A DNA stretch of 49,737 nt from Candidatus Phycosocius spiralis (GTDB lineage Bacteria > Pseudomonadota > Alphaproteobacteria > Caulobacterales > Aquidulcibacteraceae), in assembly GCF_030158815.1 (NCBI RefSeq), contig NZ_BPFZ01000017.1, forward strand, positions 1-49,737. The letters run 5' to 3'. Positions within the stretch are counted from its first letter, which is position 1. Every line of letters begins with the position of its first letter. The notes below the pieces were generated by a model, which saw nothing but the letters and a program-made list of their open reading frames with translations, made no database searches and was not told where the DNA came from. The position numbers and the translations under genes are program-made. Shown here one piece after another: positions 1 through 49,737 of this stretch.

Positions 1-13
1 CTGATTCATAGTT

Positions 14-914
14 TTATTGTTGTTGCTGCTCCATTTGGTATTGAATTTCAAATCTTTGTGTCCGTGTAGGGTTTGCCAAATTGTTAAAGGGATCAGTTCG
101 TCCACGTGGCGTACGAACCACTTTGAAAAATTCACCATCTAAGCATAAACGCTTGCCTTGGTTTACATGTACATCGACTTCTAGCAAACTTTCAGCATCA
201 CCCTTAAGGACACCCCGGGTTGGGGGAACATCCGCATAGTCAAGGCCATAGGCCACCATAACATGGCGATCGCCAGCCAACATAGCGTTGGTTGGATCAA
301 AACCGACCCAGCCTTGTTCAGGCAAATAGCATTCAACCCAGGCGTGGGATGCATCTGGAACAGAGCGGAACTGGGTTTACTTTGGGTGCGCGCTAAATTG
401 CCCGATACATAGCGCGACGGTATGCCCCAGTGGCGCGCGACCGCCAGCATAATGTGGGCAAAATCCTGACACACGCCTTTTCGGTGTTGTAACGCCGCAT
501 CAATCGGGCTGTCAGCCGCTGTAAAGCCTGGTCCATAGTCAAACGCACCATAAATCTCATGGTTCAATACCCGAGGACCTGTCAAAGGGTCTGGTGGCAA
601 GACCACTAAGTCGCGCTCAGCCATGAAGGTCAGTAGATGGCCTGTCCCTTCCACAAAGGTTGAAGGGCACATCATGTCATTATAACGGCTGCGCACTTCG
701 ACAGAGCGTAAATGCGCCCAAGCACCCGGATCGACGTGGTCGGGCAAAAACTCAGGTCTTGCATAGGTTTCGACCATGGCGCGCGAGCGTATAATTAGTT
801 CGTTATGTTTGGCGGGGACGTCAAAATGATAGACAATATTGCCTAGCCAATCGCGATACGTTTTTAATTTTGCTCGTGGCTCTGTGATGATATCAAAGCC
901 CGCCCATCGCCAGG
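14..914 (-). pseudogene. Transglutaminase-like protein, frameshifted and 5'-truncated
   Basis: Remnant of a bacterial transglutaminase-like cysteine protease/ligase of the type encoded beside circularly permuted ATP-grasp genes. The catalytic Cys segment (GVCQDFAHIM) lies in one frame, while the His and Asp segments (SHAWVE, GFDPTNAM) lie in another; the frames meet at a 1-nt shift near 359-364. The first recognisable residues (WAGFDIITEP, near 905) correspond to the middle of the usual N-terminal beta domain, so roughly the first 40 residues are absent. Directly upstream, without a gap, is the tail of the ATP-grasp remnant, which points to a deletion that joined the two genes. The gene ends in a short Gln run before the stop at 14-16. 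Loss of function is inferred; a sequencing error could explain the single shift, but not the missing N-terminus. Confidence 0.82.
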
Positions 915-2327
915 GCCAGAGAGAAGCCAAGTATCTTTCGATCCCCCCCTTGACTGGAATTAACCAACAGGGACCCACGCCCCAATGCCACGCGGATAAG
1001 GACACCCGGCGTCAGTGTCATACGCACACCACATAGGATAAATGGACGTAAATCCACATGGCGGGCCTCTACCGCGCCATTGATAAAGGTCGGTGCCGTG
1101 GATAATGAAATGGTGGGCTGAGCGATATAATTTTCAGGATCGGATTTGATCTTGTCAGCAAATTCTGAAATCTGCGCTTTGGTGGCGTGTGGTCCGATCA
1201 ACATGCCATTACCGCCACTTTCGCCCACCGCCTTGACAACCAATTGATCTAATTGCGCCAAAACATGGGATAAATGAATGGATTTGCGTCACCAGTAAGT
1301 CTCTACTCCATCAATGATCGGATCCTGATCGAGATAATGTTAGATGATTTGGGGCGTATAGGCATAAACCGCTTTATCGTCAGCGACCCCAGCGCCTGGT
1401 GCATTGGCGATCACGACATTGCCGGCCCGATAGGCATTCATCAGGCCCGCAACGCCAAGGGTTGAATCAGGGCGAAACGCCAATGAATCAACAAAGGCAT
1501 CATCGACACGCCGATAAATCACATCCACACGCTTTAAGCCCAAAGTGGAGGCATATAACGACATTGTCATACACCGCTAAATCGCGCCTTTCTACCAAAG
1601 GCGTACCCATGAGCTGCGCTAACAACGCGTGCTCAAAATAGGCAGTGTTAAAGACGCCAGGCGTTAGAACTACCACGATCGGATCGGGCTGATACTCGCT
1701 TGCCAAGCTTTTTAACATCGAAAGGTGATCGTCGGGAAAAGACTCTACCATGCGCACCCGCGCTGCCCGATAGTGGTTTGGAAAGGCACGCTTCACCGCA
1801 TCGCGGTACGACAACATATAAGATACCCCAGAAGGCACCCGCAGATTGTCTTCCAAAACCACATAATTGCCGTCTTCACGGCGGATCACATCGGTCCCTC
1901 ACATATTAACATAGGCACCATGGGGCACTTCAACGCCCAGCTTTTCACGACGATAATTGGATGAACCAAGGATTAGGTCGCGCGGAATATAGCCATTATT
2001 GATAATGGTTCGTTCGCCATAAATGTCGGCCAAGAATAAATTGATTGCTTCAAGTCTCTGCTTAAAGCCGCGCTCCAACTTGTCCCATTCAGCGGCTGGA
2101 ATGATGCGGGGAAGAATATCGGTTGGGATAATTTTTCAGTTTCATCTGCATGACCGTACACCATGAAAGTTACCCCTTGGGCCATAAAGGTGCGGTCGAA
2201 ATTGGCTTGCAGGTCACGAAGGGTTTGCAGTGTCGTGTGGCTTAATCGGTTATTAAGCCCAGACCAACCGGGTCGGACCTCACCCCTGTGATCAAACATT
2301 TCATCATTGGCCGCACCCAGTTGATAG
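915..2327 (-). pseudogene. Circularly permuted ATP-grasp protein (DUF404/DUF407 type), multiply broken
   Basis: Family hallmarks are readable in order: DEMFD near the start (about 2305), [74 protein letters not shown] and VNSSQGG. Lesions seen: loss of one base in an A-run (T5 on the plus strand at 2132-2136); TGA at 1899-1901 where the family has the Cys of a CGTD motif; a frameshift near 1540-1560; TAA at 1340-1342 after PQII; TGA at 1289-1291; and a G-run of 7 instead of 8 at 943-949. Relatives are predicted peptide ligases encoded together with an alpha-E (DUF403) protein and a transglutaminase. Here the alpha-E gene is absent and the 3' end runs straight into the transglutaminase remnant. 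The start is uncertain because the region before 2310 has no clear ribosome-binding site. Confidence 0.85.
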
Positions 2328-2596
2328 GTTTTAAAACATCTTTTTGCCCCGGCGCGGCAGCTGAACGATATCGCTCGCAGGATGAAATACGCGCGCCGTC
2401 GTGTTTCCCCTAGTCACGTCCTACTCTTCGTGGGGAGATGTTCTGTGTCAAGCACCAAGGATGCTGCAAGCGCAGACATGCCTCATAATAAGGCACCCGT
2501 ACTGGTCAAACATGGGCAAATCTCCCTTGCCCCCATCCCTTATTGCCTGTTAGCCTCGGATCAGAACATAAAGCATGAAAATCAGGAGTGCCAGGA

Positions 2597-3445
2597 ATGC
2601 GGTTTGAAGGCTCTAAGAATTATGTCGCGACAGATGATTTGAAAATTGCGGTCAATGCCGCCATTAAATTAGAGCGCCCGCTTTTGATCAAGGGTGAGCC
2701 TGGAACCGGCAAAACTGTTCTGGCCATTGAAGTTGCCAAAGCCTTGGGCCTGCCTCTGTTGGAATGGCACATCAAATCGACGACCAAAGCTGTGCAGGGC
2801 CTCTATGAATATGATGCCGTCACCCGCCTGCGCGATAGCCAATTGGGCGATGAGCGGGTCAAAGATGTGAAAAACTACATCAAAAAAGGCAAGATGTGGG
2901 AAGCCTTCGAACACCAAGGGCGCTGCGTCCTTTTGATCGACGAGATCGATAAAGCCGACATTGAATTTCCCAATGACCTTCTCCAAGAATTGGATCGCAT
3001 GGAGTTTCATGTCTATGAAACCGGGGAAACGATTAAAGCAATTAATCGCCCGATTGTGATCATCACGTCCAATAATGAAAAAGAATTGCCCGACGCCTTT
3101 TTGCGCCGCTGCTTCTTCCATTATATCAAATTCCCCGATGAAGACACGATGCAAGCCATTGTGGATGTTCATTTTCCCGGCATCAAAAAGCGCTTGATCG
3201 CAACAGCACTCGCCAGCTTCTATGACATGCGTAAAGTGCCAGGCCTTAAGAAAAAGCCGTCAACTTCGGAATTGCTCGATTGGCTCAAGCTTTTGGTGAC
3301 CGACGATATTGACCTTGATGCGATCAAACAAAAGGATCCAAACAAGTTGATCCCGCCCTTGCATGGCGCTTTATTGAAGAATGAGCAGGATGTGGCCCTG
3401 TTTGAACGCTTGGCCTTTTTGGCGCGGCGTGAGGCGCGCACTTAG
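2597..3445 (+). CDS. MoxR-family AAA+ ATPase
   Basis: A 282-residue AAA+ ATPase of the MoxR group, chaperone-like ATPases that act with a von Willebrand A partner on maturation of metal-dependent or membrane complexes. Visible motifs: Walker A GEPGTGKT at about residues 33-40, Walker B VLLIDEID at about 111-117, sensor 1 region IVIITSNNEKELPDAF, and the arginine-finger-like LRRCFFHYI. I chose ATG 2597 (MRFEGSKNYV), the usual family start; AGGAG at 2584-2588 lies 8 nt upstream. An in-frame GTG at 2588 would overlap that ribosome-binding site. The VWA gene follows 161 bp downstream on the same strand, the classic pairing. The client is unknown from this window. Confidence 0.93.
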   Translation: MRFEGSKNYVATDDLKIAVNAAIKLERPLLIKGEPGTGKTVLAIEVAKALGLPLLEWHIKSTTKAVQGLYEYDAVTRLRDSQLGDERVKDVKNYIKKGKMWEAFEHQGRCVLLIDEIDKADIEFPNDLLQELDRMEFHVYETGETIKAINRPIVIITSNNEKELPDAFLRRCFFHYIKFPDEDTMQAIVDVHFPGIKKRLIATALASFYDMRKVPGLKKKPSTSELLDWLKLLVTDDIDLDAIKQKDPNKLIPPLHGALLKNEQDVALFERLAFLARREART

Positions 3446-3606
3446 GGCAGCTAGGAGCTCCCTAAGCTGCAAGAAAACAGATGTTGGACTTAAGATACTG
3501 CTGTCTGGCACAGCGCTCGCCTAAGCCATAGGGGCGTCCCACTCGACAAAGGCGCTGCCTGCTTTAAAGTCTGTCCAAACTTACAAAATGCTTCAGGACA
3601 GACCCG

Positions 3607-4785
3607 ATGTTTCAGCGCTTTTTTTCCGAACTTCGCGACGCCAAGGTGCCGATCAGCCTGAAAGAATATCTCATGCTGCTGGAAGCCATGGACCGTGAGG
3701 TGATTGATAGCGACATCACGGACTTTTACTATTTGTCCCGCTCGGCTTTGGTGAAGGACGAGCGTAATCTCGATAAGTTTGACCGGGTTTTTGGCCATGT
3801 CTTTAAAGGACTAGAAAAAACCGCCGACACCTTAAATGCCGCCATTCCAGAAGATTGGCTGCGCGCGCTCTCTGAAAAATACCTCACCGAAGAAGAAAAG
3901 GCGCAGATTGAGAGCTTGGGCGGGTGGGAAAAATTGATGGAGACGCTGCAAAAGCGCCTTGAAGAGCAAAAAGAGCGTCATGAGGGTGGCAATAAATGGA
4001 TCGGCACCGGCGGCACCTCACCCTTTGGGGCCAATGGCTATAATCCTGAAGGCATTCGGATCGGTCAAAAAGAAGGCCGGCATGGCCGCGCCGTCAAAGT
4101 TTGGGATAAGCGCGAATATAAAAACCTTGACGATCAGGTTGAACTGGGCACACGCAACATCAAAGTCGCCCTTCGACGTTTGCGCCGCTGGGCGCGCGAC
4201 GGCGCCCCTTCAGAGCTGGATTTAAAAGGCACCATCGATACCACTGCCAAGAAAGGCTACCTCGATGTGGTGATGCGGCCAGAGCGGCGCAATACGGTCA
4301 AGGTTCTGATCTTCTTTGACATTGGCGGCTCTATGGATGCCCATATCAAGGTCTGCGAAGAATTGTTTTCAGCCGCGCGTACTGAATTCAAGCATATGGA
4401 ATATTTTTACTTCCATAATTGCCTCTATGAAGAAGTATGGAAAGATAATCGCCGCCGCGCCGCCGAAAAGCTCGCGACTTGGGATGTGCTCCATAAATTT
4501 CCCGCCGATTATAAAGTCGTGTTCGTTGGCGACGCGACGATGAGCCCTTATGAAATCACCTATCCCGGCGGCAGTGTCGAGCATTGGAATGAAGAGCCCG
4601 GGGCCGCTTGGCTCAAACGGGTCAGCGACATCTATCCCCATCTGATTTGGATCAACCCCATCCCAGAACGCCATTGGGACCACACACCTTCGGTAAGTTT
4701 GATCCGCGACATCATTGGCAGAGAGCGCATGTTCCCGATGACGTTACAGGGTCTTGATCGGGCCATGCGGGAATTAGGGCGGTAA
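3607..4785 (+). CDS. VWA domain protein, CoxE-like
   Basis: A 392-residue von Willebrand factor A protein of the CoxE-like type that partners MoxR ATPases. The MIDAS-like sequence DIGGSMD begins at residue 238; the third position is Gly instead of the canonical Ser, as seen in many CoxE-like proteins. The N-terminal half is helical and charged (EEQKERHEGG region), with a conserved-looking stretch around GTGGTSPFGANGYNPEG. The C-terminal half contains FVGDATMSPYEI and WLKRVSDIYPHLIWINP, typical of the family. No signal peptide or membrane segment is evident, so it probably acts in the cytoplasm with the ATPase upstream. A hairpin (GCAGCT/AGCTGC, near 3448-3471) lies between the two genes and may separate their expression. 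Confidence 0.9.
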   Translation: MFQRFFSELRDAKVPISLKEYLMLLEAMDREVIDSDITDFYYLSRSALVKDERNLDKFDRVFGHVFKGLEKTADTLNAAIPEDWLRALSEKYLTEEEKAQIESLGGWEKLMETLQKRLEEQKERHEGGNKWIGTGGTSPFGANGYNPEGIRIGQKEGRHGRAVKVWDKREYKNLDDQVELGTRNIKVALRRLRRWARDGAPSELDLKGTIDTTAKKGYLDVVMRPERRNTVKVLIFFDIGGSMDAHIKVCEELFSAARTEFKHMEYFYFHNCLYEEVWKDNRRRAAEKLATWDVLHKFPADYKVVFVGDATMSPYEITYPGGSVEHWNEEPGAAWLKRVSDIYPHLIWINPIPERHWDHTPSVSLIRDIIGRERMFPMTLQGLDRAMRELGR

Positions 4786-4833
4786 GCCATTTCATTTCGG
4801 GCTCTAGCCTCGCCAGCCAAAGCGCACCATGAC

Positions 4834-6687
4834 ATGGGCATGCTGGCAGAAGTCCTTCCTCCACCCGAATTGCGTTTGGCAGATGCGCAGGCCACTTTGC
4901 AGCGCGTGTTCGGTCATAGTGTTTTTCGCGGCTTGCAGGGCGATGTTGTGGCCCACGTGCTGGGCGGCGGCGACGCTTTGGCTGTTTTGCCGACCGGGGG
5001 TGGCAAGAGCATCTGTTATCAAATTCCCGCTTTGTTACGACCGGGCCTTGGCATTGTGGTGTCCCCTTTGATTGCCTTAATGACCGATCAGGTTGAGGCT
5101 TTGCGGACTGTGGGCGTAAACGCGGCGCGCTTAGATTCAAGTCTTGGTTGGGAAGAAAAACAAAGCGCATTTTGCACGATTGATGCGGGCAAACTTGATC
5201 TGATTTATGTCTCGCCAGAGGGGCTTGCCTCCGGCGCACTCCTAGAGCGGCTTCGCCGACATGCAATTTCTTTAATTGCCATTGATGAGGCCCATTGTGT
5301 AAGCCAATGGGGCCATGACTTTCGCCCCGATTATCGCCGCTTGGGGGAGTTGCGCGGCATATTTCCCAACGTACCACTTTTGGCCGTCACAGCGACAGCC
5401 GACGTACGAACGCGCAAGGATATACGTCAGCAACTACACCTTACCCACGCGCCAGAATTTGTTGCAAGCTTTGACCGCCCCAATCTGATCTTGTCCACGC
5501 GCAGAAAAGATGGCCGGTCCCGCGCCGAAATTCACCATTTAGTACAAGCACGCCAAGGCTTAAGTGGCATTATCTATGTAACCGCACGCAAAGAAACCGA
5601 AGAATTGGCAGCCAGCCTGCGCGAGAAGGGTGTGCATGCCCTCGCGTACCATGCCCAAATGCCACCCGAACAAAAAAGCGCGCATCTGGCAAGGTTCCAA
5701 GAAGAAGACGGCGTGGTCATTGTGGCTACCATCGCTTTTGGCATGGGCATTGATAAGCCCGATGTGCGCTATGTGATCCATGCGGATCCGCCTAAAAGCA
5801 TTGAAGCCTATTGGCAGGAAGTCGGCCGCGCCGGGCGCGATGGCCTACCCGCTGAGGGGATCGTCTGTTATGGCTATTCTGATCGCCGCTTTATGGCAGA
5901 CCGGATCGAAGCCGCAACCGTGCCCAATGCGGTAAAACAGATTCAACGCTCAAAGCTCAGCCAATTATACGGTTACCTCGATGGTTTGGTATGTCGGCGT
6001 GTAGGGGTGCGGCGCTATTTTGGTGAGGTCGATGTAGCGGCCTGTGGGCAGTGCGATGTGTGCACCCAGCAAACCACCAAACTTGATGCAAGTTCATGGG
6101 CGAAAATGGCGATTTCTGCCGTGATCCGCTGTGAGGAAAGCTTTGGTCGTAGCAAAATCATTGCGCATTTAACAGGAACCGAGCCAGAAAGCGCTTTGGA
6201 ACAGCGGTTTGCGCAACGGTCTACCTTTGGGATTGGCAAAGGGCTACAAAAGACCGCGTGGCGGCGCATGATCGATCAATTACTGCTCGATGGCGTTTTG
6301 ACCGAAACCGAACAGAACGGCTTTCCAATCTTGTCGATTGGCTGTCCCGACAAAAGCCGCGCCATTCTTAAAGGGCAAGCTAGCCTTTTCATACGTGACG
6401 ATCTGACTCAAACCCGCGACAGCAAACGTGCAACCAGTCAATTCAAGCTGCAAGAGGATTTGGATGAGGCCAGCCAAGCCGTTTTCGCGAGTCTGCGCCT
6501 GTGGCGCTTAAACACGGCCCGTAGTGCAGGAGTAGCACCTTATGTTGTGTTTCACGATCAAGTTTTGCGACAGCTTGCCAAGACGCGACCAAGCACCATG
6601 ACTGCTTTGATGGGTATTGCTGGCATAGGCGAAGCCAAAGCGCGCCGTTATGGTCAGATGATTTTGGATTTACTAAAGGACGAATAA
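4834..6687 (+). CDS. recQ: ATP-dependent DNA helicase RecQ
   Basis: A 617-residue superfamily 2 DNA helicase that unwinds DNA 3' to 5' in recombination and replication-fork repair. Walker A LPTGGGKS lies at about residues 52-59, the DEAH box with the following CVSQWGHDFRPDYRRL at 151-170, and helicase motif VI as QEVGRAGRDG. The zinc-binding cysteine cluster CRRVGVRRYFGE...CGQCDVC follows, then an RQC-like winged-helix region and an HRDC domain at roughly 540-617. Length and domain order match ordinary RecQ. The start is not fixed by a strong ribosome-binding site: ATG 4834 and ATG 4840 are both possible. It begins 48 bp after the VWA gene. Confidence 0.95.
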   Translation: MGMLAEVLPPPELRLADAQATLQRVFGHSVFRGLQGDVVAHVLGGGDALAVLPTGGGKSICYQIPALLRPGLGIVVSPLIALMTDQVEALRTVGVNAARLDSSLGWEEKQSAFCTIDAGKLDLIYVSPEGLASGALLERLRRHAISLIAIDEAHCVSQWGHDFRPDYRRLGELRGIFPNVPLLAVTATADVRTRKDIRQQLHLTHAPEFVASFDRPNLILSTRRKDGRSRAEIHHLVQARQGLSGIIYVTARKETEELAASLREKGVHALAYHAQMPPEQKSAHLARFQEEDGVVIVATIAFGMGIDKPDVRYVIHADPPKSIEAYWQEVGRAGRDGLPAEGIVCYGYSDRRFMADRIEAATVPNAVKQIQRSKLSQLYGYLDGLVCRRVGVRRYFGEVDVAACGQCDVCTQQTTKLDASSWAKMAISAVIRCEESFGRSKIIAHLTGTEPESALEQRFAQRSTFGIGKGLQKTAWRRMIDQLLLDGVLTETEQNGFPILSIGCPDKSRAILKGQASLFIRDDLTQTRDSKRATSQFKLQEDLDEASQAVFASLRLWRLNTARSAGVAPYVVFHDQVLRQLAKTRPSTMTALMGIAGIGEAKARRYGQMILDLLKDE

Positions 6688-6749
6688 TCAATTATCACTT
6701 ACAAGAGCGGGGTGTCGCTTGGTATGAAATTGAATTTGGAAGATCAATC

Positions 6750-9092
6750 ATGACATGGCGCGCTTTATGTTTAATCCTTTTCCTCGCCCATTCCCTGATT
6801 TTGACCGCCTGTGCCGGTGGTGGAGGCGGGGTTAGCTCTATTCCTTCGTCACCACCTATTCCACCCTCTCCACCTCCTCCACCTCCTCCACCCCCTCCAC
6901 CCCCTCCACCCCCTCCGCCGCCAGCGCCACCTCCGCCGCCATCATATGTAGCGGGAGTTGATTACCCAGCTGAAACCTCTGGTGAATATAAGCGTAGCTG
7001 GGGGTTAGCAGGTATTAAAGCCATCAAGGCATGGGAGCGCGGGGCTACAGGGGTAGGCATTCGGGTTGGTGTAGTCGATACCGGGATTGACCTCAATCAA
7101 CCCGACTTAAAAAACAATATTTCGCCATTGTCGCGCGATATGGAAATTGGCCGACCCAGTCAAACCATCGGCGCAGAGGAGCGCCATGGCACAAGGGTAG
7201 CTGGCATTATCGCGCATGAGTTTAATGGGACCGGTACGGTGGGGGTCGCCTTTAAATCGACCATTGTGAGCTATCGGGCTGATCGGGAGGGCACCTGCGA
7301 AGAAACTGGCGAAGGCAAGGGGTGTAAATTGCCGGAAATCTCCATTGCGCGCGGGATTGATGCGGCGATCGGAGATGGTGTTCGAGTGATTAATCTATCC
7401 CTAGGTAGTGCAGACGGGACAAGTTCTATCCTGCAATCGTCTTTGTTGCGTGCCACCCAAGCGGGGATCATTATCGTGGCTTCGGCTGGCAATGATACAA
7501 CCATTAACCCAGAATTTCCAGCTCAGCTGGCTATTGACCCTCGTTTTCAGGGCTTAATCATCGCCGCTGGATCTAGTGATAAAGCCGAAGCCTTATCCAG
7601 CTTTAGCGCCAAAGCGGGCGTGGCGAAGAATCATTATTTGGTGGCCCCTGGTACTGAAGTAATCACAGATTGTACTATGGCTTCGTGCTGGCAAGTCTCT
7701 GGCACTTCATTTTCCGCCCCCCATATCAGTGGATCCTTGGCCTTATTGCTGCAGGCCTTCCCAAATTTGAGCGGAAAGCAAGCTGTCGATATATTGTATC
7801 GTAGCGCGCGGGACCTTGGCACACCGGGGGTTGATGAGGTCTACGGGCGTGGCATCGTTGATATGGAGCGGGCGTTTTCCCCGCTCGGGGCCACAACCAG
7901 CAGCTCCTCGACTGGCCAGAGTGTTCGGATCGATCAGTTTGATGGGGTGGCTGGGCGTGCTTTTGGCGATGCTTTCGTCCGCGACGGCCTGTCCATAGCA
8001 GTTTTGGACGAATATCAAAGGCCCTTTAACGTCGCTTTAGGCTATCGATTGGCCCCCAATCCTGTGCTGGGCTTTGGTGCCAACCATTATGACACGCAGC
8101 CCAAGAAAACTGCATCGCTTGGTGAGGGTATGATCAGTCTGCTCACCCGTGTGGCCGATAGTGCAGCTTGGGGTGTAAAAGATGGCCGTTTCTTAGCAGG
8201 GTCAGGCTCGATCGGTGGCTTTTATCCCCTGCTATCCATGCCGTTTGGTGGCTCTTTAGCATTATCCTTGGTCCAATCTGACAACCAAACAAGCTTTGAG
8301 CCTTATGGGCTGGCAGGGGATCCAGCTGGGGGGGGTACGCGCTTTGGCCTCTTAAGCCTTGGCCAATTTCACACTTATCAGGGGCTGGTCATGAAAGTGG
8401 GGAGGACAAGCCTGCATGCTTTTAGCACCCAAGGCGATCAACTACGAGAGCGTGGCTTTGCAGCCATCCATCAAAGTGCCTCCTTTGTGCAATTGGCCCA
8501 TGCACGCCAACACCTCACAAGTGTCCTGGAGCTGGGTAAAATGACCGAGCTGGGCAGCTTTTGGGGGACGCGCTGGGGGGATAGCGGTTTGATGCTGCGC
8601 CCAGATGTCCCACAAAGCTATAGCCGATTTATTGGCCTGCAGTTTGACTTATCCTTGAATGCAGACACCTTTATCTCGGCGCGCGTGCAAGGCTCCACCC
8701 TATCGCGTCTCTCGCCCAATGCAATGTTCGCCCAGGGTCAAAACCTCTATGCAAGCGCTGCTTCACTGGTACTAAGCCATAATCAAGGTGATGGCCGGTG
8801 GCGGGCGTCGTTGGAGCAGCCAATGCGGATTGAATCCGGCAGTCTCTACCTTTTGTTAGCCGATCCTTACAAATCATGGGATCAGCCCCAAACTTGGTCG
8901 CGCCGCAAGATTGATGTGACCCCAAGTGGGCGTGAACTCCGCTTTTCTTTAGGCCGCGACTGGCTTCTTGCCACCAATCAAGCGGACAGTACATGGCTGA
9001 GCGTTGATTTAACCCAGGTGCATCAGCCTGACCACCTAGCAAAAGTACCCGATCAAACGATCCTTCAGCTGCGGGGTTCGGCCCGGTTTTAA
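6750..9092 (+). CDS. Subtilisin-like (S8) serine protease with autotransporter-type C-terminus, lipoprotein
   Basis: A 780-residue predicted secreted protease. The N-terminus is a lipoprotein signal ending LILTAC (Cys21), followed by Gly-rich residues and an almost pure proline run at about residues 36-65. The S8 catalytic triad is present: Asp110 (VVDTGID), His146 (RHGTRVAG) and Ser320 (GTSFSAPHISG). The C-terminal about 380 residues are rich in alternating hydrophobic strands and end in an aromatic residue (LQLRGSARF), as in outer-membrane beta-barrels; an autotransporter barrel is my inference. Such proteins are anchored or displayed at the cell surface, where the protease domain cleaves external or self substrates. 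The substrate cannot be told. A symmetrical hairpin follows the stop. Confidence 0.85.
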   Translation: MTWRALCLILFLAHSLILTACAGGGGGVSSIPSSPPIPPSPPPPPPPPPPPPPPPPPPAPPPPPSYVAGVDYPAETSGEYKRSWGLAGIKAIKAWERGATGVGIRVGVVDTGIDLNQPDLKNNISPLSRDMEIGRPSQTIGAEERHGTRVAGIIAHEFNGTGTVGVAFKSTIVSYRADREGTCEETGEGKGCKLPEISIARGIDAAIGDGVRVINLSLGSADGTSSILQSSLLRATQAGIIIVASAGNDTTINPEFPAQLAIDPRFQGLIIAAGSSDKAEALSSFSAKAGVAKNHYLVAPGTEVITDCTMASCWQVSGTSFSAPHISGSLALLLQAFPNLSGKQAVDILYRSARDLGTPGVDEVYGRGIVDMERAFSPLGATTSSSSTGQSVRIDQFDGVAGRAFGDAFVRDGLSIAVLDEYQRPFNVALGYRLAPNPVLGFGANHYDTQPKKTASLGEGMISLLTRVADSAAWGVKDGRFLAGSGSIGGFYPLLSMPFGGSLALSLVQSDNQTSFEPYGLAGDPAGGGTRFGLLSLGQFHTYQGLVMKVGRTSLHAFSTQGDQLRERGFAAIHQSASFVQLAHARQHLTSVLELGKMTELGSFWGTRWGDSGLMLRPDVPQSYSRFIGLQFDLSLNADTFISARVQGSTLSRLSPNAMFAQGQNLYASAASLVLSHNQGDGRWRASLEQPMRIESGSLYLLLADPYKSWDQPQTWSRRKIDVTPSGRELRFSLGRDWLLATNQADSTWLSVDLTQVHQPDHLAKVPDQTILQLRGSARF
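6861..6930 (+). repeat. CCTCCA-type microsatellite encoding a proline run
   Basis: Imperfect tandem CCTCCA/CCCCCTCCA hexamers inside the autotransporter gene. All units are multiples of three, so copy-number change would lengthen or shorten the proline linker without breaking the reading frame. Confidence 0.85.
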
Positions 9093-9093
9093 T

Positions 9094-9111
9094 CCCTGAA
9101 TGAAGTCAGGG
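9094..9111 (+). terminator. Hairpin after the autotransporter gene
   Basis: CCCTGA and TCAGGG arms around a 6-nt loop, two bases after the stop codon. There is no T-run, so it may be a transcript-end stabiliser rather than an intrinsic terminator. Confidence 0.4.
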
Positions 9112-9210
9112 GCCATTGATTAGAAACAGTCCACGGGCTTCCAAATTGGCACACACACCGCTATGTCAAAAAGGATAGGGCAGTGTTGTGAAACCTGCCC
9201 GCGACCCCTT

Positions 9211-9230
9211 GCCCGGCCGTCGCGCCGGGC
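9211..9230 (+). promoter_or_regulatory. GC-rich hairpin in the trcR leader
   Basis: Perfect 7-bp arms GCCCGGC (9211-9217) and GCCGGGC (9224-9230) with a 6-nt loop, 12 nt before the ribosome-binding site of trcR. It could be a weak terminator for upstream transcription or a leader structure. Confidence 0.4.
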
Positions 9231-9256
9231 GATTTTGTATATGGAGGCCAAAAATC

Positions 9257-9883
9257 ATGTATGAGATCTTGATGCCCAAAGCCACTGCAGTGTGGTTGAT
9301 TGATAATACCGGCCTGACATTTGACCAGATCGCAGCCTTTTGTGGCTTGCATCCTTTAGAAGTCAAAGGGATCGCAGATGGCGACGTTGCAGCTGGCGTT
9401 CGCGGTCTGGACCCCATTGCTAATTCGCAATTATCGCGCGAAGAAATTGCCCGAGGTGAAGCCGATCCCAGCTATAAAATCAAACAAGTGGAAGGCCGTA
9501 AGCTTGATCTGCCCCCGGTAAAAAAGCGCAGCGGCCGCTACACACCTGTGTCGCGTCGGCAAGATCGCCCTGATGCTATCGCGTGGTTTTTGCGTAACCA
9601 CCCTGAAATCACCGACGCTCAAATGGGCAAGCTGATCGGCACCACCAAATCGACCATTGATAGCGTGCGCAACCGCAGCCACTGGAACAGCGCCCAGATC
9701 AAGCCAGTAGACCCGGTCACCATCGGTCTTTGTACCCAAATTGAATTGGATGCCTTGGTGAAATCTTCCTCTTCACGCCGCACAAAGGCGGCTGCAGAGG
9801 CAGGTAATATCGACCCAGAAGAAGGCCCAAGCCTGCTACCAGCGGCCACCTCTAGCATTTATGGGGATGATAGCAAATATTGA
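9257..9883 (+). CDS. trcR: Cell cycle transcriptional regulator TrcR (DUF1013)
   Basis: A 208-residue protein strongly resembling TrcR/DUF1013, an alphaproteobacterial transcription factor tied to the CtrA/GcrA cell-cycle network and reported to associate with RNA polymerase. The N-terminal block LMPKATAVWLIDNTGLTFDQ and the following FCGLHPLEVKGIADGDVAAG are family signatures. A second helix-turn-helix-like stretch (ITDAQMGKLIGTTKSTIDSV) lies near the middle, and the C-terminus is low-complexity. I chose ATG 9257 because GGAGG at 9243-9247 is 9 nt upstream and relatives begin here; an earlier in-frame GTG at 9188 would add 23 residues through the leader hairpin. A strong terminator follows. 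It is the best marker that the host is an alphaproteobacterium. Confidence 0.93.
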   Translation: MYEILMPKATAVWLIDNTGLTFDQIAAFCGLHPLEVKGIADGDVAAGVRGLDPIANSQLSREEIARGEADPSYKIKQVEGRKLDLPPVKKRSGRYTPVSRRQDRPDAIAWFLRNHPEITDAQMGKLIGTTKSTIDSVRNRSHWNSAQIKPVDPVTIGLCTQIELDALVKSSSSRRTKAAAEAGNIDPEEGPSLLPAATSSIYGDDSKY

Positions 9884-9951
9884 GATGTTTAGCGCTTGTT
9901 GAGGCCAATTTGGCCGCCCCAAGACCCCGGAGAAGAGCCTTTATGCCGAGG

Positions 9952-9978
9952 AAAGGGATCAGAGAAGATCCCTTTTTT
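9952..9978 (+). terminator. Rho-independent terminator of trcR
   Basis: Nine-bp arms AAAGGGATC (9952-9960) and GATCCCTTT (9967-9975) enclose AGAGAA and run into further Ts. It lies 69 bp after the trcR stop. Confidence 0.85.
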
Positions 9979-10456
9979 GATTATGGATTGAGCAAGAATC
10001 GAAATTTCGACCCCGCGCCATCCGACGGGAAACTGCGTTCTCAAGGGGGCTTGGTTCCGGGCGTTTCAATATGAGATTTAGGCGAATGCTAGGCGGCTCG
10101 ATCCTTTGGGAATAGCTTCTAAGAGCTTAAGTGATTTGACCATGGCGGTGCATAAAGGATCATATGCATCTTCCACGCAACCTGTGATGCCCCAAAAGAG
10201 ATTCGGTTTTGATTGAGCCGAAAACGACTTAGAGTGGTTCAAGGGCGCGCCACGCTTGCCTTGAAGCCGTCTCTTGACACCTCAGCTTGCGCGCTAAAAC
10301 TCAAATATGGCCTTGAAATGCTAATCGCTCCGGGATGGCGCAGTCCCGCCGGACTGCACCCTGCGGCGCGAAGCGCATTGCTGATCTTTGTAATTCAGTC
10401 TGTGTTCATCTGAGAAATAACAGTTATGTTTCCGCTCTAAAATGTCGGAGGCTGAT
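9979..10456. other. Intergenic region without a supported gene
   Basis: No convincing coding sequence. It holds a perfect 7-bp hairpin, GCAGTCC/GGACTGC with loop CGCC, at 10340-10357, about 100 nt before the lipoprotein hydrolase, and presumably the promoter of that gene. A short possible reading frame here has no recognisable features and no ribosome-binding site. Confidence 0.5.
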
Positions 10457-11302
10457 ATGACTTTGTTGTTAAGATTTTTGACGACTTGCGCTTTGCTTAC
10501 AGCTTTAAGCGGCTGCACCATGACGATCACTCAGGCTACTTTTTTTCCGGATCGACTACTGGTTCCACCAGCTGTGGTGCTGCAGGTTCCACAAGGTTAT
10601 TCTGCTACTAGCCAATTGATGGATTTGGATCAGCTCGGCAAGGTTCGCGTTGTTAAATTGGATAACCCAAAAAGTCAGGCTACCCTCATATATAGCGCAG
10701 GGAATGGTGGCTTTGTAGATTCGGAAAGTTCCAGCAAAATGGCTAAAAGCTTTGCAGAACTGACCGGGGCTGACATCATTCTTTACGACTATCCAGGTCG
10801 TGGTGGTACCACGGTACCCGCTTCAATCGAAGCAATGGTCAAATTCGGTCCGGCATTTATCGATCGGTTACGTAACAATGGTTTCATTGAGGACGGCCCT
10901 TTATATGCCTATGGTTTGTCCTTCGGCGGCAGTGTGGCAGCCTCAATGGCGCGATCTGGGGGCTTTTCAGGCTTGATTATTGAAGGCAGTGCTGCCGATT
11001 ATCAAGCTATCGGTAGCGATTTTGTACCAAGCATTGCCCGTCCGTTCATTAGAATACGGATGGATAAAGCATTGCAACAGTTTGATTATTTTGGCTATGC
11101 TCGCGCGTCTAACGTCCCTATTTTGCTGCTGTCTGGCGCGAAAGATACAGTCATTCGTCCCATACGTATGAAGCAATTCGCTGAACAACTCACATCGAAA
11201 GGCGCGTCTGTAACCCTCCAGGTCGTCCCCGTGGGCCATGGCGGTGCTTTGAGTAGTGAGAAAGGCCGTGAAGCGCTTCAAGCTTTCATGCGAACACCGT
11301 GA
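10457..11302 (+). CDS. Alpha/beta hydrolase lipoprotein
   Basis: A 281-residue serine hydrolase fold protein with a lipoprotein signal ending LTALSGC (Cys20), so it is probably anchored in the periplasm. The nucleophile elbow GLSFGG places Ser155; Asp230 (GAKDTVI) and His261 (VGHGG) complete a plausible triad. DIILYDYPGRGG is the typical oxyanion-hole strand of this group. The substrate cannot be inferred. I chose ATG 10457, preceded by GGAGG at 10447-10451 (5-nt spacing), over an upstream in-frame codon at 10442, because it starts the signal peptide directly. It is the last chromosomal gene before the island. Confidence 0.85.
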   Translation: MTLLLRFLTTCALLTALSGCTMTITQATFFPDRLLVPPAVVLQVPQGYSATSQLMDLDQLGKVRVVKLDNPKSQATLIYSAGNGGFVDSESSSKMAKSFAELTGADIILYDYPGRGGTTVPASIEAMVKFGPAFIDRLRNNGFIEDGPLYAYGLSFGGSVAASMARSGGFSGLIIEGSAADYQAIGSDFVPSIARPFIRIRMDKALQQFDYFGYARASNVPILLLSGAKDTVIRPIRMKQFAEQLTSKGASVTLQVVPVGHGGALSSEKGREALQAFMRTP

Positions 11303-11474
11303 AGTTCGGTTGGGCTTTGGTTAGTTTGGCCGCTTACGTAAGCTCGGTTTGAGAGGCCTTATCGCTGGTCTTCAATATTGGATCTAAGGCTGCAGACAAT
11401 TCGTCCGGCCCGACGCGCCGCCTTTAACAGAAAGCGCCTTCTTGCGCTGCAAAATAAGTATTTGTGGATGAAAG

Positions 11475-11525
11475 AAAAATGGAGCGGGCGATGAGGATCG
11501 AACTCACGACATCCACCTTGGCAAG
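11475..11525. repeat. Left attachment site: 3' tRNA-Gly fragment (att)
   Basis: Fifty-one bases match 35348-35398 in the same orientation with two adjacent mismatches (11496-11497 region). The shared segment is the 3' part of tRNA-Gly(GCC), including the CCA end, T arm and anticodon loop; after the shared part the sequence diverges, so no tRNA can form here. This is the duplicated target left by integration at a tRNA 3' end and marks the left border of the island. Confidence 0.9.
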
Positions 11526-11651
11526 TTTGAACGCATAGATCTATGGTTGATTTTTACTTGTCATAGCTTTTAAAGACTAACTTGATTTTACAGAGACTTA
11601 AGCGCACTTTTCACCAGCGCTTGTGATTGCTTGTCAGGGATCATTTTTAAG

Positions 11652-11674
11652 TTGGTAGCTGAGTGGTAGCTGGC
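11652..11674 (+). promoter_or_regulatory. Candidate integrase arm-type sites, left end
   Basis: Two TGGTAGCTG units spaced 11 bp apart lie about 127 bp inside the left att core. The same doublet occurs at the right end (35244-35266), and a single inverted copy at 35301-35311. Position at both island ends and helical spacing suggest recombinase arm binding; this is inference. Confidence 0.55.
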
Positions 11675-11768
11675 GCGGCACAAAATTTGCGACGAACTCA
11701 CGCATTCTCACCTCTGTTGTGGTCATGTGTTTGGAGCAGACACCGCTATGAATTGAAGGGCAAGCCAG

Positions 11769-13079
11769 ATGTCGACTACCCCATTGAAGGCTCGGTTGAC
11801 CAAGCGATTGGTCGATAGCGCAGCACCAACAAGTGACGGTGAATTCAGGATCTGGGACGCCAGTGTTCGGGGTTTCTTTTTGCGGGTCTGGCCCGGTGGT
11901 CGAAAGACCTATTGCCTAAAGGCTCGTGCGAACGGGGTGCAGCGTTGGGTCACGATCGGTGAGCATGGGGCACCTTGGACGCCTGAGATGGCACGCGACA
12001 AAGCGCTAGAGTTGATTACCGCACTCAATCGAGGTGAGGATCCAAGTTCCATACTCGGCCAAGCGGCTAATTCGGATACTCCTTCACCGAGTATTGCTGA
12101 ACCAAAAGCTCTCCAGCCAACAACGATCTCAGAGCTGTTTGATCTCTATTTGCGAGAGGGCCCCCAAGATAAGCCTTTGAAGCGGGAATCGTCATGGGGC
12201 GTTGATCGCAGCTGCTATCTTCGCCACATCCAGCCTTTGCTGGGAGACAGGGTCGCCGCTCATTTGAGGCCGTCAGATCTGGCAGCCTTTCAAGCGAAAG
12301 TCGCGGCAGGGGAAACGTCCGCTGACATCAAGACCAAGAAACAGGGAAGGGCAATCGTCACAGGCGGTCCGGGTGTGGCTGCGCGGGCCATGCGATGTTT
12401 ATCGGCCATGCTTAATTGGGCCATCTGGCGAGAGATTCTTAGAGATAACCCAGCCAAGCACGTTCAAAAGTATCGCGATGCTGAGCGTGATCGTCCGCTT
12501 ACAGAAGATGAGGCGCGACGAGTTTGGGCAGCGCTAGATGACGCAGAAGCAGCATGGCTCTTAACGCGAGACATGGCGGACATCATCCGCCTCATCATGT
12601 TGACTGGCGCTCGCCGAAACGAAATCGTGGAACTGCAATGGTCGGAGGTAGATCTCGGCCGATCCAGATTGGTACTACCTCCTGTCCGGACCAAAATGGG
12701 TGGACTCAATCGATCACGTATCATCGCTTTATCTGATCCCGCGCGTTTGATTATTGAAAAGCGTACACCGGGACGTGGGGCTTGGGTCTTCATGTCAGAA
12801 CGGGTTGATAAGCCGCTCGTTGGCGTTAATCGCGCTTGGGAAAAGGTTCGCGCAATCATCGGTCTGCCCGATGTCCGACTTCACGATTTACGCCACAGCT
12901 TTGCAACCTTTGCTGTTGAGGCTGGCGCGTCTCTATATGTTGTTGGCAAATCTCTAGGGCATCGAAAGAGTGTTTCAACTGAGCGCTATGCCCATATTGG
13001 CGATCTGCCCCAGCGCGGTGTCGCCGACCTGGTCGCAGCCCGTATAGTCACGCCACGCGCAGATCAACGTGACAATTGA
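11769..13079 (+). CDS. int: Tyrosine-type site-specific integrase
   Basis: A 436-residue phage/ICE-type integrase that would catalyse recombination between the tRNA-Gly site and the element. The N-terminal domain (KARLTKRLVDSA, IWDASVRGFFLRVWPGG) is the DUF4102-like arm-binding domain of tRNA-targeting integrases. Catalytic residues are readable: Arg282 (TGARRNEI), His372 and Arg375 (HDLRHSFAT), the LGHRK histidine, and the nucleophile Tyr407 (ERYAH). Full length and intact, so excision could still be possible. It sits 243 bp from the left att copy, pointing into the island. Candidate arm sites lie in its upstream region, so its promoter may be autoregulated. Confidence 0.96.
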   Translation: MSTTPLKARLTKRLVDSAAPTSDGEFRIWDASVRGFFLRVWPGGRKTYCLKARANGVQRWVTIGEHGAPWTPEMARDKALELITALNRGEDPSSILGQAANSDTPSPSIAEPKALQPTTISELFDLYLREGPQDKPLKRESSWGVDRSCYLRHIQPLLGDRVAAHLRPSDLAAFQAKVAAGETSADIKTKKQGRAIVTGGPGVAARAMRCLSAMLNWAIWREILRDNPAKHVQKYRDAERDRPLTEDEARRVWAALDDAEAAWLLTRDMADIIRLIMLTGARRNEIVELQWSEVDLGRSRLVLPPVRTKMGGLNRSRIIALSDPARLIIEKRTPGRGAWVFMSERVDKPLVGVNRAWEKVRAIIGLPDVRLHDLRHSFATFAVEAGASLYVVGKSLGHRKSVSTERYAHIGDLPQRGVADLVAARIVTPRADQRDN

Positions 13080-13120
13080 CAAGTGTCGCTTGACATTCTA
13101 TGGTCTGCGGAGTATGCGAA

Positions 13121-13408
13121 ATGGAGATAGGGAGCGTTCGTCACAAAGCACTCTTGGCCTTTTTGGAAACCGGCAAGTCCAAAGGGCTGCCAGGCAACCT
13201 CGTCGAGAGGTTGCGCAGAATGCTGGTCTGGCTTGATGCAATTGATCAAGCCAATGACCTATATGTGCCTCCAAATTACGGAGCGCATCAATTGGGTGGA
13301 GATCGCGCAGGAGTTTGGTCGCTGACTGTCAGCCGGAACTGGCGTATGACTTTTCAAGTAAGCGAAAGCCTCATAATTGAGGACTTGGATTTGGAGGATT
13401 ATCACTAA
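13121..13408 (+). CDS. higB: HigB-like toxin (RelE/ParE superfamily)
   Basis: A 95-residue toxin of the HigB type, a ribosome-dependent mRNA endonuclease. Typical segments: VRHKALLAFLETGKSKGLP, ERLRRMLVWLDAIDQANDL, LGGDRAGVWSLTVSRNWRMTF and the C-terminal EDYH. I chose ATG 13121 over an earlier ATG at 13100 because family members begin with this MxxxxRHK arrangement and CGGAG at 13108-13112 lies 8 nt upstream. The toxin comes before the antitoxin, as in higBA operons; its stop overlaps the next start by one base (TAATG). It probably stabilises the island. Two TTGACA hexamers just upstream (13075-13098) may form the promoter. Confidence 0.9.
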   Translation: MEIGSVRHKALLAFLETGKSKGLPGNLVERLRRMLVWLDAIDQANDLYVPPNYGAHQLGGDRAGVWSLTVSRNWRMTFQVSESLIIEDLDLEDYH

Positions 13409-13704
13409 TGGCAATTAAGTTGCACGATAGTTTTGCCATGCATCCCGGTTCGTGGCTCCGTAGCGATATCATTGAGGCCCACGGTTTGTCAGTGACCGAT
13501 GCAGCCAGTCATCTCGGCGTGACGCGTCAAGCACTAACCAATCTCTTGACCGGGAAAGCGGGATTGTCAGCAGAAATGGCTATCCGTTTTGAAAAGGTAT
13601 TTGGCACGCGTGCTCAGACGTTGCTCAAGATGCAGCTTCGCTATGAGTTAGCCCAGGCTCGTGCCAATCAGGATGGCATTAAAGTCAATCCACTGGCCGC
13701 GTAA
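13408..13704 (+). CDS. higA: HigA-like antitoxin, HTH
   Basis: A 98-residue helix-turn-helix antitoxin of the HigA family. The N-terminus (MHPGSWLRSDIIEAHGLSVTDAA) and HTH (LGVTRQALTNLLTGKAGLSAEMAIRFEKVFG, in segments) are characteristic. It would bind and neutralise the HigB-like toxin and repress the shared promoter. The start codon overlaps the toxin stop, indicating translational coupling. No other antitoxin candidate is nearby. Confidence 0.92.
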   Translation: MAIKLHDSFAMHPGSWLRSDIIEAHGLSVTDAASHLGVTRQALTNLLTGKAGLSAEMAIRFEKVFGTRAQTLLKMQLRYELAQARANQDGIKVNPLAA

Positions 13705-14011
13705 TCGCGCAGAGGTAAGTTGAGTTCTTGATCTACTGTCTTGGCAAGCAGCAATTGTCCCAAACCGCCTTTTCGGCAAGATAAAATATCACCGATAGGG
13801 CAGAAATCCAAAATTCATTTAGTCCAAGCCCCGTGTTCGACCTGCCAGAGGCAAGGTCGAGACGTGATGACGGGACGCGCCCCGCGTCCCGACACCTGAA
13901 GATGCGCCAGAGCGTGATGGCCGGGTCAAGGGGGGCAGAGCCCCCTTCAAGAAGGTTACCTTGACGCGCCCAAACGCTTTGGCATTTTGCGAAATTTGGC
14001 AATGCAAGAGC
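13705..14011. other. Structured intergenic region with serial hairpins
   Basis: No gene seen. A run of inverted repeats: TCGACCTGCC/GGCAAGGTCGA (13837-13860, one bulge); CGGGACGCG/CGCGTCCCG (13871-13891, loop CCC); a G-run/C-run hairpin with loop AGA (13928-13947) inside outer arms GTCAAGG (13925-13931) and CCTTGAC (13959-13965); CCAAA/TTTGG (13970-13982). It could be a bidirectional terminator between higA and the convergent HTH gene, or part of a transfer or replication origin. Confidence 0.5.
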
Positions 14012-14215
14012 TTACCGCCCATATTGGCTGGTGTTGGCATACAAGCGATCCAGTGCCCATGCATCAAGCGCGGAGACGAGATAACGGACTAAGCGAGGGC
14101 CATATTTGATGAAGGGAGGGCCTTCACCAGTAACGCGCCAGCGGTTCAAGGTGTGCTTGGAAATCTTCAAATGGGCGGCAGCATCTTCAACGGTAAGTAG
14201 TGTGTCGGTGTTCAT
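14012..14215 (-). CDS. Small helix-turn-helix protein, excisionase/AlpA-like
   Basis: Sixty-seven residues, nearly all a MerR/AlpA-type helix-turn-helix: LLTVEDAAAHLKISKHTLNRW followed by a wing (GPPFIKYGPRLVRYLVSALDAWA, in segments). Such proteins on islands act as recombination directionality factors or as regulators of int. AGAGGA about 7 nt upstream of the ATG supports the start. It is convergent with higBA. Which of the two roles it has cannot be told. Confidence 0.8.
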   Translation of the reverse strand: MNTDTLLTVEDAAAHLKISKHTLNRWRVTGEGPPFIKYGPRLVRYLVSALDAWALDRLYANTSQYGR

Positions 14216-14528
14216 GGGGAAATCCTCTTTCAGGCTCTACAAGCATCGCGGAACTGCGATCTCGCAAGACCAAGAGAACTCATAAAAACCACACTAATCC
14301 AGCATGTTCACCAAAATCGGGAAGCCCAAAAAAACGGGACTTATCCACCTGATATCCACAGTTGGATCGAACTGTTTCGAAGGGTTCCAGCACGCGCCGG
14401 CGTAGCCAATTGTGACCCTCCATGCCCCATCGCCACAATACGCCTCAGAGAAGAAATCGGGGGTGCAACGGGCTAGATTGGAGGCGTCAGAAGTAAAATT
14501 TCGACGGTCTGACTGCAAAAAAGCTTGG
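14216..14528. other. Intergenic region with two DnaA-box-like sites
   Basis: No supported gene. TTATCCACC (14341-14349) and ATATCCACA (14352-14360) each differ by one base from the DnaA box TTATCCACA and lie two bases apart in the same orientation. The rest shows nothing I recognise. Confidence 0.35.
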
Positions 14529-15782
14529 CTAGGACCATAAAATGCTGACGGGTGCGGTGAAAATACGTTCGCTTACCTCTTGGACGTAATCACCGTCATG
14601 AAGAACAATGCCAAGCTTAAATTGGTTCTGAGCTGTATCGCGTAGTTTTGTCAGACCTCTGATGTCTGCAGGTCTGATTGTTGCGCTCGCTTTGACTTCA
14701 ATCCCAATCAGATGGCCTGGAGACCGCTCTAATACAAAGTCCACTTCCACTTGGTCCTTGTCCCGATAATGACTGATAGAGGTGTGGCGGGCAGTTAAGC
14801 TCGCAGCTTTGCGCAATTCACCAAAGACGAAGGTCTCCAACAATGGGCCAAAGAGCTGTCTGTCGCGTTCAAGTTTAGCATGATCAAAATTTTGCAACGC
14901 TGCAACCAAACCAGAATCGAAGAATTGTACCTTGGGCGCGCGCACAAGCCGCTTCAGGGCATTAGAATGCCATGCTGGAACTCGAGTTATCAGGAAAAGG
15001 CGCTCCAATAGGCCAAGCCATCTTTCGATAGATTTTGCGTCTACCCCTATAGTACTCCCCAATGCTGAAAGGTTTAGCAATTGGCTTGCTCGCACTGCCA
15101 GATTGTTGACCAGTGCCAACATCTGATCGGGCTTCGTGATAAGCGCCAACTCGCCCACATCCCGCAAAGCAAGTGATTGAGCATACGACAAGAGCCAGTC
15201 TGAACGACGCTTGGCATTGGCGCGAGCAAGCGCCTCTGGATAACCTCCTGCAAGGACAATCTCGGCTAGATTGCTAGTAGCAAGCTTTGGAGTTTGACGC
15301 GTGATGAGTCCTTCAAAGGCGTTATCCAGAAACTGAGATGGTCCTGATTGGGCAAGCTCGCTCTGCGACAACGGCAACAGTTCAATGGTCTCGACTCGGC
15401 CAGCCAATGAGTCAGGCGTAACGCTTGAGCCAAATAGATCGGCCGATCCCGTGATCAGAAACCTGCCGAAGCGCTGATCTTCATCAACCGTTTGTTTGAT
15501 TGCCAAAACTAAATCTGGAGCCCGTTGAATTTCGTCGATTACGGCCCGATCTAGGCGACGGATAAAGCCGGTTGGGTCTGAGTTCGCAAATGCGCGGGTT
15601 TGGTTATCGTCGAGGGTCAGAAACTCCAGACCTTCGCGTTTGGCTATCGCCTTAGCCAGTGTTGTTTTGCCCGATTGTCGTGGCCCCACGAGTGCGACAA
15701 CGCGTGTATCAGAAAGCGCGAGGTCCACCAGGTTGGCAGCGTGACGAGAGAGAAGTTGGCTTGTCATAAGCTTGATGTCCAT
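14529..15782 (-). CDS. ATP-binding protein, AAA_14/DUF4143 family
   Basis: A 417-residue P-loop ATPase with a C-terminal DUF4143-like domain. Walker A GPRQSGKT at residues 33-40; Walker B-like RAVIDEIQRAPDL; LITGSADLFGSSV resembles the sensor segment. The C-terminal part carries a nuclease-like pattern (VEVDFVLERSPGHLIGIEVKAS) reminiscent of the PD-(D/E)XK fold often found in this family. Biochemical function is not established for these proteins; they are common in accessory DNA and sometimes linked to defence or toxin-antitoxin modules. It is monocistronic here and transcribed away from the second HTH gene. Confidence 0.85.
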   Translation of the reverse strand: MDIKLMTSQLLSRHAANLVDLALSDTRVVALVGPRQSGKTTLAKAIAKREGLEFLTLDDNQTRAFANSDPTGFIRRLDRAVIDEIQRAPDLVLAIKQTVDEDQRFGRFLITGSADLFGSSVTPDSLAGRVETIELLPLSQSELAQSGPSQFLDNAFEGLITRQTPKLATSNLAEIVLAGGYPEALARANAKRRSDWLLSYAQSLALRDVGELALITKPDQMLALVNNLAVRASQLLNLSALGSTIGVDAKSIERWLGLLERLFLITRVPAWHSNALKRLVRAPKVQFFDSGLVAALQNFDHAKLERDRQLFGPLLETFVFGELRKAASLTARHTSISHYRDKDQVEVDFVLERSPGHLIGIEVKASATIRPADIRGLTKLRDTAQNQFKLGIVLHDGDYVQEVSERIFTAPVSILWS

Positions 15783-15920
15783 GGCGGTCGCTAGAGTGCG
15801 CTGATTCTTGTAGGGACAAGTCTATACTACCGTCCAATACGGAATGAAAGTGCGTCTAATCCGGAATCATAGCCCGTCTATTCCCGCATGAAATGGCACT
15901 GTCTTAATCAATCGATCTAC

Positions 15921-16295
15921 CTAAGTTATTCTTTCGGCAATCCAGTCAGACAGATCGGTCCTTCTATAGCCAATGGCTCTGCCGCCTAATCGCACAAATC
16001 GTGGCCCATCTCCAAGCATCCGCCATTTCTTCAAAAGGCTGAGTGAGACCGACAATAGCGACGCGGCTTCGACTGGCCGCACGACTTCAGGGGGAAGGGT
16101 CCCGAGGCTCTTGCGCGGCGGCGGTTCTACTTTGACCGGTGCAGGCGGATGCTTCGGCGAGACATCAGATTTGGAAAGCTGGGCAGCCGCAACGGGCAAC
16201 GCCGTCACCGCCTTTGGCTTCTGGCCGAGCGCCAAACTCTCGCCAAACAAACCAAGCTGGCGCTGATCCACATCTGCTCTGAGCCGTCTTCCCAT
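15921..16295 (-). CDS. Helix-turn-helix protein with disordered N-terminus
   Basis: About 124 residues from ATG 16295 (MGRRLRADVDQRQLGLFGE); a GTG at 16310 would add five. The first 70 residues are proline- and lysine-rich and probably disordered (KHPPAPVKVEPPPRK). The C-terminal 55 residues form an AlpA-like helix-turn-helix (VEAASLLSVSLSLLKKWRMLG, in segments; GPRFVRLGGRAIGYRRTDLSDW). Similar small DNA-binding proteins lie near relaxase genes in alphaproteobacterial mobile elements and may regulate transfer or replication. The specific role is not known. Confidence 0.7.
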   Translation of the reverse strand: MGRRLRADVDQRQLGLFGESLALGQKPKAVTALPVAAAQLSKSDVSPKHPPAPVKVEPPPRKSLGTLPPEVVRPVEAASLLSVSLSLLKKWRMLGDGPRFVRLGGRAIGYRRTDLSDWIAERIT

Positions 16296-16565
16296 TAGAC
16301 ACGTCCGCACTTAGCGAGAGGAGATGAGCAAGTTTTAGGCCAGCTTTTGAGACCGGCGGGCGGCGAGCCAAAGTCGCTCCAAAGAACGCGCTTAAATGAC
16401 TGATGTTGGCCGAAAGGGGATGGTCTGCTTTGGGATGTGATCAATAACAACCAGCAATTCGTTAGTCTTCTGCGGCACAGTCCACCGAATGCGAGACAAC
16501 CCGAAGTCCGCAACTCATAGCAAGCAAATATAGACTTCGAAACACGCAAAGCTTAGTGATTGATC

Positions 16566-16874
16566 ATGAGCAAGCGACCTAAGATACGTCTTTCTAGACT
16601 GCGCGATATTGGCTGGCGTTTCTGGGACCCCATTGGCCTAGCGAGTCTTGCAGGGACATGGGAAAATAGCGCCGCTGCGGATGAATACGACGGCTATTTG
16701 TTAACGGTTGCGGCAATGATAAGGCGCGGTGAGGGCGACGATATCGCTGCGAAACACCTCATTTGGGCGGAAAGCGAAAACATGGGGTTGGGCCTAGGGA
16801 TCGATACTCAAGCGCGCGCGGACGCAACAATCGCTGCCATTCATTCTGATGATCAACTTTGGAACGAAGGGTAG
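16566..16874 (+). CDS. Hypothetical protein (small, acidic)
   Basis: About 102 residues from ATG 16566; a TTG at 16560 is an alternative, and neither has a strong ribosome-binding site. Recognisable blocks are RLRDIGWRFWDPIGLA, DEYDGYLLTVAAMIRRG and ESENMGLGLGID. The coding appearance is good (steady residue composition, no low-complexity), but I cannot name a family or a function. It stands alone on the plus strand between two minus-strand genes of the mobilisation region. Confidence 0.6.
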   Translation: MSKRPKIRLSRLRDIGWRFWDPIGLASLAGTWENSAAADEYDGYLLTVAAMIRRGEGDDIAAKHLIWAESENMGLGLGIDTQARADATIAAIHSDDQLWNEG

Positions 16875-17015
16875 GCCAAGAGAGCCATTTTCAAGGAATC
16901 TTGGTCATTAATCAGTCGAAGGTTGGTCAAATCTCGCTACTTGAGTCTGGTTAGTCCGCTTTCGCGCTACTCTCAATTACGCCCAATCGAGCAGCCTTAG
17001 CGCAAAGCAGACCCT

Positions 17016-18680
17016 CTACCTTCCCAACCCATACCCAAGGCTAAGGTCCTGCACCACCTGCACGGCCCCACCGCGCCCAAGGCTGCTAAGGCTGACATTG
17101 TCGCCGATATTGATCGCGCTCTCGATGGGTGTCGGGACCATGACGACTTGATTGCCCATGCCAGAGGCCCGTTCGAGGAGGGCGACGCGGCCCGCGTGGA
17201 GCTCTTCGAACGAGCCAACCCGCCAGCCGTCATAGACAGTGTGACTGGGTGAGGTGAGGGTGCCCCGCCCTTGTTCGGCGAGGGTTTCGCTGAGGGCATT
17301 AATCTCTGCCCCTTGAAGCACGTCTTTAGCCCCGTCATGGAACGAGAAGACCCCGTCCTGACCGCAAGCCCCAAGCCCTGCACGAACATGGTCTTGCGCC
17401 CGTGAGGCGAGCGCCTGATCGATACGGGCATCACCGGTAAAGAAACGCTCCTCGCCATGACCGATACGGTCAAGCTCGCGGTCTAGCGCGGTAAAGGCTG
17501 TTGCCCCGAGTTGATCTTCGAGTGAGTGATAGGAGAGGCGCGAGAGATGGCCCGCCTCATCCACATGTACCCATGATCCCTTCTGAAGATGATCGACCAA
17601 GGGCGACTTGGTGTTGACCATGGTCTTGGTCTTGCTGCCGGTATCAAGGATCAGGACGCTGTTGCCGCTTGCTCGCCTCTCAAAGCCGACAACCTCACCA
17701 ACCAGTTCTTCACCCCGTTCATGAAGCTTGGTCGTACTGCGCGTCTTGGTGATATCAACCCGTGACTTCTCGGCTAACGTCTCTGTCCAGCCGCCCTTGA
17801 AGGCCATCACATTGCGGCGCACTTCTGTGGCAAGGCCGCGTGCTTCCAGCTCGCGCGCACGAGCGCGAAGCGCATTGCCCCAGATTGCTTGATCGGGATC
17901 TCGCCCGCCTAGGTCTTGGAGCCGAACTTCTCTCCGTCCATCAAGCTCTGCCGCAAGGGCCTTATCTAGCCGACTGAACCCCTTGGCATGGATATCGCGA
18001 TCAAGGGCCATACGCTCATCGAAGATCGAGCGCTCTCCGAGTTCTGCCGTTGCGCGTTCCCGTGCCTGATGGCGAAGACCATGAGAGAGATAATCGCGGG
18101 GGATACGTAACTCATGACCTTCACGGGTTCTTCCCCGCAAGATGACATGGGCATGGGGATTATCCGTGTTCCAATGATTGATAGCGACCCATTCTGTCCC
18201 AACACCAAGGTCGCTTTCCATTTGCCCTATCACATCGCGAACATATTCCTGAAGATCTTCCATGCGTGAAGCACTCTCTGGCGCAATCATAATCCGAAAG
18301 TGGCGTGGGTCTTCCTGGGTCCAGTCATCTAGCTCGCGTGACAGGCCCTCAACCTTGTCCCGATAAGCGTCATAGAACTGTCCCTGCTCATCGTCTCGAG
18401 CTGCTCCATCACGACCAAGATAAGCAGCATGGGCGGCAAGCTTCGCACTACCCGCGCGATGAGCCGAGAAGGATACCTTGATTATAACGCGTTGGCGTCT
18501 GTCCGAGCTAAACCCACCTCGAGCACCACTAACACTACCACCCCGAAAAGAACCACCCGTCCCAAGCCTTGCCCCACCAATCGCCTTACTCAAGCGGGCA
18601 CCCAAGGCCCCAGACCGAGCGTCCCCGCGTCGCCCAACAGCAAGGCGGATGCTCAACGCCTCAGATCCACGCTCTGCCAT
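17016..18680 (-). CDS. Relaxase/mobilisation nuclease (DUF3363-type, RlxS-like)
   Basis: A 554-residue relaxase that would nick the transfer origin and lead the strand into a recipient. Motif III is intact: INHWNTDNPHAHVILRG with His169, His176 and His178. A likely catalytic tyrosine is Tyr87 in AAHAAYLGRDG. The N-terminal about 60 residues are Gly/Arg-rich; the C-terminal half (LEARGLATEVRRNVMAF, VGFERRASGNSVLILDTG) matches the DUF3363 region of alphaproteobacterial relaxases. In related ICEs the next gene is the coupling protein, as here, but here the two are divergent with a 187-bp gap holding a strong hairpin. Intact, though no secretion channel is encoded in the island. Confidence 0.9.
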   Translation of the reverse strand: MAERGSEALSIRLAVGRRGDARSGALGARLSKAIGGARLGTGGSFRGGSVSGARGGFSSDRRQRVIIKVSFSAHRAGSAKLAAHAAYLGRDGAARDDEQGQFYDAYRDKVEGLSRELDDWTQEDPRHFRIMIAPESASRMEDLQEYVRDVIGQMESDLGVGTEWVAINHWNTDNPHAHVILRGRTREGHELRIPRDYLSHGLRHQARERATAELGERSIFDERMALDRDIHAKGFSRLDKALAAELDGRREVRLQDLGGRDPDQAIWGNALRARARELEARGLATEVRRNVMAFKGGWTETLAEKSRVDITKTRSTTKLHERGEELVGEVVGFERRASGNSVLILDTGSKTKTMVNTKSPLVDHLQKGSWVHVDEAGHLSRLSYHSLEDQLGATAFTALDRELDRIGHGEERFFTGDARIDQALASRAQDHVRAGLGACGQDGVFSFHDGAKDVLQGAEINALSETLAEQGRGTLTSPSHTVYDGWRVGSFEELHAGRVALLERASGMGNQVVMVPTPIESAINIGDNVSLSSLGRGGAVQVVQDLSLGYGLGR

Positions 18681-18867
18681 GCTTGGGCTCCTGAATGACC
18701 ATGCGTTGTCACGCCATGTGACTTACCAACGACTTGCGACGCCTCGCCAACAACTTCCATAAAACATAGCACATACAGGCCCTTGAGCAAGTGAAAACTT
18801 GCTCTTTATCTTACTGTGCTCAAATATTCGTGCTTTACTAGATCATAAATACTAATGGATACAAGCT
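18681..18867. promoter_or_regulatory. Relaxase / coupling-protein intergenic region with perfect hairpin; candidate oriT
   Basis: GAGCAAGT (18785-18792) and ACTTGCTC (18797-18804) form an 8-bp perfect stem with a GAAA loop, followed by TTTAT. A second, longer-range pair TTGAGCA (18783-18789) and TGCTCAA (18817-18823) competes with it. Position just before the relaxase gene fits an origin of transfer; the T-rich flank also fits a terminator of a short transcript. Confidence 0.45.
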
Positions 18868-20730
18868 ATGACAAAGAAATATACTACATTACAATCTGCG
18901 AGTAGAAGTTTCTGGCTGCAATTTCTACATGGCGACAATTCAGACTGGGGTAAAAAACTTGTCTGGTTGCTCAAATCGGGCGCTGTGATGCTCGTCTGGC
19001 TTGAGTTCCTCACACTTTTTGCAGCTTGGCCGGGAAGAGTTCCGCATGAGGAATTGGGGCCAGTGTGGCTGAACCTTCTGGGCATAGAGTTTCGGGCACC
19101 TTGGGCGGGCATCGCCTATGTCTTTACACCGGATGGCCGTACCGGAGGTTGGCTCTGGTTGATGCGCCTATGCGGCGTGATCCTGACACTGCCGGGTATA
19201 GGGCTGGCCCTTCTCTACGCAGGACTTCTGCCCAGGCGGCCTGCCAAGGGTGACCGCTTTGCTTATGGCGGACACTTGCTCGACCAGGCTGGGTCATCAG
19301 GGGTCATTGTGGGCCATGCGAAGGGCTTGCCTTGGCAAAGTGTGCCAGACCTTGTCAGGCTTCCTCCGTCTACGGACATACTGATCCTTGGCTCGGGGCC
19401 TGAGGCCACTGGAGCGTTCCAAGCAGCACTTAAAAGCTTTGACGGGGCAATCCTGCGCTTTGGTAAGGACCGTCTCTTTGGCGAGTTGATTGATGACCGG
19501 GAGATTTTGCGTGTGGCTGAAGGGGCTATCGCCAACTTCCCACTCGATCCCTTGCGGCAAGTCCGCACAGGGGTCCTTGCGTGGGGAGATGTGTGGGCGA
19601 TGCTCTCGCCGTGTGGCTTCAATGAGCGTCAACGTGTCCTGGCTACGGCCCTTCTAGTTCACGGCCTTGAGACGCTTCGCCCTGCTGATCGAACCTTTGC
19701 AGGGGTGATGGAAAAGCTTCCCAGTCCTGATCAGCTTTATGCGCGTTTGCACGGCTGGCTTGAAGCGACAGAGATCTTGAAGCCAGAGGCCTATGATCAG
19801 GTGTCTGGCCTTCTCGACTATTGGGCACAAACGCAGGAGCAGGTGGCTGAGGACTTGGCCATGATACCAAAGCGCTTGTGGGCGACCCAGAAGGGATGGA
19901 GCTATTATCTGGGCTGGGCACCTCTGCCGACACTGGCCAACATCTGTGAGTATGGCCCTCGCGTTCTCTCCATCGAGATGAGAGCTAAGAATGCTCGTGA
20001 TGACTTTGATCCTGTCAGCCTGCCGCTCATGCATGCGATCACGCAGCTCCGCATCTTGTTCCGCGAAGCTCTGACTTCTGGCAATCGGCCCGTACTGGTC
20101 GCCCTTGAGCCTGACATGCCAGATGAGCTCTCTCGGATGATCAAAGCGGTACACGCCGACCTCAAGCGCAGCGGGGTCTCCTTCCTCGTACACGCAAGAT
20201 CAACCAGAGAAATAAGAGCTGCCTTCAAGCTTGGTCTCCAAGAGCCCATGTGCTCGGTCTTCGACACCGTCATCATGACGGAGCCAGACTATATGAGCTT
20301 CATTGAAGTGGTCGATAATCGCGCAATCTCAAGCGAAGGAGTAAGGCATGTTCGGCCCGGTGAAATCCTCATTGCTGAGGCTGGGCGTCTGCCGGTTCGC
20401 TTGCATCCGGCGGACCCCTCCATGGTTCGCATGGCAGCTTATACGCCGACGGACAAAATTCAACGGCCAGAGCCTTGGAGTGAGGCTGCGGTCTCCTATC
20501 CGCTAGGAGCATGTCTGCCCAAGCAAGTAGTAGTGAAGATACCCAAGCAGAAGGTGACAAAGCGACAGGAGATAGTGCCTGTCCCTGTTAGCAAGGACGC
20601 GCCACCTGATAGGCCAAAGTTCAAGCCGCTTGTGACCAAGGATGATCTCACCTCGGGGACGGCGCGTCTCAAGCGCGCGCTGGCTAAGCGCACCAATGGC
20701 ACCTCGTCCTCCCAACCCCGATTGATCTGA
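18868..20730 (+). CDS. TraG/VirD4-like coupling protein homologue lacking the P-loop
   Basis: A 620-residue membrane protein arranged like a type IV coupling protein: two hydrophobic segments (about 37-53 and 96-120), then a large cytoplasmic region. The position of Walker A is occupied by ILILGSGPEATG (about 171-182), which lacks the GK[ST] needed to bind nucleotide. Other segments still follow the TraG order: ATALLVHGLETLRPADRTFAGVM resembles the helical all-alpha domain, and RPVLVALEPDMPDELSRM then GVSFLVHARSTREI resemble Walker B and the following strand, again without the acidic pair. It precedes a CopG-like gene by 10 bp, the order of traG in ICEs. Homology is by pattern and context; it would be ATPase-inactive and perhaps an adapter. 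Confidence 0.6.
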   Translation: MTKKYTTLQSASRSFWLQFLHGDNSDWGKKLVWLLKSGAVMLVWLEFLTLFAAWPGRVPHEELGPVWLNLLGIEFRAPWAGIAYVFTPDGRTGGWLWLMRLCGVILTLPGIGLALLYAGLLPRRPAKGDRFAYGGHLLDQAGSSGVIVGHAKGLPWQSVPDLVRLPPSTDILILGSGPEATGAFQAALKSFDGAILRFGKDRLFGELIDDREILRVAEGAIANFPLDPLRQVRTGVLAWGDVWAMLSPCGFNERQRVLATALLVHGLETLRPADRTFAGVMEKLPSPDQLYARLHGWLEATEILKPEAYDQVSGLLDYWAQTQEQVAEDLAMIPKRLWATQKGWSYYLGWAPLPTLANICEYGPRVLSIEMRAKNARDDFDPVSLPLMHAITQLRILFREALTSGNRPVLVALEPDMPDELSRMIKAVHADLKRSGVSFLVHARSTREIRAAFKLGLQEPMCSVFDTVIMTEPDYMSFIEVVDNRAISSEGVRHVRPGEILIAEAGRLPVRLHPADPSMVRMAAYTPTDKIQRPEPWSEAAVSYPLGACLPKQVVVKIPKQKVTKRQEIVPVPVSKDAPPDRPKFKPLVTKDDLTSGTARLKRALAKRTNGTSSSQPRLI

Positions 20731-20740
20731 AGGCGCAGCC

Positions 20741-21100
20741 ATGACCACGCGCAAGCAACTCACCCTCCACCTCGATGACACCACAGCCCGCGCCCTTGAT
20801 CACGAGGCCAAGTTGCGCGGTCTCACCCTCTCACGCGCCGCCAACGATGCCCTTAAGCGCGTCCTCATCCATGACCGCGCTGACGCCATCGCTGATACGA
20901 TCAAGGCCCGCCTTGATCGGCTTGATCAGCGCGATCTCGCGAGGGGGCGGGACATGGCCATCCTTCGCGAAACCCTCCTCGCGTTCGTCCGCATCTGGTT
21001 CACCTATGCAGGACCTCTCGAGCGCGAGGATGACGATGATCAGGCCGAGGCGCTGTTTGATGCGTTTCTTGATGAGGTCGCGCGTGGGGTGCGGGGGTGA
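20741..21100 (+). CDS. CopG/ribbon-helix-helix protein of the transfer region
   Basis: A 119-residue protein whose first 45 residues look like a ribbon-helix-helix DNA-binding domain (KQLTLHLDDTTARALDHEAK, then LTLSRAANDALKRVL). The remainder is helical and ends acidic (REDDDDQAEALFDAFLDEV). In RP4/Tn4371-like elements a CopG-family gene follows traG and precedes trbB; here it follows the TraG-like gene by 10 bp but no trb genes come after. It may be a relaxosome accessory or a regulator. Confidence 0.75.
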   Translation: MTTRKQLTLHLDDTTARALDHEAKLRGLTLSRAANDALKRVLIHDRADAIADTIKARLDRLDQRDLARGRDMAILRETLLAFVRIWFTYAGPLEREDDDDQAEALFDAFLDEVARGVRG

Positions 21101-21464
21101 GGCGGCGATCATCGGTCGCTTTAGGTCCGCTTTGCGCCAAGGGTTGCCATTTGGGGCGGGTTGGAGGTTGCTTGGAAGCGGACATTCATGAACGGGAAAG
21201 CCTGCCGCAATTTGATCAGATCAAACTTGCAAAGGAGTTCGCGCTTGATTTGTAAGGGCTGGATGACTGTTGACCTAGCACAGGGTCGATAACTGGAAAA
21301 CACTAGTTTACCGTGGACCGAAACCGTGGGGCACGTTACGGTCAAGATCCCACTCAAGGGTCTCGTTGAATAAATTCTAAGCCAAAACCAGTTCTGGTTG
21401 ATAAATATTCATTATAGTGTCACGCGGCTGGCCTATCGTCCCCTGTAGGCTTGGGGGGCGGGAA
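21101..21464. promoter_or_regulatory. phnD upstream region
   Basis: No gene seen in the first 250 bases. The last 100 bases are AT-rich and hold TGAATAAATTC (21367-21377, inverted GAAT/ATTC) and the shared motif at 21399-21411, 54 bp before the phnD start. I looked for PhoB-type CTGTCAT repeats by eye and found none. Confidence 0.5.
21399..21411 (+). promoter_or_regulatory. Candidate RpiR operator, phnD copy
   Basis: TGATAAATATTCA. Matches 11 of 13 positions of the copy before the TonB receptor operon (25976-25988) and has the outer dyad TGA...TCA. Confidence 0.6.
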
Positions 21465-22391
21465 ATGAAGTGGCTCTATCTGACGATCAGTTTGTTGGCC
21501 TTGGCTGCGTGTTCGCAGCAATCTGATGAACAAGCCGCGAAGGATGCCTCCACCCAAGCGTTACAAGTCATCCTCATTCCGGCGGATGGTGGCACAGAAG
21601 ATGGCACTAAAGCTGACTTTAAGCCCGTCTTTGATGCGCTCAGCCAAACAAGTAAGCTCAAATTTGAATTGCGTGTGGGCCAGTCTTATAATGCTGTGGT
21701 TGAAGCCTTGTGCAGCGGATCTGCAGACATCGCTTTCGTGGGTCCTGCCGCCTATATTCAAGCTCACCAGCGCGGTTGCGCGGACTTGCTCGCGGTTGGG
21801 GTCGAAAATGGCAAGTCAGAATATTATGCCGGTTTGTTTGGACGAAGTAGCATAAGCCTAAGATCCCTTGCTGATGTGAAGGGGAAGAATGTTGCGTTTG
21901 GCGACATTAATTCGGCATCTTCCTTTATCATCCCAGTAGCCATGCTAATTCAGGCAAAGATTGATCCCGTCCAAGACCTTGCTGGCATTAAGCTCGTTGG
22001 AAGTCATGCGAATGCAATCGCAGCGCTTAACCAAGGCCAAGTTGATGTTGCGGCCTTGTCACTCGTCTCATTCGATAAGGCAGTTAATCAAGGCGCTGTC
22101 GATCCGACAAAGGTCCATCTCATCGCCCGCAGCATGGCTTTGCCCAATCCACCGATCGTGATGCGGTCGTCGCTGGCCCCCGCGCTCAAGGCCAAGCTGA
22201 AGGCCGCTTTCGATGGCCTTGCTACCGCGCCGGGTGTCACGCCTGACATGCTGGTTGGATATGGCGGGAAGCGAGTTGACCGCTATGACACGGCGTTCAG
22301 CGCAGATCACTTCAAACCCATGTCTGACATGATGGAACAAGTTACGCCAGAACTCAAAACCGCGGTCATGCACAAGGCGTCAAAGCCGTGA
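21465..22391 (+). CDS. phnD: Phosphate/phosphite/phosphonate-type ABC transporter, substrate-binding lipoprotein
   Basis: A 308-residue periplasmic binding protein of the PhnD family, with a lipoprotein signal ending LLALAAC (Cys16). Family blocks: LIPADGGTEDGTKADFKPVFDAL, SYNAVVEALCSGSADIAFVGPAAYI, and FGDINSASSFIIP. These line the pocket that binds phosphonates, phosphite or small phosphate esters. I chose ATG 21465, which starts the signal peptide and follows a GGGGGGCGGGA purine run; an upstream codon at 21417 would place 16 extra residues before the signal. First gene of phnD-phnC-phnE; its stop overlaps the GTG of phnC (GTGA). The exact ligand is not determinable. No C-P lyase (phnGHIJ) lies in the window. 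Confidence 0.9.
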   Translation: MKWLYLTISLLALAACSQQSDEQAAKDASTQALQVILIPADGGTEDGTKADFKPVFDALSQTSKLKFELRVGQSYNAVVEALCSGSADIAFVGPAAYIQAHQRGCADLLAVGVENGKSEYYAGLFGRSSISLRSLADVKGKNVAFGDINSASSFIIPVAMLIQAKIDPVQDLAGIKLVGSHANAIAALNQGQVDVAALSLVSFDKAVNQGAVDPTKVHLIARSMALPNPPIVMRSSLAPALKAKLKAAFDGLATAPGVTPDMLVGYGGKRVDRYDTAFSADHFKPMSDMMEQVTPELKTAVMHKASKP

Positions 22392-23410
22392 GGTTAGGCA
22401 GGGGTGCTCGGGTAACTTTTAACAATCTGTCAAAAGCGTTTCCAGACGGCACACAGGCATTAAGTTCGGTCAGCTTGAACATAGAAGCTGGGACGTTTTG
22501 CGTGTTGTTGGGGCCGTCTGGCTCAGGCAAGTCCACCCTATTACGCTGTATCAACGGCCTCGAAACACCCAGTGATGGCCACATCTATATCAATGATGTG
22601 GAAGTTCTTCCTACTACCCTCAAGGACTTACGACGCGGAATTGGCACGGTCCATCAGCACTTTGGCTTAGTAAATCGCGATACTGTTGCCAACAATGTTC
22701 TGGCTGGTGCCCTGCCAGAAACATCTACTTGGCGCGCGATTCTGGGTTGGTTTCCACGGAAGCTCCAAGAGCGGGTCGCGTCCTTATTGCAAAGTGCTGG
22801 CTTGGAACCCAGCCAGTTGAATCGGCGTGTGTCTGAACTATCCGGCGGCCAACAACAGCGTGTCGGGATCGCGCGGGCGTTCATGTTATCGCCGCCTTTG
22901 ATACTGGCCGATGAGCCTATTGCCAGTTTAGACCCTAAGTTAAGCCACGAGATATTGTCATTGATCGCCCGGCAAGCTGCGACAGTAGGGGCCACGGTAT
23001 TGTGCAGTCTTCATCAAGTGGACCTCGCCAAGGCTTTCGCGGATCGCATCATCGCCCTCGATCAAGGCCGGGTTGTATTTATGGTGCGCCTCAGGATCTG
23101 GCTGAGGAAAAAGTGGCGCAAATCTAAGGCTCTAAGGCACTCGAACATGACAAGGCCATCCCATCATGATGCAGACCAATCCGGCCAAAGCCAGTTCTTG
23201 GGTGTTTCGGCCATTGTTGACTGGAAAGCTTCTAATTTGGGCCTTGCTCGCCATATTGGTGCTTGCTTGGTCTGGCAAAGCAACACAGATGGATCGCGCA
23301 TTGGCTTTAACCGGGCAAGCAATCGGGGTCGGCGTTACCGGCAAGGGCGACTCGCAAGTGGCCAATGGATTTGGGCAGATAGCCCGGTCTCTATGGCCTC
23401 TACAGCTTGA
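22388..23410 (+). CDS. phnC: PhnC-type ABC ATPase with broken 3' end
   Basis: ATP-binding subunit of the phosphonate-type transporter: Walker [10 protein letters not shown], signature [14 protein letters not shown], Walker [14 protein letters not shown] and the switch histidine in CSLHQVD are intact, so the ATPase core (about 230 residues) is complete. The 3' end is odd. After GRVVF at 23080 the frame runs through unrelated sequence to 23410. Restoring one base there gives [15 protein letters not shown], then TAA at 23125-23127 where an IYG continuation is expected, then [13 protein letters not shown] ending at TGA 23167-23169, which would overlap the phnE ATG by ATGA. So a 1-nt deletion and possibly a nonsense change alter only the last about 30 residues. 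The foreign tail may or may not disturb function. Confidence 0.85.
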
Positions 23411-24176
23411 GACGCGCACCCCAATTGCCCAGATCGAGCATTTTCGAGCCGATCGCTTGCCGCCTTTTAGTCGGGTTGAACATCGAAAGAGTACTACCCA
23501 GTCGCTTGATCCTTCCACCGGTAAGTATGTTAAGACCACCCAATCCGCTTCCGAGCTTGTGGTGCCTTATGGCTATGTTGTTACGGTTCTGGGAAAGTTG
23601 ATCGAAACGCTTCAAATCGCCTTGTGGGGAACAATTCTGTCCTTGCTGATTTCTATCCCGCTCGGCTTCTTCGGCGCACGGAACCTCATGGGTGATGGGA
23701 TCGTTGTCGCGGCTGCGCGTACTTTTGTCAGCTTCTTTCGCGCTGTACCCGAATTGGTCAGCGCTTTGTTCCTAGTCGTTGCCTATGGTTTTGGGCCGAT
23801 TGCGGGGGTGATCGCATTAGGTCTCCATGGTGCTGGCTTTCTCGGCAAGTTTTTTGCCGACGATAGCGAGAATGCAGACCCAAAGCCGCAGGAGGCCTTG
23901 CGGGCACTGGGTGCCAATCGATTGAAGCTTGCGCGTTATGCTGTGCTGCCCCAAGTCATGCCGCAATTCACGGCCTATACGCTGTATATCTTAGATCGAA
24001 ATATCCGCATGGCCACGGTTATTGGCCTGGTGGGGGCAGGTGGCATAGGTCAGGAACTAAAGGGACGGTTCGATCTTTATGCTTATGGGCATGTGGCAAC
24101 CATTTTAATTGCCATCTTTCTTATGGTGCTCCTTATCGACCATCTGTCAGCCAAATTACGCCGAAAACTATTGTGA
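23166..24176 (+). CDS. phnE: PhnE-type ABC transporter permease
   Basis: A 336-residue inner-membrane permease of the phosphonate-type transporter. The first membrane helix ([16 protein letters not shown]) is followed by a long periplasmic stretch of about 85 residues, then helices from VTVLGKLIETLQIALWGTIL onward, as is typical for PhnE. The EAA-like coupling loop reads EALRALGANRLKLARYAVLPQ. The last helix (VATILIAIFLMVLLIDHL) is intact. ATG 23166 overlaps the ancestral phnC stop, implying coupling; the phnC frameshift now carries ribosomes through this start in another frame. A candidate operator overlaps the stop codon. Confidence 0.92.
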   Translation: MMQTNPAKASSWVFRPLLTGKLLIWALLAILVLAWSGKATQMDRALALTGQAIGVGVTGKGDSQVANGFGQIARSLWPLQLETRTPIAQIEHFRADRLPPFSRVEHRKSTTQSLDPSTGKYVKTTQSASELVVPYGYVVTVLGKLIETLQIALWGTILSLLISIPLGFFGARNLMGDGIVVAAARTFVSFFRAVPELVSALFLVVAYGFGPIAGVIALGLHGAGFLGKFFADDSENADPKPQEALRALGANRLKLARYAVLPQVMPQFTAYTLYILDRNIRMATVIGLVGAGGIGQELKGRFDLYAYGHVATILIAIFLMVLLIDHLSAKLRRKLL

Positions 24177-24186
24177 GATTTATTCA
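24174..24186 (+). promoter_or_regulatory. Candidate RpiR operator, rpiR copy
   Basis: TGAGATTTATTCA overlaps the phnE stop codon, 58 bp before the regulator start. It agrees with the phnD and TonB-operon copies at all outer positions, suggesting autoregulation. Confidence 0.5.
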
Positions 24187-24243
24187 ATCGTGGCACGACG
24201 TGAGTTGACATTTGATAAATCTCTCACTTGTTTGAGGTGATCC

Positions 24244-25146
24244 ATGACTGAAACGACCGAGACTGTCATGAAAGGGCGGGGGCGTAACCAAGATCAGGCG
24301 CTGGTAGAGAATATCATCGCGCGCATTCGCTTGAGCTATAAGACGATGGGCCCGATGTCCAAGACGATTGCCAACTTCATTTTGGCCCAACCCCAAAGGG
24401 TTATGGCAATGTCCGTTACGGAATTGTCCGAAACCACTGGTGCTAGCCAAGGAAGTGTTGTCAACTTTTGCCAGAACTTGGGCCTGTCGGGCTTCCAACA
24501 ACTCAAGTTATCTCTGGCCCAAGCGGTGGTGCAGCCCGTTCAATATATTCACGAAGACCTTGAACGCAGCGATGATATCGAGACGGTTTGCCGAAAGGTT
24601 TTCCATGGCGGCATCCAAGCCTTGCGCGATTCCAAGTCTGCCTTAGAGCCAAAGTCGATCGCAGCTGCTGTCCAATTGATGCGCTCGGCCAAGCGAATTG
24701 AGATTTACGGAATTGGTTCTTCGGCACCCATCGCAGAGGACGCTCATTATCGCATGCTCCGAATTGGTCTGGATGCGAAGGCGGTTACAGATAGCCATGT
24801 GCAAGCGATAAGTGCCTCGCGCACGACGCCCGACGTAGCTGTCTTGACCATCTCTCATACTGGCTCGACGCGCGAAACGGTGGTGGCAACTCAACTCGCC
24901 AAGGAGGCCGGAGCAAAAACCGTGGTTCTGACGAATTTCGGAAGGTCCCCGATACAGGCGTTCGCCGATGTGACGCTCTTTACAATGGCCTGCGAGACGC
25001 TGTTCCGGACCGAGGCCATGACAAGCCGGATCGCCCAACTCTGTGTGATCGACACATTGATCGCGGCGCTAGCGCTGGCGGATTATGAGCGCTCGATCCA
25101 AACCTTGCGCGAAACATTTGACGTCCTGTCACTGAAGCGATTCTAA
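24244..25146 (+). CDS. MurR/RpiR-family transcriptional regulator with SIS domain
   Basis: A 300-residue regulator. The N-terminal RpiR-type helix-turn-helix is clear (MSKTIANFILAQPQRVMAM, then VTELSETTGASQGSVVNFCQNLGLSGFQQLK in segments). A SIS phosphosugar-binding domain follows at about 140-270: IEIYGIGSSAPIAEDAHYRM, TISHTGSTRETV and KTVVLTNFGRSPI. SIS regulators respond to phosphorylated sugars or related esters, so the ligand is likely an organophosphate intermediate rather than free phosphate. GAGGTG before the ATG serves as the ribosome-binding site. It lies after phnE, overlaps the convergent HAD gene by 4 nt, and is the only regulator in this half of the island. Confidence 0.92.
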   Translation: MTETTETVMKGRGRNQDQALVENIIARIRLSYKTMGPMSKTIANFILAQPQRVMAMSVTELSETTGASQGSVVNFCQNLGLSGFQQLKLSLAQAVVQPVQYIHEDLERSDDIETVCRKVFHGGIQALRDSKSALEPKSIAAAVQLMRSAKRIEIYGIGSSAPIAEDAHYRMLRIGLDAKAVTDSHVQAISASRTTPDVAVLTISHTGSTRETVVATQLAKEAGAKTVVLTNFGRSPIQAFADVTLFTMACETLFRTEAMTSRIAQLCVIDTLIAALALADYERSIQTLRETFDVLSLKRF

Positions 25147-25913
25147 CACAAATCAGCCAATCTCAGACTGGAGCCTGGTCTAACCAAGATCGATGCTATA
25201 TCGAGCCGCTTTGCGCCAATAATGTCAGTTTGCGGGTTGTCACCAATCATAACGGCTTGGTTGGTATCAATGCCTAAGGCCAAGCACGCCTGCTCGAACA
25301 GCTTAGCACTTGGCTTGCCAATCACTTCCATCTTGAAGGCCTGTTCAGGGACACAAGCTTGAAAAGCGGCTAGTAGCGCACCGGTTTCGGGTATAACTAA
25401 ACCAGCATGGCCAGGATGGGTCAGATCCGGATTTGAAACAATCAAATGGGCGCCATTAAGCAAAGCATTTACGCCCAGATGAAGGCTCTCATAACTAAAT
25501 CGTGTGTCGCGCAACAGAACAATTATTTCTGGGTCGCACTTCACCTGGACCACACCCAGATCTCGTGCCAAGGCTTTCATGGGCAGACTTCCAAAGACAA
25601 TAGTAGGTCGCTTTAATTCTGCGGCACGAACCAAGGCCTGATGACCGGCTAAGATGATACGGTCGATCGGAAAGGTGACGCCTGCTTGTGCGAGGATGCG
25701 ATGGATATCGCGCGGTCTGATCGTCGAGCTATTGGACACAATGGCTATTCGCTCTTGAAACCGAGAGAGAAACTTTAGGCCGTCGGCGTGGGGAACATCG
25801 CCAATTGAAACACACCCGTCCCAGTCCAGCAAAATTCCGCTGCCACCGTCAAGGATTGTGCGTGCTTGATTGCGGTCGGCTATCCCGGCCGCTGTTACTA
25901 TCAATTGGCTCAA
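25143..25913 (-). CDS. HAD-superfamily phosphatase, HAD-IIA (NagD-like)
   Basis: A 256-residue HAD hydrolase. Motif I is LLDWDGC with Asp30 and Asp32 (Trp replaces the common Leu), motif II SNSS, the motif III lysine in GKPSAKLF, and motif IV GDNPQTDI. A C2 cap lies between motifs II and III, as in NagD, AraL and phosphoglycolate phosphatases, which remove phosphate from small sugar or alcohol phosphates in the cytoplasm. The start appears to be TTG 25913, with GGAG 7 nt upstream. It is convergent with the RpiR gene and divergent from the TonB operon, sharing the operator region. I infer that it dephosphorylates a compound imported by the transporter. Confidence 0.85.
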   Translation of the reverse strand: MSQLIVTAAGIADRNQARTILDGGSGILLDWDGCVSIGDVPHADGLKFLSRFQERIAIVSNSSTIRPRDIHRILAQAGVTFPIDRIILAGHQALVRAAELKRPTIVFGSLPMKALARDLGVVQVKCDPEIIVLLRDTRFSYESLHLGVNALLNGAHLIVSNPDLTHPGHAGLVIPETGALLAAFQACVPEQAFKMEVIGKPSAKLFEQACLALGIDTNQAVMIGDNPQTDIIGAKRLDIASILVRPGSSLRLADLC

Positions 25914-26147
25914 ACTCGCTCTCCATCACCATCAACGCTTTGTGGACTTATGTTCAAGCATGTTCTGTTTTGAAATGAAATATATTCATTAACCTTTCAC
26001 AAAAAATTCGTGCAAGCGTCACGCTTTCTGCATAGGTTATAGCTCTAAAGACTGAAAACGCTTGTCTTGGGGCTAAGATCGTTACGATCTCGGCCAACGC
26101 GAACTTGTGCATGAACTGAGAATATCTCAGTTATTAGAGGGGATCAA
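25914..26147. promoter_or_regulatory. Divergent promoter region, HAD gene / TonB-PhoD operon
   Basis: Besides the shared motif it holds two more perfect dyads: AGATCG-TTA-CGATCT (26076-26090) and AACTGAG-AATAT-CTCAGTT (26114-26132). The last is directly before the ribosome-binding site (GAGGGG, about 26136) of the receptor gene and would form a hairpin in the mRNA leader. Confidence 0.6.
25976..25988 (+). promoter_or_regulatory. Candidate RpiR operator, TonB-operon copy
   Basis: TGAAATATATTCA, extended as the perfect inverted repeat AATGAA-N5-TTCATT at 25974-25990. It is the most symmetrical of the three copies. Confidence 0.6.
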
Positions 26148-28484
26148 ATGATGCATCAATCAGTTTTCAAGGCTCACGGACGCTTGTTGGCAGTTCTGCT
26201 GGCGTCGACTGCACTGCCGAGCATGGCTCTCGCGCAGGTGAATACAGCCTCTGATACGCCGAAGCCCACAACCGAAACGGTTGTCGTCACCGCTGAACGC
26301 AACCGCGCCCCAGCAACCAATGTCGCCCAAGAGCTCGCGATTTATGGCACCGACGTGCAAGTTATCTCCGGAGCGACTATTGAGCAAAGTGGCGCAATCA
26401 ATTTCGCCGAAGCCGTGCAATTTTTGGTGAAAGGCGTCAACGTAGGCTACTCACCCGATGAAGGCGAATACACTATTCGTCTCGACGGCGGCGGCGACCG
26501 CGATACTTTGGTCACGCTGGATGGTGTACCTCTATATGATCGCGGACCTGTTCTCGAAAACATTTGGGGCGCAACCACAATCGACAATCATATCGTTGAG
26601 AACATCGAAGTTTTCCGCGGCGGCAACAGTCTTTATTTCGGTTCCAATGGTGGAATTGGTGTCGTTAACGTCGTGACCAAAAAGCCTGATGGCACCGTTA
26701 AAGGTGACTTTGGTGTTTCCTATGGCGCTTTCAACACGCGTGAGCTCTGGGGCAATTATAGCTTCCCAATCGATGCTGAAGGCAATCATTCCTTGATGGT
26801 ATATGGTTCCTTATTGGCGACAGATGGTCCGCGCATTTATGATCCGAACCTGTTCACGGATAACGTTGCTTTGTCTGGCGGTATTCAAGAATATCCGCTG
26901 AACAAGAACAACATCGGGGTCAAGTATCTTTGGAAAATCAATGAGAGCACGGAATTCCGCGCAAATGCGATCTATACCGAGAGCTGGTTCCAAGATGCAT
27001 TTCCATCTGGCGAGTCTTATTCGCCAAATACGCTGCGCTACCCAATCATCGACGCATCGCTGACCCACAAAGCAGGCGACAAGCTGTTGATAGAAGCTTC
27101 AGCCTATTACTCAAACCCCTTGCTTTGGAACGCAGAGCTTTACCCTGTTGTGTGCCGTATTGCCGCTGGCTGTCCGATCGCAAACCAAGCTACCGCAGCA
27201 GGGGTCGGAACACGTACTGTTCCCCGTGGTGCTTGGACTGGTGCTGTTGAGCCTGCGTTCGCGCATGGCTTTGGGACAACAAACCAATTCAAGAGCGGCT
27301 TTGTTGAGATTGGTGGAACGGTCCGCGCGACCTATAAGTTTAACGAGTACCTCGAAGTTGTCGGTGGCGTTCAATATGTCAGTTATAAAGATGACTCCGA
27401 TGCCCGCTTTGCGGTCCCCAACAATGATACCGCCACAACCGGTGTCTTTGTTGACGTCCATCCTACGCTGCCATTTAGCCCAAAGACCGGCATTTCGCTG
27501 GCCGTCAGGACGGACTTCTCAGATGCGTTTGACAGCAAGACCATCTGGAAATTCGGGATCAAACATCCGTTCATGGACAATTTCTATGTTCGCGCAAATG
27601 GCGGGACGTCTTACAGCCTGCCGCAGACCAACGAATTGTTCATCAACAATCCCCGGCCACCGACGGCGGTCAATGAGACTGGCTTTACCACAATTGGTAA
27701 TCCCGATTTGTTGCCCGAAGAAACCGAGACTTTCAATACAGCCATTGGCTACACCCACGAATTTGGCCAGTCGGTCTTGTTTATGGAACTTGGTGGTTTC
27801 AAGACTGAAGTCACAAATCGAATTTCCACAACGTCTGGCCGCCCAATCATTGTGACGAACCCAATCACTGGGCTTCAAACCCCCGTTGATACCTTCTTCA
27901 ACAACAACTTCGTGAATGAAATTCAAGGCTGGACCGCTGAAGTTGATCTAAAGATTGGCGAGCAATGGGCGTTTAATGTTGGCTATACAAACCAAGATTC
28001 AGCGCTTAGCTCTGGTTCGCGTGGCGGCCTACAGCTCAATGAGACCCCGGAGTGGTTTGCGACCGCATCACTCAACTGGACTTCCGAGGACAAGCGCCTG
28101 AAGGTTCAGCTGTTGCCTCGTATTCAGGGCGATGAGTGGTCGACCGGCGGTCCAGCGATTGCTGGGACGACCAAGGCCGCTGGTCCTGACGGCAAGGGGG
28201 CGGATACGGGTGTACCACGTTACCGGACGAACTTTGGTAATTACACCGTGGTGAATGCATCGATCACCTATTTGGCCGGTGAAAACATGCAACATCGCTT
28301 CATGTTCCGTGTCGTGAACCTCTTGGACGAAGACTACGCAGAGCGCTGGGGTTTTGGAAACAACTTCTACGGTGCTGCTTTCAACCGTGGCGAATACACC
28401 AACACCGACGATCGCTACTTTTATGGCTATCCGTTCGAAGGCAAACCGCGCAGCTTCTACGTGACCTACGCGACCAAATTCTAA
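26148..28484 (+). CDS. TonB-dependent outer-membrane receptor (first of operon)
   Basis: A 778-residue TonB-dependent transporter with a signal peptide ending SMALAQ. The plug domain follows (ETVVVTAERNR as TonB-box-like region; VTLDGVPLYDRG; VENIEVFRGGNSLYFGSNGG), then the barrel, ending in an aromatic residue (YVTYATKF). Such receptors import large or scarce ligands using proton-motive force through TonB. With PhoD and a phosphoesterase directly downstream, a phosphorylated ligand is the natural guess, but no residue shows this. It heads a four-gene operon. The transcript leader carries a hairpin and a candidate regulator site lies upstream. A 13-bp hairpin follows the stop. Confidence 0.93.
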   Translation: MMHQSVFKAHGRLLAVLLASTALPSMALAQVNTASDTPKPTTETVVVTAERNRAPATNVAQELAIYGTDVQVISGATIEQSGAINFAEAVQFLVKGVNVGYSPDEGEYTIRLDGGGDRDTLVTLDGVPLYDRGPVLENIWGATTIDNHIVENIEVFRGGNSLYFGSNGGIGVVNVVTKKPDGTVKGDFGVSYGAFNTRELWGNYSFPIDAEGNHSLMVYGSLLATDGPRIYDPNLFTDNVALSGGIQEYPLNKNNIGVKYLWKINESTEFRANAIYTESWFQDAFPSGESYSPNTLRYPIIDASLTHKAGDKLLIEASAYYSNPLLWNAELYPVVCRIAAGCPIANQATAAGVGTRTVPRGAWTGAVEPAFAHGFGTTNQFKSGFVEIGGTVRATYKFNEYLEVVGGVQYVSYKDDSDARFAVPNNDTATTGVFVDVHPTLPFSPKTGISLAVRTDFSDAFDSKTIWKFGIKHPFMDNFYVRANGGTSYSLPQTNELFINNPRPPTAVNETGFTTIGNPDLLPEETETFNTAIGYTHEFGQSVLFMELGGFKTEVTNRISTTSGRPIIVTNPITGLQTPVDTFFNNNFVNEIQGWTAEVDLKIGEQWAFNVGYTNQDSALSSGSRGGLQLNETPEWFATASLNWTSEDKRLKVQLLPRIQGDEWSTGGPAIAGTTKAAGPDGKGADTGVPRYRTNFGNYTVVNASITYLAGENMQHRFMFRVVNLLDEDYAERWGFGNNFYGAAFNRGEYTNTDDRYFYGYPFEGKPRSFYVTYATKF

Positions 28485-28495
28485 AGATCCAACAT

Positions 28496-28526
28496 TGGCC
28501 AGAGGCAGAAGTGCTGCCTCTGGCCA
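28496..28526 (+). promoter_or_regulatory. Intercistronic 13-bp hairpin
   Basis: Perfect arms TGGCCAGAGGCAG and CTGCCTCTGGCCA with a 5-nt loop, 11 bp after the receptor stop and 46 bp before the phoD start. No T-run, so it is better read as an mRNA 3'-end protector or attenuator than as a full terminator. Confidence 0.75.
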
Positions 28527-28572
28527 CTCGCTTGCCTATTCCAGCTTTGTCGAAATTCTGTTGGAGTGATTG

Positions 28573-30111
28573 ATGCTTACTCGTCGAAACACGCTCGTGG
28601 CACTAGGTGCACTGCCATTGCTAAGTGCACAAAAAGTACTTGCTGCCACAACCGTCAACCCCTTCACTCTGGGAGTCGCTTCCGGCAATCCGAAACCAGA
28701 TAGTGTTATCCTGTGGACACGTCTTGCTCCTGATCCACTCAAAGGTGGGGGCATGCCGGTCGGCCGCGCGCTAGTACGTTACAAGGTTTGCCTAGACGTG
28801 GAGATGACAAAAACCTTCCGCGAAGGGCAATTTGAAACCTCTGACTTGGATGCACACAGTGTTCACGTCTTGTTAGACGGCCTACAGCCAGGGCACGAGT
28901 TTTTCTATCAATTCATGTTCGGGGATGCAACCAGCGCGATTGGGCGGACGCGCACAACCAGCCCGATGGACGCCAGTGCAAAGCTCGCCTTAGCAAGTTG
29001 CAACGCTTATGAGAGCGGTTACTTTGCAGCTTTTGCAGACATGGCCGCTTGGACGCCAGACTGTGTCATCCATGTTGGCGACTATATTTATGAGGGCGGT
29101 ATTGGTCGGCTAGGCATGAATACGCGTTTGGTTGACGGCAAGGAATTGTCGTTCGAAACCGTCCGGCTTCACAATAGCCCAGAAACTAAATCTCTTTGGG
29201 ATTACCGAAATCGCTACGCGCTTTATAAGACCGATCCCGACCTACAGGCAGCTCATGCTGCAGCGCCGTGGATTGTCGCCATGGACGATCACGAGATCGA
29301 CAATAACTGGGCCGGAGACATACCGGAAGATCCAGACCAACAGACTTCACTAGAATTCAAAGTCCGAAAAATCGCGGCATTGAAGGCCTATTATGAACAT
29401 ATGCCGATCGAGAAGCCGCCCATGATCCAAGGGCTTGAGGCCAGCCTGCAAATGTTTGGCCTATACCGGTTTGGGCCGGCACAAGTCCATCTGCTCGACA
29501 CGCGTCAGTTTCGGTCCGACCAACCATGCGGGCAGGGGTTTCCGGGTGACACAGCGTGTGATGCGATGAATGACCCGAGCTTGACGATGACAGGCCAAGC
29601 CCAAGAAGCTTGGCTGTTTGATGCCCTGAAGCGGTCCAATGCGCCATTCAATGTGTTGGCCTCGCAAACTTGGTTTGCACCCTATCGCTATAACGCACCC
29701 CCGGAAGCTCCACGCGTGAATATGGACCAATGGGATGGTTACGGCGTGCAGCGTCAGCGGATCATTGATGCCCTTGCCAATGGCATCGCTAATCCCGTGG
29801 TCTTGAGTGGCGACTGGCATAGCGCGAGCGCAATGCGCATCCATGAGAGGCCCTATGATCCGCGCTCAAAGCGGATCGGGCATAATTTCTGCGGGACCTC
29901 GATTTCGTCCCATTGTCCTTGGGCCGGGGCTTTGGATGCCGCTAAGTCTTACAATCCCCACGTCGATTACGTCGACGGGTCCAAGCGCGGCTACATTCGA
30001 TCCACAATTGACCGCAACAATTGGACGGCGACCTATCGAACAGTCGATCAGCCAAGCAATCCAAAATCAAAGTCTAGCACTGCAATTGAGATGCGAACAC
30101 GCGATCTCTGA
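28573..30111 (+). CDS. phoD: PhoD-family alkaline phosphatase/phosphodiesterase
   Basis: A 512-residue PhoD-type metallophosphatase. The N-terminus is a twin-arginine signal (LTRRNTLVALGALPLL), as expected for a PhoD exported folded with its metals. Metal-ligand and active-site blocks are LASCNAYESGYF, HVGDYIYEGG, VAMDDHEIDNNW and VVLSGDWHSAS. The enzyme removes phosphate from mono- and diesters in the periplasm. ATG 28573 has GGAG at 28563-28566 (6-nt spacing); a TTG one codon earlier is an alternative. It lies between the receptor gene and the phosphoesterase gene (22-bp gap). It is intact and of normal length. Confidence 0.95.
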   Translation: MLTRRNTLVALGALPLLSAQKVLAATTVNPFTLGVASGNPKPDSVILWTRLAPDPLKGGGMPVGRALVRYKVCLDVEMTKTFREGQFETSDLDAHSVHVLLDGLQPGHEFFYQFMFGDATSAIGRTRTTSPMDASAKLALASCNAYESGYFAAFADMAAWTPDCVIHVGDYIYEGGIGRLGMNTRLVDGKELSFETVRLHNSPETKSLWDYRNRYALYKTDPDLQAAHAAAPWIVAMDDHEIDNNWAGDIPEDPDQQTSLEFKVRKIAALKAYYEHMPIEKPPMIQGLEASLQMFGLYRFGPAQVHLLDTRQFRSDQPCGQGFPGDTACDAMNDPSLTMTGQAQEAWLFDALKRSNAPFNVLASQTWFAPYRYNAPPEAPRVNMDQWDGYGVQRQRIIDALANGIANPVVLSGDWHSASAMRIHERPYDPRSKRIGHNFCGTSISSHCPWAGALDAAKSYNPHVDYVDGSKRGYIRSTIDRNNWTATYRTVDQPSNPKSKSSTAIEMRTRDL

Positions 30112-30133
30112 TCGCCCATTGGAGGACACAGTC

Positions 30134-32713
30134 ATGGCGAATAAACGAAAACTAGCTCGAGTTACGAGCCTTCTGGTAGCCACGTCTCTCGTGTCCTCTA
30201 ATTTTCTGGCCTTGTCTCAAGCGCAGTCGCAATCGATCGACCGGCCAGTTCGTGCCGTTGAAGATCCCGGCGTCATAACCACTCGCCAGGGGATCACACC
30301 TGCGGGCGCGCAGACGGTATTCAAAGGCCGCGTCCAAGGTGCTGCGTTTGGAAAAGATGGGACCCTTTGGGCCTTGTCGCGCAGCCATTTGTATCAGCTC
30401 AACTGGCTTGAGAATAAGACCATTTCTCAACATGCCCTCAAAGGGGTCGGCGGCATTCGTGGTATTGCAATGGACAAGGATGGCGTTCCAATTGTCAGCT
30501 ACATTGAAGCCAAGCAAGGTCAACCCGGATCTGTTGTGATTGCGCGGCCTGATGCGGGAGCAAGCCCCGGGGGCCTTGCCAAGATTGGCAGCCAGCTTGG
30601 CACTGAAAATGTTGGCTCCCCGATTGTGCATGACGGCAAGGCATTGACGCCTTTGACCTTCAACAATGGACTGGCAATTACGGATCTAGCATCTGGGCAG
30701 AGCAAGACCGTCACCGTGGGTGTTGCACCTGTGGCCGTAGCTGCTGGCGGAAATCTTGCTTATGTCGCCAATTGGGGTGGGCTAGCCGCAACTGCCGGGT
30801 TGCCCAGTGCACCAACAGGCCTAAAGCCAGGTGCCGATCTTGTTCGGATCGATGCACAGGGCATAGCGCTTCAAGGATCAATCAGCGTCGTCAACCTAAC
30901 TTCGGGAACCGTCTCTGACAATATCCCCGTCGGACGACACCCGACCGGCCTTGCCTTGGATGGGGCCAAAGGCTTGCTCTATGTGGCCAATACCAATGAT
31001 GATTCCATTTCCGTCGTTGATGTTCGAACGCGGGCGGTCACGCAAACCATTAAGTTGCAACCCTTTGCGCAAGCCGTGAAGGGTATTGCGCCTTCAGGAA
31101 TGACGCTCGATCGAGCAGGCAAGTTACTGTTCATCGCCTGCGGGGGCATTAATGCCGTTCTGATTTATGACCTCGAAGCAAACCGCATTAGCGGCTTGGT
31201 GCCAACGGGTTGGTATCCGGTTTCAGTCGCCCTCAATGGCGATGAGACCAAGATGGTGGTGGCAACACTTTTGGGCATTGGCTCGGGCCAAAATGAAGGG
31301 CCGACAAAGCGCTTCGTGCACGCCAACCGCGGCAGTGTTCATGTAATTCCCATGCCGGACGCGGCTCAGCTTGCCAGTTATTCGGCAGCCGTTTCAGAGA
31401 ACAATCGCATGGCCTATCGGGACGCGGTGGTGCCCCAGCCCAACCCACACGCGCCGCCCCGTGCGATTCCAGTTCGCTCGGGCGAGCCTTCTTTGATTGA
31501 ACACGTGGTCTACATCATCAAGGAAAATCGCACTTATGATCAAATCTTTGGTGACCTAGAGCGTGGCAATGGCGAACCAAATTTTGTAATGTTCGGGGAG
31601 GATGTGACCCCTAACCAACGCCGCTTGGCGCGCGACTTTGTCGTATTGGACAATTTTTATACAACCGGTGGCAATAGTGCCAGCGGCCACCAATGGGTCA
31701 CGCAAGGCAATGAAGTCAGCTACACTTTGTGGCCGGGTTATTCAGGACGTTCCTACCCATTTGATGGTAGCGATCCTTTGGCTTACTCTGCAGGCGGCTT
31801 CATTTGGGACTCTGTGCTTGCAAAAGGGAAGTCTGTCGCAGTCTTTGGAGAGTATGCCCCAAGCGTTTTGGAAGATAAACTTGTTGCGCGTCAGGGCTTG
31901 TTCGCGCGCTGGCAAGCTGGCGACAGCTTCGCAAATCAATGGAATACGCGTTCACCCATACCGCCACTGGACAAAGCGTTGGTCCGCAATTTTCCACCCT
32001 ATGATTTGGACGTTCCAGATGTGGTTCGTGCGCGGATCTTCCTAAACAAGCTCAAAGACTACGAAGCCACCAATGCAATGCCGCATCTGACCGTCATTTT
32101 GCTGCCAAGCGACCACACCAGTGGTACAAAGCCTGGGGCGAATACACCCAAAGCGATGGTTGCCGATAATGATCTTGCCTTAGGACAAGTTGTCGAGGGT
32201 CTCAGCAAATCCAAATTCTGGTCCAAAATGGCGATTTTTGTTGTTGAAGACGATTCGCAAAATGGGGTGGATCATGTTGATGGCCACCGAACAGTGGCTC
32301 TAGCAATTAGTCCTTACACGCGGCGCAATCACGTGGATTCAACGATGTATTCGCATCAAAGCATGCTGAAATCGATTGAGCTGATTCTTGGTTTGCCAAG
32401 CATGTCCTTGTTCAATTTGATCGCCAACGACATGCGCGCCAGCTTTACCGATACACCAGATCTGCGACCGCACACGGCTATTGTCCCTAAGCAAGATTTG
32501 CTTGAACTCAATCCACCAGTCATGGCTCTCACAGGCCCGCGAAAGGCCGGGGCGTTGGCGTCTGCGAAAATGAATTTCTCTGTCCCCGACGCTGTGCCGA
32601 CGGCAGAACTCAACCGGATCGTCTGGCATGAGATTAAAGGCTGGTCGACACCCTATCCAAAATCAAAGAACGCCACCTTCAGCCCATTCCAGCTTGATGA
32701 TGACGATGACTGA
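30134..32713 (+). CDS. Beta-propeller (YncE-like) / phosphoesterase fusion
   Basis: An 859-residue periplasmic protein with a signal peptide ending LSQAQS. Residues about 40-440 form a YncE-like beta-propeller (GRHPTGLALDGAKGLLYVAN; GWYPVSVALNGDETKM). The C-terminal half is a phosphoesterase of the phospholipase C/acid phosphatase type (PF04185-like): VVYIIKENRTYDQIFGD, DNFYTTGGNSASGHQW and VEDDSQNGVDHVDGHRT contain the metal-binding and active-site patterns. The bifunctional architecture is known in proteobacteria; the substrate is not. ATG 30134 is supported by GGAGG at 30121-30125; the open frame extends far upstream through phoD but that part is a shadow. It ends in five Asp codons whose other frame provides the start codons of the next gene. 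Confidence 0.9.
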   Translation: MANKRKLARVTSLLVATSLVSSNFLALSQAQSQSIDRPVRAVEDPGVITTRQGITPAGAQTVFKGRVQGAAFGKDGTLWALSRSHLYQLNWLENKTISQHALKGVGGIRGIAMDKDGVPIVSYIEAKQGQPGSVVIARPDAGASPGGLAKIGSQLGTENVGSPIVHDGKALTPLTFNNGLAITDLASGQSKTVTVGVAPVAVAAGGNLAYVANWGGLAATAGLPSAPTGLKPGADLVRIDAQGIALQGSISVVNLTSGTVSDNIPVGRHPTGLALDGAKGLLYVANTNDDSISVVDVRTRAVTQTIKLQPFAQAVKGIAPSGMTLDRAGKLLFIACGGINAVLIYDLEANRISGLVPTGWYPVSVALNGDETKMVVATLLGIGSGQNEGPTKRFVHANRGSVHVIPMPDAAQLASYSAAVSENNRMAYRDAVVPQPNPHAPPRAIPVRSGEPSLIEHVVYIIKENRTYDQIFGDLERGNGEPNFVMFGEDVTPNQRRLARDFVVLDNFYTTGGNSASGHQWVTQGNEVSYTLWPGYSGRSYPFDGSDPLAYSAGGFIWDSVLAKGKSVAVFGEYAPSVLEDKLVARQGLFARWQAGDSFANQWNTRSPIPPLDKALVRNFPPYDLDVPDVVRARIFLNKLKDYEATNAMPHLTVILLPSDHTSGTKPGANTPKAMVADNDLALGQVVEGLSKSKFWSKMAIFVVEDDSQNGVDHVDGHRTVALAISPYTRRNHVDSTMYSHQSMLKSIELILGLPSMSLFNLIANDMRASFTDTPDLRPHTAIVPKQDLLELNPPVMALTGPRKAGALASAKMNFSVPDAVPTAELNRIVWHEIKGWSTPYPKSKNATFSPFQLDDDDD

Positions 32714-34859
32714 AGCGAACAAAGTTTGCTTTAACCGGGCCGCCTGCGCTCTACTCTTTCCGATTCTTCTTGCGTCGCCAGCGGCGGCGGAAGAAGTTGA
32801 GACCATCATTGTTTCTGGCAGCATTCTAAAAGACAAAGCAAATCTGCCAGGGTCGGTTTTTGAAGTTTCGGCGGACGATCTAGCTCGGCTAAAGCCCATT
32901 TCTGTCTCTGATTTACTGCAAGGGGTTCCGGGAGTTCAGGTTGTCAGCGAAGATCTGTTTGGTCTCAAAGTGAATATCTCCGTGCGTGGGCTAACGCCGC
33001 GCCGATCGGCCCGCACCCTGCTGCTGGAAGATGGCATGCCGATACAGCCTGCGCCCTATTCAGAGCCTTCTGCACATTATGTCCCACCGTTCGAACGGAT
33101 TGAGCGTATCGAAGTACTCAAGGGGTCGGGCGAGATTATGTATGGCCCGCAAAGCTTGGGCGGTATGATCAATTTCATCACCAAACCTGTCCCCGACGGC
33201 TTTGAAGGTCAGATTGATGTTGCAGCCGGCACACGGAATTTCGGGTCTGGCCACCTCATGCTTGGCGCGGGGAATGAACAGGGTGGGGCCACGCTCAACA
33301 TTTTACAGAAGCAAAGCGACGGCACCAGAGATGGTCATTCAACACAGCTTAAAGATGTCGCGCTTAAGGCGGTTGTTAAACTCGGCGATCGCCGCACCTT
33401 AACGGCGCGCTTTACCAATTTTGTTGAAGATACAGCACTAACTGAGGCGGGGCTCAACGCTGCGCGCTATGCACAGAACCCTTATGCGAACCCGTTTACA
33501 GACGATCATTTCGATCTGACCCGCCGGGCAATGCAGCTCGTCTATGATGCCGGTTGGGGTGCTCATGTTAATTCGCACACACAGGTCTATGCAGCCGAAA
33601 CATTCCGCGCTTCGTATCGCCAGACGGACACGTCGACGGACGCAATGACGGCCAACCCGACAACAGGCTGTGAGGGGAGTGCGCGAACCGACTATGAGAA
33701 TTTTGCAGCGCGATGCGGCAATAAAATGCGCCCTCGAAAATTTTCCTTTTCAGGTCTTGAGACCACTTGGACTTTGCAGTCTTCCCTCTGGGGTCAAGAG
33801 ATCACCTCAATCGTCGGCGCGCGTTGGCATCACGAAGATGCGGATCGTCGTCGATATAATGGTCTAACCCCGACAGCACGTGAAACCTCACAAGGCACCT
33901 CGTTACGTGATTTGAATTTGATCCAAACTGATGCAACGGCGCTTTATGCTCAGACAACTTGGAACTACAAAAGTCTCAGCGTTAGTGCAGGGATCCGTAA
34001 CGAAGATATCCAGACGACCAACACGTCGGTTTATGCCAACTTCCTCGAGAGAAATCTTCGCGCCTCGTCGCATCAGAATATCGCACTTCCGGGCTTTGGG
34101 TTAACTTGGGAACCACAGGATTCCTTTGTTGTATTTGCCGGTGTTCATAAGGGTTTCGCGCCACCACGCCCGGACCGGGATGTTGATCCACTGGCTCCAG
34201 CAAATCAGGTCCGTCCCGAGCAAAGTACAAATTACGAGCTCGGTATGCGTCGCCGTATTGGCGATGCAACACAAGTCGAGGCGACCGCATTCTTGCTGGA
34301 TTTCAAGGAACTGATCGTCGCAGGGCCGCTGTTGGGGTTGGCCAGTGGGACGCTAATCAATGCTGGTGAGGCCACCCATGCCGGTGGTGAACTCTACTTA
34401 AAGCATGGATGGTCAGAAGGCTTGTCCCCAAATTGGAAGCCTTGGATCACCCTGTCTGGAACCTATTTAGCCAAGGCAGAATTCGACAGTAATGTGGGGG
34501 AGGGTGCAGCCAATGTGCGGGGCAACCGAATTCCTTATGCGCCTAAATGGCTTGGCGACTTGTCTGTCGGCCTGACAGGAACAAATGGGCTTGGTGTCAC
34601 TCTTGGTGTTCATTATGTCGGCGAACAATTTTCGGATGCTCGTAATACAATTGCCCAATCTGCCGACGGCACGCTCGGATTGGTGCCTTTTTATAGTATC
34701 CTCAATCTGGGTCTGAGGTTTCGACCCGAAAGGGTGAATTGGGACATCTATCTTAGTGCCCACAATGTGCTCGACCGTCGCTATCTAACGACCCGCACGG
34801 ACGGCATGTTTGCAGGACCTCCGCGCCAAGTGTTGATCGGGTTTCGCAGGCGACTTTGA
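32697..34859 (+). CDS. TonB-dependent receptor, FecA-like (last of operon)
   Basis: About 720 residues from ATG 32697; ATG 32700 and ATG 32706 are equally placed alternatives. The signal peptide ends ASPAAAEE. The plug (ETIIVSGSILKDKANLPGSV; LLLEDGMPIQPAPYSEPSA; IERIEVLKGSGEIMYGPQSLGG) and the barrel ending QVLIGFRRRL are typical of FecA/siderophore-like receptors. It overlaps the phosphoesterase gene by 17 nt, so translation is probably coupled. It differs clearly from the first receptor, so the operon may handle two ligands or sizes of ligand; an iron complex is also possible. Confidence 0.92.
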   Translation: MMTMTEANKVCFNRAACALLFPILLASPAAAEEVETIIVSGSILKDKANLPGSVFEVSADDLARLKPISVSDLLQGVPGVQVVSEDLFGLKVNISVRGLTPRRSARTLLLEDGMPIQPAPYSEPSAHYVPPFERIERIEVLKGSGEIMYGPQSLGGMINFITKPVPDGFEGQIDVAAGTRNFGSGHLMLGAGNEQGGATLNILQKQSDGTRDGHSTQLKDVALKAVVKLGDRRTLTARFTNFVEDTALTEAGLNAARYAQNPYANPFTDDHFDLTRRAMQLVYDAGWGAHVNSHTQVYAAETFRASYRQTDTSTDAMTANPTTGCEGSARTDYENFAARCGNKMRPRKFSFSGLETTWTLQSSLWGQEITSIVGARWHHEDADRRRYNGLTPTARETSQGTSLRDLNLIQTDATALYAQTTWNYKSLSVSAGIRNEDIQTTNTSVYANFLERNLRASSHQNIALPGFGLTWEPQDSFVVFAGVHKGFAPPRPDRDVDPLAPANQVRPEQSTNYELGMRRRIGDATQVEATAFLLDFKELIVAGPLLGLASGTLINAGEATHAGGELYLKHGWSEGLSPNWKPWITLSGTYLAKAEFDSNVGEGAANVRGNRIPYAPKWLGDLSVGLTGTNGLGVTLGVHYVGEQFSDARNTIAQSADGTLGLVPFYSILNLGLRFRPERVNWDIYLSAHNVLDRRYLTTRTDGMFAGPPRQVLIGFRRRL

Positions 34860-35347
34860 TGGCGGAGGTCACGACAAACAATGACGACCTTCATCCTTTG
34901 GCCGTTTCGGCAATTTGCCGATGCTCGAGAATGAGACAACGATGGTCAATTGACCGGTATGGTATGAGACACCAAAACAGTCGTTGAAGCAAACTCCAAG
35001 ACAAGCCGGTCGTGAGCGGGGTGCTCTGAGATAGATTCTGTGTGTTCAAACCAGCCAGGACGCAAATTGCCAATGCCTCCTGGCTCAATCTCGGGCGAAC
35101 TCATTTGGCAAACTGCGGTTGACCGCCTATCCAATCCGCAAATTGATTGCAGGCAATAGACACTTATGTGGAGTGAGCGGGCTCTTAGCGCGCTCCAGCT
35201 AGACTCAACTGCAAAAAATTCACCCAAGATACAGTTAAAAAAAGTGGTAGCTGGGTGGTAGCTGGCCCATTTTTCGGGCCAAAATGGTTGGTTTGGCTTG
35301 GCCAGCTACCAAGCCATTTTCTGTCTAGAAAACTGAATTTATTGAGA
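34860..35347. other. Right end of the island, no gene
   Basis: No supported coding sequence. The last 110 bases carry the TGGTAGCTG doublet (35244-35266), a stem CCATTTT/AAAATGG (about 35267-35287) and an inverted single copy (35301-35311). The remainder shows no recognisable feature. Confidence 0.5.
35244..35311. promoter_or_regulatory. Candidate integrase arm-type sites, right end
   Basis: Two TGGTAGCTG units with 11-bp spacing (35244-35266) and one inverted TGGTAGCTGGC (35301-35311), about 40-100 bp inside the right att core. They mirror the doublet beside int at the other end. Confidence 0.55.
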
Positions 35348-35398
35348 AAAAATGGAGCGGGCGATGAGATTCGAACTCACGACATCCACCTTGGCAAG
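35348..35398. repeat. Right attachment site, within tRNA-Gly
   Basis: The second copy of the 51-bp direct repeat. It covers the 3' half of the intact tRNA-Gly gene and five bases beyond its CCA end. Confidence 0.9.
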
Positions 35399-35427
35399 GT
35401 GGCGCTCTACCCCTGAGCTACGCCCGC
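35353..35427 (-). tRNA. tRNA-Gly (anticodon GCC)
   Basis: Complete cloverleaf on the minus strand, 75 nt with encoded CCA. Acceptor arms GCGGGCG/CGCCCGC, D stem GCTC/GAGC, anticodon stem CCACC/GGTGG with loop TTGCCAA, T arm GTGAG-TTCGAAT-CTCAT. The anticodon is GCC. It is the integration target of the island, which lies on its 3' side and restores its 3' half. Confidence 0.97.
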
Positions 35428-35550
35428 GTCCTTGGGTAATCACGGCAAGAAAGCCGAAGTAAGGCGGCGCATATGCCTCAGCCACTGGGTAAGTGCAAGG
35501 GGTTTGCGCCGTACTTGATGCAGCTAGGCACCATGGGGTACAGCTAAAGC

Positions 35551-36105
35551 ATGACCTTAGAACTTTGCGCGCCAGCGACACGCGCGGACCTATTCAATCT
35601 GTTTGATCGCCTTGGCGTCAGCCACTCCACCTTAGAGCATCGCCGCGTTTTTACGGTGGAAGAAGGCGCTGACATCAAGGCCGCTTTACCAGGTGGGCAT
35701 ACGAAAAATCTTTTTTTAAAGGATAAAAATGGCGCATGCTTTTTGGTGTGCGCTTTGGGACAAACCCGAATCCAACTTAATCACTTGCATAAAGCCATAG
35801 GCTGCACGCGCTTAAGCTTTGGCAGTGAAACCTATTTGTTTGAGCGCTTGGGCGTGCGCCCAGGGTCGGTTACTTTATTTGCACTGATTAATGACCCAAC
35901 CCACAAAGTGACCTTGGTGCTGGACAAGGCTTTGTTAGAGGCAGACCCGATTAACTTCCACCCCTTATCCAATGATGCAACAACGTCCATAAGCCAATAT
36001 GATTTGTCTAAATTCATCACTTATTGGGGTGGGCGCGTTTTGTTAGGCGATTTTGACGGTGAGGCACCGATCTGTTTACCTATACAGGCACCTAATTGTC
36101 ACTGA
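35551..36105 (+). CDS. Prolyl-tRNA editing deacylase, ProXp-ala/YbaK type
   Basis: A 184-residue free-standing editing domain of the YbaK/ProXp family, which hydrolyses mischarged aminoacyl-tRNA(Pro). Typical blocks: HRRVFTVEEGADIKAALPGGHTKNLFLKDK, with the conserved lysine in TKNLFLKD, then FGSETYLFERLGVRPGSVT and LVLDKALLEADPINFHPL. The Lys and the VRPGSVT loop favour ProXp-ala (PrdX), which acts on Ala-tRNA(Pro), over the Cys-specific YbaK; this is by pattern. First chromosomal gene to the right of the island, about 120 bp beyond the tRNA. Confidence 0.88.
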   Translation: MTLELCAPATRADLFNLFDRLGVSHSTLEHRRVFTVEEGADIKAALPGGHTKNLFLKDKNGACFLVCALGQTRIQLNHLHKAIGCTRLSFGSETYLFERLGVRPGSVTLFALINDPTHKVTLVLDKALLEADPINFHPLSNDATTSISQYDLSKFITYWGGRVLLGDFDGEAPICLPIQAPNCH

Positions 36106-36198
36106 TAAGTTGCGCATGTCAGCGCTTGCAAGCTGGACGTGCCAAGCCCATTTTCATAGTGTCCTTGTGACTTGGTCACATCATCAACTGAAAGGAGC

Positions 36199-36213
36199 GT
36201 GCGCTGGCCGCAC
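36199..36213 (+). promoter_or_regulatory. Hairpin between ribosome-binding site and start of cnoX
   Basis: GTGCG (36199-36203) and CGCAC (36209-36213) with a 5-nt loop. It sits between AAAGGAG (36191-36197) and ATG 36223; folding would shorten the effective spacing from 25 to about 10 nt. Confidence 0.5.
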
Positions 36214-36222
36214 GAGCGTTCG

Positions 36223-37146
36223 ATGGCTTTAATCGGCTTAGGTACACCAAAACCCTCCGCACAAGCTGCGTCAGACGCCAATGGCCTGATCAAGGATAGT
36301 AGTGACCAATCATTTAAGGTCGATGTCATCGACGCTTCAATGCAAACCCCTGTGCTTGTCGATTTCTGGGCTCCATGGTGCGGCCCGTGTCGGACCTTGA
36401 CGCCAATCCTGGAAAAAGTCGTGCGTGCAGCCAAGGGTAAAATTCGTCTGGTCAAAATCAATATTGATGCGCATCCAGCGATAGCGGGTCAATTGCGCGT
36501 TCAATCCATTCCTGCGGTCTTTGCCTTTGACAAGGGCCGCCCTGTGGATGGCTTTATGGGAGCCCAGCCTGAAAGCCAGATTAAGGCTTTAGTCGACCGC
36601 TTGGTGGGCAGCCAGCCCACAGGACTTGATGAACATCTGGCTGCGGCCAAAGAGAGCCTTGACCTTGGCGATCTGGGTGGTGCCGCCCAGTCTTATGCCC
36701 AGGCCGCAGCATTGGATCCAGAAAACCCTAAAGCCTTGGCCGGGCTTGCGCGGGTTTATGTGCTCGGTGGCGATTTAGAAAAAGCCAAAGAATTATTGGC
36801 CACTGTGCCCACAGATAAAACCAAGGATAGCGATGTGATGAGCGTGCAGGCTCAGATCGATTTGATGGGTGAGGTCGCCACCGCTGGTGAATTAGCCCCA
36901 TTGGCCGCAGCTGTCGCGCAAGCACCCGATGATTTAAATGCGCGCTTTGAGTTAGCCAAAGCCTATATTGCTGCTGGTGCCTATGCTGACGGGGTTGAGC
37001 AATTATTATTCATCATCAATCGTGAGCGTGATTGGCAGGAGAATGCGGCGCGCATGCAGCTTCTCAAAGTCTTTGACGCCGCAGGGCCTTTGTCGGATGT
37101 AACCCGCAATGGACGGCGTCGTTTGTCGTCCATCCTTTTTTCTTAG
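36223..37146 (+). CDS. cnoX: CnoX/YbbN-type thioredoxin-TPR chaperone
   Basis: A 307-residue protein: thioredoxin domain at about 30-135 with active site WCGPC (Cys53 and Cys56), followed by tetratricopeptide-like helices (AAAKESLDLGDLGGAAQSYA; LAGLARVYVLGGDLEKAKELL). Proteins of this layout (CnoX) hold unfolding or oxidised proteins for GroEL or DnaK. The redox-active CxxC is kept, unlike E. coli YbbN (SxxC). ATG 36223 starts the family-like MALIGLG; the only good ribosome-binding site is 25 nt away with a hairpin between. It heads a tight cluster with the LON-domain, Trm112-like and DUF971 genes. Confidence 0.88.
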   Translation: MALIGLGTPKPSAQAASDANGLIKDSSDQSFKVDVIDASMQTPVLVDFWAPWCGPCRTLTPILEKVVRAAKGKIRLVKINIDAHPAIAGQLRVQSIPAVFAFDKGRPVDGFMGAQPESQIKALVDRLVGSQPTGLDEHLAAAKESLDLGDLGGAAQSYAQAAALDPENPKALAGLARVYVLGGDLEKAKELLATVPTDKTKDSDVMSVQAQIDLMGEVATAGELAPLAAAVAQAPDDLNARFELAKAYIAAGAYADGVEQLLFIINRERDWQENAARMQLLKVFDAAGPLSDVTRNGRRRLSSILFS

Positions 37147-37173
37147 AGCCTGTTTACATAGAGGACTTTAGCA

Positions 37174-37848
37174 ATGGTGGCAGGTTATGTTTATCGCAAG
37201 CCCAGTGATCTTCCCGCCGTAATACCTATTTTCCCGCTAACTGGGGCTTTATTATTTCCGCGCGGCCAATTGCCGTTGAATATTTTTGAGCCGCGATACC
37301 TCAATATGATTGACGATGCTTTGGCCGGTAATAGACTGATTGGCATGATCCAAGCTGATGGAACCGGCGACCCTGAAAAGCCCGGCCTATCTCGGGTTGG
37401 TTGTGTGGGTAAACTAACTTCGTTTGCTGAAACCGATGATGGCCGCTATCTTGTGACTTTGACAGGAATTTGCCGCTTTGTGGTTGCCCGCGAGTACCAA
37501 GTCCAAACCCCATATCGCCAGGTTACCCCGGATTGGACGCGATATGCTGCAGACCTTGCAACGCCACGTTCCTATGAAGGTTTCGACCGGACTGGCCTTT
37601 TGTCAGCTTTACGCAATTATCTTGATCGCAACAATCTAAACGCGGATTGGAGTTCAATTGATCAGGCCCAAGCAGAACCACTTGTCAATGTCTTGTCGGC
37701 ACTGTGCCCATTCGTGCCCATCGAAAAGCAAGCCCTGTTAGAGGCTCATACCATCGAAGATCGCCGGGACGTCTTGATTGCCTTGATGGAAATGGACCAA
37801 GGTGGCCATGATGACGATTCCAATGACGAAGAAAGGCCATTCCAATGA
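37174..37848 (+). CDS. LON substrate-binding domain protein
   Basis: A 224-residue protein consisting of the N-terminal substrate-binding domain of Lon without protease or ATPase parts. The hallmark is [29 protein letters not shown], in segments, followed by LIGMIQADG and GVGK-like turns. The C-terminus is acidic ([14 protein letters not shown]). Stand-alone LON-N proteins follow thioredoxin/CnoX genes in many alphaproteobacteria, as here; the role is not established. It lies 27 bp after cnoX and overlaps the next gene by 4 nt (ATGA). Confidence 0.9.
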
Positions 37849-38057
37849 CCAATCATACCAAAGCCTCTGACAGCAACACCCGCGAACTTGATCCCAAATT
37901 GTTAGAAATCTTGGTTTGCCCGGTATCACGCACGTCTTTGACCTATGATCGGGAGAGAGGGGAACTGGTGTCCAAGGCGGCTAAACTGGCTTATCCTATC
38001 CGTGATGGGGTGCCTATCATGTTGGTAGGTGAAGCCAGAGATATCCAAGATGCCTAA
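37845..38057 (+). CDS. Trm112-family small protein
   Basis: Seventy residues with the Trm112/YcaR pattern: [21 protein letters not shown], then [18 protein letters not shown]. Eukaryotic Trm112 activates methyltransferases; the bacterial protein's partner is not defined. Only one of the usual cysteines (LVCPV) is retained, so zinc binding is doubtful. Its ATG overlaps the LON-domain stop. Confidence 0.92.
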
Positions 38058-38415
38058 CGAGGTCGCCTCCAGCCGTGAGCGGCCTTGGCCTACAGAACTC
38101 ATCTTCCAAGCCAAGAAAAAACAATTAATCATTGCCTTTGATGATGCCAGCACCTTTTTGATCCCTTATGAATTGCTACGAGTGGAGAGCCCCTCAGCAG
38201 AGGTTCAAGGACATCATGGTGTCGAAAAAAAATGGGTTCACGATAAGGCAGATGTGACAGTGTTGCGGGCAGAACCAGTTGGCCGCTATGCACTGCGACT
38301 TATTTTTGATGATGGCCACAACAGTGGGATTTTTACCTGGGACTGGCTCTACCGGCTTGGCAAGGATCAAAAAACCTTGATGCAGCGCTATCGCCAAGCC
38401 TGCCAAACCCGTTAA
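38050..38415 (+). CDS. DUF971 protein (GBBH-like N-terminal domain)
   Basis: About 121 residues matching DUF971, related to the N-terminal domain of gamma-butyrobetaine hydroxylase: [55 protein letters not shown] and [12 protein letters not shown]. Members are linked to iron-sulfur cluster or chaperone functions by context, but the role is not firmly known. ATG 38050 overlaps the Trm112-like stop by 8 nt; a GTG at 38029 would add seven residues. It is convergent with ribF, overlapping it by 4 nt. Confidence 0.9.
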
Positions 38416-39347
38416 GTTACCTTCGACAAAATCTCGGCGGCTTCTTGGGCATCGCGTCGAATTTGAGTAACCAAATTGTCAAAACTGGTAAATGTAAGCT
38501 CGGGCCGCAAAAAGGCATGCAGGCCAACTTCGAGGCACTTGCCATATAAGTCGCCATCAAAATCAAAGATGTGAACCTCAAACAGCGGCTCCCGTAGACC
38601 TGTGGTGGGAGTTCTCCCAAAATTGGCCACCCCGCCATACCATTCCCCCCTCCCCATAATCCTAGCCCGAACCGCATAGACACCAAATCGAGGAGCAAGC
38701 TGGGATTCTAGGTGAAAATTTGCGGTAGGAAACCCAATCGTGCGGCCCCGCTTTTCGCCATGAATGACAAGACCTTCAACGCGCCACTCTTGCCCAAGCA
38801 AAGTGGTCGCCAAGGCCAAATTCCCGGTTTTTATGGATTCACGTACGCGGGTGGATGAATAGCGTAAGCCATTTTGGTCCAACACAGGCTCAAGAATGGT
38901 GACGCCAAAGCCTAATTGATTACCCATTTGGGTCAGCATTGCACCATCCCCACACCTGTCATGGCCAAATCGAAAATCATGGCCGACCGCGACATGGCGG
39001 GGATGAAGTCCATCCGCCAGCACGTTCTTGATAAAGTCCTCTGCCGACATCGCAGCCATAAGTGCGTCAAAAGGGATGGTGAACATGATTTGCGCCCCAA
39101 GTTCTGCGGCGCGGCATGCACGAAGGCGGGGCGTGTGTAATCGAAGTGTGGGGCTAGCTTTCGCTGCAAAATAGCATTTAGGCGGCGGTTCAAAAGCACC
39201 AATGGCTAGTTGTGCTTCCGGGTAGGCCGCTTGGGCCGCCCGCAATACGGCAACGTGACCTAGGTGCAAACCGTCAAAGGCACCCAAAGCCAGGCTTGTG
39301 CCCTTCGCTGCATCAGGAATATCGGACCATGTTTCAAAAATGTGCAT
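38412..39347 (-). CDS. ribF: Bifunctional riboflavin kinase / FAD synthetase
   Basis: A 311-residue RibF, converting riboflavin to FMN and FAD. The N-terminal nucleotidyltransferase domain shows LALGAFDGLHLGH and the later AVGHDFRFGHDR; SSTRVRESIKTGNL is the usual domain junction. The C-terminal kinase domain has GEKRGRTIGFPTANF and the GVYAVRA strand. ATG 39347 shares one base with the stop of the MaoC gene (TGATG), so the two are coupled; a GTG at 39350 is an alternative. Confidence 0.95.
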   Translation of the reverse strand: MHIFETWSDIPDAAKGTSLALGAFDGLHLGHVAVLRAAQAAYPEAQLAIGAFEPPPKCYFAAKASPTLRLHTPRLRACRAAELGAQIMFTIPFDALMAAMSAEDFIKNVLADGLHPRHVAVGHDFRFGHDRCGDGAMLTQMGNQLGFGVTILEPVLDQNGLRYSSTRVRESIKTGNLALATTLLGQEWRVEGLVIHGEKRGRTIGFPTANFHLESQLAPRFGVYAVRARIMGRGEWYGGVANFGRTPTTGLREPLFEVHIFDFDGDLYGKCLEVGLHAFLRPELTFTSFDNLVTQIRRDAQEAAEILSKVT

Positions 39348-39781
39348 CACACCACGCGCTTGGCGACCATGACCTGGGCTTCACCACTGAGCACGGCTTT
39401 GCCTGCGATTGAACAACTTGTCGACAAGGTTACATAGCCATTTTCGGCATCAAGCTTTGTGATTTCGACGCGCGTCTTAACGGTAGCACCAATTTTGACC
39501 GGTCGCTTGAACACCAAATTCTGACTTAAATAAACGCTACCTGGGCCTGGAAGGCGCATACCAATTAAAGCTGAAACATGGCTAGCTGTGAGCATGCCGT
39601 GCGCAATGCGTTCACCAAACCGGGTTGTGGTCGCAAACTCTTCATCAAAGTGCATAGGGTTCAGGTCACCCGATGCTGCACCAAACAAAAGCAGGTCTGA
39701 TTCGGTGATAGTGCGCCATGATTCAGCGACTTGGCCTATACTAAGTTCTTCAAAATAAAAGCCTGCTGCATTATTTGGCAT
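39347..39781 (-). CDS. MaoC-like (R)-enoyl-CoA hydratase
   Basis: A 144-residue hot-dog fold hydratase. The active-site motif reads FGAASGDLNPMHFDEEFA with the Asp-His pair, followed by ERIAHGMLTASHVSALIG. It resembles PhaJ and related (R)-specific enoyl-CoA hydratases that hydrate trans-2-enoyl-CoA. It lies upstream of ribF with overlapping stop and start; the pairing suggests an operon of convenience. Confidence 0.9.
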   Translation of the reverse strand: MPNNAAGFYFEELSIGQVAESWRTITESDLLLFGAASGDLNPMHFDEEFATTTRFGERIAHGMLTASHVSALIGMRLPGPGSVYLSQNLVFKRPVKIGATVKTRVEITKLDAENGYVTLSTSCSIAGKAVLSGEAQVMVAKRVV

Positions 39782-39886
39782 TTTAAGTCCTTTTTAAATC
39801 ATGATTCACGCTTCTTTAGCCACCATCAGGTAATGAGATATCAACCGTGTGGTTAGAGTGGCCCAAGCCACCAAAGGAGTACTTGT

Positions 39887-40273
39887 ATGGCAGTGGACAT
39901 GAACGCGCCGGTGTTAGTGGTTGATGATTATCAAACCATGGTACGCATCATTCGCAATCTTTTGAAGCAGTTAGGTTTTGAGAATGTCGATGAGGCTGCC
40001 GACGGGCGTGAAGCCTTGGAGAAAATGAAGGCAAAGAAATACGGCCTTGTGATCTCGGATTGGAATATGGAGCCGATGACGGGCTATGAATTACTAAGGG
40101 AAGTGCGGGGCGATGAATTACTCAAACCGACGCCCTTCATCATGGTAACGGCTGAGTCCAAGACCGAAAACGTCATTGCTGCTAAAAAAGCTGGGGTGAA
40201 TAACTACATCGTCAAACCCTTCAATGCGCAAACCTTAAAAGCCAAGATTGCGTCTGTTCTGGGCGATTTTTGA
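39887..40273 (+). CDS. cheY: CheY-like response regulator
   Basis: A 128-residue single-domain receiver. Acidic pocket VVDDYQ, phosphoacceptor Asp58 in VISDWNMEPMTG, the switch threonine in MVTAES and the lysine in NYIVKPFN are all present. No output domain, so it acts by binding partners such as the flagellar motor. GGAG upstream of the ATG fits translation start. A CheZ gene follows by 41 bp, which makes a motility/chemotaxis role likely. Confidence 0.92.
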   Translation: MAVDMNAPVLVVDDYQTMVRIIRNLLKQLGFENVDEAADGREALEKMKAKKYGLVISDWNMEPMTGYELLREVRGDELLKPTPFIMVTAESKTENVIAAKKAGVNNYIVKPFNAQTLKAKIASVLGDF

Positions 40274-40314
40274 TCCAGATATCGTTTGAACTTATGTGCT
40301 ATTGAAAGGGTTCG

Positions 40315-40995
40315 ATGATGCCATCGACAGAAGTTGCCAATAAAGTCCGTGAGGCCATTAACGCCCTTAAGGGGGCTGACCTTCAAGATCCGCGATTGGG
40401 AGAAGTTCTAAACTTAGCCTCTCAAATGAGCGAAGCCATGCGCATATTCTTCAGCTCGATCGATCGAACATTGTTTGATGAAATGCGCTATATCTCATCT
40501 TACATTCAGCGTACGCGTTCTGAAATTTCAAATCTACGCCCCACGGACTTGAGTGAAGACCGTATACCTACGGCTGGTGCGGAATTACATGCGGTTGTTG
40601 AGCATACCGCAGAAGCGACAAACTTGATCATGGCGGTTGCCGAAGATGTCATGGGCGCAGATACAAGTGATCCAGACGCCTACCAGGCCTATGTCTCAGA
40701 AAAAATGATGGAGGTTTTTGAGGCTTGTACGTTTCAAGATATCACAGGGCAAAGGATCAAAAAAGTTGTCGAAACCTTGACCCATATCGAGCAGCGCTTA
40801 GAGCGCTTTGCCAATGTGATGGGGGTTGAGGATGCCGAACTTGAAGAAACCCCAGAAGATCGAAGGAAACGTGAAAATTTGCTCAATGGTCCTGCCCTGA
40901 ACGGCCCAGAGGTTGAGCAAGATGACATCGATTTGATGTTTGGGACTGACGATGCGGCCATGAATCAAAACGATCTCGACGCCATGTTTGATTAG
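40315..40995 (+). CDS. cheZ: Protein phosphatase CheZ
   Basis: A 226-residue CheZ. The catalytic signature is TFQDITGQRIKKVV with Asp142 and Gln146 in the DxxxQ arrangement that positions water for CheY-P dephosphorylation. Long helices dominate. The C-terminus carries two similar acidic peptides (EQDDIDLMFG and NQNDLDAMFD); one such CheY-binding peptide is usual, so the doubling is notable. ATG 40318 is an alternative start. Confidence 0.92.
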   Translation: MMPSTEVANKVREAINALKGADLQDPRLGEVLNLASQMSEAMRIFFSSIDRTLFDEMRYISSYIQRTRSEISNLRPTDLSEDRIPTAGAELHAVVEHTAEATNLIMAVAEDVMGADTSDPDAYQAYVSEKMMEVFEACTFQDITGQRIKKVVETLTHIEQRLERFANVMGVEDAELEETPEDRRKRENLLNGPALNGPEVEQDDIDLMFGTDDAAMNQNDLDAMFD

Positions 40996-41152
40996 GTCAA
41001 ATGTGATTGGGGTCACAAGGGCCGCGTGCCTTATTTTGGTAAAGCTTGTCGAATAAGGTTAAGCCACTGTGTTATGGCCTTTCTAGGACTAAGGGCATAG
41101 CTGATTCTGTTCCCCCACTGACGGGTGAATTATTTCATGCTAGTGAGCTTTA

Positions 41153-42364
41153 ATGACCATCACCCTCAATCTTTCCCACATCGGCCAAGCGCCAAGGGAC
41201 CCTGATATAACCAGCCACCATAAAGTGACCTCCTTAGTTGGCTTGACCCTTGAGGAAATGCGCGATGCGGTTTTGGCATTAGGCGTTGAGCCCAAAAAAG
41301 CAAAAATGCGCGCTCAACAAATCTGGAGATGGGTCTATTTCTTTGGTGCGCGCAGCTTTGATGTGATGACCGATATCAGCAAGGATCTGCGTCTGTTGCT
41401 GGAAGAGCGCCACACATTGGATCGCCCAGAAGTGGTTGAGCGCCTGATCTCCACCGATGGCACGCGCAAATGGCTGATCCGCTCAGCCCCAGGTGTTGAG
41501 TTTGAGACGGTGTTTATCCCAGATGTCGCCCGTTCTGGCGCTCTATGTGTGTCCAGTCAGGTCGGATGCACATTAACGTGCACTTTTTGTCATACGGGCA
41601 CCCAGAAGTTGGTCCGTAATTTAACGGCCGCTGAAATCGTAGCCCAAGTGATGATTGCGCGCGATGATTTGGACGAGTGGCCCTCCACCACCGATGGGCG
41701 CACATTAACCAATATCGTGTTTATGGGCATGGGCGAACCGCTCTATAATCTTGATGAAGTCGCCAAAGCCATTGATCTGATGAGTGATGGAGAGGGGATT
41801 TCGATTGGTCGACGCCGCATCACAGTCTCAACCTCTGGCGTAGTACCGCACATAAAAGAGCTCGGCAACCGCACAGGTGCCATGCTTGCGATTAGCCTGC
41901 ATGCTACCCATGACAGGCTGCGCGATGTCTTGGTTCCGCTGAACAAGAAATACCCGCTTGGCGAACTCATGGCTGCGATCCGATCCTATCCAGGCCTGAA
42001 TAACGCCAAGCGCGTGACATTTGAATATGTGATGCTCAAAGGCGTCAATGACAGCCCTGCTGAAGCCCGCGCTTTGGTGAAGCTCTTGTCTGGTATTCCT
42101 GCCAAGGTAAATCTTATTCCTTTCAACCCTTGGCCTGGAAGCCAATATGAATGCTCTGACTGGAACACCATCCATACTTTCTCCGATATTGTGAGCCGTG
42201 CTGGCTATTCAGCACCCATTCGTACACCAAGAGGCCGAGACATTTTGGCAGCATGCGGACAATTGCGCAGTGAGAGTGTTAAGGTTCGCGCCAGCCTTGC
42301 CTTCAATCAGCGCTTGGATGCACAAGCGTCTGTATCAACCTTAACCCCGGCCGATAGTGGCTAA
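41153..42364 (+). CDS. rlmN: Dual-specificity 23S rRNA/tRNA methyltransferase RlmN
   Basis: A 403-residue radical SAM enzyme that methylates C2 of A2503 in 23S rRNA and A37 in some tRNAs. The cluster-binding CxxxCxxC is C139-TLT-C143-TF-C146 in [18 protein letters not shown]. Other blocks: [45 protein letters not shown] and the second catalytic cysteine near the end (DILAACGQL). Complete length. Confidence 0.97.
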
Positions 42365-42426
42365 GCTGCCATCCCTCACTTTCGCCACGCCGATCAAGGC
42401 CAGCCCGCGCATCAGGCAATATGGAT

Positions 42427-42453
42427 CGCCCTAACAGCCATACCCTGAGGGCG
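42427..42453. terminator. Hairpin between convergent rlmN and ggt
   Basis: CGCCCT and AGGGCG arms with a 15-nt loop in the convergent gap. No T-run on either strand; a weak bidirectional terminator at best. Confidence 0.3.
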
Positions 42454-42534
42454 AGCTTAGAGCTTGCTTCGCAATATTTGGGGTATCAACTAAGGATCAT
42501 AGATATATGAAGATAAATGCCCTAGACCCTGTTG

Positions 42535-44286
42535 TTAAGGCTGCCGTGCAACTCCTTCACGGCGAGGATCAGCCCCACCGACCAGTCCTTGCGGTGTCAG
42601 GCGTATCGCATGCAAACCTGACCCTTCCGCCCCACCCCCATCTCTGAACGTATGCCCAAGCGCTTCCAAGCTTTGGATCAGCTTAGGGTTCGCACGGCTG
42701 CGCTCCACCGCAACCGGAATTGTCCGAGCGATCATATTGGGTAAGGCCACTGCCTCTTGGGGTGTTAAATTCCAGTCCAGCATGCCTATGATGGCTTTGG
42801 AGACATAGGCGATGATGGCATTACCGCCGGGGGAGCCGACCGCCAATTCAAAATGACCGTCCTTATCAAATACAATTGTTGGCGCCATGCTGGAGCGGGG
42901 CTTTTTTCCGGCTGCGGGCGCATTGGCGATCGGCTCACCCTTGGCATCGACATTAAGGAAGGAAAAGTCGGTCAATTGATTATTGAGGAAGAAGCCGCGC
43001 ACCATGCGCTGTGAGCCAAATAGGCCTTCCACCGTTGTGGTCATGGAAACGACATCGCCACTTTGATCGACGATCACAAAATGGGTGGTGCCAAACACAT
43101 TGCCCGTCGCATCCCGACCGCGCTTGACCGAGCCTGGTGGCTCTCCCGGCTCCACAGTTTTCATGCTTGAAGTGTCGGAGATCAAGGCCGCGCGGCTCTT
43201 CAAATAGGTCGCGTCCAGCAAGCCCTTGATGGGCACGACAACAAAGCGATCATCAGCGACATAGGTGTCCCGGTCTGCGTATGCCAAACGCTGTGCTTCG
43301 ATAAAGCGATGCCAACCAAGCGGCTCTCTAGGATCGGTAGCGGCCATGTCAAAGTTTTCCAAAATGCCCAAAGTGGCTAATACACCAATTCCGCCTGACG
43401 AAGGTGGCCCCATGCCACAGACCTTGCGCTCGTGATAAGTGCGGCAAATCGGTTCTAATCTCTTGGGCTTATAGGCTTTAAGGTCGGCTAGCGACAAGGT
43501 TCCAGGCATAGGCGCTTGACCAGAGCGGGCGACAATATCTGCCGCTATCGCCCCCTCATAAAATGCTTTTGGGCCTTGTGTTGCTATTTGACTTAACGTG
43601 TCGGCATAGGCTGCATTTTTCAAAATCGTGCCTACCGGCAATGGCGTAGCCGTTTCATCCATCAGATAAGACACCACATCATCACCAGGTTCGGTAATGC
43701 GTTTGAGTTGGGTGACACTTGAATTGAGGCGTGGAGAGATGGGAAATCCATCTCTAGCTAAGATGATCGCGGGCTGAAAGCTGCGGCTCCAAGGCAATTT
43801 GCCATGTTCTTGCCAAGCCAGATACAACATCGCAACCGCCCCCGGGACGCCTTGTGACCGACCGGATTTCACCGCCGCCCAAAACGGTAAAGGAGCGCCA
43901 GCTTCGTCCAGGAATAAGCGCTCATTGGCACCAGCCGGGGCGACTTCGCGGCCATCATAGGCGACAACATCGCCGGTCTTGGCATCATAATGGAGCATAA
44001 AGGCCCCGCCACCAATCCCGCTTGATTGGGGCTCAACCAGACCTAGTGCTGTTTGCACGGCGATGGCGGCATCGACTGCCGAACCACCAGCGCGCAAAAT
44101 TTCTAAGCCGGCTTCCACCGCCAAAGGATTGGCCGCCGCAATCATGGCACCATGAGACCACTGACCTGCTGGCTTGGCTTCTGGAACTGAAGCTTTTGGC
44201 TGGGAGACAGATGGGGGTGATGCCACCGAATTGATTGCGCATGCTGCCAGACACAAAGCCAAGCCAAGACTAAGAATGTGGCGCAT
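42535..44286 (-). CDS. ggt: Gamma-glutamyltransferase, lipoprotein
   Basis: A 583-residue GGT that cleaves and transfers the gamma-glutamyl group of glutathione in the periplasm. The N-terminus is a lipoprotein signal (LGLALCLAAC). The proenzyme layout is complete: AGGSAVDAAIAVQTALGLVEP, SSGIGGGAFMLHYD, the substrate-arginine DGRE, the self-cleavage site with nucleophile Thr about 400 (NVFGTTHFVIVD) and the C-terminal GSPGGNAIIAYV. It lies 45 bp after efp on the same strand, so it may share its transcript. Confidence 0.95.
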   Translation of the reverse strand: MRHILSLGLALCLAACAINSVASPPSVSQPKASVPEAKPAGQWSHGAMIAAANPLAVEAGLEILRAGGSAVDAAIAVQTALGLVEPQSSGIGGGAFMLHYDAKTGDVVAYDGREVAPAGANERLFLDEAGAPLPFWAAVKSGRSQGVPGAVAMLYLAWQEHGKLPWSRSFQPAIILARDGFPISPRLNSSVTQLKRITEPGDDVVSYLMDETATPLPVGTILKNAAYADTLSQIATQGPKAFYEGAIAADIVARSGQAPMPGTLSLADLKAYKPKRLEPICRTYHERKVCGMGPPSSGGIGVLATLGILENFDMAATDPREPLGWHRFIEAQRLAYADRDTYVADDRFVVVPIKGLLDATYLKSRAALISDTSSMKTVEPGEPPGSVKRGRDATGNVFGTTHFVIVDQSGDVVSMTTTVEGLFGSQRMVRGFFLNNQLTDFSFLNVDAKGEPIANAPAAGKKPRSSMAPTIVFDKDGHFELAVGSPGGNAIIAYVSKAIIGMLDWNLTPQEAVALPNMIARTIPVAVERSRANPKLIQSLEALGHTFRDGGGAEGSGLHAIRLTPQGLVGGADPRREGVARQP

Positions 44287-44331
44287 GATGGTCCCCTGGT
44301 CCTTTTGGCTTAACCTAAATGTGATGACACC

Positions 44332-44904
44332 TTAGTCCTTAGCACGCTCAACGTAAGAACCATCTTCGGTCAAGACCACAATGCGCGTGCCGGTTGCAAT
44401 ATAGGGTGGCACCATGGTGCGCACACCGTTTGAGAGTGTCGCAGGCTTATAAGAAGAGGAAGCTGTTTGTCCCTTCATACTGGGCTCTGTATCGACAATC
44501 TCTAAAGTGACGCGCGTAGGCAGCACTGCCGCCAAAGGCGTTTCATTGAAGATGGTCAAATAGACTTCCATGTTTTCTTGCAGATAGGCGGCATCTTCGC
44601 CCAGCACCGCATGGGGTACTAAGACCTGCTCATATGTTTCAGGGTTCATGAACACATAGGCCGTGCCATCGTCATAGAGGTAATTGAACTTAATTTCCTC
44701 TACGAAGGCCTTTTCGACTTGATCGGTGGTCTTAAAGCGCTCGGTCATTTTGATGCCATCGGTGATGCGCCGCATTTCAACCTGGGTCACAGGGGTGCCC
44801 TTACCGGGATGGATATTTTGCGTTGTCAGGATGACGTAGAGCTTGTTGTCTGTATGTTCGACAACATTGCCTTTACGAAGGCTAGAGGCGATGACCTTGA
44901 CCAT
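44332..44904 (-). CDS. efp: Translation elongation factor P
   Basis: A 190-residue three-domain EF-P that relieves ribosome stalling at proline runs. The modifiable lysine is in the loop NIHPGKGTP (Lys35). Domain II ends and domain III begins around [20 protein letters not shown], with the usual [18 protein letters not shown]-terminus. EpmA, the ligase that modifies this lysine, is encoded divergently 109 bp away. The autotransporter in this window, with about 20 consecutive prolines, is an obvious client. Confidence 0.97.
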
Positions 44905-45013
44905 GTTTTGTCTTTCAGTGATGGGCTTGGGCCCGATTGGGGTTCAAGCATAGGAATCTTGTGATGAAAGCGCCTTCTAGCTGGTCTATGCCAATCCGCC
45001 AAATGGGTGAAGC

Positions 45014-46066
45014 ATGAGTGCGCGTGAACCCAGTCCAAGCCCTTGGTGGGATAGAGCACGTCATATGGATCGGCGTCCATTTTTATTGGCGCGCGGTCGC
45101 ATCAAACAGGCAATCCGCGCTTGGTTTGAGGGCGAAGGGTTTTGTGAAGTTGAGGCAGGGCAGTTGCAAGTCTCACCGGGCAATGAAACCCATTTACATG
45201 CACTGAGCACCACCAGGCTTTCGCCCGATGGCAAGCCCACTTCACTTTATCTGCACACCAGCCCCGAATTTGCCTGCAAGAAATTATTGGCGGCTGGGGA
45301 GACGTGCATTTTTGACTTTGCGCGGGTGTTTCGTAACCGCGAAGCCGGTCCACTCCACGCCACTGAATTCACCATGCTGGAATGGTATCGCGCGAACGCG
45401 CCTTGGCAGGCGGTTATTCAAGATTGCTTGACGCTGTTGTCGGTGGCCGCAGGAGCCATACCAACACCCAGCCTGAGCTGGAGGGGGCATGAAGTGTTGC
45501 TCCAAACGCCGCCGATCCATTTGAGTGTCCAGGATGCCTTCAAGGTCATGGCCGGGATCGACCTATTGGCGACCATAAGCGACGATGGGTTTGCTGATGC
45601 AGCAGCTTTGCGGGACGGCGCACTTAAAGCTGGAATAACCACCGGCCCGACCGATAGCTGGTCGGATATATTTTCGAAGATTTTGGTTGAAAAGATTGAG
45701 CCCTTCTTGGGCTTTGACGCACCGTGCGTGTTACATAGCTATCCGATCAGCGAAGCGGCACTTGCGCGAAAAAGCGCACTCGATCCCCGCGTGGCAGAAC
45801 GCTTTGAGCTTTATGTCTGCGGGATTGAGCTTGCCAATGGCTTTGGCGAATTGACCGACCCGCACGAACAACGCCGCCGCTTTGAAGCCGACATGGCAGC
45901 AAAGCAGGCCCTCTACGGGGAAACCTACCCCCTTGATGAAGACTTTTTGGCGGCCTTGGCCATCATGCCCAATGCCAGTGGCGTAGCATTGGGCTTTGAT
46001 CGCTTGGTCGTTTTGGCAACCGGAGCACGCCGGATTGAAGACGTGCTATGGACAGGCCTAGTTTAG
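45014..46066 (+). CDS. epmA: EF-P beta-lysyltransferase EpmA
   Basis: A 350-residue paralogue of class II lysyl-tRNA synthetase catalytic domain (EpmA/PoxA/GenX), which attaches (R)-beta-lysine to EF-P. Motif 2 is RVFRNREAGPLHATEFTMLEWYR, in segments, and motif 3 is GVALGFDRLVVL. No tRNA anticodon-binding domain. It is divergent from efp. The aminomutase EpmB, which makes beta-lysine, is not in the window. It overlaps the convergent protease gene by 4 nt. Confidence 0.95.
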   Translation: MSAREPSPSPWWDRARHMDRRPFLLARGRIKQAIRAWFEGEGFCEVEAGQLQVSPGNETHLHALSTTRLSPDGKPTSLYLHTSPEFACKKLLAAGETCIFDFARVFRNREAGPLHATEFTMLEWYRANAPWQAVIQDCLTLLSVAAGAIPTPSLSWRGHEVLLQTPPIHLSVQDAFKVMAGIDLLATISDDGFADAAALRDGALKAGITTGPTDSWSDIFSKILVEKIEPFLGFDAPCVLHSYPISEAALARKSALDPRVAERFELYVCGIELANGFGELTDPHEQRRRFEADMAAKQALYGETYPLDEDFLAALAIMPNASGVALGFDRLVVLATGARRIEDVLWTGLV

Positions 46067-48912
46067 GGCGTTGGCGTTGGGACTGGCGTTGCATCGGGGC
46101 CTGGAACCACTTTGATCAAGCGGGCTTTGGCTGGATCCAAATAGCGCTTCGCCAAGGCCTTGATTTCGTCCAATGTCGCAGAAGTATATTGGCTTTTGCC
46201 TTCACGAATACGCACCAACCGTTCTGGCTGGAAGCTTGCCCGATCAAGTGCGCCTAACCACCAAGGATTGTTGGCGGTGGTTTCATCAAAGTCGGCAATC
46301 AAGGGACGTCGTGCGCGTTGAAACAAATCATCGTCGATTTTGCCCGCAGCTAAATCGGCTGCAATCGCTTCCATGGTTACAAGGACTTTGTCGCTATCGC
46401 TTGGCTTGACTTCGGCAAGCGCGCCCAAAGTGCCATAGCCTGGAAACACGCGCGAGGGTGACCAATCCGTTCCAGGACTATAGCTTTCACCCAATTCCTC
46501 ACGAACGACCTCGGTCAGGCGGTTTTGGAGGATGGCGCTTAGTATCCGTAAGCCGCGCACTTCGCGTCCATCGCCAAAATCGCGCATCGGCCAATAGACC
46601 ATCGCCAAGGATTGATCGGCGCGGCCCTTATGGGTCAAGATGGTCGTGCCCCGGCCGGGTGGGAAAGAGACTTTGCGTTCTGCTGTCCGGGCTGCCAGAG
46701 CTTCCTCACGCACTGGTAATGCGCCAAAGGTTGCTGCAACTGCGTCACGGGCAGCCTCAACCGTCGTATCACCTACGATGATCACCTCGATGGCAGAGTT
46801 TTTACGCGCGGCATCAACGACGGTGCGGGCGGCCTCCAACGTCAATGTGTCAAACTGCTCTGGGGTTGGAAACGCGAAACGCGGATTATTGGCAAAAAGC
46901 ACATAGGGCCCTTGTGTGCCCCATACGGCGCCCGGCGTGGTATCAATTTGTCGGTAAATCGCGTCCTTAGCCGCTTTCAGGCGCGCCATACCGTCTGGCC
47001 GCCAAGCCGGATCGGTAAAGAAGGCTGCAAACACTTGTAGCTGAAGATTAAGGTCAGACGGTGTGGTCGCGCCATTAAACGCAAAGGCATCTTCATAGAC
47101 CCCAAAGCCAGTTCCGACACTGCGTCCTGCCAGCGCGCGCTGGAGCGCATCTATATCCAATCGCCCAAGGCCACCAGCAGTAAAGGCCGCATTAATGGCA
47201 TAGGCCAAGCCCGGTTGATCAGCCGGTAATGCTAATTGCCCGTCGCCGAAATTGACTGAAACCCGCACCCTTCCTTCTTCAAACTTGGTTGGCTTAATTG
47301 TCAGATAGACATTATTGGCAAAGCGGATTTTGGTGACGCCAATATCGGCTAGGCTCTGCGAGCTTGCGACCTGACCAATCTTGCCAAACTGCACATAATC
47401 CCACGTGCTTTTGGCTTCTGCTTTAGGGGCGGTAACGGCTTTAGTGCGCAAGCCGTCATAGGTGGCTTTGATAAAGGCTTCCCCGCCCTCAATCGGCGCA
47501 CCTGAAGAAACAAAAAGCTCGGGCGCTTCAGTGCCCCAGACTTTGCGTAATTGAGCGAGGCTCTCAGCAGGGGTCAAGGTTGGCGCAACTTTTTCAAACC
47601 AAGCAAGATCGTCCGCATCACTGGTCCACACCTCGTCATCGGCAAAAGAATCTAAAATGGAATCAACAAGCTCAGCTGAGCGTTGTGCATTTGTTTGCGC
47701 GGCTGCCTGACGATAGCTTTCACGCTCATTGGCCAGAGCAACCGCAAATTCATCGGGCGTGAAGCCAAAAGTCAGCGCCCGTCTTAGCTCTTGATCGCTG
47801 ATTTCCAGCGCTGCCTGCCATTTGGATGGGTCGCGCGCTGCGGTCTCAAGTGTAGCGGTTTCGGCAGCATTGAACCAGTTTGTGGTATCGATCCTGGCAC
47901 TTAAGATCGGCGCACCATCGCGGCGTGCAATGCGCTCTAGCCGAGTGTTCACCATCGTTTGCGCTAAGTCTAATAGCAAATCGTCGCGACGGGTCACGCT
48001 CGTATCGGGTTCATCCACATAGGGCTTCACATTAAACAGACTGACAGAGGTGGCGGCTTGGGGTTCCAGCAACAATCTAACCGATCCGGGTTCACGCTTT
48101 GGTGTTCCCAAGCTTGGATCTTTGCCGGGAGCAGCAGGGGCGGTCCAATTGGAAAATTGCTTTTTAATCAAAGCTTCAGTGGCCACTGGATCGAAGTCAC
48201 CGACCACAACCAATAAGGCGCGCTCTGGTGTATAAAAGCGCTCATAAAGGTCCTTGAACCGTTCACGCGGCGCTTCACGCACAACTTTCATATCGCCGAT
48301 TGGATTGCGGTCGGGGATACGGGTTCCATCAAGGGAATGGGCGATAAAAGCGCGAAACTGGCGCTCACTTGGGCTTTGGCGCGCCCGCTCCTCGCCCTCT
48401 ACAACACCACGCTCACGGTCGATGGCGTCGGGTGCCAGGGTTAAGCGACCAGCGGTTTCGCGCATGATGGACAGACCAAGATCAAGCTTTTCCGACTTGG
48501 GCATATCCAATTGATAAACCGTCTCATCCCAGCTGGTATAGGCATTGCTGTCGGGCCCAAAAGCTAAGCCTTCGCGTGAGAGGATTTTGTCCAACTCATT
48601 TTCAGGAATGTTTTTCGAACCATTAAAGGCCATGTGCTCTAAAAAATGCGCTAGACCTTTTTGGTTGTCTTCCTCGTTCAACGACCCAGCCGCAATGCGC
48701 AACCGAATGGAAGCTTCGTTTTTAGGGGTTGGCCATTTTTTGATCGCATAGCGCATGCCGTTGGCAAGGGTGCCATAGATTACACCTGAATCAGGTTTAA
48801 AGTCCGTGTAGCGATCATGGGGAAATCCGGGCTTTGGCGCGATTTGGGCCGATGCGAAGGTTGCCGTGCAGGCCAGTACAGCAATGATAAATGGTTTAAC
48901 AAATCGACGCAT
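46063..48912 (-). CDS. M16 family zinc metallopeptidase (full-length, insulinase/PqqL type)
   Basis: A 949-residue periplasmic protease with a signal peptide ending TFASAQ. The inverted zinc motif HxxEH is HFLEH at residues 89-93, with the third ligand in the downstream GVVEGEERAR. Two pairs of M16 domains fill the length, as in PqqL-like enzymes that degrade small peptides or fragments in a closed chamber. The C-terminus is a Pro/Thr repeat (GPDATPVPTPTP). It stands alone, convergent with epmA. Confidence 0.94.
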   Translation of the reverse strand: MRRFVKPFIIAVLACTATFASAQIAPKPGFPHDRYTDFKPDSGVIYGTLANGMRYAIKKWPTPKNEASIRLRIAAGSLNEEDNQKGLAHFLEHMAFNGSKNIPENELDKILSREGLAFGPDSNAYTSWDETVYQLDMPKSEKLDLGLSIMRETAGRLTLAPDAIDRERGVVEGEERARQSPSERQFRAFIAHSLDGTRIPDRNPIGDMKVVREAPRERFKDLYERFYTPERALLVVVGDFDPVATEALIKKQFSNWTAPAAPGKDPSLGTPKREPGSVRLLLEPQAATSVSLFNVKPYVDEPDTSVTRRDDLLLDLAQTMVNTRLERIARRDGAPILSARIDTTNWFNAAETATLETAARDPSKWQAALEISDQELRRALTFGFTPDEFAVALANERESYRQAAAQTNAQRSAELVDSILDSFADDEVWTSDADDLAWFEKVAPTLTPAESLAQLRKVWGTEAPELFVSSGAPIEGGEAFIKATYDGLRTKAVTAPKAEAKSTWDYVQFGKIGQVASSQSLADIGVTKIRFANNVYLTIKPTKFEEGRVRVSVNFGDGQLALPADQPGLAYAINAAFTAGGLGRLDIDALQRALAGRSVGTGFGVYEDAFAFNGATTPSDLNLQLQVFAAFFTDPAWRPDGMARLKAAKDAIYRQIDTTPGAVWGTQGPYVLFANNPRFAFPTPEQFDTLTLEAARTVVDAARKNSAIEVIIVGDTTVEAARDAVAATFGALPVREEALAARTAERKVSFPPGRGTTILTHKGRADQSLAMVYWPMRDFGDGREVRGLRILSAILQNRLTEVVREELGESYSPGTDWSPSRVFPGYGTLGALAEVKPSDSDKVLVTMEAIAADLAAGKIDDDLFQRARRPLIADFDETTANNPWWLGALDRASFQPERLVRIREGKSQYTSATLDEIKALAKRYLDPAKARLIKVVPGPDATPVPTPTP

Positions 48913-49045
48913 CTAATCCCCCAAAATGCTCAAAAATCTGACGCTAAGTGACCAAATGCTCACTTAATCGCGCTTTCGCTCACGTGCTTACCCAAAAGAG
49001 GCTAGGTGGTTTGGTCAAGTGACAAAGCTGTATTTGCCCCCAATA

Positions 49046-49460
49046 TCACCTTGTTGCAGTTCGGGCAGACACCAGAAAATCCCAACCATGGCCATAGCAA
49101 TCCTCAATGACCACCCCTTTTCCGTCAGACGCATGACTTGGTGCCTCACGAAACGTGACGCCCATCTCCTCCATCCACTGGTACTGAGACTCAAAGTCGG
49201 CTGTTGACAGAAAACCCAACCCGACTGCCCATTTGCCGGCTGATCACAGCGATCTCTTGGGGTCTTGACCCCGGTGCCAAAACAAGCCTTGTCAGTGTCC
49301 CTTAGGATGGCGCGATCGTCACCCAACGCTTTACCTCGCCCATCGGACGATCTACTAACAGGATTCATCCCAGTTTGGTGGTAAACCATGCAAAGGCTTC
49401 ATCATCGTCGGCAACAAAAAGTGTGAAGGCCTATAGTTGGTTCATGTCCAAATATGACAT
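49046..49460 (-). pseudogene. VOC (glyoxalase-like) family protein, nonsense-riddled
   Basis: Reading from ATG 49460 gives MSYLDMNQL, then TAG, then FTLFVADDDEAFAWFTTKLG, TGA, then ILLVDRPMGEVKRWVTIAPS, TAA, then GTLTRLVLAPG and ISRQMGSRVGF; after a 1-nt shift near 49206-49210 the sequence continues STADFESQYQWMEEMGVTF and ends EDCYGHGWDFLVSARTATR before TGA 49046. Together this is a complete VOC-fold gene of about 137 codons with one stop of each kind and one frameshift. Relatives include glyoxalase/bleomycin-resistance-like proteins. Clearly not translatable. Confidence 0.85.
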
Positions 49461-49648
49461 TGAAGCACAAGCCACAACAGATGAACATGGTTAAATCCAA
49501 GCTCGTTGCGTGACTTGGTTTACCTCTTTCAGGCATTGAACCATATGACATTAGGTGAAATGAATAATACAATAATACATTATTTGAACCTTAATTTAAT
49601 GGTTCATATAAAAAATAGAAATTGTTCATGGTTTTCAAGGAATGAGTT

Positions 49649-49737
49649 ATGGTGCAACTTACTCTAAGATCAAAATTGTATCTTATGATCATTGGATTTG
49701 GGCTTTGTATTGGAATCATTGCTTTCCTTTCATTTCT
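49649..49737 (+). CDS. N-terminus of a membrane protein, possibly a chemoreceptor (partial)
   Basis: ATG 49649 follows AAGGA at 49637-49641 with 7-nt spacing. The 29 visible residues start MVQLTLRSKLYLMIIGFG and continue as a hydrophobic helix to the window edge. A short basic N-terminus and immediate membrane helix are typical of methyl-accepting chemotaxis proteins and sensor kinases. The upstream 90 bases are strongly AT-rich and may hold the promoter. Confidence 0.5.
   Translation, partial: MVQLTLRSKLYLMIIGFGLCIGIIAFLSF

Follow-up and report, generated by a model that had tools for sequence, protein, structure and literature searches.

An island-borne gene set that looks like a mobile phosphorus-scavenging system for lipid-like molecules, with a palindrome that shares a Pho half-site

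Known PhnD-type proteins bind small ligands, as set out in passages of PMC12718374. The GpxB-type glycerol-1/3-phosphate transporter (PhnT family) treated there is, like the system proposed here, a PhnD-type ABC importer for a lipid-derived phosphomonoester, and the sections on it name no neighbouring RpiR, HAD or phospholipase C genes. In PtxB, a capping tyrosine is important for phosphite, according to passages of PMC5700983. The PhnDCE of M. smegmatis imports phosphate under the local GntR repressor PhnF (PMC7866108); it resembles our proposed system in being induced by phosphate limitation and in having a divergent local repressor, but that repressor is GntR and not RpiR, and neither an exoenzyme nor a TonB receptor nor a shared Pho half-site appears in passages of that paper. 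Picocyanobacterial PhnD1 is a proposed phosphate transporter, possibly acting in phospholipid recycling (PMC10284923). In Caulobacter crescentus, TonB receptors, phosphatases, a phosphodiesterase and a phospholipase C fall under PhoB, much as would be the case here, whereas RpiR and PhnD are unmentioned in the main text of PMC11208175. Phaeobacter also uses phospholipid headgroups, and an RpiR gene and the Pho regulon are discussed in passages of PMC10132767; by contrast to our locus, its RpiR gene adjoins a cluster for an ethanolamine TRAP transporter, and the phosphate is removed before uptake of the headgroup nitrogen. Among the matches listed, PMC10132767 was the one paper with both 'rpir' and 'phnd', its RpiR serving the ethanolamine cluster. 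Among the matches listed from open-licence PMC text (title, start of abstract and passages), none joined RpiR, PhnDCE and phospholipase C.

The locus described here lies in a 49.7-kb stretch of DNA (the window) from a freshwater bacterium of the Caulobacterales. Its features are as follows.

11475-11525, no strand: left island boundary, an att-like duplicate (51 bp) of the end of tRNA-Gly that forms a direct repeat with 35348-35398 at 96% identity
11769-13079, plus strand: tyrosine integrase (PF00589 with PF13356 arm domain)
17016-18680, minus strand: RlxS-like relaxase, at 202 bits short of the curated cut-off of 850
21397-21423, plus strand: composite site 1, predicted RpiR-type palindrome with 1 mismatch, its right half 11 bp from Pho half-site GTGTCAC
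21433-21438, plus strand: -10-like CTATCG, with CTA at +10 from the Pho half-site (counted on the sequence)
21465-22391, plus strand: PhnD substrate-binding protein (PF12974), PtxB-like fold with capping tyrosine replaced by Pro; ATG start chosen
22388-23085, plus strand: PhnC ATPase; open frame extends to 23410
23166-24176, plus strand: PhnE permease (TIGR01097 over cut-off)
24244-25146, plus strand: MurR/RpiR-family regulator (HTH_6 and SIS)
25143-25913, minus (opposite) strand: HAD-IIA phosphatase with DxDG, GKP and GDxxxxD motifs
25974-26000, plus strand: composite site 2, palindrome without mismatch, its right half 11 bp from Pho half-site CTTTCAC
26017-26036, plus strand: another half-site of Pho type, CGTCAC, 22 bp downstream of CTTTCAC, and a -10-like CATAGG, both found by eye
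26148-28484, plus strand: TonB-dependent receptor 1 (Pfam), present in 39 of 85 related loci
28570-30111, plus strand: PhoD alkaline phosphatase/phosphodiesterase (Pfam), with a twin-arginine-like start, the signal judged by eye
30134-32713, plus strand: YVTN propeller (TIGR02276) with phosphoesterase (PF04185)
32697-34859, plus strand: TonB-dependent receptor 2 (Pfam)
35348-35427, minus strand: tRNA-Gly (GCC) at 35353-35427, its end overlapped by the right island boundary at 35348-35398

Pfam gathering scores served as the domain criterion for module genes, with NCBI equivalogs as a stricter test. For every named module gene, one or more Pfam domains exceeded the gathering score; equivalog cut-offs were passed by PhnE alone, PhnC falling just under (250 versus 266) and PhnD and PhoD well under. 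The last codons of phnC are shifted out of frame in this assembly relative to its relatives, which is why the frame runs on to 23410, and the ATPase domain is complete. The regulator scored over the gathering thresholds for both HTH_6 and SIS, as expected of a MurR/RpiR-family member. The nearest solved phosphoesterases to the propeller enzyme were acid phosphatase 2d1g and phospholipase C 9gy2, and structures related to TonB receptor 1 in the PDB, among them the colicin I receptor and PirA, indicated no ligand. All genes named in the initial annotation (two TonB receptors, PhoD, propeller/phosphoesterase, PhnDCE, HAD-IIA and SIS regulator) were present, contiguous and supported by Pfam. Its claim that C-P lyase is missing held genome-wide, as PhnJ (PF06007) had no match in the organism's own genome and did match E. 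coli in the control set. Its claim that PhoBR is missing needs correction, since PhoB is encoded outside the module and scores over its equivalog cut-off (350 versus 296 bits). No phosphocholine-specific phospholipase C (TIGR03396) was found in this genome, the best match reaching 18.7 bits against a cut-off of 580.

The module had been described as island-borne, and the DNA bears this out: the 51-bp direct repeat, whose right copy overlaps the tRNA-Gly end, bounds 23.9 kb with the integrase adjoining, the arrangement of a tRNA-targeted integrative island. No match to plasmids was found for most of the module (21417-33400) by megablast. The cluster looks like a mobile phosphorus-scavenging gene set for lipid-like molecules.

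Co-occurrence of the gene families was examined in 85 related loci; 80 of them had been chosen as the best among 100 relatives of a single query, and Variovorax contributed 19 of the 85. Two duplicates (L026 and L028, of L019 and L020) and short fragments (L001-L018) were left out before counting, and genes were predicted with a codon-scored caller. RpiR, HAD and PhnDCE were found to recur across Alpha- and Betaproteobacteria, with RpiR, HAD, PhnD and PhnE together in 50 of the 85 loci. A secreted phosphodiesterase was nearby, within the stretch fetched, in 47 of these 50; the partner enzymes, which overlap, were phosphocholine-specific phospholipase C (33 loci), PhoD (15) and propeller-phosphoesterase (4). 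TIGR03396 was matched by all 58 members of the phospholipase C family (950 bits for the first). Among the other genes, receptor 2 (a cluster of 3 of the 85 loci) and the propeller enzyme (4 of 85) proved accessory. The view that no named system has this exact set stands for the exact set only, as the combination of RpiR, HAD, PhnDCE and a secreted phosphodiesterase is widespread, although no paper among the matches listed appeared to describe that combination. Some Asticcacaulis loci had RpiR-TBDR-PhoD-PLC, with neither HAD nor PhnDCE in the stretch fetched.

The PhnD protein retains the phosphate-contacting Ser-x-Ser, His and Tyr, a likeness to PtxB (passages of PMC5700983), and its closest solved relatives are PtxB phosphite binders (E 1.2e-29; best Foldseek TMt 0.90). 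These relationships, and membership of the PhnD family, would favour a phosphonate or phosphite uptake system, a reading that we consider highly improbable: the position of the PtxB capping tyrosine is an invariant Pro230 in 29 of 29 aligned PhnD members, the partner enzymes are phosphodiesterases, and the genome has no PhnJ of the kind expected with a C-P lyase-linked PhnDCE. As a further difference from PtxB, no phosphite dehydrogenase was found by Pfam among the module genes. In GpxB, whose tail residues are Thr247 and Arg223 (passages of PMC12718374), the corresponding cap residue is Thr247 rather than Pro, by chained alignment, and GpxB ranked 42 in Foldseek at 17% identity to the window PhnD.

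In 64 of the 85 loci the regulator has a HAD phosphatase alongside it, its motifs intact (DxDG, GKP and GDxxxxD in 64 of 64). A sensor of the RpiR/SIS type suggests organic phosphate in the cytoplasm. Both observations speak against the idea, which appears rather unlikely, that the regulon is the same but PhnDCE carries inorganic phosphate freed outside by PhoD and the phosphoesterase, with HAD only clearing the RpiR signal. In favour of that idea, PhoD could free phosphate outside the cell, and there are precedents in M. smegmatis PhnDCE (passages of PMC7866108) and in the proposal for PhnD1 (PMC10284923).

Both module control regions contain a palindrome (WWTGA-N7-TCAWW) whose right half is also the first half-site of a degenerate Pho box with an 11-bp repeat. 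Composites within one mismatch occurred twice in the window, both times at these control regions, and not at all in the reversed sequence. Across the organism's own genome, composite site 2 was the sole exact match, and 10 further one-mismatch matches compared with 3 control matches. Both composites recur in one relative (G007), and in another (G008) with one mismatch each. At both sites the half-site spacing and the -10 fit, and 5 of 14 consensus positions differ at each; since a Pho box at 4 mismatches was already matched by 110 of 766 control genes, the window boxes rest on their position and on the relatives. The earlier impression of no evident Pho box must be qualified, because degenerate Pho-box repeats do overlap the palindromes at both control regions.

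In the relatives, the exact palindrome was located upstream of HAD (44 of 64), TBDR1 (20 of 39) and PhnD (19 of 57), compared to 8 of 766 other genes in the same loci. It was rare before PLC (4 of 58) and RpiR (9 of 85) and absent before PhoD (0 of 18) in the 85 loci, which would fit operon organisation. A Pho half-site lay exactly at +11 in 34 of 68 exact palindromes, against 0 to 2 at each of 15 other offsets; counted by genus group, the figure was 15 of 23, and other offsets never exceeded 2. When one mismatch was allowed, it was 68 of 177, and no other offset among 18 exceeded 6. Composites with one mismatch allowed were present in 58 of the 85 loci, 48 of these 58 with TA at +11/12 (the -10), such that a Pho box at the palindrome, as expected of a PhoB regulon, characterises 58 loci, usually with a fixed -10; in 27 loci no composite was found even with one mismatch. 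Four module loci of family f2 had the palindrome and lacked the strict composite.

Because in many relatives the palindrome overlaps a Pho box at constant spacing and a PhoB-type -10 follows (degenerately so in the window), the suggestion of an organophosphate signal rather than phosphate starvation is unsupported. The reading of the initial annotation, in which a large phosphorylated ligand enters via two TonB receptors and is dephosphorylated stepwise independently of PhoB, seems to us quite unlikely. The window does hold two TonB receptors and two secreted phosphoesterases, and its Pho boxes are degenerate; against this stand the spacing of the Pho half-site and the -10 relative to the palindrome in related loci, the accessory status of receptor 2 and the propeller enzyme, and the small ligands of known PhnD-type proteins (passages of PMC12718374).

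The palindrome was further surveyed in 398 Caulobacterales genomes. Where this RpiR was present, the strict composite lay upstream of PLC in 10 of 14 genomes; where it was absent, in 0 of 43. Fisher values overstate independence, because one genus accounts for 10 of the 14 genomes that have both RpiR and PLC. With up to one mismatch, the palindrome was at PLC promoters in 12 of 13 RpiR-positive and 0 of 17 RpiR-negative cases, and within genus f3g25 in 2 of 2 with RpiR and 0 of 3 without. In an out-of-sample check on two genomes (G060 and G064), the single exact match in the genome was about 90 bp before a PC-PLC gene away from the RpiR locus, and those RpiR loci had no PLC within the 19.5 kb fetched. 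Among genome-scan matches, 13 of 27 adjoined no system gene, and the reversed pattern gave 6. The local RpiR regulator is tied to a conserved, predicted operator. That the palindrome is instead the site of another regulator, its Pho-box overlap incidental and the locus a plain Pho operon, has very little likelihood in our judgment: the RpiR site on the palindrome is a prediction, and near system genes the exact palindrome is missing from 31 of the 85 loci, but this tracking of RpiR at PLC promoters, within genus f3g25 as well, is evidence to the contrary.

Taken together, we regard as moderately probable a two-key phosphorus-scavenging regulon, in which PhoB would activate at phosphate starvation and RpiR would keep PhoB blocked as long as no imported phosphomonoester has been detected. 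Phospholipids or phosphodiesters like them would be cleaved by secreted phosphodiesterases, namely PhoD and the propeller-phosphoesterase in this organism and PC-PLC in most relatives. TonB receptor 1 may carry substrate or product across the outer membrane; uptake of a small phosphomonoester would fall to PhnDCE, and a HAD enzyme in the cytoplasm would liberate phosphate. Transcription would require phosphorylated PhoB at the Pho box about 10 bp before the -10. From the computed arrangement of the sites we infer that RpiR binds the palindrome as a repressor and, because the right half of the palindrome is the first Pho half-site, would block PhoB until its SIS domain binds the imported phospho-compound, giving AND logic. 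The genes fit the import and dephosphorylation of an organophosphate proposed at the outset, and a large ligand is not required, as the commonest partner, phosphocholine-specific phospholipase C (PC-PLC), would release a small phosphomonoester. Phosphocholine or phosphoethanolamine is favoured as the ligand, at about one chance in three; glycerol phosphate or phosphate is possible. We offer only tentatively, as something that may well prove otherwise, the fuller proposal that PhnDCE is a previously unrecognised importer of headgroup phosphomonoesters (phosphocholine/phosphoethanolamine), acting with a HAD-IIA headgroup phosphatase and a PhoB/RpiR AND gate on one half-site from Caulobacterales to Burkholderiales.

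If the two-key regulon is true, costly scavenging of lipid phosphorus would be restricted to conditions in which phosphate is low and substrate is present. The DNA signature would predict which genes belong to the regulon, even phospholipase C genes at a distance from the regulator, and would suggest a role for a widespread PhnDCE group that family models label as phosphonate importers.

The gene set proposed in the initial annotation (PhnD, PhnC and PhnE, an RpiR/SIS regulator, a HAD-IIA phosphatase, TonB receptors 1 and 2, PhoD and a propeller-phosphoesterase) was found in full and contiguous in the window, which is one contig of a 2.5-Mb genome. A 23.9-kb island encloses the module; its boundaries are marked by a 51-bp repeat of the tRNA-Gly end, and it has the following features:

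Integrase, adjoining the left island boundary
RlxS-like relaxase, within the island

The surroundings of this tRNA-Gly were detected in all nine genomes of the genus, and the HAD gene in only three (the window's own, G007 and G008). In G007 the module occupies the same tRNA-Gly site as in the window; in G008 module and site are on different contigs. The RpiR protein shares 98% identity with its A. paucihalophilus TH1-2 counterpart. Related RpiR genes were carried by seven plasmid records; on the one examined, from Asticcacaulis, consecutive genes encode RpiR, a TonB receptor, PhoD and phospholipase C. The island and gene set are solid. Also in the island is an ATPase with AAA_14/DUF4143 domains (14529-15782), a strong match to the PADLOC candidate defence family PDC-S01 (517 bits), and directly after the integrase is a small RelE-like gene (13100-13408; 22.5 bits, under the family cut-off of 27.9). 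In congener G006 (locus L117, 5203-5343), a second, partial copy of the tRNA-Gly end lies beside the intact tRNA-Gly, which suggests that this site also serves other elements within the genus. The phnC frame (22388-23410) diverges from its relatives near 23083, continues to 23410 and overlaps phnE, which we attribute either to misassembly or to a recent lesion.

To compare related loci, the best 80 of 100 retrieved with a single RpiR query were combined with seven from a genome search and, after removal of two duplicates, the resulting 85 loci were analyzed with our own gene caller. HAD was present in 64 of the 85, PhnE in 60, a secreted phospholipase family in 58, PhnD in 57, TonB receptor 1 in 39, PhoD in 18, the propeller-phosphoesterase in 4 and TonB receptor 2 in 3. 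All 58 phospholipases matched the NCBI model for phosphocholine-specific phospholipase C (TIGR03396); a search of the window's genome for this enzyme detected none. RpiR, HAD, PhnD and PhnE occurred together in 50 loci, 47 of which had at least one of phospholipase C, PhoD and propeller-phosphoesterase and three had none. The window variant, with PhoD and the propeller enzyme and without phospholipase C, represents one form of a broader system in which the propeller enzyme and TonB receptor 2 are accessories. The phospholipase C gene was often followed, mostly in Variovorax and kin, by one for a repeat-rich protein that on visual inspection resembles a YadA-type head (cluster 9; 16 loci including L060, L063, L069, L070 and L086).

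The top dyad in a search of upstream regions was AATGA-N7-TCATT (34 of 303 regions, 21 loci; controls 0/765). Its relaxed form, WWTGA-N7-TCAWW, was detected in 54/85 loci, with regions between divergent genes scored for both genes: upstream of HAD (44/64), TonB receptor 1 (20/39), PhnD (19/57), RpiR (9/85), phospholipase C (4/58) and PhoD (0/18), compared to 8/766 control genes. Likewise, Pho-box-like repeats (three mismatches or fewer) showed enrichment at PhnD (29/57), HAD (27/64) and TonB receptor 1 (11/39; controls 23/766). A Pho half-site lay exactly 11 bp from a palindrome half-site at 34 of 68 exact sites, compared to 0 to 2 at each of 15 other offsets, and this signal was present in 15 of 23 genus groups, which were assigned from record titles; when one mismatch was allowed, 68 of 177 sites had it. 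Because of this fixed spacing, palindrome and Pho box form one structure, a composite in which the right half of the palindrome is the first half-site of the Pho box. Composites with up to one mismatch were found in 58/85 loci, 48 of which had the TA of a -10 element at +11/+12. Two palindromes 32-33 bp apart (about three helical turns), one with a Pho half-site and the other without by the definition used here, were observed upstream of HAD in L059, L062, L065, L080, L090 and L091, an arrangement that may let RpiR bind cooperatively or by looping.

The window has two composites, one before phnD (21397-21423) and one between HAD and TonB receptor 1 (25974-26000); a scan of the reversed window sequence gave none. 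The first has CTA at +10, and the second is followed 22 bp on by a further half-site, from which a -10 element is spaced as read from the sequence. As Pho boxes both are degenerate, differing from consensus at 5 of 14 positions each. G007 has retained both sites, as has G008 with one mismatch in each.

Genome-wide, the exact composite occurred at 15 places in 14 of 61 related genomes scanned (reversed pattern, 2 places). The RpiR loci of G060 and G064 have no phospholipase C within a 19.5-kb stretch; in each genome the single exact match preceded, by about 90 bp, a phospholipase C gene at another location, an out-of-sample result. A stricter pattern gave 27 matches in 398 Caulobacterales genomes (reversed, 6): 10 at phospholipase C, 2 between HAD and TonB receptor 1, 1 by RpiR, 1 about 1.26 kb from PhnD and 13 by none of these genes. 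RpiR (E ≤ 1e-80) was present in 40 and phospholipase C (E ≤ 1e-200) in 57 of these genomes. The strict composite was at phospholipase C in 10 of 14 genomes that also had RpiR versus 0 of 43 without it (Fisher 2.3e-8). Similarly, among 30 phospholipase loci out of 69 matches listed, the palindrome (at most one mismatch) was found at 12/13 with RpiR versus 0/17 without (1.5e-7). These p-values overstate the evidence, since 10 of the 14 genomes with both genes belong to one genus; within genus f3g25 alone, the palindrome was at 2/2 phospholipase loci with RpiR versus 0/3 without.

The imported ligand was considered from a predicted PhnD model (pLDDT 91.6), for which the nearest solved folds were PtxB phosphite binders (GpxB ranked 42). 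All 29 aligned members share the phosphate-contacting Ser-x-Ser, His and Tyr without change. Where PtxB caps phosphite with a tyrosine (PMC5700983), however, all 29 have an invariant proline; this speaks against phosphite and would accommodate a larger group. Partnership with a phospholipase points to phosphocholine or phosphoethanolamine; GpxB offers a precedent for glycerol phosphate (PMC12718374) and M. smegmatis one for phosphate (PMC7866108), both of them possible alternatives, and the assignment is a guess among ranked options. PhnJ was absent from the window's genome, and the HAD motifs were conserved in all 64 relatives with this protein.

Taken together, position, spacing and out-of-sample matches strongly support a composite operator in the relatives, and the window alone supports it more weakly; which proteins bind it, and its regulatory logic, we infer. 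The initial annotation was right in proposing a local organophosphate switch, and its exclusion of phosphate starvation was most likely wrong.
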